64,000 bases of DNA from contig NZ_VAJL01000001.1 of NCBI RefSeq assembly GCF_006175945.1, positions 4,663,916 to 4,727,915 of the forward strand, written 5' to 3'. Below are positions 1-64,000 of this stretch, in pieces (position 1 is the first letter of the stretch; each line of letters begins with the position of its first letter). The notes beneath the pieces are model-generated. The model saw nothing but the letters and a program-made list of their open reading frames with translations. It had not been told where the DNA came from and did not search any database. This stretch comes from Chryseobacterium mulctrae (GTDB lineage Bacteria; Bacteroidota; Bacteroidia; Flavobacteriales; Weeksellaceae). Position numbers and translations under genes: made by a program.

Positions 1-92
1 ATAAATTCATCAAAAAATAGTTTTTTTTCTCTTTAAAGAAGTTTTCTTTTCAGCATTCCGAAAAAATCTTATTTTTAGGGAAATTAAATTAC

Positions 93-1271
93 ATGTCATA
101 TTATCCTCTTACAAGCATTCCTGATTATTATGGAATTGATGCTTTACTTACCGAAGAACACAAGCTTATCCGTCAGTCTATAAGAGATTGGGTTGAAAGT
201 TTTGTAATGCCGAATATTGATCAGGCAGCTCAAAATCACACTGATTTACCAAATTTAATGAGAGAATTGGGGAAAATCGGAGCTTTAGGACCTTACATTC
301 CTGAAGAATACGGTGGTTCTGGTCTTGATCAGATTTCTTATGGTTTGATTATGCAGGAATTGGAAAGAGGAGATTCAGCAGTGCGTTCTGCGGCATCTGT
401 ACAAAGTTCTTTGGTAATGTTCCCGATCAATGAATTCGGTTCTGAAGAACAAAAAAGAAAATACTTACCAAAGCTAGCTTCCGGTGAAATGATCGGATCT
501 TTCGGTCTTACTGAGCCTAATCACGGTTCAGACCCAAGTTCTATGGAAACTTATTTTAAAGATATGGGAGATCATTATCTTTTAAATGGTGCCAAAATGT
601 GGATCACCAATTCTCCGCTATGCGATATCGCAGTAATTTGGGCTAAAAATGAAGAAGGAAAAGTACAGGGATTGATCGTTGAAAGAGGAATGGAAGGTTT
701 TACCACTCCTGAAACTCATAATAAATGGAGCTTAAGAGCTTCTAAAACAGGCGAATTGGTATTTAACGACGTGAAAGTACCTAAAGAAAATTTACTTCCC
801 AATGTTACAGGATTAAAAGGACCTTTATCTTGTTTAAATTCTGCGAGATACGGAATTTCTTGGGGCGTAATCGGAGCTGCAATCGACTGTTACTGTACTG
901 CTGTTCAATATTCTAAAGAAAGAAAACAGTTTGGGAAACCAATTGGTTCTTACCAATTACAGCAGAAAAAATTAGCTGAATTTTTAACTGAAATTACGAA
1001 AGCTCAGTTGCTTTGCTTACAATTAGGAAATTTGAAAAACGATCACAAAGCGAGTCCGGCTCAGATTTCTATGGCAAAAAGAAATAATGTTAAAATGGCG
1101 ATTGATATTGCAAGAGAATCACGTCAAATTCTTGGTGGAATGGGAATCATGGGTGAATTCCCGATGATGCGTCACGCTGCCAATCTAGAATCGGTAATTA
1201 CTTACGAAGGAACACACGATGTTCATTTGCTGATTACAGGTCTTGACATTACAGGAATTAACGCTTTTTAG
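93..1271 (+). CDS. gcdH: Glutaryl-CoA dehydrogenase (acyl-CoA dehydrogenase family)
   Basis: FAD flavoprotein of the acyl-CoA dehydrogenase fold that should oxidise and decarboxylate glutaryl-CoA to crotonyl-CoA in lysine and tryptophan breakdown. The 392-aa length is normal for the family. Seen: the substrate loop AVRSAASVQSSLVM around R98, which matches the glutarate-binding arginine region of known GcdH proteins; the FAD motif FGLTEPNHGSD; and the C-terminal YEGTHD with the catalytic base at about E372. That loop separates it from short-chain acyl-CoA dehydrogenases. It stands alone, followed by a strong hairpin terminator. Confidence in the family is very high and in the substrate high. 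Confidence 0.9.
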   Translation: MSYYPLTSIPDYYGIDALLTEEHKLIRQSIRDWVESFVMPNIDQAAQNHTDLPNLMRELGKIGALGPYIPEEYGGSGLDQISYGLIMQELERGDSAVRSAASVQSSLVMFPINEFGSEEQKRKYLPKLASGEMIGSFGLTEPNHGSDPSSMETYFKDMGDHYLLNGAKMWITNSPLCDIAVIWAKNEEGKVQGLIVERGMEGFTTPETHNKWSLRASKTGELVFNDVKVPKENLLPNVTGLKGPLSCLNSARYGISWGVIGAAIDCYCTAVQYSKERKQFGKPIGSYQLQQKKLAEFLTEITKAQLLCLQLGNLKNDHKASPAQISMAKRNNVKMAIDIARESRQILGGMGIMGEFPMMRHAANLESVITYEGTHDVHLLITGLDITGINAF

Positions 1272-1290
1272 GCTAAAATAATATTTTCTT

Positions 1291-1327
1291 AAACCTCACA
1301 GATTTTTAAAGACCTGTGAGGTTTTTT
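1291..1327. terminator. Rho-independent terminator after gcdH
   Basis: Inverted repeat AAACCTCACAG / CTGTGAGGTTT with a short loop, followed by a T-run on the plus strand. It lies between convergent genes and may serve both. Confidence 0.8.
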
Positions 1328-1371
1328 GTACTTCTAAAATTAATTTTTCTGCTCTATTAGCCTCGGTCAAA

Positions 1372-4071
1372 TTAATAATTATAATTCTTCACATTTTCTA
1401 AGAAACTGATTTCAGGATTCAGAATTTCATGTATTAAATTTTGAATAGAAATCATAGCATCATCAAGACTTCCTTGAGCAAATTCCAACGACACAACTCC
1501 TTTTTTAGCATCGGCAAAACTCCAGATTCCGGTTTCTACAGGAAATCCCCAAAACTCCGGTAAACTTTGAATTACATATTGATATAAACAAAGCTGCATC
1601 GCCTGTTTTCTGTCGCTGTTTTGGAAATAGTCTGACTTGTTTAATTCATCAATCTTTACGGTAAGATTTTTGGTTTTTGCAGTTTTATAATCGATAATTC
1701 TGATTGTCCCGTTTAGCCTGTCAATTCTGTCAATGAAACCAAAGAAAGAAACCTTGTCAGATTTGTCTTCATTCAGATAAAAATCTACGCCTTCAAATCT
1801 TCTTTCAATATCAATTATTTCTAAAGAATTACCCGCTTTTATCAATTCTAAATCGTGGTTCAGAATATTCTCAATTACTTTTTTTGCAATAGCTTTGTGG
1901 ATGTAATTCATCCCTTTATTGTAAAATTCAGGCTGATGTTTTAGCTTTTCAATTGCAATATTTATAAATTCATCTATTCGTTTAATTGAATTCTGTAAAT
2001 CATTTAATTTTAAAACTTTACCTTTCAACACTTCATAAACTTCTTGAAGCGTGTAGTGAACTAAATTCCCATAATTTCTAATCGATAATTCTTCTTCAAT
2101 TTCATCGGCTTCAGAAGTATTTAAAATCTTTGAAAGATAAAAATCAATTGGATTATAGAGATAGCTTGTTAAGTGGGAAGCCGAAACTTTTTCTTTCCAT
2201 TTTAAAAGCTGTTGCTGAACAATATCCGTTTTAAAAACTTCGATGGGTTGACTTAAAATTGGCTCTGAAGAATTCTCAACAATAACATGCTCGATGTGAT
2301 GAGAACTTTCCATTTCGATCTGAGTAATAAATCGACTCTTTTCTCCCGTATTTACACCAGAACTTAAAGCATTGAAAAGCAAATGTACATTCTGCGCATC
2401 CTGAATTAAACGGTAAAAATGATAGGCATAAATACTGTCATTTTCAAGGAAAGTATGCAAGTCAAAATATCTTCTTATATCGAAAGGAATATAAGTGTTT
2501 TGCGAGTTTCCAAGCGGTAATTTACCTTCATTAACAGACAGAAGAATTACGTTTTCAAAATTTAATAGACGGGTTTCCAAAAGTCCCATTACCTGTAGTC
2601 CTTTCAATGGTTCACCCTGAAAATCTATGCTTTCTGAATTAATATGTTGGTTGATGAGAATCTCAAGTGTTTCTATATTAATTCTAAAACCATAAGGTGT
2701 AATCTGGTTTTTAATGATCCTGAATGCATTTTCAAAATGAGAAACGTTTTCATACTGAATATCATCCAGTTCAAGCCATTTAATCTTTTTACAAAATGCT
2801 ATAAGATCATCTAAAAACTGATAGACTGAATTCGATTTTTGAAGAAGATTGAAATACGAAAGACTCCCCAAAAGCTCAGTCAAAAGCTTCTGAGAAATAT
2901 ATACGATGTTTCTTTCTTCAATTTTAGATTTAAAATCATTAATAATCTTTTCATCATCATCAGATTTTGGAAGCTCTTCAAGAATTGGATAAACATCACG
3001 ATAATAATACGAAGATTTGCTCTTTTCAAGCTGTTTCTGGAGGTAAAAAAGTTGCTTTACAGCATTCGAAAAAGAAAGATTTTTCAGAGGAAAACCCATG
3101 GTTATATTAAGGTTTTCAACTTCATGCATCACATCCAGACTTGCAGGAAGAAGGTTTTCATCAAGTAAAACAACCGCAGTATTGGTGAAAGTTTTATTAT
3201 TAATATTTTTAAATAACTCAGGTAAAATCTTGGTTTGCGTTACATTACCTGAAACTTCGTAGACTTTGATGTTTTTAGGCTGGTTAAAATCGTCCTCAAT
3301 CCAGTTGAAAGTTCTGTTATCATCAAATTCTTTCCACATTTTATGATTTCTGAGGAACTTTCCGGCCTCTTGTCTTTCGTCATCAAAATAATATTTATCT
3401 CCCTGAAAAAAACACTGCGCTTTGTTCCATTGTAAAAGACCTCTCACCAGTTTTTCTTCAACCGGAGTGAATGCATTAAAGCCACAGAAAACAAAATTTT
3501 CGGTATTATTTTTTGCAAACTCTCCTATTTTTGCTTTGGCAGATTCGTGAATCATTCCCGGGGTTGCCCAGTTTTTTTCTCTTAATTTTTCCTTTAAAAC
3601 AGGAAGAAAAACATTCATATTCCTCCAAAAATTCAGGAATTTTTTTCGTGGAACTTCATCGTCGTCACCTAAATCCTGCGCCCATTCTTTAATACGTTCT
3701 TCATCAAACATATATTGCAAAACGGCTTCATCAGAATCTGAAAATTTTAAAATATCGTCCCAATCTTTCTGAAGCGTAGGAAACCATTTTAAAAATTCAG
3801 AAAAATCGTCGTTTGGAATAAGATTTAAACCTTTATAAACATCAAATGCAAAAAGCCACAGAGAAATCCCCTGAATCGTCTGTTGATCTACAATATTGAT
3901 GATCAATTCTTCAATCGTATAAAAATTGGGAAGAAATCCTGAGTAATTATTTTCTTCTAAAATCTGACGTATAAAAACAATGGGTCTTTTACCGGGAAGA
4001 ACAATGTTAAATTGCGATAAATCAGTATTTTGAATTAATAATTCATCGATAATTTTGTTTAGAAATTTCAA
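1372..4071 (-). CDS. PD-(D/E)XK nuclease family protein (AddB-like)
   Basis: 899-aa protein with a C-terminal nuclease of the RecB/AddB type: GFIDRIDRL followed by IIDYKTAK supplies the acidic and lysine residues, and a QAMQLCLYQY helix follows, as in PD-(D/E)XK repair nucleases. The long N-terminal part resembles inactivated helicase segments of AddB-like proteins in Bacteroidota. Such proteins usually partner a UvrD-type helicase in double-strand break processing; that partner is not in this window. It is the last gene of a minus-strand operon and its ATG overlaps the stop of the DUF922 gene by 4 nt. The family assignment is firm; the exact role is inferred. Confidence 0.8.
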   Translation of the reverse strand: MKFLNKIIDELLIQNTDLSQFNIVLPGKRPIVFIRQILEENNYSGFLPNFYTIEELIINIVDQQTIQGISLWLFAFDVYKGLNLIPNDDFSEFLKWFPTLQKDWDDILKFSDSDEAVLQYMFDEERIKEWAQDLGDDDEVPRKKFLNFWRNMNVFLPVLKEKLREKNWATPGMIHESAKAKIGEFAKNNTENFVFCGFNAFTPVEEKLVRGLLQWNKAQCFFQGDKYYFDDERQEAGKFLRNHKMWKEFDDNRTFNWIEDDFNQPKNIKVYEVSGNVTQTKILPELFKNINNKTFTNTAVVLLDENLLPASLDVMHEVENLNITMGFPLKNLSFSNAVKQLFYLQKQLEKSKSSYYYRDVYPILEELPKSDDDEKIINDFKSKIEERNIVYISQKLLTELLGSLSYFNLLQKSNSVYQFLDDLIAFCKKIKWLELDDIQYENVSHFENAFRIIKNQITPYGFRINIETLEILINQHINSESIDFQGEPLKGLQVMGLLETRLLNFENVILLSVNEGKLPLGNSQNTYIPFDIRRYFDLHTFLENDSIYAYHFYRLIQDAQNVHLLFNALSSGVNTGEKSRFITQIEMESSHHIEHVIVENSSEPILSQPIEVFKTDIVQQQLLKWKEKVSASHLTSYLYNPIDFYLSKILNTSEADEIEEELSIRNYGNLVHYTLQEVYEVLKGKVLKLNDLQNSIKRIDEFINIAIEKLKHQPEFYNKGMNYIHKAIAKKVIENILNHDLELIKAGNSLEIIDIERRFEGVDFYLNEDKSDKVSFFGFIDRIDRLNGTIRIIDYKTAKTKNLTVKIDELNKSDYFQNSDRKQAMQLCLYQYVIQSLPEFWGFPVETGIWSFADAKKGVVSLEFAQGSLDDAMISIQNLIHEILNPEISFLENVKNYNY

Positions 4072-4604
4072 ATTTTCTGATAGTTTTTTAGTTTTTCGAG
4101 TTCTTCGCTAATTAAAATATTATATTCTGCCTGCTTTTCTTTATTCATTCCATGTTCGGTTACACGGTCGTAGTCAGCCTGAAAGCTTTTGTAATCGGAA
4201 GAGATTTTAGCGTAAATTGTTTTGAAAAACTTATTGTAATCTGCAGTAGTTTTTATTTTTTCTGAAACTTCCTTTCTAAGTTTTCTTGCGTGAATTTCAG
4301 CAATATCAAAGTGTTTCTGCTCATGAACCAATACATAATCGTTGATTCTTTTAACGTCTTTCCATGATTTGTTTTCATTAAAAACCGTTTGAATAGTGAT
4401 TTTTACAGGAACTTTAGGATCGCTCGATGTAGTTGCTGAAAATTCCCAACCGCAATGAGTATAAGCTACAACCGTTGCCCCGCCCAAATTGTTAGTTTTG
4501 CTTTTAAAATTATCCCAAACCAATTTCTGATTTTCGCTCCAGACAATATTCTGAGCTGAGACAATGTTGAAAATCAATAAAAAAACGATTAAAAAAAACT
4601 TCAT
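4068..4604 (-). CDS. DUF922 predicted secreted zinc-dependent protease
   Basis: 178-aa exported protein. An N-terminal hydrophobic signal peptide ends near VSAQ, followed by a compact domain with the HEQKHFD metal-binding motif typical of DUF922 putative metallopeptidases. It is translationally coupled on both sides: it starts at the last base of the lipoprotein gene and its end overlaps the nuclease start. The link between an exported protease-like protein and a cytoplasmic nuclease is probably only co-transcription. The substrate is unknown. Confidence 0.7.
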   Translation of the reverse strand: MKFFLIVFLLIFNIVSAQNIVWSENQKLVWDNFKSKTNNLGGATVVAYTHCGWEFSATTSSDPKVPVKITIQTVFNENKSWKDVKRINDYVLVHEQKHFDIAEIHARKLRKEVSEKIKTTADYNKFFKTIYAKISSDYKSFQADYDRVTEHGMNKEKQAEYNILISEELEKLKNYQKI

Positions 4605-5011
4605 TATTCCACTACAATTGTTTTTGTAATCCAGTTGTTATTACCATTCCAAAATCTGAATGTGTAATTTCCTTTTTTTCTTGGACTAAAATTAATCTGA
4701 TTTGCTGATTTATGATTTACCTGAGAGCACATTCCATTAGTAAGGTATTGATAAGCGGTAACATCTCTGTCAAATTCTCCAGTATGAACATAATCGTATC
4801 CATAAAATCCTCTACACGTTGATGCATATGTCGAATAGGTTCTGATGCTTTGAACTGAGAAAACGCTCATCGTATCACTAACAATTTTTACACTGTCAAT
4901 CTTTACTTTATCTACAGATTCTATCGTTTGATAATCATCATCATCTTTACATGAAGTAAAAAAAACACCTAAAACTGCCGCAGCGAAACTTATTTTTAAT
5001 AGAGATTTCAT
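4604..5011 (-). CDS. Small lipoprotein of unknown function
   Basis: 135-aa protein with a lipoprotein signal: a hydrophobic N-terminus and the lipobox FFTSC, followed by KDDDD, the acidic stretch after the lipidated cysteine that is common in exported Bacteroidota lipoproteins. The mature part contains several more cysteines and aromatic residues and may be a small beta-rich domain. I do not recognise the family. It heads the operon with DUF922 and the PD-(D/E)XK nuclease. Confidence 0.6.
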   Translation of the reverse strand: MKSLLKISFAAAVLGVFFTSCKDDDDYQTIESVDKVKIDSVKIVSDTMSVFSVQSIRTYSTYASTCRGFYGYDYVHTGEFDRDVTAYQYLTNGMCSQVNHKSANQINFSPRKKGNYTFRFWNGNNNWITKTIVVE

Positions 5012-5074
5012 GATGTTGGATTTTGATCGTTTGGAAAGATAAATTTAGTGAAAATAAATACGAATTAACATATT

Positions 5075-5710
5075 TTAAGAATTAAAATTACCTTTTGAAA
5101 GATAAACAACCTTTTTAGTTTCAAAAAACTCTTCGTCGAAGTAATTTTTAAGACTGAAAAGCTCACATTTTAGACCGGCAAGTTCTTCAGCAAGATCTCC
5201 ACCTTTTAGATATAAAACTCCGTTATGCTTTGCGTTTAATTGCTCTTTTTCAAATTTACCTTTCAGCCATCTTAAAAATTCAGGCATTTGAGTAACGGCA
5301 CGACTTACCACGAAATGGAATTTTTCTTTTACTTTTTCTGCTCTTCCGTGAATCGCGGTAAGATTTGACAAACCTACCCCTTCTGCAACCGCATTCACCA
5401 CCGTAATTTTTTTACCGATTGAATCAATTAAAGTAAACTGAGTTTCAGGAAACAAAATTGCCAAAGGAATTCCTGGAAAACCACCACCTGTTCCAACGTC
5501 TAAAACTTTTGTTCCGGGAGCGAATTCCATAATTTTTGCAATACCTAAAGAATGCAGAATATGCTTCTCATAAAGAGATTCCATGTCTTTTCTGGAAATG
5601 ACGTTTATTTTTTCATTCCATTCTCCATACAGGCTTTCAAGCTTTGTAAACTGCTCGATTTGTTTTTCTGTAAGATCCGGAAAGTATTTTTGAATGATTG
5701 CTATCGACAT
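5075..5710 (-). CDS. rsmG: 16S rRNA (guanine-527-N7)-methyltransferase
   Basis: 211-aa SAM-dependent methyltransferase that modifies G527 of 16S rRNA. Motif I appears as VLDVGTGGGFPGIPLA, and the N-terminal YGEWNEKINVISRKD segment is characteristic of RsmG. The start is placed at ATG 5710 (MSIAIIQKYF), the normal family N-terminus; an upstream in-frame ATG at 5731 would add seven residues. It is divergent from the aminotransferase gene. Loss of RsmG gives low-level streptomycin resistance in other bacteria. Confidence 0.93.
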   Translation of the reverse strand: MSIAIIQKYFPDLTEKQIEQFTKLESLYGEWNEKINVISRKDMESLYEKHILHSLGIAKIMEFAPGTKVLDVGTGGGFPGIPLAILFPETQFTLIDSIGKKITVVNAVAEGVGLSNLTAIHGRAEKVKEKFHFVVSRAVTQMPEFLRWLKGKFEKEQLNAKHNGVLYLKGGDLAEELAGLKCELFSLKNYFDEEFFETKKVVYLSKGNFNS

Positions 5711-5773
5711 AAAAGTAATTCTAAAGGGCAAAAATAAGTTTTATTAACAGTTTATTCAAATTAAGTTTTTATA

Positions 5774-5781
5774 TATATTTG
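5774..5781 (+). promoter_or_regulatory. Probable -7 promoter box before the aminotransferase
   Basis: TATATTTG fits the Bacteroidota TAnnTTTG box. It overlaps an in-frame TTG codon at 5779, so transcription should start downstream of that codon; this supports the ATG at 5803 as the true start. No clear -33 element was seen. Confidence 0.5.
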
Positions 5782-5802
5782 TTAAAAAGACAAAAAGAAT
5801 AC

Positions 5803-6996
5803 ATGAATAAACTTTCAGACAGAGTAAACAGGTTAGGTTACTCGCAGACATTCGTCATGTCAAACAAAGCTAGAGAGATGAAAGCCAGCGGAATAGATGT
5901 AATTTCTTTAACATTAGGCGAACCGGATTTCGACGTTCCCGATAATATCAAAGAAGCTGCTTTTACAGCAATCAATGAAAATTACAGCCACTACTCTCCT
6001 GTTCCGGGATTTTTAGAACTTCGTCAGGCGATTTCTGAAAAATTAAAAAGAGACAATCAACTCGATTATAAACCGACACAAATCTGTGTTTCAAACGGAG
6101 CTAAACAAGCTATTATTAATGTTTTAGCAGCTATTATCAATGATGGAGATGAAGTAATCCTTCCTACCCCTTTTTGGGTAAGCTATGATGAAATGGTAAA
6201 AATGATGGGCGGAAATTCTGTAATGCTTCCAACTTCTTACGTTACTGATTTTAAAATCACTGCAGAACAGCTTGAAGAAGCAATTAACGAAAAAACAAAA
6301 GCTATTCTTTTCAGCTCGCCTTGCAATCCTTCAGGTGGATATTATACGTATGATGAGTTGAAATCTTTAGCGAAAGTGATTGCTAAATATCCTCATGTTA
6401 CGGTAATTTCCGACGAAATTTACGAATACATCAATTACGAGACTAAAACGACATCTATCGCTCAGTTTCCTGAAGTGTATGAGCAAACCGCAGTGATCAA
6501 CGGAATGTCTAAAGCTTTTGCAATGACAGGTTGGAGAATCGGTTATTCTGCTTGTCCGGAATGGTTGGCAAAAGCTTGTGAAAAAATTCAGGGACAAATG
6601 ACGAGCGGAGCGAATACTGTTGCTCAGAGAGCTTCAATTGTTGCTTTAAAGACCGATCCTTCAGAATATAAATACATGATTGATGCATTTAAGCAAAGAA
6701 GAAATCTGGTATTTGATTTAATGAAAGAAATTCCCGGATTTAAATTGCTTTTACCAAAGGCTGCTTTTTATTTCTTCCCAGATATTTCTCATTACATCGG
6801 AAAAACGCTAGACGGAACTGAAATAAAAGATGCAGATGATTTTGCAATGTTTATTTTAGAAAATGCTCATGTAGGTTGTGTTGGCGGAGTTTCATTTGGA
6901 AGTCCGGAATGTATCAGATTTTCTTATGCAGCTTCTGAAGAAGATTTAAGAGAAGCGATGAGAAGAATAAAAGTATTATTAGAAAAATTTAATTAA
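5803..6996 (+). CDS. Pyridoxal phosphate-dependent class I aminotransferase
   Basis: About 397-aa fold-type I aminotransferase related to aspartate aminotransferases. Seen: SSPCNPSGG (cofactor asparagine), VISDEIYEYI (pyridine-binding Asp), NGMSKAFAMTGWRIGY (Schiff-base lysine) and the C-terminal IRFSYA substrate-carboxylate arginine. It probably interconverts aspartate or aromatic amino acids with 2-oxo acids; the exact substrate cannot be read from the sequence. The ATG at 5803 is preferred over an upstream TTG that lies inside the promoter box. The next gene follows after 8 nt, suggesting co-transcription. Confidence 0.88.
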   Translation: MNKLSDRVNRLGYSQTFVMSNKAREMKASGIDVISLTLGEPDFDVPDNIKEAAFTAINENYSHYSPVPGFLELRQAISEKLKRDNQLDYKPTQICVSNGAKQAIINVLAAIINDGDEVILPTPFWVSYDEMVKMMGGNSVMLPTSYVTDFKITAEQLEEAINEKTKAILFSSPCNPSGGYYTYDELKSLAKVIAKYPHVTVISDEIYEYINYETKTTSIAQFPEVYEQTAVINGMSKAFAMTGWRIGYSACPEWLAKACEKIQGQMTSGANTVAQRASIVALKTDPSEYKYMIDAFKQRRNLVFDLMKEIPGFKLLLPKAAFYFFPDISHYIGKTLDGTEIKDADDFAMFILENAHVGCVGGVSFGSPECIRFSYAASEEDLREAMRRIKVLLEKFN

Positions 6997-7004
6997 AAAC
7001 AACC

Positions 7005-9944
7005 ATGAATTTATTTAAAAAATTAACGATTGTAACCAGTATTGCTGCGGCAAGTTTTTGTGGTTATGCTCAAGCTCAGGATTTTCAATGGAAAGAAGCC
7101 AAATCAAATGGATACACGTATAAATATGTAACCAACGATCCTACTTCTGCAAGATATTACAAACTTAAAAACGGACTTACCGTAATTTTAAGTGCAACCA
7201 ATAAAGAACCGAGGATTCAGACTTATATTGCTACAAAAGCAGGTAGTAAAACCGATCCGGCAAGTCATACCGGTCTTGCGCATTATCTGGAACACATGCT
7301 CTTTAAAGGAACTGATAAGTTTGGATCGAAAGACTGGGCAAAAGAAAAACCTCTTTTAGATAAAGTTGATGCTCTTTACGAAAAGTACAACCAGACAAAA
7401 GATGAAGCCAAAAGAAAAGAAATTTATAAAGAAATAGATAAAGTTTCGGGAGAAGCTGCAAACTATGCCATTGCCAATGAATACGACAAAATGATGGCAG
7501 GAATGGGAGCAGATGGAACGAATGCATTTACATCTTTCGAACAGACCGTTTATGTAGAAGATATTCCTGCGAATGCAGTTGATAAATTTTTGGCAGTGCA
7601 GTCAGAACGTTTCAGGGCACCTGTTTTAAGGCTTTTCCATACAGAACTTGAGGCAGTTTACGAGGAGAAAAACAGAAGTTTAGATGACGATACCGACAAA
7701 GTTTATGATAAAATGTTTGAGACCTTGTTCCCGAATAACAACTATGGTAAGCAAACGACCATCGGAACGATCGAACATTTGAAAAACCCTTCTTTAAAAG
7801 CAATTAGAGAATATTACAACAATTATTACGTTCCCAATAATATGGGAGTGATCATGTCGGGAGATTTTAATCCGGATGAGATGATTGCTAAAATTGATAA
7901 GGCTTTTTCTTACATGAAGTCTAAAGCTATTCCAAGCTACGTTGTCGGACAAGAAAAGCCAATTGCATCACCCATTTTAAAAGAAGTTGTAGGTCCTAAT
8001 CCTGAAAGTGTAATGATGGGATTCAGATTTCCCGGAGCGACGACCAAAGACGCTAGACTTTTAACTTTAGTAGGAAATATGCTGACCAATGGACAAGCCG
8101 GATTAATTGACCTGGATCTTGTAAAAAAACAAAAACTTTTGGCAGCTTATGCTTTTCCGTATGTTTTAAAAGATTATTCGGTATTGCTTTTACAAGGCAG
8201 ACCAACTGAAGGTCAATCGTTGGACGAAGTGAAGAATCTTCTTCTTCAGGAAATTGAAAAACTTAGAAAAGGTGAATTTTCGGATGATCTAATTCAGTCT
8301 ATCGTTAATAATGAGAAGAAAAACATCATTCAGAAAGATGAAAAATATTCTTCCAGAGCAAGTATTTTGATGGATGAATTTACTTCTGATATCGATCACA
8401 AAGCTTCATTAGAATATTTAGAAGAAATCTCTAAGCTGACGAAAAAAGAGATTATGGATTTTGCGTCTAAATATCTTCAGAATAACAATTATGTTGCGAT
8501 CTATAAGAAAAAAGGCGAAGATAAAAGCATTGTAAAAGTAGATAAGCCAACCATCACACCGGTTTCGGTAAACAGAGAAGATCAGTCTCCGTTCTTGAAG
8601 AAAGTCGATGAGATGCCGGAAAATAACATTTTTCCGGTTTGGTTAAATTTCGAAAAAGACATTGAGAAGAGCAAAGTAAAAAGTGTAGATGTTCTTTCTG
8701 TAACAAACACAGATAATGATCTTTTCAGACTATACTATTACTTCGATTCAGGAAAATGGAACAACAAAATGCTTCCTTTGGCTGCAGAATATTTACAGTA
8801 TTTAGGAACAAAGAATAAGTCTTCTGAAGCGATAAGTAAAGAGTTTTACAAACTGGCTTCAAGTTTTAACATAAGCGCCGGAAACGAAGAAACTTATGTA
8901 ACACTGGAAGGTTTAAATGAAAATTTTGACAAAACTGCAGATTTATTTGAAGATTTAATTAAAAATTGTGTAGCAGACCAAAAAGCTTTAGATTCTTATA
9001 AAACAAGATTGAAAAAAGCGAGAGCCAATGCAAAACAGAATAAGGGAATAATTATGAGCGGGCTAAGAAGTTATGCTCAGTATGGTTCTCAAAACCCTTT
9101 CAATAATGTTCTAACTGATGCGGAATTAGATGCTTTAAAAGCGGAAGATTTGGTGAATATTCTTCATGATTTATTTAATTTTAAACATAAAATCCTTCAC
9201 TACGGGCCAAAATCGGCACACGGAGTTTCATCTTCTTTAACTTTGATCCACAAAGTTCCGGCAACATTGAAAGAAATGCCGAAATCTAAAACTTTTACCC
9301 AGGTTTCGACTGATAAAAATAAAGTTTTGTTTGCCAATTATGATATGGTACAAGCTGAAGTTTTCTGGGTAAGGAATGCGGATAATTACAATCCAAACCT
9401 TAGTCCTACAATAAGCTTGTTTAATAATTATTTTGGAGGCGAAATGGGTTCTATCGTTTTCCAGACAATAAGAGAATCTAAAGCTTTGGCATATTCTACT
9501 TATGCATATTTTGGTCAGCCAAACAAAAAAGATGATAAAAATATGATTATGGCTTATGTAGGAACTCAGGCAGATAAACTGAATGAATCTACAACAGCAA
9601 TGAACGAGCTTTTAACAACTCTTCCAAAATCTGAGCAGTTATTTGAAACTGCAAAAAGCGGATTAAGAAAAACAATTGCTGCAGAAAGAATTACCCAGGA
9701 CGGAATTATTTTCTCTTATTTATCAGCTCAAAAATTAGGTCTTGATTATGACAGAAGGAAGAATGTTTATGAACAGTCTCCGAAACTAAGTTTGGCGGAC
9801 ATCAATACTTTCCATGATTCTGAAATGAAAGGGAAAAATTACACTTACTGTCTTGTCGCTGCACAAGATAAAGTGAAAGATGAAGATTTGCTGAAATTAG
9901 GCGAACTTAAAAAGTTAAGTCTTACAGAAATATTCGGTTATTAA
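7005..9944 (+). CDS. M16 family zinc metallopeptidase (pitrilysin/insulinase type)
   Basis: 979-aa exported protease. A signal peptide ends near AQAQ. The inverted zinc motif HxxEH appears as HYLEHMLFKG (about residues 86-95), with the downstream metal Glu in the ELEAVYEEKN segment. The N-terminal catalytic half is followed by a degenerate C-terminal half, as in full-length single-chain M16 enzymes that close around unfolded peptides. It probably degrades peptides in the periplasm. It follows the aminotransferase by 8 nt and ends in a terminator. Confidence 0.87.
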   Translation: MNLFKKLTIVTSIAAASFCGYAQAQDFQWKEAKSNGYTYKYVTNDPTSARYYKLKNGLTVILSATNKEPRIQTYIATKAGSKTDPASHTGLAHYLEHMLFKGTDKFGSKDWAKEKPLLDKVDALYEKYNQTKDEAKRKEIYKEIDKVSGEAANYAIANEYDKMMAGMGADGTNAFTSFEQTVYVEDIPANAVDKFLAVQSERFRAPVLRLFHTELEAVYEEKNRSLDDDTDKVYDKMFETLFPNNNYGKQTTIGTIEHLKNPSLKAIREYYNNYYVPNNMGVIMSGDFNPDEMIAKIDKAFSYMKSKAIPSYVVGQEKPIASPILKEVVGPNPESVMMGFRFPGATTKDARLLTLVGNMLTNGQAGLIDLDLVKKQKLLAAYAFPYVLKDYSVLLLQGRPTEGQSLDEVKNLLLQEIEKLRKGEFSDDLIQSIVNNEKKNIIQKDEKYSSRASILMDEFTSDIDHKASLEYLEEISKLTKKEIMDFASKYLQNNNYVAIYKKKGEDKSIVKVDKPTITPVSVNREDQSPFLKKVDEMPENNIFPVWLNFEKDIEKSKVKSVDVLSVTNTDNDLFRLYYYFDSGKWNNKMLPLAAEYLQYLGTKNKSSEAISKEFYKLASSFNISAGNEETYVTLEGLNENFDKTADLFEDLIKNCVADQKALDSYKTRLKKARANAKQNKGIIMSGLRSYAQYGSQNPFNNVLTDAELDALKAEDLVNILHDLFNFKHKILHYGPKSAHGVSSSLTLIHKVPATLKEMPKSKTFTQVSTDKNKVLFANYDMVQAEVFWVRNADNYNPNLSPTISLFNNYFGGEMGSIVFQTIRESKALAYSTYAYFGQPNKKDDKNMIMAYVGTQADKLNESTTAMNELLTTLPKSEQLFETAKSGLRKTIAAERITQDGIIFSYLSAQKLGLDYDRRKNVYEQSPKLSLADINTFHDSEMKGKNYTYCLVAAQDKVKDEDLLKLGELKKLSLTEIFGY

Positions 9945-9950
9945 AACTAG

Positions 9951-9978
9951 AAAGAGCTTCGAAAGAGGCTCTTTTTTT
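9951..9978 (+). terminator. Terminator after M16 protease gene
   Basis: AAAGAGC / GCTCTTT stem followed by seven Ts, immediately after the stop codon. Confidence 0.7.
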
Positions 9979-10047
9979 ATTCAATCTAAAAAACACTATT
10001 ATAGATTTTATTTATCAATAAGTATTTTTTCAATAGATAAAACTGTG

Positions 10048-10055
10048 TATATTTG
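10048..10055 (+). promoter_or_regulatory. Probable -7 promoter box of the peroxiredoxin gene
   Basis: TATATTTG (TAnnTTTG type) 37 nt before the ATG. The -33 region is only a T-rich stretch (10024-10029), not a clear TTTG. Confidence 0.5.
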
Positions 10056-10091
10056 CACTGTAAAATTAATCAAATAAAAAATTAGAAAATT

Positions 10092-10724
10092 ATGTCTTTA
10101 GTAGGTAAAAAATTTCCAAACGTAACGATTGACGCAATGTCTGAAATGGGTGATGATCTTAGAATCAACATCTTTGAAGAAACTACAAGAAACCAACAAA
10201 AAGTGCTTTTATTCTGGTACCCAAAAGATTTTACTTTTGTTTGCCCTACTGAGCTTCACGCATTTCAAGAAGCTTTAGGTGAGTTTGAAAAAAGAAACAC
10301 TAAAGTAATCGGTGCTTCTTGTGATACAAACGAAGTACACTTTGCTTGGTTGAACGTTTCAAAAGACAACGGTGGTATTGAAGGAGTTACTTATCCGCTT
10401 TTAGCTGATACTCACAGACAATTGGCAAATTTATTAGATATTGTAGATCAGGATCTTGAATTTGACGAAGAAGGAAATGAGTATTTCACAGGTTCAAACG
10501 TAACGTACAGAGCAACTTATTTGATCGACGAAACAGGAAAAGTATTCCACGAGTCGGTAAATGATATGCCTCTAGGAAGAAACGTAAAAGAATATTTAAG
10601 ATTGATCGATGCTTATACTCACGTTCAGAAGCACGGTGAAGTTTGCCCTGCAAACTGGGAAGAAGGTAAAGATGCAATGAAAGCTGACAGAACTTCTACT
10701 GCTGAATATTTAGCTAAAAATTAA
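10092..10724 (+). CDS. 2-Cys peroxiredoxin (AhpC/Prx1 type)
   Basis: 210-aa thiol peroxidase. The peroxidatic cysteine is C51 in FTFVCPTELHAF, and the resolving cysteine is in GEVCPANWEEG near the C-terminus, so this is a typical 2-Cys enzyme working as a dimer or decamer. It reduces H2O2 and organic peroxides and is probably recycled by the thioredoxin encoded just downstream. It has its own promoter and a repeat-rich terminator region after it. Confidence 0.92.
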   Translation: MSLVGKKFPNVTIDAMSEMGDDLRINIFEETTRNQQKVLLFWYPKDFTFVCPTELHAFQEALGEFEKRNTKVIGASCDTNEVHFAWLNVSKDNGGIEGVTYPLLADTHRQLANLLDIVDQDLEFDEEGNEYFTGSNVTYRATYLIDETGKVFHESVNDMPLGRNVKEYLRLIDAYTHVQKHGEVCPANWEEGKDAMKADRTSTAEYLAKN

Positions 10725-10740
10725 TAAATTAAATTAATAT

Positions 10741-10859
10741 AACAATGTAGCAAAATATAATGTACCAATATAGCAATGTAGCAGTTTACCAATATTTTGG
10801 ATCTGTTAAGTTTAATTGTTACACGGGTAAATTATTAGATTGCTACATTGTTTTTTTTT
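10741..10859. repeat. Intergenic palindromic repeat with T-run (possible terminator)
   Basis: A perfect 13-bp inverted repeat, AACAATGTAGCAA (10741-10753) and TTGCTACATTGTT (10840-10852), encloses about 86 bp and is followed by a T-run. Inside are further AATGTAGCA / AATGTACCA units (for example 10775-10783). It sits between the peroxiredoxin and thioredoxin genes and looks like a dispersed REP/MITE-like intergenic element that may also end transcription. Confidence 0.55.
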
Positions 10860-10874
10860 CTAAAAAAATAAACA

Positions 10875-11180
10875 ATGTATACAGAATTAACAGAAGATAC
10901 GTTACAAAATATCGTTAACGAAAACGAAAAAGTAGTGGTACAATACGGCGCAACATGGTGCGGTAACTGCAGAATCATGAAGCCTAAATTCAAAAAACTG
11001 GCAGCAGAAAATGACGCAATTCCTTTTCTATATGTAGACGCTGAAAAATTACCTGAAAGCAGAAAATTAGCAAAAGTTGACAACTTACCTACTTTCGCAA
11101 TTTTCAAAAATGGTGAATTGGTCAACCAAGTACAGTCTAACCAAGCTGAAAGTTTAATTAACTTATTTAATGAATTGTAA
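10875..11180 (+). CDS. Thioredoxin family protein
   Basis: 101-aa cytoplasmic thioredoxin with active site ATWCGNCRIMKP (CGNC rather than CGPC) and the cis-proline segment NLPTFAIF. It probably reduces the peroxiredoxin encoded upstream or other disulfides. The next gene starts 2 nt after its stop codon, so the two are an operon. Confidence 0.88.
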   Translation: MYTELTEDTLQNIVNENEKVVVQYGATWCGNCRIMKPKFKKLAAENDAIPFLYVDAEKLPESRKLAKVDNLPTFAIFKNGELVNQVQSNQAESLINLFNEL

Positions 11181-11182
11181 TT

Positions 11183-11431
11183 ATGAAATTACCAGTAATC
11201 AGACAGTTTTATCAAAACCAAACTCCGGAAAATTTAGAAAAAACTTTAGAGGTTTTAGAATCTTTCACTGAGTTTAGAGGAACTACAGAAGAAGACATGA
11301 ATGTTGCAGGTGAATTGATTACCAATATTTGCGGCGCTTTGGAAGTTCATGCCAACGTACAAAACGGAATGAGTGAAAAAGATGCTTTAAACTCTTTTGC
11401 TCAAAAGGTTTTAGGATCAATTGATAAGTAA
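11183..11431 (+). CDS. DUF6952 family small protein
   Basis: 82-aa soluble, largely helical protein whose N-terminus (MKLPVIRQFYQ) I recognise as the conserved flavobacterial family that follows thioredoxin genes. No catalytic motif is visible. The 2-nt spacing to the thioredoxin gene suggests a shared role in peroxide or thiol handling, which is inference from context only. Confidence 0.65.
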   Translation: MKLPVIRQFYQNQTPENLEKTLEVLESFTEFRGTTEEDMNVAGELITNICGALEVHANVQNGMSEKDALNSFAQKVLGSIDK

Positions 11432-11437
11432 TATTTA

Positions 11438-11540
11438 AACACTAATTCCACGAATGTTTTTTCACTAATTTGCACAAATATTTAATTTAAAAATTGTGTT
11501 ATTTGTGAGTAAATTAGTGATATTTGTGTTTAAAAACACC
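11438..11540. repeat. Imperfect palindromic intergenic repeat
   Basis: TCACTAATTTGCACAAAT (from 11462) pairs imperfectly with ATTTGTGAGTAAATTAGTGA (ending 11520), flanked by AAACACTAAT on the left and TTTGTGTTT on the right. It resembles a REP-like element, but its copy number in the genome cannot be seen here. Confidence 0.4.
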
Positions 11541-11546
11541 AAAAAT

Positions 11547-11577
11547 AAAATCCCGATGAAAAGACATCAGGATTTTT
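11547..11577. terminator. Terminator between convergent genes
   Basis: AAATCC-GATG / CATC-GGATTT hairpin with single mismatches, followed by a T-run, between the DUF6952 gene and the convergent BI-1 gene. Confidence 0.55.
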
Positions 11578-11648
11578 TGGGTTTATAAAAGTGAATTATA
11601 AAATTTTGATGAAACTCATAACTTATAATTCATCATTTTTCACTAAAA

Positions 11649-12338
11649 TTAGCTTCTTCTGCTCATTAAAATTCTTAAGATATACCAGAATAATAGCATA
11701 ATAGAGGCGAAAAGCTGTAAAGAAGCTCCAACGTACTGATCTGTTGTGTAAGAATCTTTCAGTTTACTTGTTTGATATAAAATTGTAATTGAAGCTAAGA
11801 TCACCATTCCTACCGAGAACCAAAGTCCAAGATCAAAACCGAAAATCATTCCGGCAACAATTAATCCTAAAGCAATGAATCCTCCTATTGTAATAATATT
11901 TCTAAGGAATGAAAAATCTCTTTTAGAAGTAAAAGCTACCGCAGAAACTCCTGCAAACATAGCAATTGTAAGAGTTGCCGCCTGAAAAATTAATTGACCT
12001 GTATTGGGATAAGCCATCGCCATATACATCATCGGCAAAAAGATAATTGCCTGAAGCAAAGTATAAAGAGCAAGACCTAAATACTGAGTAGATCTGCTTT
12101 GAGCTAAAGACCATTTGTTTGCTAAAAAAGAAGCCAACCAAAATATCCCTAAAACCAAAAGCCAGCTATATTTCTGCCCAACCATCATATACACTATTTC
12201 GCCCGGAACAACGGCTAATAAAACAGTTTCAACAGCAATAAATGCAAGAATTGCAAAAGCAACATGCAAATAGGTTTTTTTGTAAAAACTAGCCTTTTCT
12301 ACATCCGAAGAATGCGCGACTAAAACATCTGTCATCAT
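11649..12338 (-). CDS. Bax inhibitor-1/YccA family membrane protein
   Basis: 229-aa integral membrane protein with about seven hydrophobic helices, matching the BI-1/TMBIM fold (bacterial YetJ/YccA relatives, some of which are pH-sensitive calcium leak channels). A soluble N-terminal stretch (VAHSSDVEKASFYKKTY) precedes the first helix, and the C-terminus ends in a basic RSRRS-like tail. It shares a strand with the small exported-protein gene upstream (30-nt gap). Topology is clear; the specific function is not. Confidence 0.85.
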   Translation of the reverse strand: MMTDVLVAHSSDVEKASFYKKTYLHVAFAILAFIAVETVLLAVVPGEIVYMMVGQKYSWLLVLGIFWLASFLANKWSLAQSRSTQYLGLALYTLLQAIIFLPMMYMAMAYPNTGQLIFQAATLTIAMFAGVSAVAFTSKRDFSFLRNIITIGGFIALGLIVAGMIFGFDLGLWFSVGMVILASITILYQTSKLKDSYTTDQYVGASLQLFASIMLLFWYILRILMSRRS

Positions 12339-12367
12339 AAGTTCTCTATTTATAATTTTAATTATTT

Positions 12368-12814
12368 CTAATTACTGTAATCCGGTTTTACACCAAGAAT
12401 TTTACCGTCATTTTCAAAAATCACCGTAATCAAATCTCTCGGCGGATCATTTTTATCATCTGTATATTTATACTGAACCGAAGGATAAGTCTGATTATCG
12501 GGTAGCTTTTGATATCCTGATTGATAAACCTCAGTCTTTCTTTCAAAGCTTATTCCGCCGGAAAGCCTCTGAATCATATTTTCATCTACCAGACTCTTTA
12601 CCTTTTCAGAAATCAGAGTTCCAACCGCTTGTTTATCTGCCGTTTTTAGAGCAGAAATAAATTTAGAGAATGACTGATTATACAATTCAATTTTATCTTT
12701 GGGAATAGAGGCCGAAATATCCATTGGTGGATTTTGAACTTCCATTTTTTTCACCTCTTGTGCGAAAGCTGATGAAACCGAAAACAGACACAGAGCAACG
12801 ATTAATTTTTTCAT
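12368..12814 (-). CDS. Exported hypothetical protein (148 aa)
   Basis: The signal peptide ends at SSAFAQ. The mature part is about 130 aa of mixed alpha/beta, possibly NTF2-like (FSKFISALKTADKQAVGTLIS resembles the first helix of such folds), ending in a VIFENDGKILGV strand pair. I do not recognise the family with confidence. It lies just upstream of the BI-1 gene on the same strand. Confidence 0.55.
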   Translation of the reverse strand: MKKLIVALCLFSVSSAFAQEVKKMEVQNPPMDISASIPKDKIELYNQSFSKFISALKTADKQAVGTLISEKVKSLVDENMIQRLSGGISFERKTEVYQSGYQKLPDNQTYPSVQYKYTDDKNDPPRDLITVIFENDGKILGVKPDYSN

Positions 12815-12861
12815 TTTTATGAGATATTTAAATTTGGCTGACCTAATTTAAGCTAAATAAA

Positions 12862-13896
12862 TTAAATAACCTCCAAAAACTTCATCGTATCTACATTATC
12901 TGCATAAGTATTCAATCCAGGATTTTGTGCTTCTCCGAATTGAATTGAATCAATTCCCAGCTCATTTTTAGCAACAACACACTGAATATTTTCTTCATTT
13001 TCAGCAATAAAATCTTTCACTTCATCCAAAGAAGAATATCTGCTGAAATTAATCACAGAAAGCGGACTGAATAATTGAGCGTCTTCTTTCAACATTACAA
13101 AATTATTATCCCAGAATTTGTCCTGATTTAAAAGATAAACCGCTCTATTGTAATCGTAATTATTGGCGTATTTGTTATGATTAATGATTTCTTTAAAGTC
13201 TAAGAAACTCTCAAACAATCTGTCGATTACAAAATCCTGCGGAATAAAAATTCGGGTCACATTTCTGCATCCTAAACCAAAATACTGGAAAATATCATGA
13301 GCCAAAAGTTTCAGTTCTTCTTCCGTCTCATCACCTTTTAAAACAGCAATCGAGGTTCTGTTTTTACGGATAATGCTTAGATGATTCTTAAAGTAATATT
13401 CCAGGTATCTTGCAGTATTATTGCTTCCTGTTGCAATTACAGCGTCAAAATTTTCTAATCTTTCTACAAATTCAAAATCAATTGTTTCCTCAGAAAATTC
13501 GTTCCATTTTTTAAGTAAAAAAGGAAGCATTGTTTTGTCTTTTGATGATAACTTGATCAAAGGAATGTGATTGCTTAAGATCACAGAGATCACATCATGT
13601 AATCCTACCAAAGGAATGTTTCCGGCAAGAATTAACCCTACTTTTTTTGAAGTTTTAGATGGTGAATAGTGTTGCAGCCATTCATTTATATTTTCTTCTG
13701 TCAGCAATTCAGACCATTGCTTCAAAGCATATTTCTGATTATCAGCCGTAAACCACGGATTTTCAATTTCTGATTTCTTCAATACTTGTTGAAATTCAAC
13801 ATCATTCTCATTATAATATTCAGAATTCTTTGCTAAAAACTCTTTTATATAAGCACTTAATTTATTTAGGCCTAAAACTCTACTTTCGATATTCAT
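12862..13896 (-). CDS. Acyl-CoA reductase (LuxC-like)
   Basis: 344-aa protein of the LuxC/acyl-CoA reductase family in the aldehyde dehydrogenase superfamily. Seen: VGLILAGNIPLVGLHDV nucleotide-binding-like segment, AVIATGSNNTARYLEYYF, and the cysteine region YFGLGCRNVTRIF, where the active-site Cys should lie. It would reduce acyl-CoA to aldehyde with NADPH. It is divergent from the ferredoxin gene with a 59-nt shared promoter region, a pairing common in flavobacteria. The physiological substrate is unknown. Confidence 0.78.
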   Translation of the reverse strand: MNIESRVLGLNKLSAYIKEFLAKNSEYYNENDVEFQQVLKKSEIENPWFTADNQKYALKQWSELLTEENINEWLQHYSPSKTSKKVGLILAGNIPLVGLHDVISVILSNHIPLIKLSSKDKTMLPFLLKKWNEFSEETIDFEFVERLENFDAVIATGSNNTARYLEYYFKNHLSIIRKNRTSIAVLKGDETEEELKLLAHDIFQYFGLGCRNVTRIFIPQDFVIDRLFESFLDFKEIINHNKYANNYDYNRAVYLLNQDKFWDNNFVMLKEDAQLFSPLSVINFSRYSSLDEVKDFIAENEENIQCVVAKNELGIDSIQFGEAQNPGLNTYADNVDTMKFLEVI

Positions 13897-13924
13897 AATT
13901 ACTGTAAAATTGGGGAATATTTTG

Positions 13925-13932
13925 TAATTTTG
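13925..13932 (+). promoter_or_regulatory. -7 promoter box of ferredoxin gene
   Basis: TAATTTTG matches TAnnTTTG, 23 nt before the ferredoxin ATG. Confidence 0.45.
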
Positions 13933-13955
13933 TGCAAATTTAAAAAAAATTAGCG

Positions 13956-14306
13956 ATGGCTATTAAAATAACTGATGAATGCATTAATTGTGGGGCTTGC
14001 GAACCAGAATGTCCAAACAATGCAATATATGAAGGAGCGGTAGATTGGAAAGCATCCGAGGGTACTGAACTTTCAGGAACTGTAACTTTACCATCAGGTC
14101 TTACAGTTGACGCAGATGCACCACAGGAACCTGTGAGTGACGATGTTTATTTTATTGTAACAGATAAGTGTACAGAATGTAAAGGCTTCCATGAGGAGCC
14201 ACAGTGTGCCGCGGTTTGCCCGGTAGATTGCTGTGTTCCTGATGAAGATCATGTAGAATCTGACGAAGCTTTGCTAAATAAAAAAGCTTTCTTACACGGT
14301 GAATAA
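13956..14306 (+). CDS. 4Fe-4S dicluster ferredoxin
   Basis: 116-aa electron carrier. The first cluster ligands are in CINCGACEPECPNNA; the second set is split around CTECKGFHEEPQCAAVCPVDCC, with a 7-residue insertion typical of YfhL-like and Azotobacter-type dicluster ferredoxins. A roughly 40-aa insert lies between the two halves. It is divergent from the acyl-CoA reductase gene and is followed by a strong hairpin. Confidence 0.88.
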   Translation: MAIKITDECINCGACEPECPNNAIYEGAVDWKASEGTELSGTVTLPSGLTVDADAPQEPVSDDVYFIVTDKCTECKGFHEEPQCAAVCPVDCCVPDEDHVESDEALLNKKAFLHGE

Positions 14307-14308
14307 AA

Positions 14309-14344
14309 ACTACCGTCTCATAGATTATGAGACGGTTTTATTTT
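14309..14344 (+). terminator. Terminator after ferredoxin gene
   Basis: CCGTCTCAT / ATGAGACGG stem followed by TTTTATTTT. Confidence 0.75.
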
Positions 14345-14434
14345 ATATTTAAATTAAATCTCTTCAAATAGTAATAATGAAACCGCAAATTTTCTCTATC
14401 TTGAGTAAAATTTGCAAAAACAACAAGTAAAATT

Positions 14435-15499
14435 ATGAGCAAAAAGCACAATTTCAGCGCAGGACCATGTATCTTACCTCAGGAAGTATTTGAAAAATCG
14501 GCAGAAGCTATTTTAGATTTCAACGGGATTGGTTTATCAATTCTTGAGATTTCGCACAGAAGTAAAGATTTTGTTGCAGTAATGGATGAAGCTCGTGCTA
14601 TTGTAAAAAGACTGATGAATCTTGGTGATGATTATGAAGTTTTGTATTTGGGAGGCGGTGCAAGTCTTCAGTTTGCAATGGTGCCTTACAATTTAATGAA
14701 AGTAGGCGGAAAAGCTGCTTATCTTGATACAGGAACTTGGGCTGCAGGAGCTATAAAAGAGGCTAAAAAAGTAGGAAGTGTAGATATTGTAGGTTCTTCT
14801 AAAGAAGAAAACTACTCTTTCATTCCTAAAGATTATAAAATAGGTGCAGAATATGATTATTTCCACTGTACCTCAAACAATACAATCTACGGAACTCAAA
14901 TGAAAACTTTCCCTGAAGTAGAGACTTTGATGGTTTGTGATATGAGTTCTGATATTTTCTCAAGACAATTAGATTTCTCTAAATTTGATTTAATCTACGC
15001 CGGAGCTCAGAAAAACATGGGACCTGCAGGTGTAACTTTAGTGGTTGTAAAAAAGGAAATTCTTGAAAAATCAGGAAGAGAAAATATGCCTTCTTATTTC
15101 GATTATTCTCAGCACATTGCAAAAGAATCAATGTACAATACTCCACCGGTTTTCCCTGTTTATGCATCTTTATTGACTTTACAATATTTAGAAAAAAACG
15201 GAGGAATTGCAGCGGCAGAAGCAAGAAATGAAGCGAAAGCTAAATTATTATACGACGAAATAGATTCAAATCCTTTATTTGAAACATTTTGTGTAAAAGA
15301 AGACCGTTCATTGATGAATGTTTCTTTTAAATTAACAGACGAAACCAAGAAAGAAGAATTTGATGCGGCATGGAAAGCTGCGGGAATCAATGGATTAAAC
15401 GGACACAGAAGTTTGGGAGGTTACAGAGCAAGTATGTATAACGCATTGCCAATAGAAAGTGTACAGGTTTTGGTGGATCTAATGAAATCTATTAAGTAA
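14435..15499 (+). CDS. serC: Phosphoserine aminotransferase
   Basis: 354-aa PLP enzyme for the second step of serine synthesis (3-phosphohydroxypyruvate to phosphoserine), also used in B6 synthesis. Seen: NFSAGPCILP N-terminus, LYLGGGASLQF phosphate-binding loop, CDMSSDIFSR, and YAGAQKNMGPAG with the Schiff-base lysine. The C-terminal GLNGHRSLGGYRASMYNA holds the substrate-binding residues. It is followed by serA and a DUF1015 gene on the same strand. Confidence 0.95.
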   Translation: MSKKHNFSAGPCILPQEVFEKSAEAILDFNGIGLSILEISHRSKDFVAVMDEARAIVKRLMNLGDDYEVLYLGGGASLQFAMVPYNLMKVGGKAAYLDTGTWAAGAIKEAKKVGSVDIVGSSKEENYSFIPKDYKIGAEYDYFHCTSNNTIYGTQMKTFPEVETLMVCDMSSDIFSRQLDFSKFDLIYAGAQKNMGPAGVTLVVVKKEILEKSGRENMPSYFDYSQHIAKESMYNTPPVFPVYASLLTLQYLEKNGGIAAAEARNEAKAKLLYDEIDSNPLFETFCVKEDRSLMNVSFKLTDETKKEEFDAAWKAAGINGLNGHRSLGGYRASMYNALPIESVQVLVDLMKSIK

Positions 15500-15623
15500 T
15501 TTTAGAATTAAAAAATTCAAAGATTAAAAGATTATTATCATTGTTAAAATTTTCTTAATTTGCGACCCGATTTTAATTTTTAAATATTTTATTTTTTAAT
15601 CTTTAAGTCAAATTTAATAATAA

Positions 15624-16583
15624 ATGAGAGTTTTAGCTAACGACGGAATCTCCAAAGCTGGAGAGATCGCTTTAAAAGAAGCAGGAATTGAGTTACTCGA
15701 CAATAGAGTTGCTCAGGATCACGTTATCAATTTCATTAATGAAAATAACGTAGATGTTCTTTTGGTGCGAAGTGCTACCAAAGTTAGACAAGATTTGATT
15801 GACGCTTGTCCGAATCTTAAAATCATCGGAAGAGGCGGAATCGGTATGGATAATATCGACGTTGAATATGCTATTGAAAAAGGATTATATGTCATCAATA
15901 CACCAACTGCTTCATCAAAATCGGTGGCAGAGTTGGTTTTTGCACATTTCTTTTCTTTAGCGAGATTTTTACATGAATCGAATAGATTAATGCCATTGGA
16001 AGGAGATACTCATTTCAATGCGATGAAGAAATCTTTCAGCAAAGCGTACGAGCTTTCGGGCAAAACTTTAGGAGTAATTGGTTTCGGAAGTATCGGTCAA
16101 GAAGTAGTAAAAATGGGAATTTCTTTAGGAATGAAAGTAAAAGTTCTGACCAGAAAACCCAGAACTGAAGTTTTAAGTTTAGAATTTTTCGACGGTCAAA
16201 AACTAAATTTTGAAATTACTTCTACGAATGATACCGAAGAGTTTTTAAAAGATACAGACTTTATCAGTATCAATACACCAAAAACTGACGAGTATATTAT
16301 TGATACTCCGCAGTTTGAAAAAATGAAAGATGGAGTTTACATCGTTAATACCGCAAGAGGAGGTGTCATTAATGAAGTTACTTTGCTCGATTTTATAGAA
16401 TCTGGTAAAGTTGCAGGAGCCGCTCTTGATGTCTTTGAAAACGAACCGTCGCCTGAACTGATTTTACTGATGAATCCGAACCTGTCTCTTACACCGCATT
16501 TAGGAGGAAATACCATAGATGCACAAGAAAAAATCGGTGTAGAACTTGCCCATCAGATTATTGAAATTAAAAAGAAACTATAA
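15624..16583 (+). CDS. serA: D-3-phosphoglycerate dehydrogenase (short form)
   Basis: 319-aa NAD-dependent D-2-hydroxyacid dehydrogenase. The Rossmann motif is LGVIGFGSIGQEVVKMG; the catalytic Arg lies in VNTARGGVI, the Glu in the VFENEPSPEL region and the His in LTPHLGGNT. It lacks the C-terminal ACT domain, as in short SerA proteins. Position between serC and DUF1015 supports a serine-synthesis role (first step, 3-phosphoglycerate oxidation). Confidence 0.9.
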   Translation: MRVLANDGISKAGEIALKEAGIELLDNRVAQDHVINFINENNVDVLLVRSATKVRQDLIDACPNLKIIGRGGIGMDNIDVEYAIEKGLYVINTPTASSKSVAELVFAHFFSLARFLHESNRLMPLEGDTHFNAMKKSFSKAYELSGKTLGVIGFGSIGQEVVKMGISLGMKVKVLTRKPRTEVLSLEFFDGQKLNFEITSTNDTEEFLKDTDFISINTPKTDEYIIDTPQFEKMKDGVYIVNTARGGVINEVTLLDFIESGKVAGAALDVFENEPSPELILLMNPNLSLTPHLGGNTIDAQEKIGVELAHQIIEIKKKL

Positions 16584-16590
16584 ATTATAT

Positions 16591-17835
16591 ATGCCAGTTT
16601 TTAAACCTTTCCGTGGAATACGACCTCATAAAGATCATGAGGCAACGTTTCCTACTCATCCTTTAGATAATTTCACACAAGCTGAAATTGCTGAAAAAGC
16701 ACAAAAAGAAAAAACTTACATCAATATGATTAAACCCTATGTTGTAAGTAAATCTAAAGATGTCGACCGGAATTTAAGGAAAATCCGTACTACTTTTGAA
16801 GAACTTCTGGAAGACAAAACCTTAGTTCAGGATAGCTCTGCCTATTATCTTTATGAGCAGATTTATCCAAACAAACAGATATTCAGAGGCCTTCTTGGCT
16901 TATCGAGTATTGAAGATTTCTGGAACGGAAAAATAAAAAGGCACGAAAGTACCATTCCTCAAAGAAAAGAAAAGCTGGCGCATTATCTTGATAAAGTGAA
17001 TCTTCAGGCAGAACCTGTTTTGCTGACTTATCCGTCAAATTCAAAAATTGAATTATTGATGAATCATGAAGAGAAAAATGTTCCGATTTTCAATCATGTT
17101 GACACGATTGGGATCAGACATAAAATCTGGAGGATTGATAACCGTTTGAAATTACAACAATTCAAAGAAGTGATCGATCAGATCGAATCTTTTTATATTG
17201 CCGATGGTCACCATAGAATTGGTTCTACAGCGCTTCACGCAAAGCGTCTTAAAGAAAAAAACAAACGCCACAACGGAACTGAAGCGTATAATTTTGTCTA
17301 TAGTTTTATTGTTTCTAATCAATCCATTAAAATTCACGATTACAACAGAATTCTGAGCAGCATTGGAGATTTATCAACTGAAGATTTCTTGAAAAAATTG
17401 GAGAAGTATTTCCTTATTCACGAGAAAGATCAGACTCCGTACTACCCTTCTCAGAAATTCCATATTTCAATGTATTTGGATGGGAAATTCTATTCACTTC
17501 ACGTAAAACACGATTTGCGTTCTCCGGAAATGTCTCTTGATAATTTGGATCATCATATTTTAGATAAATATATCATTAAAGATATCTTAAATATTGAAGA
17601 TTCTGACAGCTCAGATCAGATTATGTATGTGAAAGGAACTTCCAATATTGAAGGAATCAATCTGTTGAAAGAAAAAATTGACAATGGCGAAGGAAAAGTA
17701 GGTTTCGGGATCTATCCTGTAAGCTTTAATGATATGATTAAAATATCAGATTTAAAGCTTCGTATGCCTCCAAAATGTACATTTATTGAGCCTAAACTGG
17801 TTACTGCATTATTAATGTACGATATGAAGCCATAA
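16591..17835 (+). CDS. DUF1015 domain-containing protein
   Basis: 414-aa cytoplasmic protein. DUF1015 hallmarks are present: PFRGIRPHKD at the N-terminus and IADGHHRIGSTALHAKR in the middle. Members are predicted to be kinase-like or ADP-dependent enzymes related to serine metabolism; some archaeal relatives phosphorylate free serine. The ATG at 16591 is preferred because the longer reading frame overlaps the end of serA. It starts 7 nt after serA, so the two are surely co-transcribed. Confidence 0.85.
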   Translation: MPVFKPFRGIRPHKDHEATFPTHPLDNFTQAEIAEKAQKEKTYINMIKPYVVSKSKDVDRNLRKIRTTFEELLEDKTLVQDSSAYYLYEQIYPNKQIFRGLLGLSSIEDFWNGKIKRHESTIPQRKEKLAHYLDKVNLQAEPVLLTYPSNSKIELLMNHEEKNVPIFNHVDTIGIRHKIWRIDNRLKLQQFKEVIDQIESFYIADGHHRIGSTALHAKRLKEKNKRHNGTEAYNFVYSFIVSNQSIKIHDYNRILSSIGDLSTEDFLKKLEKYFLIHEKDQTPYYPSQKFHISMYLDGKFYSLHVKHDLRSPEMSLDNLDHHILDKYIIKDILNIEDSDSSDQIMYVKGTSNIEGINLLKEKIDNGEGKVGFGIYPVSFNDMIKISDLKLRMPPKCTFIEPKLVTALLMYDMKP

Positions 17836-17887
17836 TTATCTATTTTTTATTTATTTTTATGCTCCGAAAAGAAAACGGTCAGTAAAA

Positions 17888-19288
17888 ATGAAAAAAATCT
17901 TACTCATCATATTTCCACTCTTTTTGAGTGGATTTTTATTTTCCCAGAAAAAAACTCCGGCAAAAAAGCCAAAACCTATTCCTAAATTCAACTATCACGA
18001 AGAATTTAAGAAAATCTCTGACGAAATTTTTCTTCACGGAACTGCTTACGACAATATTGGTGAATTAACCAAAGGAATCGGTTCAAGATTCAGTGCGACA
18101 CCAGGTTACGCAAAAGCTACAGAATGGGCTGAAAAAAACTTAAAAGAAGCCGGTGCAGAAAATATCTGGAAACAGGAAGTGAGAGTTCCGATTTGGATCA
18201 GAGGCAAAGAATCTTTACAAATAAAAACCTCAAGCGGTGATTGGAAAACCATAAAAATGCTTTCTTTTGGAAACTCAGAAGGGACAAAAGGAAAAGATTT
18301 AATTGCGGATATTCTTTTGGTGAAAGATGTTCAGGAACTGGTGAATCTTAGGGCTTCCGAAGCAAAAGATAAAATCATTTTTGTCAACTACCCTATCGAT
18401 CCTACGGTAATTAGTACAGTAGATTCTTATATGATCGCAGCCAAATCTAAGCTTATTTCTGCGTCTGTTATCGGTCAGAAAGGAGCAAAAGCTTTGATCA
18501 TTAGATCATTAACCACGGCTTCAGATGATATTCCGCATGCAAAACAAGTGTATTACGAACCGGATGATAAAACAAGAATTCCGGCAATGACCATTGGAGT
18601 TCGTTCTGCTGATGAACTTGAAGCTCTTCTAAAGAAAACGTCTGTTAAAGCCAAAATTAATATGTCTGCCGAATCAAAAGGTGAAACAATCAATCACAAT
18701 ATCATTGGTGAAATTCCAGGAAAAAAAGATTCTAAAGTAATTGTTCTCGGAGCCCAGCTCGATTCATGGGATTTTGCAGAAGGTGCTCATGATGACGGAA
18801 CCGGAGTGGTACAATGTATGGAAGTTTTACGAACGTTTAAAGCTTTAGGGTACGATAACAATCACACGATTAGAGTTGTTCTTTACGCCAACAGTGAAAA
18901 TGGCGGAATGGGTCGCGAAACGTATGCAATGAGTGTAAAAAAGAAAGAAGAAAAACATATTCTGGCTTTAGGAAGTGATTCCGGAGGATATTCTCCTAGA
19001 GGTTTTTCTTTAGACATGTCACCACAGAGAAGAAGGCTTATTTTCGAATGGAAAAACTACTTTTTACCTTATGGAATCTATGATTTCGACCAAACTTATG
19101 CAATTCAGGATATTGCACCCTTGAAAAAATTAGATATTCCTTTGGCAGAAATGGTGGTCGATACGCAACGTTATTTCGATTATCATCACTCTGAAAAGGA
19201 TACTTTCGATAAAGTTAATAAAAGAGAATTATTACTTGGAGCAGTTGCGATGACGCAGTTTGTTTTTATGATTGATAAAAACTGGTAG
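17888..19288 (+). CDS. M28-family peptidase paralogue, probably inactive
   Basis: 466-aa exported protein with the fold of M28 carboxypeptidase-Q-like enzymes, including a PA-domain insert. Compared with its paralogue at 19757, key residues are changed: the metal His of GGHLDSW is Gln (GAQLDSW), and the catalytic Glu of ANEENG is Ser (ANSENG). The HDDGTG Asp and the YHHSEKDT His remain. Family knowledge says loss of the first metal His and the general-base Glu should abolish hydrolysis, so it may be a binding or regulatory pseudoenzyme. A signal peptide (LFLSGFLFSQ) and a Lys/Pro-rich linker precede the domain. Confidence 0.8.
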   Translation: MKKILLIIFPLFLSGFLFSQKKTPAKKPKPIPKFNYHEEFKKISDEIFLHGTAYDNIGELTKGIGSRFSATPGYAKATEWAEKNLKEAGAENIWKQEVRVPIWIRGKESLQIKTSSGDWKTIKMLSFGNSEGTKGKDLIADILLVKDVQELVNLRASEAKDKIIFVNYPIDPTVISTVDSYMIAAKSKLISASVIGQKGAKALIIRSLTTASDDIPHAKQVYYEPDDKTRIPAMTIGVRSADELEALLKKTSVKAKINMSAESKGETINHNIIGEIPGKKDSKVIVLGAQLDSWDFAEGAHDDGTGVVQCMEVLRTFKALGYDNNHTIRVVLYANSENGGMGRETYAMSVKKKEEKHILALGSDSGGYSPRGFSLDMSPQRRRLIFEWKNYFLPYGIYDFDQTYAIQDIAPLKKLDIPLAEMVVDTQRYFDYHHSEKDTFDKVNKRELLLGAVAMTQFVFMIDKNW

Positions 19289-19354
19289 AAAATTACACTT
19301 CAAGTTATAAAAATCATTACTAAATAATATTAAAAGCCAAATCAAAAAACTATA

Positions 19355-19729
19355 ATGGAAATCTATCAATTAAACTTAGAATCAAACAAAATAAATAATC
19401 CGAAACTTAATGAGATTTATTCTCAGTTTCAGGAAATTTTGCAAAAACTCAACGATAAAAAATTACCTTCTGAAGCGATCCAATATATTAATGATATTGT
19501 TGAACAAACTAATTCAACAACATTACAAGATAAAGCGTTGCTGAAATTTTTAAAAGACAAACAAAATCTCATCATCAAATACTTGGAAAAAGAGCATAAA
19601 ATTGTTCCTAAAAGCTATTACAAAAAATTATGGTTAATTGGTTTAGGTGTGGGAGCTGCAGTAGGTTCTTCAATGGATAAGAAAGCATTCGAAGAAGGAA
19701 GACAGATCGATGTAGAGCTGAAATATTAA
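19355..19729 (+). CDS. Hypothetical protein between M28 paralogues
   Basis: 124-aa protein, mostly helical and charged (IYSQFQEILQKLNDKKLP), with one hydrophobic glycine-rich segment near the C-terminus (LWLIGLGVGAAVGSS) that could be a single membrane anchor or loop. No family recognised. It lies 66 nt after the first and 27 nt before the second M28 gene, all on one strand, so it is probably co-transcribed with them. Confidence 0.55.
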   Translation: MEIYQLNLESNKINNPKLNEIYSQFQEILQKLNDKKLPSEAIQYINDIVEQTNSTTLQDKALLKFLKDKQNLIIKYLEKEHKIVPKSYYKKLWLIGLGVGAAVGSSMDKKAFEEGRQIDVELKY

Positions 19730-19756
19730 TTTTAAAATCTAAACAAAGTAGTAATT

Positions 19757-21112
19757 ATGAAAAACATTCTATCAGCTGCGGTTGTCTTTTTAAGCTTAAA
19801 CTTACTTGGACAAGCCAAAGAAGATTCTATACAATTCAGCAGAATTTCAACAGAAATTTTAAATAAAGGAAGATCTTACATTGAACTTAGAGATTTAACC
19901 AAAAATATAGGCCATAGACTGAGCGGCTCTGAAGCTTACGAAAAATCGGTAAAATGGGCTGAACAAAAGCTGAAAGAAGCCGGTGCTGATAAAGTTTGGT
20001 TGCAGGAAGTAATGATTCCGGTTTGGGAAAGAGGAAAAGAATCTTTAAAAATAAAAGCTCAAAACGGTAAATGGAAAACTTTAAAAATGCTTTCTCTTGG
20101 TAATTCCGAAGGAACAAAAGGAAAAGATGTTTCTGGGGAAATCATCATGGTGAAATCTTTGGCGGAATATGATAAACTGAGTCCAGAACAGGTGAAAGAC
20201 AAGATTGTTTTCTTTAATTATCCTTTCAGTCAGTCTTATGTTCAGACTTTCAAAGCCTACAGCGATGCTGCAGTTTATCGGTCTACAGCAGCTGCTTTAA
20301 CGGCTAAAAAAGGCGGAAAATTTGCTATTGTAAGATCGCTTTCTTCTGCATTTGATGATGTACCGCATACCGGAGCGATGAGATATGGTGATTCAGAAAA
20401 AATTCCTGCCGTTGCCATTGGAAATACCACTGCAGACGAATTGGAATCGCTTTTAAAATCACAAAAAATTACCTCTAAACTCAATTCAAACTGCGGAATG
20501 AAAGGTGAAAAGCTCTCTCACTCTGTGATTGGCGAAATTACAGGAAATAAAGATAAAAGCGTCATTGTTGTTGGCGGACATTTAGATTCTTGGGATGTTG
20601 GTGAAGGAGCCCATGACGACGGAGCTGGAATTGTACAGAGCATTGAAGTTTTGAGAACCTTTAAAAATTTAGACCTGAAAAATAATCACACCATAAGAGT
20701 TGTTTGTTTTGCAAATGAAGAAAACGGTGTGAAAGGCGGCCAACAATACGGAAAAACGGTAAAAGAGAACAACGAAAAACATCTTTTTGCCTTAGAATCT
20801 GATGCGGGAGGTTTCTCTCCAAGAGGAATTGCTTTGGAAATGAATGATGATAAAATCAATCAGATTAAAAGCTGGTCTCCTCTTTTTCTTCCTTATGGAG
20901 CTTATGATTTTGACGGAAGATATTCGGGAACAGATATTTATCCTTTGAAAGATATGGGAATTCCTACAGCAGAACTCGTTCCGGATTCTCAACGATATTT
21001 TGATATTCATCATACCGAAGAAGATACTTTTGAGAAAGTCAATCGTCGCGAATTGTTATTAGGAGCAACAATTATGACGCAAATGATTTACATGATCGAT
21101 AAGAACTGGTAA
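19757..21112 (+). CDS. M28 family zinc peptidase (carboxypeptidase Q-like)
   Basis: 451-aa exported aminopeptidase/carboxypeptidase with the full set of M28 residues: His in GGHLDSWD, Asp in AHDDGAG, the Glu-Glu pair in ANEENG, Asp in ESDAGG and His in IHHTEEDT. A signal peptide ends near LLGQ, and a PA-domain insert lies in the middle. It is homologous along its whole length to the gene at 17888, so the pair arose by duplication with a 124-aa gene now between them. A terminator follows. Confidence 0.88.
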   Translation: MKNILSAAVVFLSLNLLGQAKEDSIQFSRISTEILNKGRSYIELRDLTKNIGHRLSGSEAYEKSVKWAEQKLKEAGADKVWLQEVMIPVWERGKESLKIKAQNGKWKTLKMLSLGNSEGTKGKDVSGEIIMVKSLAEYDKLSPEQVKDKIVFFNYPFSQSYVQTFKAYSDAAVYRSTAAALTAKKGGKFAIVRSLSSAFDDVPHTGAMRYGDSEKIPAVAIGNTTADELESLLKSQKITSKLNSNCGMKGEKLSHSVIGEITGNKDKSVIVVGGHLDSWDVGEGAHDDGAGIVQSIEVLRTFKNLDLKNNHTIRVVCFANEENGVKGGQQYGKTVKENNEKHLFALESDAGGFSPRGIALEMNDDKINQIKSWSPLFLPYGAYDFDGRYSGTDIYPLKDMGIPTAELVPDSQRYFDIHHTEEDTFEKVNRRELLLGATIMTQMIYMIDKNW

Positions 21113-21116
21113 AATA

Positions 21117-21149
21117 AAAACCCGAAAGCAGTTTGTTTTCGGGTTTTCT
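21117..21149. terminator. Bidirectional terminator
   Basis: AAAACCCGAAA / TTTCGGGTTTT stem followed by a T-run, between the convergent M28 and thioredoxin-like genes. Confidence 0.8.
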
Positions 21150-21157
21150 TTTTTTGA

Positions 21158-21388
21158 TTATTTCAAATCTTCAATAGAGGCTCCGAAGTTAATATGCAAA
21201 ACATTTCCGTTGGATAAAACCAAAGCTGGAACCGATTTTACGCCTGCTTTTTCGGCTTCTTTCACTTTCGATTTTTCTTCACCTAAATGAATTACTTCTA
21301 CCTGATCTTCAGGAATTAAGTTTAAAAGATCCTGTTCTGCGCTTACGCAAACGGGACAACCTGCATGATAAAAAATTGCTTTTGACAT
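21158..21388 (-). CDS. Small thioredoxin/glutaredoxin-like protein
   Basis: 76-aa protein with an N-terminal redox motif, YHAGCPVCVSAEQDL (CPVC), and a cis-proline in VKSVPALVLSNG, matching the minimal glutaredoxin/thioredoxin fold. It lies downstream of the DHDPS-like gene on the same strand with a 25-nt gap, so it is probably the last gene of that operon. Its partner is unknown. Confidence 0.75.
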   Translation of the reverse strand: MSKAIFYHAGCPVCVSAEQDLLNLIPEDQVEVIHLGEEKSKVKEAEKAGVKSVPALVLSNGNVLHINFGASIEDLK

Positions 21389-21413
21389 TTTACTTGTTTT
21401 TAGATTAAATGAA

Positions 21414-22313
21414 TTATACTTGATACACTTTGTGGGTAATGGTCGATAGAATTTCTTTCAATTCTGAAGTTTCCAATGTTGTTAATGGTTTTAAAGGACT
21501 TCTCAATTGTCCGCCATTTTCTCCTAAAATATTTAATCCTGATTTTACTGCTCTTGGTAAACCTTTAGCTACAATAAATTTCAACAGATCAACCTGTTTG
21601 TAAAATATGTTTTGAGCGGTTTCTAAATCGTTATTTTGAACAGCATTATAAAGTTCAATATTCAATTCAGGAATTAAATTTGGTGCAGCAGTACACCAAC
21701 CTTTCGCTCCAGCTGCAAAAGCTGCCAATGCCAAAGGATTTGAACCGTTGTAAAAAGCCACCTCTTCGCCCAATTCTTTTCTCAGATAATGCATTCGCTG
21801 AATATCACCTGTACTTTCTTTGATCATCGTCACATTCGGAATTTCCAGCAAGCGTTTCAGCAAAGCAGGAGACATATCTACTCCACTTGTTGCAGGATTA
21901 TTGTATGCCATGATCGGAATCGAAATTTTTGAAGCAACCGCATCGTAATGAGCAACAATTTCATCATCGGTCAGTTTCCAATAACTCATCGGAATGATCA
22001 TCACGGCATCCGCTCCTGCATTTTCAGCAAATTTTGCATGATGAATTGTTTTTTCAGTCGTAAGATTCGAAACTCCAACCAAAATCGGAACTCTTCCTCC
22101 AACCTGCTGGATTGTAGCTTCTGTAATTGCTTCTTTTTCTTCATCAGTCAGATAAGGTAAAACCCCGGTGCTTCCCAAAGGTGCAATTCCGTGTGAACCC
22201 GAAATGACCAATCGCTCCACCAGTTTTTTAAATAAAGAAATATCTACTTTTTCTTCCTGATCAAAAGGAGTTATCGGATAAGCAATTACGCCTTTAAATG
22301 GTACTTTATTCAT
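21414..22313 (-). CDS. Dihydrodipicolinate synthase family aldolase/lyase
   Basis: 299-aa TIM-barrel class I aldolase of the DapA/NanA superfamily. The Schiff-base lysine is in MIKESTGD, the catalytic Tyr in IMAYNNPATSG, and the 2-oxoacid-binding loop is PLGSTGVLPYL (the GTTGE position of DapA is changed to GSTGV). That change and the neighbours (cupin, MocR regulator) argue against lysine synthesis and for a catabolic lyase. The substrate is not determinable here. Confidence 0.82.
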   Translation of the reverse strand: MNKVPFKGVIAYPITPFDQEEKVDISLFKKLVERLVISGSHGIAPLGSTGVLPYLTDEEKEAITEATIQQVGGRVPILVGVSNLTTEKTIHHAKFAENAGADAVMIIPMSYWKLTDDEIVAHYDAVASKISIPIMAYNNPATSGVDMSPALLKRLLEIPNVTMIKESTGDIQRMHYLRKELGEEVAFYNGSNPLALAAFAAGAKGWCTAAPNLIPELNIELYNAVQNNDLETAQNIFYKQVDLLKFIVAKGLPRAVKSGLNILGENGGQLRSPLKPLTTLETSELKEILSTITHKVYQV

Positions 22314-22333
22314 AATTTTTTTGTTTTAAATGA

Positions 22334-22819
22334 TTAATTGAAATCTCTTCCCTCTTCCTCTCTCAAAGCAACTCCCAAATTCTGAAGCTGTGGTGTATTT
22401 TCACAGGCAATATATCTTGCAGGTTCAGTGTCGCTTAAATTTTGATGTTGATGCCACGCCCAAGATGGAATGTAAACTGCGTCTCCTGCTTCCCACTCTA
22501 CTTTTTCATCTTCAATCAGAGTCCATCCTTTTCCTTCCAAAACATATAAAATTGTTTCATAAGTGTGGCGGTGACGGTTTGTTTTTTGTGCTGGTAAAAG
22601 TCCGCCAATTGTCATACTCACATTTTTACTCGGAAGATCAACGAAGAAAACAGGATGCTTTCTTTCTTCAGAAAACTGGTTATGAACCCCTTCGTTTTCT
22701 ACATTTTTGTGAATCACGTGACTTGGCTTCACGAAAGTTGGTCTTGCGAATGTTTGATGAAAATCTTTTGAACTAAATTGCTTTTGTTGAGACTCCTGAT
22801 TTGTTTTTAATTCTGACAT
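22334..22819 (-). CDS. Cupin domain-containing protein
   Basis: 161-aa single-cupin protein. The metal-binding motifs are recognisable: NRHRHTYETILYVLEGKG with His/Glu ligands, and AGDAVYIPSWAWHQH in the second half. It resembles the cupin half of ring-cleaving dioxygenases and sugar/oxo-acid isomerases. First gene of the operon with the DHDPS-like lyase (20-nt gap), divergent from the MocR gene, which is its likely regulator. Confidence 0.78.
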   Translation of the reverse strand: MSELKTNQESQQKQFSSKDFHQTFARPTFVKPSHVIHKNVENEGVHNQFSEERKHPVFFVDLPSKNVSMTIGGLLPAQKTNRHRHTYETILYVLEGKGWTLIEDEKVEWEAGDAVYIPSWAWHQHQNLSDTEPARYIACENTPQLQNLGVALREEEGRDFN

Positions 22820-22869
22820 GTTTTTAAATTTTTAATATCCTATTGCATTATTGCATGACAAAAGTATTG

Positions 22870-22923
22870 TACATTTGGACCATCTTACTGATACAGAATT
22901 TACAAAAACAAATAGTCCAGATG
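22870..22923 (+). promoter_or_regulatory. Promoter and candidate operator of the MocR gene
   Basis: The -7 box TACATTTG (22870-22877) lies 43 nt before the preferred ATG at 22921. A long-spaced inverted repeat, CATTTGGAC (22872-22880) and GTCCAGATG (22915-22923), matches at 8 of 9 positions and overlaps both the -7 box and the start codon. It is a plausible autoregulatory site for the MocR protein; this is inference. Confidence 0.4.
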
Positions 22924-24342
22924 TTACGAGATTGGAAATTTCAAATAGAACTGAACAGCCATTCAGAAAAACCAATTTATCTGCAAATAGCCGATGCAAT
23001 TATGAATGACATTCATTCCGGAAGGCTGAAAGCAGAAGATGCTTTACCAGGAAGCCGAAATCTTGCACAGCTTTTAAAAGTCAACAGAAATACCGTTGTA
23101 GAAGCATTAAATGTTTTACTGAATGAAGGTTGGTTGATCTCTAAAGAAAGAAAAGGAACTTTTGTTGCCGATATTTTACCTTCTGAACATCAAAGCAGTC
23201 GAGATCAAAAAAAAGATGAAGCATCTGACCTGAAAAATAAAAAGCAGTTTCGAATTCAGTTTGATGATGGTTATCCCGATAGTAAAATCGCACCGATTGA
23301 AGAATTGGCAAGAGCATACCGACAGATTTTCAACCGAAAAGCAAAATGGCAAATGATGGGTTATGGTGATGAATTGGGTGATATAGAATTCAGAAAAACA
23401 ATTGCACAAATGCTTAATCATCAAAGAGCAATGCAGACCAATGAAGAGCAGATCTGCATTACAAGAGGCAGCCAAATGGCGATGTATTTAACGGCACAAT
23501 GTCTTTTACAGGAAGGAGATCTTGTGATGATAGAAGATCCGGGATACAAACCAGCCTGGAAAACTTTCGAAAACGCCGGAGCAAAACTGTTACCTGTAAA
23601 TGTCGACAAAGACGGTTTGATCATCGAAGATGTCATTGCTTATTTAAAGAAAAATAAAAGAATAAAAGCCATTTATATCACTCCGCATCGGCAATATCCT
23701 ACAACGGTCACTTTAAGCTTAAAAAGACGTTTAGAATTGATAAAACTTTCCAACGAATATAGTTTTACAATTATTGAAGATGATTATGACAATGAATTTC
23801 ATTTTGGGTATCGTCCTATTTTGCCTTTATCAAGTTTACAGGAACTTAAAAATTATGTTTACATCGGAACGATGAGTAAAGTGGTTGCTCCTGCTTTAAG
23901 AATCGGATATTTGGTTTGTAATGATCATTCATTTATCGAAAAAATAGGAGATCTAAGAAAAATAATTGATGTACAGGGCGACAATATTATGGAACAGGCT
24001 GTTTTGCAATTAATAAAAGACGGAACGGTAAAAAGGCACATCAAGAAAGCAACTAATTATTATAAAAATAAACGGGATTCTGTTGCTGAATTATTAAACC
24101 AACATCTTAAAAATAAAGCAGGTTATAACATTCCTGAAGGTGGATTGGCTTTCTGGATAAGTCCTAAAAAAGAGCTTGACTGGTCTGAAATTTCCGAAAA
24201 TTTAAAATCTAAAGGCATAAAAATTATTCCGCCTGATAATTACAGTTTCGATAAATCTGTCAATGGAATTAGGCTGGGTTATGGTTCTTTATCAGAAAAA
24301 GAATTGGAAGAAAGTATTATTGCTTTAAACCAGTTTTTGTAG
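22921..24342 (+). CDS. MocR-type GntR/aminotransferase transcription regulator
   Basis: About 473-aa PLP-dependent regulator. An N-terminal winged-helix GntR domain (PIYLQIADAIMNDIHSGRL, then LPGSRNLAQLLKVNRNTV) is fused to an aminotransferase-fold domain with YIGTMSKVVAPALRIGY holding the PLP lysine. The ATG at 22921 is chosen because upstream in-frame codons lie over or before the -7 box. The family regulates adjacent metabolic genes in response to PLP adducts, so the divergent cupin/DHDPS-like operon is the expected target. Confidence 0.87.
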   Translation: MLRDWKFQIELNSHSEKPIYLQIADAIMNDIHSGRLKAEDALPGSRNLAQLLKVNRNTVVEALNVLLNEGWLISKERKGTFVADILPSEHQSSRDQKKDEASDLKNKKQFRIQFDDGYPDSKIAPIEELARAYRQIFNRKAKWQMMGYGDELGDIEFRKTIAQMLNHQRAMQTNEEQICITRGSQMAMYLTAQCLLQEGDLVMIEDPGYKPAWKTFENAGAKLLPVNVDKDGLIIEDVIAYLKKNKRIKAIYITPHRQYPTTVTLSLKRRLELIKLSNEYSFTIIEDDYDNEFHFGYRPILPLSSLQELKNYVYIGTMSKVVAPALRIGYLVCNDHSFIEKIGDLRKIIDVQGDNIMEQAVLQLIKDGTVKRHIKKATNYYKNKRDSVAELLNQHLKNKAGYNIPEGGLAFWISPKKELDWSEISENLKSKGIKIIPPDNYSFDKSVNGIRLGYGSLSEKELEESIIALNQFL

Positions 24343-24356
24343 TAAAATAACAAAAC

Positions 24357-24386
24357 AAAAAAGTCCTCAAATTGAGGACTTTTTGT
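24357..24386. terminator. Bidirectional terminator
   Basis: AAAAGTCCTCAA / TTGAGGACTTTT perfect stem with a minimal loop and flanking A/T-runs, between convergent genes. Confidence 0.85.
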
Positions 24387-24403
24387 TGAAAAATAGAGTT
24401 TAA

Positions 24404-25570
24404 TTATTTCAAATATTCTTTTTTAGCAATCATATAATCTAAAACCTTCCCTTCTCGTTTCACTTTAATGGTGATAGAATTAAGGTCTTTTTCTATACGG
24501 TCTTGCAGATATTTACAAACGGATTCTTGGTCAAGATTTTCTAAGCTTATATTGTTCAGGCTCAAAATTTCATCGTCAAGTTTTAGAGGAACATCACTTC
24601 CGTTAAAAAGCAATACTACTTTTGCTTTATGATCTATAAAACGATATCCAAAACCAAAAGATTCTAATTTTGAAGGATAATTTTTAATTTTATTTAAATA
24701 GATTTTATTGTTTTTCCAATCCATTATAAATCTGAACTTTTTCAGAAATTCGTTTCCAAGAAGACTTGATGATCCGGTAGACACAATTTCCTCTTCAAAT
24801 TTTTGTTCATCCAAAAGCACTTCGTTTGGTTTAAAATAATAAGAACTTTCCGGCTTCCCGGCTCCAAATGCTCCAACAGAAGATGTGCCATAAGTTTCAA
24901 CAAACTTTACTTTAGTGTTTTTGGGATCATATTCTTTGTTAGAAATTCTCACCGTCCCTGTAAATCCTGTATCAAAAGTAAGGTCTATCTTTTCATCTAA
25001 AATATTAGCTTTTATTACAGGTGTTTTCTGAGGTTTTGGAATAAATGAAAATACAGTTTCGTAGCCTTCTTTAGAAAAATTTGCAAGATCTTTGGTCGCT
25101 TCTATTGAGTTTTCTGAATAATTGATTCTCCAGAAAAGTTTTGCCATCTGATTGGCTCCGATAATACCGTCAATTTTAAAACATTCAAACTCAATTCCTT
25201 TTAGATCCATCACAATAGCTCCAATATTTTTGAAGATAATTTGATCAACTTTTATTTCCGGAACTACTGTAAAGATTTGTTCCTGCTTATTTTTTTTTGA
25301 ATCTGTGACTTTACTGCGGTGTTTTTTCTTAAGATTAAGCTCATTATAAATTGCCGTTGAAATTACTGTAGGAGCACCAGAATCAAAAAGAAACTGATAG
25401 ATTTTCCCATTGATATTTACCTTAACGAAAGGCAATTCATTAGTATAAGTCAGATTAATTTTTTCAACAGGATTTTTTAATTCGGCTTCACCATTTTCAA
25501 AAAATCTTTTTCCTTGTGCTGAAGCCGTGATGGTAAGAAATAGTAAAACAAAGAATATATATTTTCTCAT
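24404..25570 (-). CDS. Exported retropepsin-like aspartyl protease with PDZ domain
   Basis: 388-aa exported protein (signal peptide ending ITASAQ). Two aspartyl-protease half-sites are visible, FDSGAPTVIST and FDTGFTGTVRIS, so the two lobes are in one chain. A C-terminal PDZ-like segment follows (LDDEILSLNNISLENLD). Such fusions are common in Bacteroidota and probably act in the periplasm. The peptide substrate is unknown. Confidence 0.78.
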   Translation of the reverse strand: MRKYIFFVLLFLTITASAQGKRFFENGEAELKNPVEKINLTYTNELPFVKVNINGKIYQFLFDSGAPTVISTAIYNELNLKKKHRSKVTDSKKNKQEQIFTVVPEIKVDQIIFKNIGAIVMDLKGIEFECFKIDGIIGANQMAKLFWRINYSENSIEATKDLANFSKEGYETVFSFIPKPQKTPVIKANILDEKIDLTFDTGFTGTVRISNKEYDPKNTKVKFVETYGTSSVGAFGAGKPESSYYFKPNEVLLDEQKFEEEIVSTGSSSLLGNEFLKKFRFIMDWKNNKIYLNKIKNYPSKLESFGFGYRFIDHKAKVVLLFNGSDVPLKLDDEILSLNNISLENLDQESVCKYLQDRIEKDLNSITIKVKREGKVLDYMIAKKEYLK

Positions 25571-25746
25571 GAATTATTTTTTATAAAAATAGTGTTTTAT
25601 CATGAATGACCGAATGAATATTAAAAGGTTAATGCGTTTTATTTTAATCAAACTTTAGCTTTCCTATTAATTTAAACCTAAATACGGTTTCCCGTAAAGA
25701 AATAATCCAATGTTTGTGTATTATTGCAGCACAAAAACTAATAACC

Positions 25747-27450
25747 ATGGAAATTATTCTCATTGTAATTTTGGCTGTGTTGGCTGTCTATTTTTATACA
25801 CGAGCCAAAAAACTAAAGAACGAAATTAAAAATAAGGATCTTAAAATTAATGATTTAACAAGGATTATTAATCAGTTTCAATCTGAAATATTAAAATATC
25901 AGACTGAAAATAGTTCTTTAAAAACAAATCTTCAGTCTGCAAAAAAAGACTTGTCTTATATTCAGATTACCAATCGGGAATTAAAAGATAAAATTGCAGA
26001 ACTGAGCAAATATCAAAACATTATTGATGTAAAAATTGAATGTGAATACCTGCTTAAAAAAGCCCAAAAAGACTACGAAAAGCTGAGAGAAAGAGGTAAT
26101 CTGGAATTATCTGAAGCTGAGAAAAATGCTAAAGAATCCCGAAAAAGCATCAAAGAACTTACTGAAAAGAAACAGAGAGAAATCGAACTTTTATATGAAA
26201 ACGCCGTAAGAGAATCTAAAAGAATCGTTGATAATGCTGAAAACAAAGCCGAAACAATTGGTGGAGATGCATACCGAAGTCTAAGAGAAGCTGATGAAAT
26301 TGCGAGCAGAATTCAGGCCATGAAAAACGTTATTAAAGGCTACGGAAATGAATATCTTGTGCCGAGTTACACTCTTTTAGATGAGCTTGCTGAAGATTTT
26401 GGTCATAAAGATGCAGGTGAAAATCTTAAAAAGCTCCGTCAGAATAATAAGATGATGATCGTCAACCGACAAGCCGGAATCTGTGAGTATATGGATAACG
26501 AAAGACAAAAAACAGCCGTGGATTTTGTAATAGATGCTTACAACGGAAAAGTAGATTCTATTTTGTCAACGGTAAGAAAAGATAATTACGGAATTTTAAA
26601 ACAGAAAATTGAGGATGCTTTTCAGTTGGTTAATTTTAATGGAAAAGCATTTCGTAATGCAAGAATTTCAGAGGTTTATCATCAGGCAAGACTTGAAGAG
26701 CTAAAATGGGCAGTTGTAGCACAGGAATTACGGGCAGCAGAACTTGAAGAGCAGCGACAGATTCGTGAACAGATCCGTGAAGAAGAAAAAGCCCGAAAAG
26801 AATTTGAAAAAGCAATAAAAGATGCCGAAAAAGAAGAGCAAACTTTAAAAAGACTGATTGAAAAAGCCGAAGCTCAAGTTTCGAGAGCCAATGAAGAACA
26901 AAAAGCTCTTTTTCAGCAAAAACTGGAAGAACTGCAAGGAAAACTAGAACAGGCAGAAGAAAAAAATCAAAGAGCCATTTCTATGGCGCAACAAACCAAA
27001 ACCGGAAATGTGTATGTTATTTCAAACATCGGTTCGTTTGGTGAACATGTTTATAAAATCGGGATGACGAGACGTTTAGAGCCTTTAGACCGGGTTCGTG
27101 AATTGGGTGATGCAAGTGTTCCTTTTGAATTTGATGTGCATGCAATGATTTATTCGGAGGACGCTCCCGCTTTGGAACGACAACTTCACAAGAAATTTCT
27201 TAAAAATCAGCTCAATAAAATTAATCCAAGAAAAGAGTTTTTCAGACTCGATTTAAGCGATCTGAAAAATCATATTGAAACAATCGGAATCAATTGTAAA
27301 TGGACACTTTTGGCTGAAGCAAAACAATACAGAGAGACATTAAAGCTTGAAGAGGAAATGAAAACCGATAAAACTTTGGAAGCTGAATGGGAACAATATC
27401 AGAAAATAGTAGATCCCGTGAGTTATGAAGAAGTCATCGAAGAAATTTAA
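25747..27450 (+). CDS. DUF4041 and T5orf172/Mug113-type GIY-YIG protein
   Basis: About 567-aa protein: an N-terminal membrane helix (residues 1-20), a long coiled coil, a DUF4041-like central region (GDAYRSLREADEIASRI to the HQARLEELKWA segment), a second charged coiled coil rich in Glu/Gln/Lys, and a C-terminal GIY-YIG-like domain (TGNVYVISNIG ... HVYKIGMTRRLEP). DUF4041 proteins are also found in phages, where their role is unclear. The ATG at 25747 is chosen because the upstream ATG would remove the normal membrane N-terminus. It sits next to the tRNA-Ser insertion site but outside the island. Confidence 0.75.
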   Translation: MEIILIVILAVLAVYFYTRAKKLKNEIKNKDLKINDLTRIINQFQSEILKYQTENSSLKTNLQSAKKDLSYIQITNRELKDKIAELSKYQNIIDVKIECEYLLKKAQKDYEKLRERGNLELSEAEKNAKESRKSIKELTEKKQREIELLYENAVRESKRIVDNAENKAETIGGDAYRSLREADEIASRIQAMKNVIKGYGNEYLVPSYTLLDELAEDFGHKDAGENLKKLRQNNKMMIVNRQAGICEYMDNERQKTAVDFVIDAYNGKVDSILSTVRKDNYGILKQKIEDAFQLVNFNGKAFRNARISEVYHQARLEELKWAVVAQELRAAELEEQRQIREQIREEEKARKEFEKAIKDAEKEEQTLKRLIEKAEAQVSRANEEQKALFQQKLEELQGKLEQAEEKNQRAISMAQQTKTGNVYVISNIGSFGEHVYKIGMTRRLEPLDRVRELGDASVPFEFDVHAMIYSEDAPALERQLHKKFLKNQLNKINPRKEFFRLDLSDLKNHIETIGINCKWTLLAEAKQYRETLKLEEEMKTDKTLEAEWEQYQKIVDPVSYEEVIEEI

Positions 27451-27513
27451 GTTTTATAACTAATTCATTTTTTGAATTTTAGCTAAAAACTTAAAATAAT
27501 TGTAAAATTTTTC

Positions 27514-27544
27514 TTTGTTGGAATAAAAAAACTTTCTATATTTG
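27514..27544 (+). promoter_or_regulatory. Promoter of tRNA-Ser
   Basis: TTTG (27514-27517), 19-bp spacer, then TATATTTG (27537-27544): a textbook Bacteroidota primary-sigma promoter 35 nt before the mature tRNA. Confidence 0.8.
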
Positions 27545-27578
27545 CACCACTGAAAACAACGATACAATCGGAGTTTAA

Positions 27579-27663
27579 GGAGAGATGGCAGAGTGGTCGA
27601 TTGCGATAGTCTTGAAAACTATTGACTGTAACAGGTCCGGGGGTTCGAATCCCTCTCTCTCCG
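27579..27663 (+). tRNA. tRNA-Ser(UGA)
   Basis: 85-nt class II tRNA. The acceptor stem is GGAGAGA/TCTCTCC with discriminator G; the anticodon stem is ATAGT/ACTAT around loop CTTGAAA, giving anticodon UGA; there is a long variable arm and a T-loop TTCGAAT. CCA is not encoded. The 3' end is the attachment site of the island that follows, and the gene is intact at the left junction. Confidence 0.96.
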
Positions 27664-27664
27664 C
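27642..27664 (+). repeat. attL: 3' end of tRNA-Ser
   Basis: GGTTCGAATCCC followed by TCTCTCTCCGC. The last 15 bp (27650-27664) are identical to the right copy; the only mismatches are the AA at 27648-27649. Confidence 0.85.
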
Positions 27665-27668
27665 AAAA

Positions 27669-27700
27669 AACCCTATAAACATAATGTTTATAGGGTTTTT
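27669..27700 (+). terminator. Terminator behind tRNA-Ser, supplied by the island
   Basis: CCCTATAAAC / GTTTATAGGG stem followed by TTTTT. It lies just inside the left junction, so integration replaces the tRNA's own downstream terminator (the analogous hairpin beyond attR at 55708) with this one. Confidence 0.75.
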
Positions 27701-27707
27701 CATTTTT

Positions 27708-27729
27708 AGGTGCTAACATAGGTGCTAAT
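27708..27729 (+). promoter_or_regulatory. Left pair of putative integrase arm sites
   Basis: AGGTGCTAA at 27708 and AGGTGCTAAT at 27720, 12-bp period, same orientation. The same pair with the same period occurs at 55533-55554 just upstream of the integrase. Matched repeats inside both ends of an integrated element are the expected arrangement for arm-type binding sites of a tyrosine recombinase. Confidence 0.6.
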
Positions 27730-28019
27730 TCTGATTACTTGTATTATAATACATAATTATATTTTATTAGAGTGCTTTTTATTTTCTATCAATATTTAAA
27801 AAGACATTTTCTATTTTTACAAGAAGAAATGAATAAGCTATTTAGTTTAATCAATCTTAAAAGAGCACTAGCAAACGTAAAACTTTGGTTGGGTATTTAT
27901 TTTTTGTGTAGTATTGCAAACATTAAATATATAGATATCTAGAATGTTGATATGCACTAAAAGTAGCAGGTGTGAACAATTTAGCTATTATTGTATAGCA
28001 AAAATTCTGACAAGTTTGA
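27730..28019. other. Non-coding left end of island
   Basis: AT-rich, with no convincing gene or RNA. It probably contains the promoter of the AcrVA2-like gene. Confidence 0.4.
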
Positions 28020-29195
28020 ATGACAATGAAAGAACAGGAATTACTATATCATTTTCCATTTAGAATCGACAAAGAACAAAATTTTAGACACTTTGCAAAC
28101 GATTTTACCCATAACAGCTTTGTCAAACGGTTTGTTACCAATTATGACGGAACAAATGTTAACGAATTCATTAAAAACAAAACATCCCTTACTATTGAAC
28201 AAATACACGAGTTTGAATATCTATATTCAAACTTTACACATTGGAGTGATTGGTATAAGAATGGGCGAAATATTTTTTCATTTTCCAAAGAACTTTTACT
28301 TTTATTGGACAAAACTGATGTTAGTGATGTAAAGCCAGACCTTTTCAAACTTCCTTATGACATCTTCTATCTTTCTTTAAAACCACTTAATCTCAAACTA
28401 TCAAAAAATAGTGATGCAGTTATTGAAGGTGTTTATATTGACCACAATATTTGGAATATAATGGGAGAACACCCAGAAGGTTATTGTGATTTAAGTTTCT
28501 ATTTTGCTGGTGAATTTAAAGAATCATTCCTAAAATACATATCAACCGTAAAAAGTAGTACGCAACCCTTTACGAATTCTGACGAAGTAGATGAAGCTCC
28601 TCTAGGTACATTTTGGAATATTTACTTGTGGTTTGAGAAAGAAGAGAAACGAGAAACAGTGAGGGAAGCTTTGGATTATTTCATAAGTGATCTTAAAAAT
28701 GAAATATTTATAACCAATAAAACGCCTGAACAAATAACGGACTTTGACTTAGAGTTTTATTCTGACACAATTGAGCTGTTAGAAAAGACTATTAATTTGG
28801 TTATTAACTGTTTGCTTTACTTATCACAACCTAAAGATAAACAGGACATAGAAAAAAAATTCCCAACAGGCTTACCGGGGAATTTTGAAAAGAAAATGTC
28901 ATTTGCCAAAACTGAAAAAGAAAAGAAAAAAGTTGCCGACAATATTGAGCAATCAGGATTTAGCAAAATAAATTATGTCGGACAAACATTTAAAAGAAGG
29001 TATAACGAAATAATAAAAACAAACTTAAGTGTTCAACCACATTGGCGACGTGGACATTGGAGGAATCAAAAATTTGGAGAGAAGTTACGGGATAGCAAAC
29101 TTATTTGGATTATGCCGACTATTGTAAAAAGTGAAGTTGGACAACCAACAAAGGGTCATTTATATAATGTGCAAGACGTCACAAAGAATAACTGA
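28020..29195 (+). CDS. AcrVA2-like family protein
   Basis: 391-aa cytoplasmic protein. The C-terminal PHWRRGHWRNQ followed by KLIWIMPTIV closely resembles the C-terminus of the anti-CRISPR AcrVA2 as I remember it (RPHIRRGHW... then a W-x-P-x-V strand). AcrVA2 stops Cas12a production, but homologues are widespread on phages and plasmids in hosts without Cas12a, so an anti-CRISPR role here is only a possibility. It is the first cargo gene at the left end of the island, a place where early-expressed anti-defence genes are often found. The N-terminal half has no motif I recognise. Confidence 0.6.
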   Translation: MTMKEQELLYHFPFRIDKEQNFRHFANDFTHNSFVKRFVTNYDGTNVNEFIKNKTSLTIEQIHEFEYLYSNFTHWSDWYKNGRNIFSFSKELLLLLDKTDVSDVKPDLFKLPYDIFYLSLKPLNLKLSKNSDAVIEGVYIDHNIWNIMGEHPEGYCDLSFYFAGEFKESFLKYISTVKSSTQPFTNSDEVDEAPLGTFWNIYLWFEKEEKRETVREALDYFISDLKNEIFITNKTPEQITDFDLEFYSDTIELLEKTINLVINCLLYLSQPKDKQDIEKKFPTGLPGNFEKKMSFAKTEKEKKKVADNIEQSGFSKINYVGQTFKRRYNEIIKTNLSVQPHWRRGHWRNQKFGEKLRDSKLIWIMPTIVKSEVGQPTKGHLYNVQDVTKNN

Positions 29196-29248
29196 TATTC
29201 ATATATTTATGGTACATATAAGATGCAAAATGTAAAGAATTCCATATG

Positions 29249-32116
29249 TTATCTTAAAATTTTTAATTTATTCTCATAGATTTTTGCAGTTTCAAAATCA
29301 TTTTGCACTTTGCATAAGTCTATCAAAAACTTAAGCATTAAGATGATATGAGCATTTTTAATCTCTTGTGACTCCAAAATCTCAATACATTTTTGTTGGT
29401 ACACTATAGCAGCCTGAAGGTTGTTTCTCAATAAAGAATATTCGGAGAGTTTATTATAATAACTGGAAAGTAAGAAATCATTTCTTTTTTCAATAGGAAT
29501 TAAATTATGATATCTTATGGCGTCTTTGATAAGACTTTCAGATTTATCAAAATCTTTCGTCTTTTTATAAAGTTCGGACAATATTGTGTAGCCAACTCCA
29601 ATTTGTGCATCTGTATAAAAATAATATTTTTTTCTGAGAGCGGCTACTTTTTGGAAGTATTTAATTGCATTATCAACATCATTTTTGAAAAGATATGCCT
29701 GAGATAAATTATTTAGTACCGTTAGGAACATTAATAAGTCTCCATCTTTATAATTATCACCATTTTTATAGTATATATCAACTGCACTGCTCAAATAATT
29801 AATAATTTCATCTAGTGATTTCTCCGGCTTTAAGCTTAATGCCAAATTATTGTACATAGCTGCCAAGGAAACATCCTTTTTACCCAAATAATTCTCGCTT
29901 CTTTTAATCAAATCCTTCCACAATTCAGTGATGTTTTTACGGATAAAGAAAAAAGCTGATAAATGCAAGTACTCATTCTCCAGCATTAGAAGCGGCTGGT
30001 AAACGCTTTCTCGATATTCCTCTTTAATAGTATTAAGAATGGATTCCGCATATTTTAAAAAACGAAAGGAGTCCTTAGGTGAATTATAGCCATCTGACAA
30101 TCTTCCGGTCAACCACGCTATGTAATGGAATGAGCTAAAAAATGCACCTTTTTGATCTCTTATTGAGTATAAAATAGCATCCTGTAATATTTTATGGATA
30201 CGGATACTTTTTCTATTATTCTCATAATGTAAAAACCCCTTTTTTTCTAAAGAATTAGTCAAATTGATATAGTTGGTTTTGTTACCATCATAAAAATCTT
30301 TGCCACAGATTAGTATTAAATCTTCAATTATAATGTTGGAGGAAGGAAGTAAAGAAAGATATTCTAAAAAGTATTGTTCGCTATTATTAATACCTTCGAT
30401 CGAAAACTTTTGAAGTATAAAGTCAAAAATCCTAATAGCTTTAGTCTCTTCTTCTGGAATTTCAATCTCAATTTTTAATGATTCATCATCTAGGTCTTGG
30501 TTTTTTAAAGAATCGAAAATAAATTCTAGTGTCAAGTCGAAGCTATTTTCGATTGTTTTGGCAACTAACTCAATAATCAGATTATTGCAATCAATATATT
30601 CAAGAAACTCTCTAAAAACAACGTCATTAATATTGTGTGAACTATGTAATTGAAAGAGTTTTTTTGCATCTTCAAAATTCAAATAAGGGAGTTGATATGG
30701 ATTATATGATTTATATTGATTGCGAGCAAGGATTATTTTTTTCCAATTTCTTAAACTGATAATTTTATTTAGATCAGTGATATTTTCTACATTTTTCTGA
30801 ATGTCCAATACGATTAGATTATTATTTCCATATTTATCCAAATCATTGAGAATTACATTAAATTGCTGTTCAATGGTTAGTCCTTTGTTTAAATCAATAT
30901 TCAGATTGGAGATCAAAAGTTCATTTAAAATAAATGCGCTATGAATGGATTCTTCAATATTCAGCCAAATCACATTATTAAAATCATTTCGATATTTAGC
31001 TAAAAACTTTTTTGCAAAAGTTGTTTTTCCTATACCTCCGAAGTTGTGTATTGCAGTAACATTTTTCTGATTGACTATATTGTAAATTTCATCAACCTCA
31101 TTTTCCCATCCTATAATATCTTGAACATTATAGATGTAAGGAATTAAAGTTAGATCAGTGTTTTCTAAAATTGGGGGTTTTAGTTTCTTTATTTCCAAAG
31201 TGTGTTTTTCCTGTACAGCTTCAATATTTTTAACTCTATCTTTTAGTTCTTCTATTTCAACACCGATCAAATGGATGAATTTTGGATCTATCTTCTTTTG
31301 AATATCAGAGTCCGTTAATTCTAAAAGCTTTTGTAGATCAGAATTGTTAACGCATCTTTTAGACTTTTCACTCTCCTGAGAGCAACGGTTAATCTCAGAA
31401 AGCAAAACTCTAAATATGACATCGACTGGTCTGTTATTAAATAATTCGTTCTTTAGAATTATGAAGATTTCACTTTTAATTTTATCAACAGCTTCGTCGG
31501 TTGTTTGCTCACCAAATTCCCAATGAATCGCTTTACAAAAATCTTCTATAAGCAAATTGTCATCGACAATGCAACAAATCGCTTGATAATTAGCATTAAT
31601 TTCTTGTTTTTTATGTGCCGAAAGATTTTGACGATTGAGTTTTGATTGTCTTATTTTATTCGATTCGCTTCTGAGTATTTCTTTGTTCTTTTTCTTTAAA
31701 AGTTCCAAATCCTCACTTTTATTAAAGATCTCTCTATTATACCATTTACCCAATAGTTTTTCATTCTTCTTTATGCTGGAATTGGTTACAAATGAAAAAA
31801 TAGGAAAGATGTTATCTTGCCTATAATTGAGGTAGGTAATAAAAAAATCGAAAATTGAATGTTTGATTTCTTTAGAATTTAGACTAAAGTCGGAGGTGTA
31901 GCATTTCAATTGAGTGAACACATAATTCTCTCCAACCTCCTTAATATCGTTTTCAACTTCAGTATAGATTAAGCTATCATTACGATTTACAAAATTTGTT
32001 ACCCATCTTTTTAAAACAGATAAATATTGATAATAGAACCCTCTGTTAGTGAAAATTGCATCAGTATTCCTACTGAAAATTTTTATTGAGTTTAAATCTA
32101 ATTTGATATCGTGCAT
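29249..32116 (-). CDS. STAND NTPase with N-terminal nuclease-like domain and TPR sensor (Avs-like)
   Basis: 955-aa protein in three parts. Residues about 1-170 resemble the DUF4297/Cap4 dsDNA endonuclease domain: GFYYQYLSVLKRW, then TEVENDIKE and FTQLKCY, giving the E-D-QxK pattern of PD-(D/E)XK nucleases. The middle holds a STAND NTPase with Walker A NFGGIGKTTFAKKF (about 355-368) and Walker B NLIVLDIQ. The last 300 residues are TPR-like repeats. In Avs and related anti-phage proteins, the C-terminal repeats sense a phage protein and oligomerisation activates the nuclease. It is an isolated gene in the island. The role is inferred from architecture. Confidence 0.72.
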   Translation of the reverse strand: MHDIKLDLNSIKIFSRNTDAIFTNRGFYYQYLSVLKRWVTNFVNRNDSLIYTEVENDIKEVGENYVFTQLKCYTSDFSLNSKEIKHSIFDFFITYLNYRQDNIFPIFSFVTNSSIKKNEKLLGKWYNREIFNKSEDLELLKKKNKEILRSESNKIRQSKLNRQNLSAHKKQEINANYQAICCIVDDNLLIEDFCKAIHWEFGEQTTDEAVDKIKSEIFIILKNELFNNRPVDVIFRVLLSEINRCSQESEKSKRCVNNSDLQKLLELTDSDIQKKIDPKFIHLIGVEIEELKDRVKNIEAVQEKHTLEIKKLKPPILENTDLTLIPYIYNVQDIIGWENEVDEIYNIVNQKNVTAIHNFGGIGKTTFAKKFLAKYRNDFNNVIWLNIEESIHSAFILNELLISNLNIDLNKGLTIEQQFNVILNDLDKYGNNNLIVLDIQKNVENITDLNKIISLRNWKKIILARNQYKSYNPYQLPYLNFEDAKKLFQLHSSHNINDVVFREFLEYIDCNNLIIELVAKTIENSFDLTLEFIFDSLKNQDLDDESLKIEIEIPEEETKAIRIFDFILQKFSIEGINNSEQYFLEYLSLLPSSNIIIEDLILICGKDFYDGNKTNYINLTNSLEKKGFLHYENNRKSIRIHKILQDAILYSIRDQKGAFFSSFHYIAWLTGRLSDGYNSPKDSFRFLKYAESILNTIKEEYRESVYQPLLMLENEYLHLSAFFFIRKNITELWKDLIKRSENYLGKKDVSLAAMYNNLALSLKPEKSLDEIINYLSSAVDIYYKNGDNYKDGDLLMFLTVLNNLSQAYLFKNDVDNAIKYFQKVAALRKKYYFYTDAQIGVGYTILSELYKKTKDFDKSESLIKDAIRYHNLIPIEKRNDFLLSSYYNKLSEYSLLRNNLQAAIVYQQKCIEILESQEIKNAHIILMLKFLIDLCKVQNDFETAKIYENKLKILR

Positions 32117-32365
32117 TTTATATAAATCCTAAAGGATAATGTTCGAAGTTATTATTTATCGTTAGGTAGTCTTTAAAGAATTTTTATAAAAAATCTCTAC
32201 TTATAATCATTCATCAATTGCAACAAGTCAGTTTGCTTATATATAATAGTCGATTTCCTTATATTCTCTTTCAATACTGGTTGCATTAGTAAATTCATCA
32301 ATTTGTCCAATTTTGAAGATATAAATCTTATAAAATGACTAAAAAATCTATAGAAGTAACAAATT
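32117..32365. other. Intergenic, no gene seen
   Basis: AT-rich spacer between the STAND gene promoter and the small ORF downstream of the OLD nuclease. No open frame or strong hairpin is apparent. Confidence 0.3.
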
Positions 32366-32521
32366 TTATTTTCTTTTCATTAATAGATACAAGATAGTTT
32401 CTTTCCTAGTTTCGAAATTAATTATCTTATAAATATTATGAAATTCAATCCCACCATCCTTAAGTTGTATACCGAATTTTGTTTTTAAAAATAGTTGATA
32501 GGATTGAATTATTGCCTTCAT
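32366..32521 (-). CDS. Possible small protein downstream of OLD nuclease (51 aa)
   Basis: ATG at 32521 to TAA at 32366. The product is 51 aa and starts MKAIIQSYQLFLKTKFG, basic with an amphipathic appearance. It lies 33 nt after the OLD nuclease stop on the same strand and could be a fourth operon member. There is no family match or clear ribosome binding site, though flavobacteria rarely use one. It may be a chance frame. Confidence 0.3.
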   Translation of the reverse strand: MKAIIQSYQLFLKTKFGIQLKDGGIEFHNIYKIINFETRKETILYLLMKRK

Positions 32522-32554
32522 ATAATATTAATATTAAAAACTTTGTAGTTGTGC

Positions 32555-34441
32555 CTATAAAAATGCGTTGAAAAGTTTTGTCCATTTTTCCACATAGTCT
32601 TGTGGTAAAGAATCAGCTTTTTTATTTTTTAATTGAGCTTTAGCAGCCATAGATATCCCTACTTTCCATCCTTTTTCTAATTCAATCCCATTAGCTTCAG
32701 CAAATGTTTCAATTTGAGCTACTACTGGAGTGTCTTTACTATAATTATCTTCAAAATCTATCTCATCTAAGGAATTAAAAAGTCTGTCAATGCCTTTCTT
32801 TATCAAAGCAAAAGGAATCAAATCTTCCACTTCTGATTTTTCAATTTCAGCATAATCTTTAACATCAAGTATTCTATCCTCAAATCCCTTATACAAACCG
32901 GATAATAATCTTTTCTTTGCATCTTCACCACTCTTATCCGAATCGATAATTAGATACGGTATATCATCTGCTTTACTTGAAATCATACTAACAACCCCCG
33001 GAACTCCTTTAACTCCTCCTGATGGTACAAATACAATTTCTTGTTCCGGAGCAATAAGCTTTTCTCTAATTAAAAATCCCTTAATAGCATTAAGATAGAA
33101 CTGGTCAGATGGCCCCTCTACTACAATAGCTTGGCAGCCTTGTAATAAAACGTCTGAAACACTTAGTCCTAAAGCAGCGTGAACTGCGTAAATAGATTTT
33201 TCATTTAAAGCATCACTTCCTTGTCTTAAATTACTTGAAGCTACTGTATATCCATCTTTATCCATATACACAACCCTGCATTTATCTATGTTAGAAGTGT
33301 CAACAATAAATGGAGAATGCGTTGTATTAATTATTTGATTACCTTTTGATAAATTGTCAAAAAATATTGCTAAATCTTTTTGTGCTAAAGGATGTAAAGT
33401 AAGTCCAGCTTCGTCAAGCAATAAAATTGCACCCTTATGCCGTTCCTGGCTTTCAACAAGGAAAATCAAGTAAAAACTGATAAACCATTGAAGTCCTGTA
33501 CTACGAAGTTCTAATGCCACTTCGTCAGTTCTCACACTGTCAGATACCCATATTCTGAAATAGTCGCCATCTGCTTCAAATCTAAATTTATACTCACCTT
33601 GCTTCCACCATTCTTTAAATCTTTTTGTCAGATCACCTGAAGCTGACTGTAAAAGGATACTACGTTCTTCCTTATCATTTTCCGCCTTCCTAATTTCTTC
33701 AGCAGTAGGTTGATTTTCTCCGTTTCTGCCGTTCCTAAGCATTGCCATTTCTTTGGGATCTTTTCCTAATTCCAAAATCTCTTTAGGGTCTAATTTCACG
33801 AATTCAAAGAGCACTCTTAATGTTCTTACTTGCTCTTCATTGATATCAATCCCGTCTACAGTTTGCCCCTTTAACCATTTGATAACATTTGGAAGATAAA
33901 TTTTTGAAGATAGATTTCCATAGTTTGAATAATAAACAAATGATGGTAATTCGGCAAGAATAGCGTTTTCTAGGTCGGCATCTTTATATGGTACAATAAC
34001 ATCTTCTTCAATTGACTCTTCATCTTCTTCAACTTCTTTTGTTACTTTTTCTATCTTCTTAGATACTGGATCACCACTTGGAAACTCGAAAATGTAACTC
34101 CCGTCATATAAACGTGCAACAGTTACTGATTTATCTCCTTGCAAACTACATTCAACCTCAGTCTCAATATTCTTTATGCTTTCATCATCAAGCTCAAACT
34201 CCGCTGTAATGAATTTTATATCTTTTGGGGTTTTTCGATAAGTACTCAGTTTAGAAACCGGCATATCGTGTAAAATATCAATTTTTCCTTCTCTTGCTGG
34301 ATTTAGTTTCCATAAAGCTAAAAGCAAGTTTGACTTTCCAGCCTCATTAATTCCAACCAATGTTGTTACATTATCACAATCAATCCAACCACTATCAAGA
34401 ACTGATCGGAAATTTTCTACTTTGTATTTTTTTAGTATCAT
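32555..34441 (-). CDS. OLD-family ATP-dependent nuclease (ABC ATPase + TOPRIM)
   Basis: 628-aa protein. The N-terminal SMC/ABC-like ATPase has Walker A GINEAGKSNLLLALW (about residues 30-44) and Walker B ILLLDEAGLTLHP with the D-loop/His NTTHSPF; the C-terminal TOPRIM domain has VVEGPSDQFYLNAIKG and the DxD motif YLIIDSDKSGED. This is the class 1 OLD arrangement known from P2 Old and Gabija GajA. No GajB helicase is adjacent; instead it is the third gene behind an XRE-ImmA/IrrE protein and a 163-aa unknown. DNA cleavage in phage defence is the likely role. Confidence 0.85.
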   Translation of the reverse strand: MILKKYKVENFRSVLDSGWIDCDNVTTLVGINEAGKSNLLLALWKLNPAREGKIDILHDMPVSKLSTYRKTPKDIKFITAEFELDDESIKNIETEVECSLQGDKSVTVARLYDGSYIFEFPSGDPVSKKIEKVTKEVEEDEESIEEDVIVPYKDADLENAILAELPSFVYYSNYGNLSSKIYLPNVIKWLKGQTVDGIDINEEQVRTLRVLFEFVKLDPKEILELGKDPKEMAMLRNGRNGENQPTAEEIRKAENDKEERSILLQSASGDLTKRFKEWWKQGEYKFRFEADGDYFRIWVSDSVRTDEVALELRSTGLQWFISFYLIFLVESQERHKGAILLLDEAGLTLHPLAQKDLAIFFDNLSKGNQIINTTHSPFIVDTSNIDKCRVVYMDKDGYTVASSNLRQGSDALNEKSIYAVHAALGLSVSDVLLQGCQAIVVEGPSDQFYLNAIKGFLIREKLIAPEQEIVFVPSGGVKGVPGVVSMISSKADDIPYLIIDSDKSGEDAKKRLLSGLYKGFEDRILDVKDYAEIEKSEVEDLIPFALIKKGIDRLFNSLDEIDFEDNYSKDTPVVAQIETFAEANGIELEKGWKVGISMAAKAQLKNKKADSLPQDYVEKWTKLFNAFL

Positions 34442-34476
34442 ATTTTTATTCTAAATTTCATCTATAATTTCTGTGT

Positions 34477-34968
34477 TTAGTCTTGATGCCCGTACCCAAG
34501 TTCTTCATTTTTGTCCCAAAAAGACATAAAAAGTTCTGCCGGAGTACCTTTTCTACTTGTCCATTCTGCAACAATTTTTATTGCTTCTTCTAAATCCTCA
34601 GTATATGCCATTCTGCCATCACTACCTCTAATTCCCTTTTCATCTTTTTTTGCACCTCTATTGATTAGTACATTTTTTTCGTCATAAACAATTCTTCGCA
34701 CATCTTCAAAATCTTTACCTTTAGGTAAATTATCCTTCAATAGCTTAGTTAGACCGTGATAGTACAATTGAAATTTTTGAACAGGATCATCAATTTTTTG
34801 ACCCAGTAGCTGATCAGCTTCATTTTCAATTACTACTTCTGAATCAAAATTCATAAAAAGTTGTTCTCCTTTTACTTCTTCTGATTTTTGTAAAATTTCT
34901 AACCTCTCTAAATCTTCTTCTGAGAGATTACGTTCTACTTGCTTTTTGTTTAAGTTATTATCATTCAT
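34477..34968 (-). CDS. Unknown protein between ImmA/IrrE and OLD nuclease (163 aa)
   Basis: 163-aa acidic soluble protein with a charged N-terminal helix (RNLSEEDLERLEILQKSEE) and a C-terminal GRMAYTEDLEEAIKIVAEW helix followed by FMSFWDKNEELGYG. I do not recognise the family. It is tightly placed: 10 nt after the ImmA/IrrE stop and 35 nt before the OLD nuclease start. A role as adaptor or protease target of the ImmA-like protein is plausible but untested. Confidence 0.55.
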   Translation of the reverse strand: MNDNNLNKKQVERNLSEEDLERLEILQKSEEVKGEQLFMNFDSEVVIENEADQLLGQKIDDPVQKFQLYYHGLTKLLKDNLPKGKDFEDVRRIVYDEKNVLINRGAKKDEKGIRGSDGRMAYTEDLEEAIKIVAEWTSRKGTPAELFMSFWDKNEELGYGHQD

Positions 34969-34978
34969 TTTGATGGAT

Positions 34979-36154
34979 TTATACAGTTAATAGTTCTCTT
35001 ATTTTCAATGATGCTTCTCTAATTGATTCTACATCCCAATTAGCAACATTCAATTTTTTCGTTATATTTTTTATGTTTGGAAAAGCATCTTTAAATGCAG
35101 CCCAGTAATCATTTCCTAATTCAGATTGCCTCCATTGATATTGAGAATAAATAATACAAGGATGTATTTGACATTCCTTAGCAAATTTTGCTACCATAAA
35201 TTTATTGTGAATCATCTTTTCGATGTATCTCATTTTCTCTGAGGATAATAAATATTCGGAGGCAAATTCATTTGCTTTATCTTCCTGAATCAAAAATAAA
35301 TCTGGTTCTCCCGATAAATGGTAACTTATTTTCTGGATTGTTTCCAAATCAAATAGTACGTGATGTAATTCGTGTATTAATGCAAACCAGATCGTAGCAT
35401 AATTCTTATTGAAATCAGTGATAACAATACACGGTTTATTATTTATGAAAAAAGTTGCACCTCTTATCTGTGTTTTAGGTAATAATGGCTGAAAAACAAC
35501 TGTAACACCAATATTATATAATGCTTGAAAAACGGTTACCAGTCCATTTTCTATATTTTGAGTGTAAGGTTTGATTTTAGGAATTAGTTCAACTAAACTC
35601 TTTCTGCTATATTCATTTGGATTATCAATAAGCTCGAAATATTTATAGCTGGATTTTATCCAAAAGTCTTTCATTTTATCACTGAATGATTTTTTAGTCC
35701 TACTATAAAGAGCATCGCTTAACTCTCTATCATAATCGTAAATAGAATCTAGGTCAAAAAAACTACAAATACGATCTTTCAGAGTTTCTAAAGAATCATT
35801 CTTTTGAATAAATCCTAATACTGCTAATGTTTTTAAATCAAAATATTTATTGATGAATGTGATATCCATTGATGATTGTAACTCTCTGATTTCTTCTACA
35901 GGTCTATCTTTGAAATAAATAATGAGTAACTCACTTAAATCAACTTCCAAAAACTCCGTAAGCTTCAATAATTTAATAATATCAGTTTGCTTAGAAGTTT
36001 TATCTAAAATAGCATCCAAACTTCTTCTCTCCATTCCGGATAGCTTTTCAAATTGGGTTTTTGTCAAGCCCGATTCCTCCAACTTAATTGCAAATAAATC
36101 TTCAATCGAAGATCCATCATATCGAAGGCTCTTATGTAATAAGTTATCTATCAT
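34979..36154 (-). CDS. XRE HTH + ImmA/IrrE metallopeptidase regulator
   Basis: 391-aa fusion. The N-terminal helix-turn-helix (LEESGLTKTQFEKLSGMERR) resembles XRE/HigA-type regulators; the C-terminal zinc peptidase has HELHHVLFD (HExxH) and a downstream EDKANEFASEYLL Glu motif. ImmA/IrrE peptidases cleave XRE repressors in response to DNA damage or mobile-element signals. First gene of a three-gene operon with the 163-aa unknown and the OLD nuclease. Two identical palindromes flank its promoter, so it probably controls its own operon. Confidence 0.8.
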   Translation of the reverse strand: MIDNLLHKSLRYDGSSIEDLFAIKLEESGLTKTQFEKLSGMERRSLDAILDKTSKQTDIIKLLKLTEFLEVDLSELLIIYFKDRPVEEIRELQSSMDITFINKYFDLKTLAVLGFIQKNDSLETLKDRICSFFDLDSIYDYDRELSDALYSRTKKSFSDKMKDFWIKSSYKYFELIDNPNEYSRKSLVELIPKIKPYTQNIENGLVTVFQALYNIGVTVVFQPLLPKTQIRGATFFINNKPCIVITDFNKNYATIWFALIHELHHVLFDLETIQKISYHLSGEPDLFLIQEDKANEFASEYLLSSEKMRYIEKMIHNKFMVAKFAKECQIHPCIIYSQYQWRQSELGNDYWAAFKDAFPNIKNITKKLNVANWDVESIREASLKIRELLTV

Positions 36155-36163
36155 TTTTAGTAA

Positions 36164-36229
36164 AGGTAAATTTACCTCAAAAATACTAAACTATTCGACA
36201 TAAACAATAGTATAAAGGTAAATTTACCT
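36164..36229 (-). promoter_or_regulatory. Twin operators flanking the OLD-operon promoter
   Basis: The perfect 14-bp palindrome AGGTAAATTTACCT occurs twice, 36164-36177 and 36216-36229, 52 bp apart (about five helical turns); identity extends to 18 bp (TAAAGGTAAATTTACCTC). Between them on the minus strand lies TATTTTTG (-7 box, 36178-36185), with a TTG 19 bp upstream of it (36205-36207). The start point should fall in the promoter-proximal palindrome. The arrangement fits a repressor that bridges both sites. Confidence 0.75.
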
Positions 36230-36360
36230 CTAATTTTTTTTATGTCTCTAAAATAAAAATGCTATTCCTTCGATTAATTTTGTATATGTCAAGTAGTTTT
36301 TCTGAGTCATACCGACTAACAAATAAAATATTCGTAGCAACTAATAAGTATAATAAAACA

Positions 36361-36386
36361 AAAATAGCTCCGCAAGGAGCTATTTT
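36361..36386 (-). terminator. Terminator of the three-gene unknown operon
   Basis: AAAATAGCTCC / GGAGCTATTTT perfect 11-bp stem with loop GCAA, downstream of the gene ending at 36447. Confidence 0.85.
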
Positions 36387-36446
36387 ACAACTATTTGACT
36401 AGGCATTCAAACCCAGCGATAAAAATAATACATTTCATACCGTTAC

Positions 36447-38060
36447 TTATTTACTTTCTGTATAAATCCTACCTTCTTCAATAGATACGTAATGTAATTC
36501 ACATATCAATTTCTCAACAATCACTGTCATTTGATCAACCTCTTCCTCTTTTAAATTAGTAATATGATGATGAAGAACCATATGGTAATCTAAATATGGG
36601 AAAAACTTAGTCCAGAATTCTTCAAACAGATAATTATATTTTCTCAACTCAGGATTTGCAAACTCGCATAACTTCCACAAACTGTAATTGGATAAATAGT
36701 TGGGCATATAGTAAAGCTTAGCGTAAATGTACGTCCTGCAAAATGAAAGAAAAAATAGGGTAAAGAAATATGGCAAGCCCTGATAAATTTCTCTTCCATC
36801 TTCTGCTATTGCAAGGAATTGTTGCGAATACTTCATTGTTGCATCATTGTAATAATCAAGATCTGCATAAGTGGGAATGTGAGGATTTTCCCAATGAGGT
36901 TCAGGATAGAAAGGATTAGATTGATAAATTCTGTTTTTGCCCTGAATAATGTCTACAAAGAAGCTTTGATAAAAATGTAGATTCTTCTGAACCCAATACC
37001 GATCGTGGCTGATCAGAACAAAATCAAAATTGTTACCTGTGTGACTCTTCAATGACTGCGCTATAGATTTTAATTTATCATTACCAACATTAAGACCAAG
37101 CAACAACAAATAGTAGGTTGTATTACTACCGTAAATAGCTGTGTGAAACAGATAGATTTCTTCGACCTCGACAGACTTTACAATTACTTCTACAACAATA
37201 TCAAGAACCACATCTTTATCATTTTCCTTAACTGTTTCAATGATTTTTTCCTCGTCAGCATATCCTATTTTTATCATTTTATTTAGCTGATACAATCGTT
37301 TTTCAATCATTCCGGAAAGACTATTCTCAGCGATATTGAACGCTTCGAACATTTCACTTTTAAAAAATAGATCATCTTTCGATGCTTCTCTCGCTTTTCC
37401 GATTAAATGAATCAGGTAATATTCGCTTCGGCTTTGAGAAACGAAATGACTCTGTACCTCAGGAATATGTTTGGAGAGGTTTCTTATTCTTTCGTTCAGG
37501 TTTTCTGAATTGGAACTATTTCCTGTATATAATTCTTCTAAGTATTCCAGATCATACTTAAAAACATTTTCATAAGCTAACAAGGCACTTACTGATGATT
37601 CATCCGTAACAAATCCTCTAACCTGCGTTAATAATAAATCGTGATCGTGAAAAAAGGAATCTTTATACTTCTCGAATTTCTTCTCGAATTTTTTCCTTTC
37701 TCTTGTAATAAGTAAATGGTTTCCATAATCAGCATTTTGATAAAAAATTGCTGATAGTCTGCAATACAATTCAACGAAAGGATCTCCGAGAGAGAATTTA
37801 TGGTGAATTTGTGAAGAGTAAAAAATACACACTTTAACTTTGTATTCTTTAAAAGCTTTTTCTACCCATTTTTTTCGCATTAGCTCCTCCACATCTTTTT
37901 TGTGTTCAACAACAATTATGAGGTGAGCATACTCTGAATTGTCAGTCTTATTGAAAAATATCTGAATGATAAGATAATGCTGTTTGAAAAGTTGATTGAT
38001 AGAACTATCTAAAAATTCGTTGCCAATTTGTGCAAATTGAAATTTATTTGAAGTTTTCAT
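36447..38060 (-). CDS. Unknown 537-aa protein, last gene of trio
   Basis: Start set at ATG 38060 (MKTSNKFQFAQIG); the longer frame begins with GTG inside the upstream gene. The N-terminal part has alternating strands and helices (HLIIVVEHKKDVEEL, VKVCIFYSSQIHH) that could be a nucleotidyltransferase-like or Rossmann-like domain. A SRSEYYLIHLIGKAREA segment has an R-x6-H spacing of the kind seen in HEPN domains, but this is weak. The C-terminal half is helical and aromatic. I do not recognise the family. It follows the 213-aa gene by 4 nt. Confidence 0.55.
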   Translation of the reverse strand: MKTSNKFQFAQIGNEFLDSSINQLFKQHYLIIQIFFNKTDNSEYAHLIIVVEHKKDVEELMRKKWVEKAFKEYKVKVCIFYSSQIHHKFSLGDPFVELYCRLSAIFYQNADYGNHLLITRERKKFEKKFEKYKDSFFHDHDLLLTQVRGFVTDESSVSALLAYENVFKYDLEYLEELYTGNSSNSENLNERIRNLSKHIPEVQSHFVSQSRSEYYLIHLIGKAREASKDDLFFKSEMFEAFNIAENSLSGMIEKRLYQLNKMIKIGYADEEKIIETVKENDKDVVLDIVVEVIVKSVEVEEIYLFHTAIYGSNTTYYLLLLGLNVGNDKLKSIAQSLKSHTGNNFDFVLISHDRYWVQKNLHFYQSFFVDIIQGKNRIYQSNPFYPEPHWENPHIPTYADLDYYNDATMKYSQQFLAIAEDGREIYQGLPYFFTLFFLSFCRTYIYAKLYYMPNYLSNYSLWKLCEFANPELRKYNYLFEEFWTKFFPYLDYHMVLHHHITNLKEEEVDQMTVIVEKLICELHYVSIEEGRIYTESK

Positions 38061-38064
38061 TTTA

Positions 38065-38706
38065 TTAAATTTGGGGGTCGTGATTTTCGGGATTAAAATA
38101 GAAGTAAAGAGATTCCAGAAACACACGGATTAAGGAGAACCACATCATTAAATCAATATGCTCCTGCAATTCTTTATCTTTCTCAAGTTTCAGAATATCA
38201 TCGATAGTAAAATCTGAATTGCCAATCTTTTCGAGAAACTTTTGGTAGTAATCTTCGCCAATAACGGAAAGGACACCCAGAAAAAGCTCTTTTAAATAAT
38301 CATCCAAAGGGATCGAACTAATGATATAGTTTTCGGCTTGGTAGGAATTGCTATTTTCAGTTTCCTTCAAAGGAAGGCTATTGCCAAATTCATCTATAAA
38401 ATTAGTAAAGCTTGAGATCAAAAATTGCAGGCAGGTTAGTAATCCGGCAATCTTTAAACTATGGGGATCAATATTTGGAATTTCAATGTTTCCTGAAAAC
38501 ATTTCTTTGATACTATACTTTTGTATCAATCTAGGATATCGGTCAAAAAGCATATTTATGTCTTCACTTCCTAATTTATCCATAAGTAGATAAATACCTT
38601 TATTAAGTTCATCTATCTGTCTGTTATCTGACAACAACTTAAAACTGATATCAACCTTTTCCATCAAGTCGATGATTCTTCTGTTAGTTTTTTCTTTATT
38701 TCTCAT
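38065..38706 (-). CDS. Unknown 213-aa protein, middle gene of trio
   Basis: Soluble, almost entirely helical 213-aa protein with many Leu/Ile heptad-like stretches (IKEMFSGNIEIPNIDPHSLK, then LQFLISSFTNFIDEFG). No motif or family recognised. It is coupled to the 537-aa gene downstream (4 nt) and separated by 67 nt from the 184-aa gene upstream. Confidence 0.5.
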   Translation of the reverse strand: MRNKEKTNRRIIDLMEKVDISFKLLSDNRQIDELNKGIYLLMDKLGSEDINMLFDRYPRLIQKYSIKEMFSGNIEIPNIDPHSLKIAGLLTCLQFLISSFTNFIDEFGNSLPLKETENSNSYQAENYIISSIPLDDYLKELFLGVLSVIGEDYYQKFLEKIGNSDFTIDDILKLEKDKELQEHIDLMMWFSLIRVFLESLYFYFNPENHDPQI

Positions 38707-38773
38707 ATTAAAATTTTTAATGAAATAAAGTTGGTCAGTAATTGTCTGGTATCTAATTCTTTCTGAGGATAAA

Positions 38774-39328
38774 TTATTCTGAGGACGTGGTTTTTTTATC
38801 TTTTATTTTCTTTAAGCCTCTTTCACGAATGATCTGTGCTGAATCAAGCATTTTATTAAGATGGATAAAAAGAGTAACGATATTTGCTTCAGGTTCATCA
38901 GAATATGCACCTAATGAGAAATAAACAATCTGCGTATTGAAATACTCAAAGTCTTGTAGAGTAAACTCTTTAAATGCCTTCTGAAAGACAAGAAACGGAT
39001 TGCGGTATTCTTCATCGGAAAGCGAACCTTGAAGTAATCTGGATGGAAACTTTGGGGAACGTTTTACTTTCCATTTTTCTCCTTTGAATTGTAAGACATA
39101 ACTTGCTCTTATGAATGAACGCATACAGAGGTAATAATGGAATATTAGAGATGGGTCATCTTTCATCAGTACTTCGCATTTCGTTGAGTAATTCATCACG
39201 TCATTTAGCCTTTCTCTTACAGCGGATAGAAAATCCATTTGAAAAAATGCATCTATCAATGTAAGACAGGAATGTTTTTGATGGCTGTCCCAGAACTTAG
39301 CTTCAAAGTCTATTTTCTTATTTTTCAT
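38774..39328 (-). CDS. Unknown 184-aa protein, first gene of trio
   Basis: 184-aa soluble protein with a basic C-terminal tail (KKIKDKKTTSSE). The middle contains YYLCMRSFIRASYVLQF and a KVKRSPKFPSRLL segment. The family is not recognised. It is divergent from an XRE regulator gene with a 177-nt shared control region, which suggests the trio is under that regulator's control. Confidence 0.5.
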   Translation of the reverse strand: MKNKKIDFEAKFWDSHQKHSCLTLIDAFFQMDFLSAVRERLNDVMNYSTKCEVLMKDDPSLIFHYYLCMRSFIRASYVLQFKGEKWKVKRSPKFPSRLLQGSLSDEEYRNPFLVFQKAFKEFTLQDFEYFNTQIVYFSLGAYSDEPEANIVTLFIHLNKMLDSAQIIRERGLKKIKDKKTTSSE

Positions 39329-39505
39329 AATAATTAAGTTTTATGCTGATACGAATTACAACAATATAGTGTGTATAATCAATGCTGAAACTGCATATTA
39401 TATCTAGAGAAATGGATATTTTACAGGATAATTTTTTAACTTTACAATTCAGACGAATTAATAGAAATGGCTTTATCTTTAAGCCTTTAAAATTTGATAA
39501 CCACT

Positions 39506-39913
39506 ATGGAACAGAAAATACATCAGGGAAGAAATGTAAAACGATTTAGAGAGATGCTAGGTATCAAACAGGAAGCTTTAGCTCTTGACTTAGGTGATGA
39601 TTGGAATCAGAAGAAAATTTCTTTGCTTGAACAAAAAGAAATAATCGAAGATGCTTTGCTGAAAAAGATTTCTGAAGTATTGAAAATTCCGGTAGAAGCT
39701 ATTCAAAACTTTGATGAAGAACAAGCTGTTAATATTATTTCTAATACTTTTGGAGAGCACGCTTTTAGTAATTCTTTCAATTATGGAACTATCAATTTTC
39801 ATCCGATTGAAAAATTAGTTTCACTGCACGAGGAAAAGATTGCCCTTTATGAAAGAATGCTGAAAGAAAAAGATGAAATGATGGATAGGCTTGAAAAGCT
39901 AATCAATAAATAA
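39506..39913 (+). CDS. XRE-family helix-turn-helix regulator
   Basis: 135-aa DNA-binding protein. The N-terminal HTH is visible (GRNVKRFREMLGIKQEALALD, residues about 6-26, then WNQKKISLLEQ), followed by a linker and a C-terminal coiled coil (ALYERMLKEKDEMMDRLEKL) suited to dimerisation. The start is set at ATG 39506. It is divergent from the unknown trio and ends in a strong terminator, so it is not co-transcribed with the PrimPol gene. Confidence 0.8.
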   Translation: MEQKIHQGRNVKRFREMLGIKQEALALDLGDDWNQKKISLLEQKEIIEDALLKKISEVLKIPVEAIQNFDEEQAVNIISNTFGEHAFSNSFNYGTINFHPIEKLVSLHEEKIALYERMLKEKDEMMDRLEKLINK

Positions 39914-39950
39914 AAATATAAGTAATTCGGGATCATTACTTTTTCATTGG

Positions 39951-39980
39951 AAAGGCTCAACCAAATTGGTTGAGCCTTTT
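39951..39980 (+). terminator. Terminator after XRE gene
   Basis: AAAGGCTCAACCAA / TTGGTTGAGCCTTT nearly loopless perfect stem followed by TT. It separates the XRE gene from the PrimPol-RT cassette. Confidence 0.85.
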
Positions 39981-40072
39981 GCAAAAAAAGCTAAGGATTA
40001 TAATTTTCCAACTCTCAAATTTATTGTTAACAATATACACTAATTAAGAATTTTTTGAAGTCATTGCCACAT

Positions 40073-41086
40073 ATGGAAAATATTATTGTTTCTTATCAAG
40101 ATAATTTTTGGGGTAAAATATCTCACCGAAAATTATTAGATGTTTTAGAGGAGATAAAAAGTGAACAACATAAAATCATTACAGATCATTTAAGACATCA
40201 TTATCTAAGTGAAGATGGTCTTTATGGAATAAAAAAGAAGAAATTACCTGTAGCTACTTTTTGTGCAAATTTCAATGATTCCTCTAGAACAAAAGAAAAT
40301 CTCAATAATTATAATTCATTAATGATTATCGATATAGATGATATTGGATTAGAAAATGTAAAGAATGTTTTTGAGCAATTATCTTCAGATATTTATTTGT
40401 TCGCTTTATGGTTATCACCTTCAGGTAACGGTATAAAGGGGTTAATACAAATTAGTTTTGAGGAAAATATAAATTCAAACGAAATTGATATCTGGCATTA
40501 CTCAGCATTTTCAAAAATCTCATCCTACTTTAAAGAAAAATATCAAATCGACTTAGATCAGAGCGGTAAAGATTTTACTCGACTTTGTTTTATTTCAAAA
40601 GATGAAAATATTGTTATTAAAAACGACGAAATCACAGAAAAATTCTTAATAAAGAAGGATGCAAAATTAGAACTACAAACTACAACTGTAGCTCAAATAA
40701 GATCTGTTAAAGGGATAGTGAGTGCGAAAGAAATGAAGAATATTCTTAATAATCCACTAAATAGAAATAGCCCAACCAAAAAGAAAGAAATTCAAAACAT
40801 TATAAAATTCCTAAATAAAAATAAAAAATCAATTACCTACGAATACGATAACTGGTTACGAGTTGCTTTAGCTATTTCTAGCTCGTTTACTTATGATTTG
40901 GGGATCATTTTTTTTATTGAACTAAGTAAAATGGATGAATCAAAATTTAACGAAACTAACTGTACTAATATGTTGAAGGAATGTTATATCAATAATAAAA
41001 AAATGATTAAATTTAACACAGTAATACATTTGGCGGTACAAAAAGGATTTATATATAAAAAAGATTTTGGTTTGGAGAGTAACTAA
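40073..41086 (+). CDS. BT4734/VirE-N type PrimPol-like protein with PriCT domain
   Basis: 337-aa protein; start at ATG 40073. The N-terminal domain has SLMIIDIDDIGLENV (DxD of an archaeo-eukaryotic primase fold), WLSPSGNGIKGLIQI and DFTRLCFIS, the three blocks seen in BT4734/BF3469-family proteins. The C-terminal YDNWLRVALAISSSF and FNETNCTNMLKECY resemble the PriCT_2 domain that follows many PrimPols. The usual C-terminal helicase is absent. It could prime or extend nucleic acid. The RT follows in the same direction after 137 nt, and a structured segment overlaps the end of this gene. Confidence 0.7.
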   Translation: MENIIVSYQDNFWGKISHRKLLDVLEEIKSEQHKIITDHLRHHYLSEDGLYGIKKKKLPVATFCANFNDSSRTKENLNNYNSLMIIDIDDIGLENVKNVFEQLSSDIYLFALWLSPSGNGIKGLIQISFEENINSNEIDIWHYSAFSKISSYFKEKYQIDLDQSGKDFTRLCFISKDENIVIKNDEITEKFLIKKDAKLELQTTTVAQIRSVKGIVSAKEMKNILNNPLNRNSPTKKKEIQNIIKFLNKNKKSITYEYDNWLRVALAISSSFTYDLGIIFFIELSKMDESKFNETNCTNMLKECYINNKKMIKFNTVIHLAVQKGFIYKKDFGLESN

Positions 41087-41214
41087 ACGGTAACTTATTT
41101 AATGAGTGGATCGTGTTGGCACTACTGGATATAAAAATCGGTTCACACCGCAGTAGTTGGTAAGTTGGCAATTGTCAGTATTATGGTTTAAAATCGGGGA
41201 CTCTCCATCCATTA
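41073..41214 (+). ncRNA. Candidate structured ncRNA preceding the reverse transcriptase
   Basis: Between the PrimPol and RT genes, nested complementary segments are visible: ACTACTG (41121-41127) with CAGTAGT (41151-41157), containing the hairpin CGGT-TCAC-ACCG (41139-41150). Outside it, TAACTTA (41091-41097) pairs with TAAGTTG (41161-41167), with one G-U pair. Two alternative closing stems exist: TGGAGAGT (41073-41080) with ACTCTCCA (41200-41207), or AATGAGTGGA (41101-41110) with TCCATCCATT (41204-41213; one mismatch and one wobble). Retrons and several defence RTs carry such an RNA just upstream of the RT. Ends and use are not known. Confidence 0.5.
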
Positions 41215-41223
41215 TTTATTTTT

Positions 41224-43203
41224 ATGTTAGAAGACTATTGTAATAGAGAAGAAATTCTATTTCGCTTGTGTAAAGCAAGAGCAAAACTTGCAAGACATCG
41301 TGGTAAATCGCATCTTGATCATATCATTTCTGCTGACCAGAATTACAATTATCACTATAATAATCAAAAAAGTAATAGACATAAGGGAAATGACATTGAT
41401 TTATTATGCTCAATAATGCCATCTCGCAGAAAATGGATTAATCCCACAATAAAGGAAAGGTATCCTAAAAATGATGGTCAACGCATAAATTCTGTAGATC
41501 ATAATACCAGAGCTTTATTAAAGACTATTTATCATTACAGAAAAACTAACCCAACAGAACCCTTTTTACTTAGATTAGAAAATTTTATTGATGAGATAAT
41601 TGAGTCAGTCAATGATAAAAGTTTTTCGCTTACATCGCCACAGATATTATCCAAGCTTAAAAAACCAAATGACAAAAGCTGTAAAATTTGTCGTCCAATT
41701 TGTGTTTTCCCACTAAAAGATAAAATTATAATTTCAATTATAAATAAATATTTGACAAAGGCATTTGATAATATTTTTTATAATCATTCCTACGCTTTTA
41801 GAGCAAAAAAAGACAACGCAAAATTTCCTCCAACCCATCATAGTGCCATAGAATATATTCTAGAATACAAAAACAAATATAAAGGAAAACGTTTGTGGGT
41901 ATCTGAATGTGATATCAGTAAATTTTTTGACACAGTGAATCATAATATAGTTAAGGAAAAATTTAGAGATGTCATAAAAATACATAACAAAACCAATGAA
42001 GTAAAAATTGATAACCGGGCAATTTTAATATTCAACAAGTACTTACAATGTTATGATTTTCAAAAATTTGTATATGCCCTTAATGATGATAAGAATTATT
42101 GGATTGAAAGAAAGAGAGAGGGTGGAAGTTTTGAATGGGTAAAAGATGACTTACTTAAATTAAATTGTTATAAAAATATTAAGAGAAATCGCATTGGAAT
42201 TCCACAGGGTGGTGCATTATCAGGTCTGATTGCAAACATTGTTCTGCATAGTATTGATATGGAAATGAAAGCTGATGAAGATGAAAAGCTATGTTATGTA
42301 AGGTTCTGTGATGATATGCTTTTAATTCATCCTAATAGAAAAATTTGTAATGAAAAAACTGATATTTATTTTAATGGCTTGGAAAAGCTAAAGTTAATTT
42401 CTCATCCTCCTAAACCTGTTAACGAAATAAATAAAAATTTTTTTTGGAATGATTCAAAAAGTAAATCGCCCTACAAATGGTCAAAATTTTCAAACAATTC
42501 TTTTGATCGAATTGGTTTTGTTGGTTACGAAATATGTTATAACGGGACTTTAAGGGTAAGAAAGAGTTCACTAATTAAAGAAAAACGTAAAATAAGAGAT
42601 TTAACAGAACACACACTATCAATATTAAAAAATGGGAAAAGAAAATCAGACGATATGATTTTAGAGTCTGTTTCAAACAAACTCATAGGAATGTCCGTTG
42701 GAAGAGTGACTATGAAAAACCATAAATTCTCTGATAATGAAATGTGTTGGGTAAATGGATTTACATTACTGCGCAATAATCACAATTTACGAACACAGCT
42801 AAGGAGATTGGACTACTATAGGTCAAAACATTTATCTAGATTTAAAAAGAAACTTGCAAAGATTCCGGAAGCAAAACCAAGAACATCTGACGAATCAAGA
42901 AAAATCGGAAAACATTTTTTTATCAAAATAGGTGGAATATCCTATGCTGACTCAGAAGCTATCAGACTTGAACTTCAAAATACTAAAATCTTAAATACTA
43001 AATTTGTTTTATCTAAATACAGAAAAGAGCTGTTAATAAAAAATTCTAATCTTTTGGTTCTTTCAGGAAGATATATCTCATATTTACCACAGATTTATAA
43101 TTTATTAATTGAAAATGAAAAAGAAGATCGATATGTACCCTACTATGGTAAGCCATTTAGTTACTTTTATCACGTTATAGATAAGAAACGTTCTGATTCA
43201 TAA
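41224..43203 (+). CDS. Reverse transcriptase of unassigned class (659 aa)
   Basis: RT blocks in order: CVFPLKDKIIISIINKYLTK and YNHSYAFR; SECDISKFFDTVNH with catalytic D230; RIGIPQGGALSGLIANIVL (PQGG at 327-330); and YVRFCDDML with D363/D364 (FCDD instead of the common YADD). GFVGYEI follows. About 90-150 residues precede the RT core and over 200 follow, far larger than a retron RT, and no maturase X/En pattern, protease or integrase is seen. Retron-type NAxxH and VTG motifs are not apparent. It probably belongs to the group II-like or unknown-group RTs, many of which are anti-phage systems. It is preceded by a structured segment and a PrimPol-like gene. Confidence 0.8.
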   Translation: MLEDYCNREEILFRLCKARAKLARHRGKSHLDHIISADQNYNYHYNNQKSNRHKGNDIDLLCSIMPSRRKWINPTIKERYPKNDGQRINSVDHNTRALLKTIYHYRKTNPTEPFLLRLENFIDEIIESVNDKSFSLTSPQILSKLKKPNDKSCKICRPICVFPLKDKIIISIINKYLTKAFDNIFYNHSYAFRAKKDNAKFPPTHHSAIEYILEYKNKYKGKRLWVSECDISKFFDTVNHNIVKEKFRDVIKIHNKTNEVKIDNRAILIFNKYLQCYDFQKFVYALNDDKNYWIERKREGGSFEWVKDDLLKLNCYKNIKRNRIGIPQGGALSGLIANIVLHSIDMEMKADEDEKLCYVRFCDDMLLIHPNRKICNEKTDIYFNGLEKLKLISHPPKPVNEINKNFFWNDSKSKSPYKWSKFSNNSFDRIGFVGYEICYNGTLRVRKSSLIKEKRKIRDLTEHTLSILKNGKRKSDDMILESVSNKLIGMSVGRVTMKNHKFSDNEMCWVNGFTLLRNNHNLRTQLRRLDYYRSKHLSRFKKKLAKIPEAKPRTSDESRKIGKHFFIKIGGISYADSEAIRLELQNTKILNTKFVLSKYRKELLIKNSNLLVLSGRYISYLPQIYNLLIENEKEDRYVPYYGKPFSYFYHVIDKKRSDS

Positions 43204-43304
43204 AGCGTTATTTTTTTACTAATAAGTGATAATAAACAATAAATCTATAAATAATTGATTTTTAAGTTTTTTCAACTTGTCAAATACTCTTCAAATATTA
43301 GAAC

Positions 43305-43802
43305 CTATTTTTTAGTTTGCTTCTCAACTTCAGAAATTAAATCATAATTAAAGAATAATTTTCTCTTTTTTACGGAGTTAATGATTTGTTTCTGATATTT
43401 ATCAATTAGATATGTTTCTATTTCTAGCCTCCCGAAATTAACTTCGATAAAAGTAATATGTAATTCTTCATCAAAATATTTGTCCAGCAATACTTCTATT
43501 TCGGAATCATATTTTTCACTTGATTTAATTCCTCCAAATTTTAATTTACCAATCTTCTTTCTGAAAGTATGATTCACAGTTCTAGTTATATCAGACATTC
43601 TCTTACATAAATTACCTGTCTCTCCAATATATATTATTTTATCATTTCCTTCAAAGATTGCATATATGCCAGGAACATTTTTAAAATATTGTTTCCTCCA
43701 AATTAATGTTCTTTCAAACTTTATCTTAGGAGATTCAAATAATAATTTTTCTGCAAGAATTAAATTTTTATATAACTCATTATCTTCAAGATTAAAAATC
43801 AT
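43305..43802 (-). CDS. GIY-YIG nuclease family protein
   Basis: 165-aa protein with the GIY-YIG core: PGIYAIFEGNDKIIYIGET, then NLCKRMSDI (conserved Arg) and a downstream Glu in the ITFIEVNFGRLEIETYLI helix. It is a stand-alone domain without an obvious DNA-binding extension. It is convergent with the RT gene (101-nt gap), so it is not in the RT operon. It may be a selfish or defence nuclease. Confidence 0.75.
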   Translation of the reverse strand: MIFNLEDNELYKNLILAEKLLFESPKIKFERTLIWRKQYFKNVPGIYAIFEGNDKIIYIGETGNLCKRMSDITRTVNHTFRKKIGKLKFGGIKSSEKYDSEIEVLLDKYFDEELHITFIEVNFGRLEIETYLIDKYQKQIINSVKKRKLFFNYDLISEVEKQTKK

Positions 43803-43930
43803 AATTTTAGCTATATTTTTTATTTATTATTAATCATTCGAAAATTTGAAAGAGAAGAAAAAATTTAATTTCTCAGTAGGATTGTCGAGGAAAACTATCA
43901 TTTTGACAAACTGATGTTGTAGGTATGACC

Positions 43931-44641
43931 TTATTCTACATTAGGCAATTTTGTCCTTAAACGCATTTGCATTTCATCTTTTCTTCGAGTACTTTTTATT
44001 TTCGCTAGAACTTCCATAGCGTTAGTTAAACTTGTTTCATAATATCCTTTATTGCCGTTTTCTTTTTCGAGATCACATAACATTAAATATGTGTCAAATT
44101 TCAAAATCCTGTTGTCGTCATTTTCAGGTAAATCAAGTGATAATGCTTCGTCATAATATTTTCGCCCTAAATCCTCTTTCTCATTGGTAAAAAGAAAAGT
44201 CCCAAAGCCTCTTAAATTCATAAGTTTAATTGGTTTGGAAATTGATTTTTCAATGGTTTTCTTCCAAAACAACTCAGATTTTTCTTGGTCACCGATTGTT
44301 GAATATGCACTTGCTAAAATGTTACAGTCGATTTCTGTTGCGAGCTTATCATATCTTTGTACAAGATAGTCAGCGTGTGCAATTAAAATTCGTCTTTGAG
44401 AATTATAATTACGTCTAAGTAAAATATTAGATTCGGAATTGAAATCGATATCTTTTGTAGCTCTAAGCTTTGTAGTTTCGATACCAATTTTAGAAATGCC
44501 TTCTAGGGTGTCGGTTAATGTTTTGCGGATAGTCCTTTTGGTCTCCTTGTTTTTTTGAATTAATGTAATAATCAAAGAAGCAATGGAAATCGTCAAAGCA
44601 CAACCGCTTAAAGAAACTATAATGTAATCTTTTGTTTCCAT
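43931..44641 (-). CDS. Membrane-anchored TPR-like protein of unknown function
   Basis: 236-aa protein with one N-terminal membrane helix (IIVSLSGCALTISIASLII) followed by a basic KNKETKRTIRK stretch, so the rest is cytoplasmic by the positive-inside rule. The remainder has helical pairs typical of tetratricopeptide folds (NILASAYSTIGDQEKSELFW, then RKYYDEALSLDLPEND). No family recognised. Confidence 0.5.
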   Translation of the reverse strand: METKDYIIVSLSGCALTISIASLIITLIQKNKETKRTIRKTLTDTLEGISKIGIETTKLRATKDIDFNSESNILLRRNYNSQRRILIAHADYLVQRYDKLATEIDCNILASAYSTIGDQEKSELFWKKTIEKSISKPIKLMNLRGFGTFLFTNEKEDLGRKYYDEALSLDLPENDDNRILKFDTYLMLCDLEKENGNKGYYETSLTNAMEVLAKIKSTRRKDEMQMRLRTKLPNVE

Positions 44642-45018
44642 ATAAAGTTTTTAAAAATAATCTTATATTATTTTTGGTTAGTGTATTAAATGTAAAGAAA
44701 AAGCGGAAAGTTACTGTTATAGTTTATATTTTTTTCAAACCTACATACCAAATCTTTAAATCTGAATAAATACAACTAACTATTTCTCAAAAGTCTTAAA
44801 ATATCATCCAATGCAGAACAGGGAATGTTATTCTTCAGACAGTTTTTATGCTATTTCCCAATAGATATCCTAAAATAAAATATATAACTCTTTATTTCAT
44901 CAATAACAGTTCATTTCAAGATTTGACAATTGCTTACTTTCTGAATTATAACAGTAATTATTAAAGGTGTAAACTCTAATTTTATAACTTCTCCGCTATT
45001 CATTGGTTATTTTTTGCT
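44642..45018. other. Gene-poor spacer with a possible decayed frame
   Basis: AT-rich. On the minus strand a short frame ending at 44776 (tail IPCSALDDILRLLRNS) looks like the end of a lost gene, but no start or homologue can be assigned. Otherwise nothing is seen. Confidence 0.3.
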
Positions 45019-45384
45019 TTAAGATTTTTGAGTATCATAAACTAGCAAACCTTCATCAAACCAAACATCTTCGTATCCATTATTATCAAATAAAAAACGA
45101 TTACCGGCAGGAAGTGTCAAATATTTTAAAAGTTCAGGATAGTATTCTTCTAAATGAAAGATATGCATCGGCTTAAAAAAATCATCTGCATCTGAATATT
45201 CTCCAGCCCAAATATACCATCCTGAAGAATCTCCTTCAGGAAAATGTCTTAGTCCATTTATGGGCATCACACCACTTTTTATATTATCGGAAATCCCTAC
45301 TTTTAATTCTTCAGATGTAGCAAAAAAATCTTGCGAATATTTTTCGCAAATATCTTTTTGCTCCTTGACATATTTATTGTCCAT
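45019..45384 (-). CDS. Probable immunity protein for the Rhs toxin tip
   Basis: 121-aa acidic protein. The block NGLRHFPEGDSSGWYIWAGE, followed by PAGNRFLFDNNGYEDVWFD, is of a kind common in immunity proteins of polymorphic toxin loci (possibly the Imm33-like group). It overlaps the end of the HNH toxin frame by 11 nt, the standard toxin-immunity arrangement, so it should neutralise that nuclease in the cytoplasm. Confidence 0.6.
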   Translation of the reverse strand: MDNKYVKEQKDICEKYSQDFFATSEELKVGISDNIKSGVMPINGLRHFPEGDSSGWYIWAGEYSDADDFFKPMHIFHLEEYYPELLKYLTLPAGNRFLFDNNGYEDVWFDEGLLVYDTQKS

Positions 45385-46525
45385 TTGTTCTTTGATTTAT
45401 TATTTTTTTCATTTCTTTTGAGTATTTACTCATTGCGGCTCCTTGTTGAGATGAACAAGTTTGACATTGAGGTTGAATAGCGTTCATTGACCTCATATTA
45501 GTCTGATTAATCGTACCAGTTTGATAATGTTCTTGGACTAAAGGTTTTATATGGTCTGCGACATTTTTTTGTCCAGTAGCTCCACAAGTCACGCAAGGCT
45601 CACCTTGAACCGCCGCTCTTTGTGCTGCTGTAGTGGCGTTGTTAGGTCTTTTGTACAAAGTGTTTGTAACAGGTTCAGTAATTTTATTCGCACCACTTGA
45701 TTCTGCGCCCAATAAAGGAGAAACACTTCCCGCCATTTCAAGAGCTTTTCCAACAGGCGTTGTTGCGCTTGGAGGATTCAAATTCATATTTGGGTCTGGA
45801 CTAAATGTCGCAATTTTCCAAACATCATATAGCCCATTAATTGCAGCAGCAGCTCCCGTCAAACTTGCAGAGATAGCATCTCTGGTAAAATTAGACAATT
45901 GAAGCATTGAAGTAGTTGTACCTGCAGGTATAGATTGTGCTTGCCCATTAAATCCTAAGTAAACAGCACCTGCACTACCTCCCTGTCCTTGTATCGTAGC
46001 ATTACTGAGTACAGACCCATCATCTTTATAGTCGGAGAATCCTTGTTGTTGATAATTGTCGGTTGTTAAACTTGCACTCCAACTCCAAGTATTGTCTTTT
46101 AATCCCCATCCTAAACCTTCTCTACCATCTGGATCAATAACATTTACTGGATCATTAAAAGCATAATTATATGGTGTCCAACTAGAAAACTCTTCGCTCA
46201 AAGGGTCAGGAGAAAACCAGCGTCCTGCGGTATCAAGATAAGGCTGTGCGTCAGGATCGCTCAAATCTATTTCTCTAAATTCAGTAATCTCTCTAGTTTT
46301 CCTGTTAAATTTTACAGAGCCAATACTTACAATACTATCAATATCGTGAGCTTCTAAATATTTTCCTTTGCTTAAAGTGGCAATCTTTGGATAAAAGCCA
46401 TATTTCTTAAAAGGATTGGACGCTTCAATATTCTTTCTTCTTCGCTCGGCTTCTTGTGATGTTAAAGAATCCCTTGTTTTTAAGACTTCATCCATATATG
46501 TGGAAAAGACGGTCAAATTGACCAC
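45374..46525 (-). pseudogene. Truncated Rhs-family toxin: core end plus HNH nuclease tip
   Basis: Only the C-terminal part of an Rhs protein remains: GRWFSPDPLSEE and TPYNYAFNDPVNVIDPDG mark the end of the Rhs core, followed by a roughly 240-aa variable tip. The tip ends in an HNH-like zinc nuclease (CVTCGATGQKNVADHIKPL, then QPQCQTCSSQQG). The open frame begins with a GTG inside the end of the IS21-family element, and no Rhs coding sequence is found on the other side of that element. The long N-terminal Rhs shell and export signals are gone, so it cannot work as a normal secreted toxin. Confidence 0.75.
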
Positions 46526-46597
46526 CTAATTTCGGAGTAAATTGACCACTGATTTCGGAGCAAAGTGACCACCACTTTCCGGTCCAAAATGACCACC
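46519..46597 (+). repeat. Left-end IstA-binding repeats
   Basis: Four GACCAC units start at 46520, 46544, 46567 and 46591, a 23-24 bp period. The right end has matching units in inverted orientation (49045-49050, 49070-49074, 49093-49098) with the same period. Multiple terminal repeats are typical of IS21-family ends. Confidence 0.65.
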
Positions 46598-46680
46598 TGT
46601 TATCTGGGTTATATTTGAGATAAAAACGACTTGATTTTTTCATGATGTTAGCGTCATACATTCGTTAAAAAAAGCGGATT

Positions 46681-48231
46681 ATGGCAAATAAAATAACAGA
46701 CATGAGTAAAATTAGAAAAGTCATAAAATTCTACAGCACTGGAAAGAGCAAGTTATTTATAAGCAGCTATTTATCCCTTTCCAGAAATACCGTTAAAAAA
46801 TACATCTCATTGTATGAGATTCTGGGCTTAAACCTTGATGCGATCAATGCCAAGACAGATGCCGAGCTGGAACTTTTGTTTTCCAATACCACCGCGGAGT
46901 CCATTAGCCCCAAACTACAGTCCCTGTACGATTTTTTCCCAAAGATGGAACGTGAGCTCAAAAAGGTAGGAATCACTATCCATCATATGTGGGAGCAATA
47001 TCTTGCACTGCATCCTGATGGTTTTCAGAGTTCACAGTTCCGGCATCATTACAAGATATGGGGCAAGCGTGTGAACCCGGTGATGCATATGAATCACAAA
47101 TCCGGTGATAAGATGTATGTCGATTATGCAGGGAAAACACTCTCCATTATTGATAAGGAAAGCGGGGAGCTTAAAGAAGTTCAGTTTTTTGTAGCTATTC
47201 TGGGAGCAAGCCAGTACACGTATGCTGAAGCCTCTATGAGCCAGCAGAAGGAAGATTTTGTACGTTCTGTAGAAAATGCCATCCGCTTTTTTGAAGGCAC
47301 ACCGGCAGCGATCGTTCCTGATAATTTAAAATCCGCAGTGATCAAAAGCAGCCGTTTTGAACCCACCATCAATGAGACCCTGGCCGATCTGGCCGAACAT
47401 TATGAAACGACCATCTTGCCTGCCAGGGCTTACAAACCGAGGGATAAATCCTTGGTAGAGGGAGCGGTAAAGATCCTGTACAGAAGGATCTACGCCAACC
47501 TTCAACAGGGATCCTGCGGCCTGGATGAACTAAATAGTGAGATCTGGGATCTGTTGGACTCTCATAACAAACGCAAGCTCACAGGACGCCCTTACTCCCG
47601 CTACGAGCTGTTCCTGGAGGACGAGAAGCAGCAGCTGCGCCCACTGCCTGAGCGTCGTTTTGAGATCAGGTACCAATCCTTTGCAACAGTGATGCAGAAC
47701 GGGCACGTACAGTTGAGCCGGGATAAGAACTACTACAGTGTTCCGTACCAGTATATCAAGAAAAAGATCAAGATCCTATACACATCTTCCACTGTGGAGA
47801 TCTACTATAAATACAACAGGATCGCGATGCACAGACGCAATTACAAGCCTTATGTCTACACGACCATTACAGAACATTTAGCCAGCACCCACCAGTTCGT
47901 GGCCGGATGGAGTGCTGCCCGCTTTATCGATTGGGCAAACAGTATTGATACTGCAGTGGGAGAATATATCCTCCAAATTATCGACAGTCGGAATCATCCC
48001 GAGCAAGCTTACAAAAGCTGCCTGGGAATCCTGAACTTCGAAAAGAAAGTAGGAAGAGAGCGATTGATAAATGCTTGTAAACGGGCATTGGATTTTAAGA
48101 TCTACAGCTTTAAGACCGTACAGAAGATATTGGAGAACAATCTGGATCAGATGATCGATCCGGAAAAAGAAGAAAAGGAGCAGGAACTGCCTGATCACGG
48201 CAACATCAGAGGAAAACAATATTATCATTAA
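46681..48231 (+). CDS. istA: IS21-family transposase IstA
   Basis: 516-aa DDE transposase. An N-terminal HTH (GKSKLFISSYLSLSRNTVKK) precedes a retroviral-integrase-like core with the first Asp in MYVDYAGKTL, the second in AIVPDNLKSAV and the Glu in DKSLVEGAVKILYRRIY. The frame is intact and full length for the family. istB follows after 12 nt. Confidence 0.95.
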   Translation: MANKITDMSKIRKVIKFYSTGKSKLFISSYLSLSRNTVKKYISLYEILGLNLDAINAKTDAELELLFSNTTAESISPKLQSLYDFFPKMERELKKVGITIHHMWEQYLALHPDGFQSSQFRHHYKIWGKRVNPVMHMNHKSGDKMYVDYAGKTLSIIDKESGELKEVQFFVAILGASQYTYAEASMSQQKEDFVRSVENAIRFFEGTPAAIVPDNLKSAVIKSSRFEPTINETLADLAEHYETTILPARAYKPRDKSLVEGAVKILYRRIYANLQQGSCGLDELNSEIWDLLDSHNKRKLTGRPYSRYELFLEDEKQQLRPLPERRFEIRYQSFATVMQNGHVQLSRDKNYYSVPYQYIKKKIKILYTSSTVEIYYKYNRIAMHRRNYKPYVYTTITEHLASTHQFVAGWSAARFIDWANSIDTAVGEYILQIIDSRNHPEQAYKSCLGILNFEKKVGRERLINACKRALDFKIYSFKTVQKILENNLDQMIDPEKEEKEQELPDHGNIRGKQYYH

Positions 48232-48243
48232 ATATCAACAGTT

Positions 48244-48981
48244 ATGAACGAACCGACAGTGAGCAAAATGAAGCAAATGAAGCTTTACGGCATGCACAAT
48301 GCCTTTAAGACCGCTATTGAAAGCGGAAGGACAGACCATTATACCCTCGACCAGTTTATATCGATGCTCATCGATGCCGAATGGGATGAGAGGCACAACA
48401 GGCGCATAGAGCGAAGCATCAAAAATGCAAAGTTCCATTACAGGTCCAGTATTGAAAGTATCAACTTCGATGACACCCGCAATCTCGACCGTAATCTGGT
48501 AATGCGTCTTGCAGGATGTGAGTTCGTAGAAAAAAATGAAAACATCCTGATCACAGGAAGTACAGGCGTGGGTAAAAGTTACCTGGGAACCGCATTGGGC
48601 TATCAGGCCTGTATCGAAGGCTTCAAGGTCAATTATTTTAATACTTCCAAGCTGTTTGCCAAACTAAAAATGGCAAAAGCAGACGGGTCATACCTGCGCG
48701 AACTTGCAAAAATACAAAGACAGGATGTGATCATCCTTGATGATTTTGGTCTTCAGGCTTTGGACAGTGCCAACAGGATAACCCTTCTGGAGATCATAGA
48801 AGACCGTCACAACAACGGATCCATCATTGTAACATCGCAGATCCCGGTGCAGGGCTGGTATGACATTATTGGTGAAAAGACCATTGCCGATGCTATTCTG
48901 GACAGACTTATACATCAGTCTCACCGCCTGGAACTCCAGGGGGAATCTATGAGAAAAAAGAGAGGAGTTAACAGGGAGTAA
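48244..48981 (+). CDS. istB: IS21-family helper ATPase IstB
   Basis: 245-aa AAA+ ATPase related to DnaC. Walker A is ITGSTGVGKSYLG, Walker B is DVIILDDFG, and the sensor region is IIVTSQIPVQGW. IstB loads on target DNA and activates IstA. It is intact, so the element may still be mobile. Confidence 0.95.
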   Translation: MNEPTVSKMKQMKLYGMHNAFKTAIESGRTDHYTLDQFISMLIDAEWDERHNRRIERSIKNAKFHYRSSIESINFDDTRNLDRNLVMRLAGCEFVEKNENILITGSTGVGKSYLGTALGYQACIEGFKVNYFNTSKLFAKLKMAKADGSYLRELAKIQRQDVIILDDFGLQALDSANRITLLEIIEDRHNNGSIIVTSQIPVQGWYDIIGEKTIADAILDRLIHQSHRLELQGESMRKKRGVNRE

Positions 48982-49144
48982 TTATTTATTATATTTGAAT
49001 ACTAATTGACACATGAAAAACAAGAGTTTTTATCAAATTTAAGGGTGGTCAATTTAAACCGAAATTACCTGGTCACTTTGAATTGAAATTGGGTGGTCAA
49101 TATCACTGGAATTTACATAAATAATTATGCAACTCCACTCAATT

Positions 49145-49212
49145 GCGCGAAGTTTAATACTTGACATTAAGCAGTTTAGATAATTATTGATGTATATCTT
49201 TTTCAAAATCAA
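49145..49212 (-). repeat. Degenerate gene-tail repeat, copy B
   Basis: About 68 bp clearly similar to the 3' end of the 244-aa gene at 52575 (shared blocks TTTAATAC, TTAGATAATT and TTCAAAATCA). On the minus strand it would encode the DFEEDIYQ...LSKLF tail, but with a stop codon inside. It is a remnant next to the right end of the IS21-family element. Confidence 0.6.
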
Positions 49213-49298
49213 TAGAATAGAATCTACTTTTAGTAGTGGATGATTTTTATTCTTTTTTGTGTTTATTCAGATAGCTAAACAGAGAAGAAGTATCATTA

Positions 49299-49829
49299 TT
49301 ATTTTGAGTTAAATCTCAGTTTAGTTTTTTCAATCAATTCTTCATAACACAACTTACAAATTTTCATTTGGTACGTTATTTCGTGTCCATTATAGATTCT
49401 CTTAACTTTCTCATTATTCCAATCATAAACATAAATTTCTTCAATTACTTTATGAGGTTCTGATTTTTCACCACTATCTAATCGATATATCACCTCGCCA
49501 TTAATTCTTTCAACAATAAAGAAAGGAATATCATTTTCTAAGAATATGGTCGTTTTTTTATTCCATTTTCTAGACCCATTGCTAATCTCATCATACTCAA
49601 TTTTGATAATTTTCTTTCCTTTTTTGAAAATCTTGTATTTTTTTTCATCAGCATTATCTCCATTACTAAAGTCAATTCCTCTTATTAGAGAAAGGCTATC
49701 AATTATCAATGTTTTTGAATTTTTAATTTTCAGATATTGTTTGTTAATATCCACATCTTTTTTTTGTGAATAAATACTGGAACAACTGATGAACCAGAAT
49801 AGTATTGATATATTTAGTTTTTTGGTCAT
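49299..49829 (-). CDS. Exported hypothetical protein (176 aa)
   Basis: Start set at ATG 49829, giving a proper signal peptide (LNISILFWFISCSSIYSQ); the longer frame lacks one. The body has repeated beta-hairpin-like segments (KYKIFKKGKKIIKIEYDEI, then TTIFLENDIPFFIVE) as in small outer-surface or immunity-like proteins. Two cysteines, as CKLCYE, lie near the C-terminus. No family recognised. Confidence 0.5.
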   Translation of the reverse strand: MTKKLNISILFWFISCSSIYSQKKDVDINKQYLKIKNSKTLIIDSLSLIRGIDFSNGDNADEKKYKIFKKGKKIIKIEYDEISNGSRKWNKKTTIFLENDIPFFIVERINGEVIYRLDSGEKSEPHKVIEEIYVYDWNNEKVKRIYNGHEITYQMKICKLCYEELIEKTKLRFNSK

Positions 49830-49985
49830 AAAGTATTTGCTAATGGAAAAAGTACTGTCGAAGTGTGTGATAAATAAGAACTGGAAGTTCAATTTCAATC
49901 AAGCTAAGCAGTTATATTTCGTGTGACTAAATCACAAAAATTTTAAACCCGAATTTTACCAATACCTGCTTATATAAAGGTTTTT

Positions 49986-50366
49986 TTACAGTTTTATATA
50001 TGTGAATGAACAACCTTCATCACAAATAATTTCGTATTTGGAAGTTACAGGATTTAGATAAATTTTATTGGGGTTAATTTCATCAAAAAACATTAAATAA
50101 AATCGTTCTTTTTTGGCAATATTTATTTTTAATTTATTTCCATTGATTTTATACGTTCCTTTATCTCCATTTTCATTTTGAAGCTTACTTTTACTTTCGA
50201 ATATTAATGTTTCGCCATTTTTAATTTCATTCGTAAAAATTTTAGCACTTCCATTTTTGCCACTTTCAGCAACTAATTTCCATTTTCCAATTAATGTTTT
50301 ATTTAAATTGTTTTGTGAATAAGAATTTATAGAAATTATGAAAGCGAGTAGAAATAATATTTTCAT
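49986..50366 (-). CDS. Exported lipocalin-like small protein
   Basis: 126-aa protein with a signal peptide ending NSYSQ. LIGKWKLVAES at the start of the mature part, followed by alternating strands (GTYKINGNKLKINI), resembles the lipocalin-like beta-barrel domains common in Bacteroidota. Two cysteines flank the last strands (ICDEGCSF). The function is unknown. It lies among the cassette-like genes behind the Rhs remnant. Confidence 0.5.
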   Translation of the reverse strand: MKILFLLAFIISINSYSQNNLNKTLIGKWKLVAESGKNGSAKIFTNEIKNGETLIFESKSKLQNENGDKGTYKINGNKLKINIAKKERFYLMFFDEINPNKIYLNPVTSKYEIICDEGCSFTYIKL

Positions 50367-50429
50367 TTTTTAAATTTAGTTATTTAAATAATTTGTTCAT
50401 TTTCAATTCAATAAAGCGGTTTTTTTACA

Positions 50430-50545
50430 AACTTGTAGCTAACACCCAAATATACATAGTCTGTCGATTTTAAAATATTTATTCAATCACCTGCTCAAAG
50501 TCTAATACTTGATATTATACAGTGTAGATAATTCTTAATAAACAA
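50430..50545 (-). repeat. Degenerate gene-tail repeat, copy C
   Basis: Similar over about 110 bp to 52507-52631: CAAATATACATA on the left, then TCTAATACTTGATATTA and GTAGATAATTCTTAATAAA corresponding to the end of the 244-aa gene. It lies between two cassette genes. Confidence 0.5.
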
Positions 50546-50549
50546 TTTC

Positions 50550-51740
50550 TTAGTTTCTATTTACATTTATAGGAAGAACAATTTTAACGTCTATTGGCTT
50601 TCCTTCCTTTTTGGCGGGTGTCCATTTTGGTGAAAGGTTCAACACACGTCTAATTTCTTTTTCTGAAAAATTCCCTGTGGTCTTTACATTTAGAATATTA
50701 ATATTTCCTTGTGTGTCAATTAAAAACTCGATAACAGCATTACCCGAAACTTCATCAAAGTTGAAATAATTATCTTTAATAAATGGTATAAAATTAGAGT
50801 TTCCGTCTTTAAAGACGGGCTTTTCATCAACTAATAGATTGTCTAAATTAAAGTTATTATGTATTGCTTCTTTCTTGGGTTTTATGGTTTGAGTGTTTAA
50901 GTATAGAAAGTCAGGGTTATTTTTCAATTCAATAAGTTTGAAATAAGTCCAATTTGTATAATCAAAAATCTTGTCGTTCAATTTATCTGTAATGGATTCA
51001 AAAAAAGCATTAAAGAAAATTTCTCTTTCGAGATATGTTTCACTAATTCCATCTAATGTAACACGATTAATATCGTAAATTTTGTCAAGATTAAATTCCC
51101 CACTCATTAGTCTAAAATTCCAATCCAAATTATATTCTTTTCTGATTATAGGATTATCACCAAAGGATAATTTTGTAAAATCTGTTGAATAAGTGTCAGG
51201 TCGATAAACACTAAGCAATATGTTGTTCAATGTTCTTTTTTCCAACATTATAAGAATATTGTCATTAAAAGTAGCATCATATTTATCGTTATCATTTTTC
51301 ACTTCCCAAATCCCTATGAATCTTCCTTTTGTATCAAACTCGCCCTTTAAACCGCTCCAATTAACTTCTCCTACTAATATATCGTCTTGAAATTCCAAAG
51401 AATAACTCTCAGAAATTCCATTCTCAAGAAATTTGAATATCCAGATTCCATTTTTTAAGTCATTGGTATAATTTCCATAGAACTCAATTTTATAACCGTC
51501 ATTTTCAAAATGATATTTCCAAGTTCCAACTTTCAAATTTTGAGTATGTTGACCAATTTCTGATTGATTCTTGGCTTTAAAATATTCAAATTTACCTTCC
51601 AGTATTATATTATTCTCCTTCCCTTTGTAAAAATTATACTTTGCAGTTCCTTCTTTATAATTTCCTTCAAAGGTTTTTAAGTCCTGAGAAAATAGGGTAA
51701 CTGAAAATGTTAAAAATAGGATTGTAATAATTTGTTTCAT
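50550..51740 (-). CDS. Exported TonB C-terminal domain protein
   Basis: 396-aa protein with a signal peptide (LFLTFSVTLFSQ). The first half has MORN-like strand repeats (KVGTWKYHFENDGYKIEFYG, then KNGIWIFKFLENG). The C-terminus is a TonB_C domain (VIEFLIDTQGNINILNV, then WTPAKKEGKPIDVKIVLPI). It lacks the N-terminal membrane anchor and Pro-rich linker of a true TonB, so it is more likely a periplasmic protein using the fold as a binding domain. Confidence 0.65.
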   Translation of the reverse strand: MKQIITILFLTFSVTLFSQDLKTFEGNYKEGTAKYNFYKGKENNIILEGKFEYFKAKNQSEIGQHTQNLKVGTWKYHFENDGYKIEFYGNYTNDLKNGIWIFKFLENGISESYSLEFQDDILVGEVNWSGLKGEFDTKGRFIGIWEVKNDNDKYDATFNDNILIMLEKRTLNNILLSVYRPDTYSTDFTKLSFGDNPIIRKEYNLDWNFRLMSGEFNLDKIYDINRVTLDGISETYLEREIFFNAFFESITDKLNDKIFDYTNWTYFKLIELKNNPDFLYLNTQTIKPKKEAIHNNFNLDNLLVDEKPVFKDGNSNFIPFIKDNYFNFDEVSGNAVIEFLIDTQGNINILNVKTTGNFSEKEIRRVLNLSPKWTPAKKEGKPIDVKIVLPINVNRN

Positions 51741-51918
51741 ATTTTTCGAAGTGCATTACACAATTAAGGAGACCATTTCGGCACTTGGTGATGGCAGGGC
51801 AATTAAAGTATAAATCTTCACTTTTTGGTAAAAGTTCAATCGAAGAACTGCCGTTGAACTTTGCAGTTTTACCCACTATTGCAAAACCGCTCTGGCAATT
51901 ACTCTTTAATCTATTTTT

Positions 51919-52437
51919 TTATCTATTCATAAAAGTATGATAAAATTCTCCGTCATCAAGATTTTGAATTTTATTTAATAGCAAAATCAAATTATCCTGA
52001 ATTTTTGGTTCTATTTGATTTTCTATAATCATTTTTTTTGTTTGTTCAAATTTAGCGCTTCTAAATTTAACATCAATTACTGATTGGAATGCCTTAGTTC
52101 TAACTTGGTCTCCAATCAGAAACATTAATTCATTTTCCCAATCTTCTTGAGTTTTTTCAGAAAACTGACCACTATATCTTTCAAAAGTCATAGAAAAATT
52201 TCCGTTCCAATCTCCCCAATCTGGTGATTCATCCATATTACCAACAAAAAAATCAAGTTCGTTTATTTCATCTACAATAACTGTTTCGGTATTTAAATTA
52301 TATTTTTTGATAAGGTCAATGCTTTTAGCTACCTCATTCCCAAATATGTTCAACTCATAAATATCATTTTCTAAATCAAAATATTGGTGGTTGCTGAATT
52401 TTAGAACAATCAAATTATCGTCAATTTTTTTTGACAT
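51919..52437 (-). CDS. Probable orphan immunity-like protein (172 aa)
   Basis: 172-aa acidic soluble protein without a signal peptide. DESPDWGDWNGNFSMTFERY and a C-terminal helical region (IQDNLILLLNKIQNLDDGEFYHTF) are of the type found in small immunity families behind polymorphic toxins, but I cannot name the family. Context (Rhs remnant, gene-tail repeats on either side) supports the idea. Confidence 0.4.
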   Translation of the reverse strand: MSKKIDDNLIVLKFSNHQYFDLENDIYELNIFGNEVAKSIDLIKKYNLNTETVIVDEINELDFFVGNMDESPDWGDWNGNFSMTFERYSGQFSEKTQEDWENELMFLIGDQVRTKAFQSVIDVKFRSAKFEQTKKMIIENQIEPKIQDNLILLLNKIQNLDDGEFYHTFMNR

Positions 52438-52574
52438 CAGTTAATATTGGATATTTATTTACGATTTTAAGATTTTCCATTTTGCAGTTCGTTTTATAAT
52501 TGCACTAACTATCAAATATACATAATAGTACGATTGGAATGGCTAATGATGAAATTTTACCCGACTACGAAAAT

Positions 52575-53309
52575 TTAATACCTTATATTAAATAGCTTAG
52601 ATAATTTTTGATAAATATCTTCTTCAAAATCATTGGGTTTAACAGTGATAGCTCTTGAAAATGTTCCCTTGTCAAACTTGGTATTATATTCGTTTTCCAT
52701 CGCCTCAATAATAGTGGTGTCTTGAAAATCCGGATTAATAATATGATTGTCCTTTAAGAATCGGTGGATTCTGATGAAAGAAGATTTCTGATCTACGATT
52801 AGGTTGTGATTTTCATCGATGAACTTTTTGTCTTTCAAAAAATCAATGAAAATTTTAGAACTGTTTTCACCTATCATAATATCCGACAGGCGAATTTCTC
52901 TTTTTGTTTTACTTTCTAAAGCAAAATATAGAAAAAGGGTAGTTTCAGCACCACTTAGAAAATTCCCCTGTAACTTCATTAGGTTACTTGAAGTTATTAA
53001 GCAGGTGGATTCTTTTCGATATTCATCTAAACAATAATTGATTTTCTCCTCAAAATTGTGATTTCTTGATATATCGATGTCTTTGAAGTGAGAGCTGAAA
53101 AAATTCTCCAACTTTTCATACTGTATCAAAAACTCGTTTTTCATTTTCTCAGTAAGAATAATTTTGCTGGCTTTCTTTTTGGCTTTGTCGATTCTTTTTG
53201 ACAACATCTTTTGAATGTTTTCTCCCCTGATCCGATAATAGACCATCATAGGATAGCTTACAAATTCTTCCCAAAAGTTCCAACGTCCGTATAATTTCTT
53301 CTGATCCAT
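52575..53309 (-). CDS. Unknown 244-aa protein, source of the tail repeats
   Basis: Soluble helical protein. A basic helix (RIDKAKKKASKIILTEKMK) is followed by a possible winged-helix part (REIRLSDIMIGENSSKIFIDF) near the middle. The family is not recognised; the general look is of regulators found on flavobacterial islands. Its last 60-110 bp have degenerate copies at 50430-50545 and 49145-49212, so this gene family seems to have been duplicated and eroded here. Confidence 0.5.
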   Translation of the reverse strand: MDQKKLYGRWNFWEEFVSYPMMVYYRIRGENIQKMLSKRIDKAKKKASKIILTEKMKNEFLIQYEKLENFFSSHFKDIDISRNHNFEEKINYCLDEYRKESTCLITSSNLMKLQGNFLSGAETTLFLYFALESKTKREIRLSDIMIGENSSKIFIDFLKDKKFIDENHNLIVDQKSSFIRIHRFLKDNHIINPDFQDTTIIEAMENEYNTKFDKGTFSRAITVKPNDFEEDIYQKLSKLFNIRY

Positions 53310-53548
53310 AATTTCATTGATTATTAATAAAAACCAACTTCTCGCAGAACCAGTTTCTAATTACCTTTCCATTTTTAAATTTTGAAGTCCTAATTGCGTA
53401 CCTGCAAAATTATCTTTGTGTAGAGATTTTTGTATTATAACGCCCTTTCAAAATAATAAATTTATGTGTATTGAAGCTAAATTGTTAAAACTAAATTTTT
53501 ATATATTCAAAATTAATATATAAATTTATAAAACATATCACATAATAT
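53310..53548. other. Divergent control region, nothing else seen
   Basis: AT-rich spacer between the 244-aa gene (minus) and the 219-aa gene (plus). No clear operator or hairpin. Confidence 0.3.
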
Positions 53549-54208
53549 ATGAGCTATCCAAAAGAAGTTTTAAAAGAAGCTTTAGAAAATTTTTTAGTCG
53601 AAAGATTAAAAGAGTATGATTTTAATTTCAATGCAAAAAGTTTAAAATTTGTAAGAGAATTTGATGAAATAAAAAATGAGATATATTTTCCTGCCGCCAA
53701 ATTTAATTATGCAAATGAAATTATTCAATTTGATTGTTATTTTGACATTGAAAGCTCTAAATTTAAAAGGTGGCACAAAAAGAATTTTCCTGATTTAAGT
53801 GTATCATATTACTTAAATCCAGAGAACCATTACAGCAAAAAATTTAATAGGGAGTTATACGCTGCGTATTATGATTTTAAAAAATATGATCATCAAAAGA
53901 TAATGGATGTAATTTTTGAGAATTTCGTCAAGTGCAAAAATCCATATTTTCTTGATAATAATACTTGGGAAAAGATTGCAAAAAATAGTGTTGCCGAAGA
54001 TAAAATCAACGCATTAATTATGTGCGGAAAATATAATGAAGCTTTCGAATTATGTTCGGATAAGATAGAAAAATATCAAAAATATATGGAATCCGATGAT
54101 TACAAAAATGAATCAAATCCAAATCTAATAGAACATTATCAATATCATTTAAATCGATTAGCAGCAAAAGGAGATTACTTAAAAGAATATATCAAGATTG
54201 ATTTGTAA
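53549..54208 (+). CDS. Unknown 219-aa protein
   Basis: Soluble protein rich in Asn, Lys and Tyr. It has helical C-terminal repeats (INALIMCGKYNEAFELCSDK) like a single TPR unit, and an N-terminal mixed domain with KRWHKKNFPDLSVSYYL. No family recognised; an immunity-like role is possible from context. It is convergent with the integrase. Confidence 0.45.
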   Translation: MSYPKEVLKEALENFLVERLKEYDFNFNAKSLKFVREFDEIKNEIYFPAAKFNYANEIIQFDCYFDIESSKFKRWHKKNFPDLSVSYYLNPENHYSKKFNRELYAAYYDFKKYDHQKIMDVIFENFVKCKNPYFLDNNTWEKIAKNSVAEDKINALIMCGKYNEAFELCSDKIEKYQKYMESDDYKNESNPNLIEHYQYHLNRLAAKGDYLKEYIKIDL

Positions 54209-54290
54209 AATAAGATTTAGGGATTCCTAATTGATTATTTCAATTCCTTAATTTCTTTATAGAATATATCTTTCTTATACTCAAAATAGC

Positions 54291-55531
54291 TTACTTAAAA
54301 ACTTCGTTCATATAATTAACTTTATCGTCTTCACTTGGTCTGTAATACGCATTGAAGACCTCTAAACTAGTATGTCCTGTGTAGCTCATAATTACTTTGT
54401 CAGGAACTCTCTTATTTTTCATTATAGTGATAAAGCTTCTTCTTGCAGTATGTGAGGAAATTCTTTCCCAAAACTCAGACTTTACGTCTACTAATTCATC
54501 ACCATATTTCATAGTTTTCTTTATCTCATCAGTAAATTTCAGCTCTTTAAAGACCTCCTTAATAAATTCATTCATCTTTTGATTCGTAATAGTTGGTAAA
54601 TCATAATCATACTTTTCAAGAATTGATTTAGAAATAGTATTAATTGGAATTGAAAGATTCTTAGTTTTACTTTTTAAATCAATAACCCTAATAAAGTCCC
54701 TTGAATATCCTGTTTTGAAATACGATTGTAATTTCCAAAGCGCATTCCAGTTACACATCCAAAAACAAACAAATCTCTAACTCTTTCAAGTCTTTTATTT
54801 GTACTGAAATCATATTGATAAATTTGTTCCACCTGCTCGTAGTTTAGAGCTATCTCGTCTGTTCGGAATTTGGGAGGTTTCTTGAAATTGATAAAACCAT
54901 TGTTGTAGGTGTATTTCTTACTCAAAGTCCAATAAAAAAAAGTTTTTAATAATCCCACGTTTCTATGGACAGTATTAGCGGAATGGTCTTTTTCTTCGAT
55001 ACAATATTTGAGAAATTTATTATAGATCTTTTCATCAAAATTACCTAAACTTAATTTTAATTTGTATTCCTCTTGGAAATTCTCTAACAATTTTTTGTTA
55101 TAATCATATCTGCTTTTAGTTGATTTAGATATTCCCTTTCCAGAATAATCATTTTCTTTTTCCTGAACAAATTCATCATATATCCTGAAAAAATCGTCTT
55201 TTCTTTTGATCTTTTTAAATTCTTCGTCAAATCGCTGTCTTATAATATCAATCGTTATCTCTTCGCCAATGTTTTTGTAACGATTGACAATCTCGGTGAA
55301 AAAACCGATGTATCTGTCAAGTTGTTTTTTTATACTTCTATGGCTCTCGGCTCTTTTTGTTCTTCCGTTTAGATCGTTGGGTTGCCGGTTATCGAAATCC
55401 CATTCTTCAGGTTTAATTTTTTCTCCAGTAGAATAGATAAAATTCTTATTTTCATTTCCAAAATAAGAACGGAAGTAAATTAGTGTTTCCTTTTCGCCGT
55501 TGGGTTCTTTAAGTTTGAAGGTAGAATTCAT
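54291..55531 (-). pseudogene. int: Island tyrosine recombinase (integrase), frameshifted in this sequence
   Basis: Two overlapping frames (54674-55531 and 54291-54758) join into one 413-aa integrase if one base is added at about 54701-54703 (read on the gene strand, CAAGGGAC should be CAAAGGGAC). The total length plus one is divisible by three. The N-terminal arm-binding and SAM-like core-binding domains are in the first frame with the first catalytic Arg (VTGMRFGNY); HTARRSF, GHTSLEVF and Tyr in NAYY are in the second. All key residues are present, so loss of a base in sequencing is more likely than true decay. It lies next to attR. Confidence 0.85.
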
Positions 55532-55532
55532 A

Positions 55533-55554
55533 AGGTGCTAAATTAGGTGCTAAT
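55533..55554 (+). promoter_or_regulatory. Right pair of putative integrase arm sites
   Basis: AGGTGCTAA at 55533 and AGGTGCTAAT at 55545, the same 12-bp period and orientation as the pair at 27708. The pair touches the integrase start codon region, so bound integrase could repress its own gene. Confidence 0.6.
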
Positions 55555-55661
55555 ACTTTCATAATTGAACATAAAAACAACTTGTTTTTATTAATACAAA
55601 TATATTTAAAATATTGATAAATAGAATACTTATACAAAATTAGATATGTTAATTTTAACAA

Positions 55662-55684
55662 GGTTCGTTTCCCTCTCTCTCCGC
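55662..55684 (+). repeat. attR
   Basis: GGTTCGTTTCCC followed by TCTCTCTCCGC: 21 of 23 identical to the tRNA-Ser 3' end, exact over the final 15 bp (55670-55684). Confidence 0.85.
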
Positions 55685-55707
55685 TGGTAGAGATACTAAA
55701 ATAAGCT

Positions 55708-55744
55708 AAAACGCTGTAAACATTGATGTTTACAGCGTTTTTTA
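55708..55744 (+). terminator. Former tRNA-Ser terminator beyond attR
   Basis: AAAACGCTGTAAAC / GTTTACAGCGTTTT perfect 14-bp stem with loop ATTGAT and T-run. Before integration it would have followed the tRNA directly. Confidence 0.75.
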
Positions 55745-55776
55745 TTTTTACGCTAGAATCAAAAAAAATCAAAATA

Positions 55777-55900
55777 GGTCACGATTTATATGTCCTATTT
55801 CGTGTCCCATTCAAAAAATCACCAAAAGGGGTCACGAAAAATCAAGGAAAACCCGACCAATAGGCAGTCCAACGATTGAACATCTTGCAAAAAGTGGTAA
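55777..55900. repeat. GGTCACGA repeats beyond attR, possible scar of another element
   Basis: GGTCACGA at 55777-55784 and 55830-55837, an inverted GGACACGAA (read on the minus strand, 55799-55807), and a variant GGTAACGA near 55894. Their clustering beside a tRNA attachment site resembles integrase arm sites of a second, lost element. Otherwise this stretch, 55745-55940, holds no gene. Confidence 0.35.
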
Positions 55901-55947
55901 CGAAAAGTAAATTATTAAACAATTAAAGTTATCACACAATGAACAAA

Positions 55948-55974
55948 ACAAGGGATGGCAAAGCCATCCCTTGT
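55948..55974. terminator. Strong hairpin terminator
   Basis: ACAAGGGATGGC / GCCATCCCTTGT perfect 12-bp stem with loop AAA, downstream of the catalase gene. Confidence 0.7.
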
Positions 55975-56139
55975 AAACTATTCTTTACAGTGCTTATTCT
56001 AAGCAGATTTCCTTTCCTCTTCAAATTAACCTCCAACTATTTCAACGATAGGATCCGGCACTGTATCGCAGGTTGTTTTATCTGGTGCATGAAAACGGCT
56101 GCTTTCATATTACATATTTGTTTATTTATATTTGATGTT

Positions 56140-58280
56140 CTAAGCAGGATTATTTCTCTCTTTTTCAAGTTCCCAAACTCTATGATTAGCTACAGCTTTA
56201 ATAAATGCAGTAGCAGGATCTTTAATCTCAGAGGTGATAATTGCAGGATCATCATGTTTTTTATCACTCACATGACTTGCTTTATAGATTGCGTCTGTTT
56301 CTTTTCCAAAATAGATTGCTTTGCAATGTTTATAGGCTTCGTTGACAAATAATAAGGTTCCGGGTTTGTTATCTTCATTCATTAAATTATCTGAAGATTG
56401 TTTTCCACTGCACAAGTAAAGTGCATCAAAGCAAACACTTGCTGTACTCGTCAAAGAATGTTTGGGTTCAAAAATAGTTCCGTCATCAGCTTTTACAGAT
56501 GCTAAACTTCCTGCAATAATCTGTACTACAGCTCCTTCTTTTTCCAGCTTAGATTGTAGGGAATTTACATCGGCAGCTTTTACTCCGTTTTCCATAATAA
56601 AACCAACAATGCGGCTCTCAATAGTATTTTTAACGGTATTGGCCATGCTTAAGGCTTCTGAACTATTTGTCATAGGCTCTTTTTCCGGGCTTTGTAATGT
56701 CGCAGGATCAGCATCTGCAGGAATACTTCCATTCGGTTGTTTTAACTGAATCACTTTTACTCCTATTTTCTTCGCAACTTTTGAAGCCAAATCTTGATTA
56801 ATGAATGCAAGCTGTCCTACAACTCTTTCTCTGATAGCAGGAATTGTTACTTTAGAAAGTTCAAAAATTAGCGCATTCTCTATATGTTGTTTTTCAGGAG
56901 CAGACTGGCTATTAAAGAACAATTTTGCCTGTGAATAATGATCTACAAAACTTTCACTTCTTGCACGGATTTTTTTACTGTCAACTCTTTCATTGTGAGA
57001 AGTAAAACCACCCTCTTTCATCATCGCCTGAAAAGGACATCCGCCACCAATAGAATTGGGCTCGTAACTAACTTTTCCTTTTACAATTTGCTGACGCATA
57101 TGTCCGTCGCGCTGATTATTATGAACTTCATTTAAAGAACGGTTAATAGGAATCTCATGGAAATTAGGAGATCCTAAACGTGATAACTGAGTGTCGGTGT
57201 AAGAGAATAATCTTCCCTGTAACAACGGATCATTGGTAAAATCAATACCGGGAACCAAATGTCCAGGTGAAATGCAATTTGCTCTGTTTCAGCAAAAAAA
57301 TTATCAGGATTTCTATTCAATGTTAAAGTGCCTACAATCTGAACAGGAACTTCCTCTTCCGGGATTAGCTTGGTTGGATCAAGCAGATCAAAATCAAATT
57401 TATATTCATCTTCTTCAGGTATGATTTGCACTCCGAAATCCCATTCAGGGAATGCGCCGTTTTCTATGGCTTCCCAAAGATCTCTTCTGTGAAAATCTGA
57501 GTCTTTACCCGAAATTTTTGTTGCTTCATCCCAAGCTACGGAATGTACACCGAGTTTTGGTTTAAAGTGAAATTTTACAAAATGAACAGTTCCTTCACTA
57601 TTAATGAATTTAAAAGTATGAACTCCAAATCCTTCCATCATTCTAAGACTTCTCGGAATGGCTCTGTCACTCATTGCCCACATAATCATGTGCATGCTTT
57701 CGGGCATTAAAGAAATAAAATCCCAAAAAGTATCATGCGCAGATGCAGCTTGTGGAATCGCATTATCCGGTTCAGGTTTTACTGCATGAATCAGATCAGG
57801 GAATTTCATAGCATCCTGAATGAAGAAGACAGGAATGTTATTACCTACAAGATCATAATTGCCTTCTTCTGTATAAAATTTAATCGCAAAACCTCGCACA
57901 TCACGAGCAAGATCAGTACTTCCTGCGCTTCCGGCAACTGTAGAAAAACGTACGAAAACAGGTGTTTCTTTACCTTCTTCTGTTAAAAATTTTGCTTTTG
58001 TATATTTTTGTAAACTTTTATTAAGTTTAAAAACACCGTGAGCTCCCGAACCTCTTGCATGAACAATACGTTCAGGTATTCTTTCATGATCAAAATGAGT
58101 AATTTTTTCACGAAGGATAAAATCTTCCAATAATGTTCCGCCCCGTTCCCCGTCTTTTAAAGAATCCTGATTATTGTTGATCTTTAATCCTTGATTGGTT
58201 GTGAGTTTTTCATTTAAATTATCTGTTGTGTGGTCTTTTAGTTGATCTAATTTTTCACTTTTTTGGTTGTTCTTTTCCAT
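56140..58280 (-). pseudogene. katE: Large-subunit catalase (KatE/HPII type), frameshifted in this sequence
   Basis: Two overlapping frames (57174-58280 and 56140-57258) form one 713-aa clade 2 catalase if one base is added at about 57266-57267 (read on the gene strand, CACCTGGACA should be CACCCTGGACA, restoring [11 protein letters not shown]). The length plus one divides by three. Seen: the active-site His region [12 protein letters not shown], distal [16 protein letters not shown], proximal [14 protein letters not shown] with the haem Tyr, and the C-terminal flavodoxin-like domain (RIVGFIMENGV to KADDGTIFEP) typical of large catalases. It detoxifies H2O2. The break is probably a sequencing error. 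Confidence 0.88.
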
Positions 58281-58780
58281 ATTTATATTGTAATTATAGT
58301 GGTTAAATTATGTATAGTAAGCGTAAATTTGAACTTCTATATTTTAAAATTTTAATTAAAAAATTATACCATTTATTTCAGTTTTAAGCATTAATATAAA
58401 AATTAATAAAGGCAGAAAAACATGAGATTTTTATAAAGAAAATGTGTAGCGTTGTAAAAGTAATATTAGAATGTTTGTTAATTGCAGATTCAATATTAAT
58501 CATAAAAAAATTGATGATAATATTGAAACGAATACATTATTTGCAAAAGTTCCGTCTGAAATAAAATTGTTTTGGTTTATTTTTTTCGTAGGAGAAAATA
58601 ATATCATTAGCATCTGAAAACAGAGCTTTAAGAATGTGGGGCTTCATAAAATGATTTAGTGATGTTTTTGGTTAAACCAAATATAACCTAATAATTTGCA
58701 ATCAATTATGACCTTGGTCATATTGACGTTTTGAGTAAAAGATACTTGTCAAATTCTTTATTTTTCTAAATTATAATATG
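58281..58780. other. 500-bp AT-rich region without genes
   Basis: No open frame, tRNA or strong hairpin seen. It must contain the catalase promoter at its left side. Confidence 0.4.
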
Positions 58781-59383
58781 TTATTTAAAATCAACGAGTC
58801 CATCTGTAAGGCATTTCCACTGGATTTTAGAAAACCCCAACATCCCTCCGATTGCAATTGCAATATTTCTGATGCAATTTAAAAATCCTGATTTCAGGTT
58901 AGGATATTCATTCCTTCCATAAATTCCTGCTTTTAAAATATTTCCCTGTTTCGAAATCAAAAATGTAGATGTGGCTGCATTAGAATAAAAATGAGCTATC
59001 TTTCGGCTGTTTTCTTTAACGGGATCTTTTGATGGTCTACACTGAATCATTAGTCTATCAGGAATATTTGTATCTATCATCATAATTTGAACCCAATCAT
59101 AAGATCTCCCCTCTTTTCCACCCGGTCCGGGAATATCGATTCTTATATAATCTCCAATTTGTGGAAAACGGTCTACTATTGTTCCCGAAGAATTACATAA
59201 TTTAAAATCTGCAGAACTTTCGTTACAATATTTTCGCCAATGATTAATAGAAAAAAAACGCTGTTTCAAAGTATCATATTTAAAATCTAATTCTTTGGAA
59301 TTTCTCACTTCAACAAAGCTTTCAGTGTCATGAAAACTTCCTTTAAAATGCTGAGGAACTCCGGGTATGTTTTTGGGTTTCAT
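58781..59383 (-). CDS. Hypothetical protein (200 aa)
   Basis: Soluble protein with SINHWRKYCNESSADFKLCN and a beta-rich middle (GDYIRIDIPGPGGKEGRSYDW, which includes a glycine-rich loop). It contains a MIQCRPSKDPVK segment, then NAATSTFLISKQGN and a C-terminal tail. It is a flavobacterial conserved type to my eye, but I cannot assign a family or function. No signal peptide. Confidence 0.5.
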   Translation of the reverse strand: MKPKNIPGVPQHFKGSFHDTESFVEVRNSKELDFKYDTLKQRFFSINHWRKYCNESSADFKLCNSSGTIVDRFPQIGDYIRIDIPGPGGKEGRSYDWVQIMMIDTNIPDRLMIQCRPSKDPVKENSRKIAHFYSNAATSTFLISKQGNILKAGIYGRNEYPNLKSGFLNCIRNIAIAIGGMLGFSKIQWKCLTDGLVDFK

Positions 59384-59604
59384 TCTAATGAGTTTAAAAT
59401 GGATTAACGAGTTTCGTCATGAGCTATATCTACAGGTTTAAATCTCTATTTTCGTTAAAAATTTATTGGCAAATTCCTCTTTGGAGAAATGCTGTTCGCT
59501 TATTATTAATTTCTAAACAAAAAATTCGCTGATGATTAGGGGATATTTATACGATTAACCCAATATCTTTATCTTTAAACTAACAGTATTTTAATACTTT
59601 CTCA
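59384..59604. other. Intergenic, no gene seen
   Basis: AT-rich spacer before the response regulator terminus. No clear terminator. Confidence 0.3.
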
Positions 59605-59970
59605 TTAGCATCTGATAAATTTTTCAACTTTTCTTTCGAGATTTTCAAGTTCGAAGGGTTTTGCAATATAATCATCGGCCTGTGCTTTCTTAGCTAAAAA
59701 GCTGATATCGCTGTTTGCACTGATGTAAATGACAGGTATATCTTTAAACTTATCATGATTCCTTAATAATCTTACGGCTTCTATTCCGCCAATATCAGGA
59801 ATCCAGTTATCCATTAAAATCAAATGAGGTCTGAATTTGTTAACCCGTTCGATGATATCGTGTGATGTTTCAGAAACTTCTACACAATATCCATTTTCGC
59901 AAAAAATGATGGTGAAAACATCTAAGATAGATTTATCATCATCAAAAATTAAGATTCTCTTGGTATCCAT
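59605..59970 (-). CDS. Stand-alone receiver-domain response regulator
   Basis: 121-aa CheY-like protein with the acidic pair in ILIFDDDKSI, the phospho-acceptor Asp in LILMDNWIPD, Ser/Thr in VIYISANSD and the conserved Lys in DDYIAKPFEL. It has no output domain, so it should act by protein-protein contact in a phosphorelay. No histidine kinase is next to it. Confidence 0.88.
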   Translation of the reverse strand: MDTKRILIFDDDKSILDVFTIIFCENGYCVEVSETSHDIIERVNKFRPHLILMDNWIPDIGGIEAVRLLRNHDKFKDIPVIYISANSDISFLAKKAQADDYIAKPFELENLERKVEKFIRC

Positions 59971-60176
59971 ACGTTTTTTGTGATTGATTATTCATCAAAT
60001 ATAAGAGTAAAAAATACTGAGTTCTTATGACTACAGTAATAGTGCTGAAAAATATCTTTACTTTATAAAATATTACTGCCAAAAGATCCTAAAAAGATTA
60101 TTTTTTAGGATCTGATGAAATTGATATTGTTCACTATTTTTATTTTTAATCATTTGAAAATAATGAACATCAACAA

Positions 60177-60627
60177 TTAATTTTTTAGCTCGTTTAAATT
60201 ATTAAACTTATTGTAGGATGATTTTAAATGATGAAGCTGATCGCTTACAACTCTTGAACTTTCAGGGCAAAGATCTCCGCTGTCTAAAGCATCCTGATAT
60301 GCATCAATTGCTGCTTCTTCGCCAAAAACTACATTTTCTAAAGTTGATTCTGTTTTATCTCCTGAAAAAGAATTTTTCACATCAATCCATCCTCTGTGAA
60401 TTGCTCCTGCAGTTGTTCCTGTATTGTCAGGGTTTCCGCCTCTTCCGTAATCAAATTCATCAACTCTGATTTCATTACCTGTGATTGCGCAACCATCTGA
60501 TCATAATCTCCTTTAATGGAGAATAGGTATCCCAAACTTTATCTTCAACCTTTGCGAATCCCTGAATTCTGTCGTTGGTAATGTTAAGCAAATCATTCAA
60601 TGTTGCTACTGTTCTTTCGTTGTGCAT
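60177..60627 (-). pseudogene. PA2169/DUF2383 four-helix-bundle protein, two frameshifts in this sequence
   Basis: ATG at 60627. The N-terminus (RTVATLNDLLNITNDRIQGF) and C-terminus (GEEAAIDAYQDALDS) fit the DUF2383 ferritin-like bundle. Restoring one base at about 60509-60511 and one at about 60442-60444 (both in short homopolymers) gives a 150-aa protein, with the total length then divisible by three. Two losses of the same kind in one short gene point to sequence error. Such proteins are common stress-induced genes in Bacteroidota. Confidence 0.75.
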
Positions 60628-60853
60628 AATAATATTTTTTATGGTGAGCCTAGTTTCTTACAACCACCGTACCATTGATGACTTTTAAAACAACATATGT
60701 GTTTATGTGGTACATTTTGTTTCTGTAGCAATTCTATCTGCAATATCTTTGTCTTTATATATCATCATAATTAATTTTTCTGTATCTCTAAATTCTGAGG
60801 AACGTTTTTTGAATACCCAACTCGAGAAGAGTATCTCAAGAAATCAGCAACCA
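60628..60853. other. Intergenic, no gene seen
   Basis: Contains the DUF2383 promoter region and the upstream region of the serine hydrolase. No other feature is apparent. Confidence 0.3.
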
Positions 60854-61974
60854 ATGAAAAAATAATAACGGGATTTACAGTTGGAATTTCAGCAACAATT
60901 GCACTTATTTACCTTTCAGGTTATGGTATATTTTTAAAGCTATCGGAATCAATTTGAAAAAGGATCTTTTGCTCCATCTATTGATGATGAAAAGAAGTTC
61001 CTTCCCGGATAATAGCAAACTTAAAACCCAATGTTTGGAAGAAAAATATTAACTACAATAAACATCATTTATCAAAACGGCTTACTGATGACTTAAGAAG
61101 ACCCGCACATCGTCACTCCTTGTAATTAAAGATAATCAATTGCTTTACGAAAGTATTGGAAAGACCATAATTCCTCATCACTGATGAATTCTTTTCGATG
61201 GCTAAAGGATTTTTGGCCATTTTAACTGGTCGTGCAATTGATGATGGTTATCTCGAATCTGAAGATCAATTAATTTCTACAGTCTTTCCTGAATATAAAA
61301 AAGCTCTTACGGAAAGCATCTTACATTTCGACATCTTTTGACTATGCAGGCAGGATTTGATTGGGATGAAGAATACCGTCATCCTTTTGCAGAAAACTCT
61401 AAGAATATTTTGTCGAAGATCTTGCCAAAACAGGCTTTCAGTATTGAGATAAAAAATATGCCCGGACAAAAATACGAGTATCAAAGTGTGTCTGCACAGC
61501 TTTTAGGAATGGCTTTAACAAAAATAACGGGAAACATTTATCAGATTACATTTCAGAAAAGATATGGATACCATTAGGAATGGAATTTCCTGCTAAATGG
61601 AGCACAGACGAGAAAGGAATGGAAAAGGCATTCTGCTGTGTACATGCTACAGCAAGAGATTTTGCAAAATAGGACAATTGATTATGCAAAACGGAATGTG
61701 GGAAGGAAAGCAATTGATTAATGCTGAATATTGCAAAAGAATGCTCAACCTACTGAACAAATGACGCTTTCTGCTACACATTTGGGCAGGAGAAGGTATT
61801 AATAAAGAAAAACAATGTTGGTTTTTTATGGTTTTTTAGGTCAATTCATTATTATGATTCCTGAAAAAAGATGGTAATCGTTAAACAGGATTATATAACA
61901 AACTGGAAGTTGATCAAAAGAAAAGACCTTTACAGGTGCAAATTTTAATAGATGAATTAACATCAATGTGTTAA
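60854..61974 (+). pseudogene. Serine hydrolase (class C beta-lactamase/PBP-like), multiply frameshifted
   Basis: Pieces in different frames read as one membrane-anchored serine hydrolase: N-terminal ITGFTVGISATIALIYLSG helix; FSMAKGFLAILTG with the SxxK nucleophile; a LTMQAGFDWDEEY region; YEYQSVSAQLLGMALTKITG with the second motif; WIPLGMEFPAKWS; and the ARDFAKIGQLIMQNG tail. Several single-base shifts interrupt it. It is either a decayed gene or a poorly determined sequence; the neighbouring pattern favours the latter. The substrate (peptide or ester) is unknown. Confidence 0.7.
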
Positions 61975-62052
61975 AGTTTTAGTAAAATAAATGATAACAA
62001 TTTTCACCTTTCCATCTGATCAATGCTTTTAGATCATTAAAAATAAGTAAAA

Positions 62053-62784
62053 TTATTTTGTCAGCAACGAGTTGATTATTAAAAAGGATCCAACAGCTAT
62101 AAGTCCCCAATAAACATATTTAAAAAAAGATTTATCCTTGATCTTATGGTTCAGGTATCTTCCTAAAAATATTGCCGGAAAAACAGCTGGTAATGAGACT
62201 AAAAATATTTTAATACTCCAACGTAATTAGACCTTTTGTAAAATATCCTATCGCTGCTATAAAGCTTGCCGGTAAAAAATAAGCCTGAAGCGTTGCCCTA
62301 AATGTTTAGCACTCCAGTTCCTCAAGTTACCATAGACCACAAGAGGCGGACCGTTTACTCCATAAGCACCACAAGAATTCCGGATGTAAATCCGCAAATA
62401 AATAGCCATAACATACTATCTGTTTTCAGTGAAAGCTGTTTTTTTGCAAAAATAGCATACAATGAGTTCAATATAATAAGTAAGCCTAAACCTATTTTTA
62501 CCCAAAACTCGTTACCGTATAGTAAGATCAACAAACCTATCGGAATCCCTAAAGCCAATAAAATAAGCCATTTTGCGCTGTTAAAGTGAATTTGCTGATG
62601 ATCTTGTACAACAACAACCAACGCAACTAAAATTGAAATTAAAACAGAAAGAGGTACAGCAATTTCTAGAGGAATAAAAAGTATAAATAAAGGGACTGCA
62701 ACTAAAGATTCTCCAAAACGAACGTTGAACGACTATGTAGCAACCAAACTAACAACGAAAAATGTATATATAAATAAATTCCAT
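62053..62784 (-). pseudogene. TauE/SafE (TSUP) family membrane exporter, frameshifted
   Basis: ATG at 62784 to TAA at 62053. Fragments read as a polytopic TSUP protein: VPLSVLISILVALVVVVQDHQ, GIPIGLLILLYG, LWLFICGFTSGI, YGVNGPPLVVYG (the family's conserved GxxGPPL-type loop) and a final YVYWGLIAVGSFLII helix. At least four frame changes separate them. It would export sulfite, sulfonates or similar anions across the inner membrane. Confidence 0.7.
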
Positions 62785-62859
62785 ATTTATGTTAAATATA
62801 CGTTTTTCTACTGAGATAAAAAACCATTTAAGACCGAATCAGAGGTAAAATAAGAGCAA

Positions 62860-62890
62860 AAAAAAAGAGAGTCTTAAAGCTCTCTTTTTA
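62860..62890. terminator. Terminator between convergent or weak genes
   Basis: AAAAAGAGAG / CTCTCTTTTT-type stem with a short loop; T-runs on both strands. Confidence 0.65.
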
Positions 62891-62919
62891 TGTATAATTT
62901 ATAACAGCATTTTTTTATT

Positions 62920-63139
62920 TCAGTTACTGTATGCTGCTCTGTTTTGATAAATATTTAATCCCTCAACTTTGTTTTTAGCAATGTGATAAATCAGTTCCAC
63001 AGAAAAAGATGATATTTCATAAAGAGCATACCTGAATGAACTCATAATTTGTTCATTCATTAACCGTCCTTCTGATAAGACAATTTCCGGATTGGTTTTG
63101 TAAAGGTAAGTTTTTAAAGTCGTAAAGAGAAATTTCCAT
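62920..63139 (-). pseudogene. Small hypothetical protein, frameshifted
   Basis: A 220-nt stretch whose C-terminal frame reads KTYLYKTNPEIVLSEGRL and continues to NIYQNRAAYSN-stop. A start (MEISLY) lies one frame away at 63139. The length is one base off a multiple of three, as in neighbouring genes. No family recognised. Confidence 0.4.
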
Positions 63140-63513
63140 AGCTGTTAATTTTATTAGTATGTAAACTGTTTATACCAATTTCTTTACCAATTATATTATT
63201 AAATTTAACTAAAGCGAAATAATTTAAAATTAAAAAGTAAAACTCATTGTTCATGGCAATTAGCTGATTTAATTCTATAGTATGTAAATTCTCTTAATGA
63301 AAATTTCTAAGATTACAACTCTTAAAATTTATCCAAATTTAAATAAAAATCAGACCCGGTACGGAATTCAATTTGGGACGTAAATATTATTTTATCATTG
63401 AGATTCGATAAAATCAAAATTTATTTTTTACTAAGAACACCCTTAAAACCTTTAAAATTGCTTTAATTGGCGTAAATTTGCAAAGTACTTTTCACCAATC
63501 AAAATAACAAAGC
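63140..63513. other. Intergenic region with possible promoter
   Basis: AT-rich. TAAATTTG at 63473-63480 matches a -7 box and lies 33 nt before the next ATG. Nothing else is seen. Confidence 0.35.
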
Positions 63514-63780
63514 ATGGATATCACCAACGATTTTAAAGAAGAAATCTTAAACTCTCCTACATCAATTGAAAATATCGAGGTCGTTTATAAAAAAATAAAT
63601 ACAATGGAAAACTTGTAAAAGTAAATCAATCCCCATTTGAGATGACAATCTTTAAATGATGATCTCAAAGATGATCCAACCACGTCATTGATTTTACCAC
63701 TTGCAGAAGAAATAACTATTAAATTTTTTGATGGCACAATAAAAACTGTAAATCGTCAGCAAAAAGTAGACACTATATAG
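63514..63780 (+). pseudogene. Hypothetical protein, frameshifted
   Basis: Starts MDITNDFKEEILNSPTSIEN. After shifts near 63600 and 63655, the reading continues LVKVNQSPFEMTIF and then DPTTSLILPLAEEITIKFF to a TAG at 63778-63780, about 88 aa in total. No family recognised. It lies directly before the IS3-type element. Confidence 0.4.
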
Positions 63781-63840
63781 TATATAAAGTTAAGGGAGTG
63801 TTTTCAAAAAAAGAATTACATTTAATTATGGAAACACCCT

Positions 63841-64000
63841 AAAAAGAAAAGTTCCGAAAAATTCATAAAAGACATCCGTAAAAATACAAGGAGGATCTTT
63901 ACAGCCGAGCAGAAAATTTTAATCGTAATGGAAGGGCTTCGTGCAGAAACTTCTGTAGCGGAACTATGCCGACAGCATAATATTGCCCAATCTCAGTTTT
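63841..64000 (+). CDS. IS3-family transposase OrfA, 5' part (cut by window end)
   Basis: The open frame runs to the window end and reads RRIFTAEQKILIVMEGLR followed by ETSVAELCRQHNIAQSQF, the helix-turn-helix of IS3-family OrfA proteins. The true start is unclear because no ATG precedes it in frame before a stop; the start may be non-ATG or another base may be missing. An inverted pair (AGGGAGTGTTTTC near 63792 and GGAAACACCCT at 63830-63840) lies just upstream. Confidence 0.7.

Follow-up and report, generated by a model that had tools for sequence, protein, structure and literature searches.

The nearest catalogued relative of the cassette described here is the UG39 / RTasVirE-PriCT2 candidate DRT of PADLOC, which comprises the same gene pair and is known here as model names only, for two proteins. 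We take these models to stem from a 2022 survey. Among related systems, RNA partners are described for DRT2, DRT3, DRT9 and DRT10, and priming of DNA synthesis from C-terminal Ser/Tyr residues of the reverse transcriptase (RT) is published for DRT9 and DRT10 (PMC12489045, PMC12632851). DRT9 is a two-component system that lacks a PrimPol and uses a conserved poly-U tract as template, and DRT10 (UG17) has a SLATT partner and an A-B-A' template whose A and A' may be just 2 nt. DRT7 (UG10) joins RT and PrimPol in a single fused protein; it is described as protein-templated (PMC13213688), and a review table lists no ncRNA for it. The literature searched, which did not extend to the 2022 UG/Abi survey, contained neither a description of a UG39 RNA partner nor a three-part machine of RT, RNA and primase.

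A UG39 cassette of PrimPol, RNA and RT

We analyzed a 64,000-nt stretch of the Chryseobacterium mulctrae genome, hereafter the window, in which a PrimPol gene (40073-41086), an RNA segment and an RT gene (41224-43203) form one conserved cassette. The protein-coding features are as follows.

40073..41086, + strand: PrimPol gene, BT4734-like_N and PriCT_2 domains, 337 aa from ATG 40073
40331..40339, + strand: DxD pair of the PrimPol (presumed catalytic residues), shared by all 59 aligned PrimPols
41224..43203, + strand: RT gene, 659 aa, RVT_1 domain, PADLOC family RT_UG39
42304..42315, + strand: RT active-site FCDD (D363, D364), both aspartates present in 78 of 78 aligned RTs
43159..43164, + strand: C-terminal Ser646-Tyr647 of P-F-S-Y, candidate priming residues, invariant in the 32 rows of alignment A1

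The preliminary description read PrimPol, spacer and 659-aa RT, all on the forward strand, as one cassette, and comparison across genomes bears this out. Of 81 loci, 62 have a PrimPol relative beside the RT. The sequences of the two proteins vary together (57 loci, Mantel r 0.937; highest of 999 permutations 0.169), and inversion of the PrimPol gene leaves the RNA in its place 5' of the RT. RT relatives thus do co-occur with both PrimPol and the element.

The PrimPol, for which an alternative start at TTG 40055 is possible, matches BT4734-like_N (5.2e-25) and PriCT_2 (2.1e-6) and no further Pfam domain, in agreement with its earlier description as a BT4734-type primase-like protein with a PriCT tail and no helicase. 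Its predicted fold is AEP-like. The DxD aspartates are D87 and D89 counted from ATG 40073, or D93 and D95 from TTG 40055; in the latter numbering S121-P122-S123, G126, K128, D168, D173 and R176 are also invariant in 59 of 59 PrimPols. Near its full length the protein matches the PADLOC model RTasVirE-PriCT2 (374.7 bits, 1.1e-112).

The RT, with motifs ECDISKF and RFCDD intact, matches RT_UG39 over profile positions 2-540 of 541 (634.8 bits, 3.6e-191); 20 of 20 further RTs tested are UG39 too. Metagenome loci encode additional RTs at 54-88% identity (P0004-P0015). The next-best PADLOC family is DRT9, at 89.1 bits. An AlphaFold2 model (mean pLDDT 87.9) returned DRT9 structures as all six best Foldseek rows; given these scores the likeness to DRT9 is one of fold and not of membership. 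Assignment to DRT10/UG17 was rejected likewise (73.5 bits only; the partner is PrimPol, not SLATT), as was DRT7/UG10, since RT and PrimPol occupy two separate ORFs with no fusion. The earlier exclusion of maturases and retrons held: the group II maturase score is 98.9 bits against an NCBIfam cut-off of 300, with no Rfam intron RNA at gathering score, and the retron scores are 31.3 bits for RT_Ec107-like (PADLOC) and 24.4 of 600 for Retron_TIR. For CRISPR-associated RT and PrimPol (CAPP) systems the score is below the NCBIfam cut-off as well (63.3 vs 200), and the RT belongs to UG39.

Because both proteins match candidate-defence models in PADLOC, which already lists them as DRT components, the RT-PrimPol pair is catalogued and less novel than first implied. 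The RNA element, of which the literature searched gives no description, is the new part of the cassette. Judged by family scores, fold and element, this UG39 cassette probably comes closest to the Class 2 DRTs, those that use an ncRNA.

Phylogeny and the PrimPol-less sister group

In the RT tree, a starred branch (99/97) separates 60 PrimPol-side rows from 14 PrimPol-less rows, and all 57 primase-linked RTs fall on one side. As judged from these sequences, one half of UG39 regularly has a PrimPol at its side. The tree omits L015, L041, L047, L055, L064, L072 and L078, whose RTs are fragments, broken or cut and five of which have a PrimPol; near copies, e.g. L020/L021/L041, L043/L044 and L058/L059/L075, stay in the counts. 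In the PrimPol-less sister group the upstream RNA differs from that of the PrimPol clade, and 6 of 16 loci carry tandem-repeat, template-like stretches 5' of the RT. Repeats of a 5-nt unit are among them: UCGAU repeats and, in one cyanobacterium, UACCCUACCCUACC.

Genomic setting

A hairpin of up to 12 bp is present at 39951-39979, where the preliminary description placed a terminator, but it is absent from the terminator scan list because only four T stand at its end. The tRNA island proposed there is similarly looser than stated: tRNA-Ser (27579-27664) lies ~12.4 kb off, and defence-like genes do occur between and beside. An Rfam scan of the window at gathering scores found tRNA only.

The setting bears on what the cassette is for. 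It is absent from phage records at 1e-20 and matched in one plasmid record at 1e-40, which would suit an RT that has been domesticated for housekeeping or for maintaining an element, a question of purpose that overlaps the mechanisms considered below. We regard such a role as highly improbable, given the patchy distribution (10 of 173 genomes of the genus), the defence-like neighbours in the window, and the OLD- or BrxL-type genes adjoining the RT in 4 of the 7 PrimPol-less loci whose neighbours were tested.

The RNA element in the window

The intergenic spacer measures 137 nt (41087-41223) and had been taken as the structured RNA segment. Folded alone it looks random (minimum free energy -25.1 kcal/mol against -26.8 on average for shuffles, z +0.53), and it is comparison among relatives that reveals a real structure. 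The element also differs from the spacer: it starts at 41072, so the 5' arm of its closing stem falls inside the PrimPol gene, and 16 nt separate its end from the RT start.

41072..41207, + strand: conserved non-coding RNA element, 136 nt, of which 15 nt are shared with the 3' end of the PrimPol ORF
41073..41080, + strand: closing stem P1, 5' arm UGGAGAGU, inside the PrimPol ORF, pairs with 41200-41207
41087..41114, + strand: hairpin P2, predicted in the window and relatives
41121..41157, + strand: candidate hairpin P3 (ACUACUG / CAGUAGU), predicted
41174..41181, + strand: motif GUCAGUAU, conserved by the counts of UCAGUAU, a candidate for the template or for the start site of the PrimPol
41185..41195, + strand: weak candidate hairpin P4 GGUUUAAAAUC, placed by eye and by analogy with the covarying P4 of subtype B
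41200..41207, + strand: closing stem P1, 3' arm ACUCUCCA, partner of 41073-41080

The element is 97.8% identical to the window in L006 and 100% in L005; the corresponding values are 88.4% and 96.0% for PrimPol, 89.9% and 91.5% for RT, and 57-80% for other intergenic DNA. Between the window and one of these two closest relatives, 148 of 653 RT third positions differ. All differences from L006 within the element sit in P2 and preserve pairing, and P1 shows compensatory changes at two pairs in alignment A4. P3 is invariant in L005 and L006.

The RNA element across the family

By comparative sequence analysis, the RNA element, lying between the two genes and partly inside the PrimPol gene, is conserved, is closed by P1, has a conserved GUCAGUAU segment in most PrimPol-bearing loci and belongs with the RT. 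Within the window's subtype P1 is 92% paired, a value matched by 14 of 500 shuffles; its 4 double-change cells and its covariation score were each reached by none of 500. Subtype B RNAs show double changes in 12 of 28 pairs, in 47 cells (shuffle mean 17.1, 0/500; slid versions <=9). In a closing-stem test of 72 loci, 34 of 50 same-strand loci had a P1 better than that of shuffled sequences at p<=0.05, as did all 7 divergent loci, where PrimPol is inverted and the element remains before the RT. A promoter-like box, TAnnTTT(G/A), precedes P1 in 7/7 divergent loci (shuffle mean 0.46, 0/300) and in 1 of 50 same-strand loci.

These data bear on whether the element acts only in cis, as an attenuator, RNA-processing or translation signal governing RT expression, with no separate RNA partner. 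Its end just 5' of the RT start and the rarity of an own promoter box in same-strand loci fit this reading. We nevertheless consider it very unlikely: place, strand and promoter-like box are kept when PrimPol is inverted, the element is more conserved than coding DNA in the window's relatives, and the related families DRT2, DRT3, DRT9 and DRT10 have RNA partners.

Of 55 same-strand loci, 36 have the sequence UCAGUAU 20-110 nt 5' of the RT, against 0.6 on average and 2 at most in shuffles, and it occurs in 0 of 15 PrimPol-less loci; this test put back the five PrimPol-bearing loci omitted from the tree. Its specificity to PrimPol-bearing loci, together with the steady presence of a PrimPol with conserved active-site residues, could mean that PrimPol lays a short oligonucleotide on the RNA as primer for the RT to extend, the C-terminal tail of the RT having another role. 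The tail Tyr is indeed missing in 4 of 7 divergent PrimPol loci. Yet of the 71 RTs whose tail can be read, 66 have S-Y, among them all 13 that lack a PrimPol; since DRT9 and DRT10 prime from such tails and PrimPol-less RTs keep S-Y, priming should not need PrimPol, and we think primer synthesis by PrimPol unlikely.

Covariance models R1 and R2 reach many relatives, and R1 detects loci outside its training set on the 5' side of the RT, L034 for instance with 112 bits. Neither search detected the window. R3, built from the window's subtype, finds L005 and the window, its own training loci, plus two off-place matches with E >4. In L014, of the window's tree clade, R2 matches at the right place with E 0.93, among off-place matches of E 0.38 and above. 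As the models do not join them, the case for homology between the window's RNA and that of subtype B is built on place, P1, UCAGUAU and membership of the clade.

A search for A-B-A' repeat templates, blind to 2-nt A/A' as in DRT10, gave 3 of 46 loci at p<=0.05 and none in the window. The PrimPol clade thus yielded no demonstrable repeat template, and DRT7, which also joins RT and PrimPol, is described as protein-templated (PMC13213688). Both points would accord with an RNA serving as RT scaffold and regulator while the DNA product is untemplated or protein-templated. Such a role seems distinctly unlikely to us, because by family scores and Foldseek the RT is closest to DRT9 and DRT2, both RNA-copying, and because of the tandem repeats in the PrimPol-less sister group.

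The cassette thus has a conserved structured element adjoining the RT, as in Class 2 DRTs. With DRT9 it shares the RT fold, a structured RNA partner and conserved C-terminal tyrosines, but its conserved core is GUCAGUAU rather than poly-U. With DRT10 it shares an adjacent structured RNA and the C-terminal Ser/Tyr, and DRT10-like tandem stretches precede some PrimPol-less UG39 RTs, whereas the A-B-A' search, blind to 2-nt repeats, lent no support to such a template in the PrimPol clade. Its RT and PrimPol recall DRT7, though as separate genes accompanied by an RNA.

Proposed mechanism

We favour a three-part UG39 system, of RT, its own ncRNA and a separate PrimPol, that makes RNA-templated, protein-primed cDNA handled by PrimPol and so blocks phage; we put its probability at roughly 0.5. 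The conserved element would be expressed as RNA and bound by the RT, which would reverse-transcribe a short unpaired stretch around GUCAGUAU. Synthesis of the cDNA would probably start on the Ser/Tyr of the RT's own C-terminal tail, a step modelled on DRT9 and DRT10, which both prime from such residues. PrimPol may then extend or copy the cDNA, most simply by priming or making a second strand from the complement of GUCAGUAU. The DNA product, or its build-up on infection, would halt phage growth, probably by abortive infection.

More speculatively, and with a low probability in our estimate, UG39 systems as a whole might synthesize DNA repeats on an RNA template and be kin to DRT9/DRT10 and telomerase-like enzymes. 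Some members of the PrimPol-less half would copy 5-nt tandem templates, UACCCUACCCUACC giving telomere-like GGGTA repeats; in the PrimPol half, this window included, the cDNA segment complementary to GUCAGUAU would be a primase start site, with dsDNA built by RT and primase in turn.

Significance

Unusual ways of synthesizing DNA are being found in DRT systems at a growing pace, and every RNA partner added to them is a template open to immediate testing. UG39 is modelled in PADLOC as two proteins; these data supply the likely ends, the closing stem and the conserved core of an RNA element for it. Nature has also set up an experiment within UG39, since its RTs occur both with a primase and without one and have differing upstream elements, which makes the role of PrimPol beside a defence RT directly testable. 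The folded RNA may be what an anti-phage machine copies into DNA, a kind of machine known from few examples.

Cassette genes and genomic setting

The cassette lies on a single strand, its two genes separated by a 137-nt spacer:

40073-41086, + strand, PrimPol gene
41072-41207, predicted RNA element
41224-43203, + strand, reverse transcriptase (RT) gene

Pfam places BT4734-like_N and PriCT_2 domains in the PrimPol and an RVT_1 domain in the RT. The PrimPol matches the PADLOC family RTasVirE-PriCT2 (374.7 bits) and the RT matches RT_UG39 (634.8 bits, with Drt9 next at 89.1); the pair is therefore already on record as a candidate DRT. Against the NCBIfam group II maturase model the RT reaches 98.9 bits where the cut-off is 300, which bears out the preliminary description in setting the RT apart from maturases.

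The neighbouring genes support a defence island without proving one:

25714-27450, PD-Lambda-1, adjoining tRNA-Ser
32555-34441, OLD/AriA-like ATPase
34979-36154, PD-Lambda-2_B-like gene (weak match)
46681-48981, IS21 pair

Two adjacent genes at 36447-38706 (559 and 213 aa) are also found upstream of the cassette in the relative loci L005 and L006, and gave no convincing Pfam or PADLOC family score. At 45019-46525, a large ORF whose core is Rhs-like over a stretch and whose tail contains Cys is followed by a small gene, possibly as a contact-toxin/immunity pair; PADLOC gave no match for the large ORF.

A second RT copy, L099 (G000:C1:196000-212000), is an inverted duplicate of window 41867-46500 (100% over 4634 bp), its RT cut at about residue 215. 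This locus also carries a copy of 27527-28805 at 99.9% identity, separated from the first segment by two transposase-like ORFs (IS3-type by eye). No second PrimPol was found in the window's genome. The 3' end of the 64-kb window coincides with that of the 4.73-Mb contig, which probably ends in a repeat, since 63747-64000 matches the transposase region beside L099 at 98.8%.

PrimPol adjacency among UG39 RTs

A protein search returned 942 homologues at E<=0.001 among 7996 scored candidates, and scanning genome contigs with a 32-row alignment yielded 80 loci out of 115 relatives. Of the relatives that carry a name, those nearest the window belong to Chryseobacterium. The PrimPol-RT adjacency proposed from the window proved to be conserved across genomes: a PrimPol relative adjoins the RT in 62 of 81 loci, window included, on the same strand in 55 and inverted in 7. 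Among the 19 loci without PrimPol, L034, L055 and L077 start no more than 313 bases from a contig end, and L072 is a partial RT only. All 20 RTs tested were assigned to UG39, 15 of them PrimPol-less. In a tree of 74 RTs, rooted at midpoint only, 14 PrimPol-less rows stand opposite 60 others across a starred branch (99/97); the larger side comprises 50 same-strand, 7 inverted and 2 contig-end-cut loci, and a single PrimPol-less locus (L073). Distances among PrimPols track those among RTs with r 0.937 (57 loci), a value that still includes shared species history. UG39 RTs at E<=1e-60 occur in 10/173 genomes of the genus and 13/320 of the family.

The PrimPol-less RTs of L056, L057, L063 and L068 lie directly after an OLD-like ATPase (three) or BREX brxL (one), these being four of the seven PrimPol-less loci with neighbours tested.

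The RNA element

The spacer had been described as structured. Folded alone, it does no better than its shuffles, whereas comparison among relatives upholds the description. RNAalifold on 18 loci of subtype B, an RNA subtype other than the window's, found a closing stem (P1) and three internal hairpins (P2, P3, P4). The structure then fixed for testing has 28 pairs, including an extra, poorly supported helix (57% paired), and 87.4% of its cells pair. Changes on both sides affect 12 pairs, against a shuffle mean of 6.5, and 47 cells, against 17.1 (0/500 as high), while the 29 pair types are reached by 140/500 shuffles. Slid versions of the structure give at most 9 both-side-change cells, a comparison in which the original has the advantage of deriving from the tested sequences themselves.

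R1, a covariance model of these 18 loci, finds the RT 5' flank of L034, L019, L053, L016, L028, L020, L021, L041 and L045 at E<=0.003, and more weakly (E 0.17-1.9) that of L015, L017, L048 and L024; its four off-place matches all have E>=1.6. A second model, R2, adds L012, L013, L024 and L031 at the right place (E<=0.021) and, weakly, L067, L014, L050 and L023 (E 0.52-2.7), with off-place matches from E 0.38 up.

The window's RT forms a supported clade (98/94) with those of L005, L006, L007-L011 and L014. Over the eight rows of this subtype (L005 omitted, being identical to the window over the element), 92% of P1 cells are paired (14/500 shuffles as high). Double changes number 4 cells (shuffle mean 1.2; 0/500 as high) in only 2 pairs (45/500). 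For P2, the window and its relatives all have a predicted hairpin, with differing sequences.

The strongest single fact for the window's RNA is, on these alignments, the identity of the element relative to its flanks. Element 41072-41207 is 100% identical in L005 and 97.8% in L006, where 3 mismatches and 1 gap all fall within P2 and keep its pairing. This exceeds the PrimPol gene (96.0% in L005, 88.4% in L006), the RT gene (91.5%, 89.9%) and the upstream intergenic DNA (79.0%, 80.1%), so that 41072-41207 must be strongly constrained, whether as RNA or as DNA. The downstream stretch, compared with L006 only, is 56.7% identical, the 16 nt separating element from RT match L006 at 15/16 positions, and 148/653 RT third codon positions differ from L006.

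The P1 5' arm reaches 14 nt into the PrimPol ORF in the window, and lies within this ORF in 42/47 same-strand loci measured (median 30 nt). A rightly spaced closing stem beats dinucleotide shuffles (p<=0.05) in 34/50 same-strand, 7/7 inverted and 8/15 PrimPol-less loci; the window's own stem has p 0.13. By sequence comparison, the putative RNA element belongs to the RT.

In Bacteroidetes promoters the -7 box reads TAnnTTTG. Its strict form precedes P1 in 2 inverted loci (2/300 shuffles), and TAnnTTT(G/A), a looser pattern picked after inspecting these sequences, directly precedes P1 in 7/7 (letter-shuffle mean 0.46; 0/300), three of the seven being near copies. Such a box occurs in 1/50 same-strand loci, a near-absence that fits an element co-transcribed with PrimPol.

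Proposed mechanism and upstream motifs

The three-part cassette, the element and the active-site residues are conserved. We propose that the element would be expressed as RNA, that cDNA synthesis would be RNA-templated and protein-primed, that PrimPol would act on the cDNA, and that the cassette may serve defence. Since the putative priming tail is independent of PrimPol, a second-strand or extension role for PrimPol seems likelier to us than the making of primers. The odds of rival explanations overlap and are not intended to sum. PMC13174585 describes DRT3 as a case in which two polymerases make the two strands.

UCAGUAU, a candidate template or primase start site, lies 20-110 nt upstream of the RT start in 36/55 same-strand (shuffle mean 0.6, max 2), 2/7 inverted and 0/15 PrimPol-less loci. 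A DRT10-like A-B-A' arrangement gained no support (p<=0.05 in 3/46 loci), and the window has none of at least 4 nt; in DRT10 itself A and A' can be as short as 2 nt, below what this test resolves.

The PrimPol-less group has other motifs in place of UCAGUAU: UUUCCAUAA and AUUCGAUU each occur in 8/15 PrimPol-less loci, versus 0/50 and 1/50 same-strand loci respectively, and in the former AUUCGAUU sits inside period-5 runs such as UCGAUUCGAUU. At least two full tandem copies (p<=0.05) were detected in 6/16 PrimPol-less and 6/50 same-strand loci. A different element upstream of the RT is common to PrimPol-less L051, L052, L056, L057, L061, L063, L068 and L082, ordered as UUUCCAUAA, AUUCGAUU in a 5-nt tandem run, and a hairpin (by eye); it looks like a repeat template. 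L071 (Dolichospermum), a single case, has UACCCUACCCUACC 66-53 nt upstream of its UG39 RT start (p 0.015 versus shuffles); this sequence, if used as a template, would yield telomere-like GGGTA repeats.
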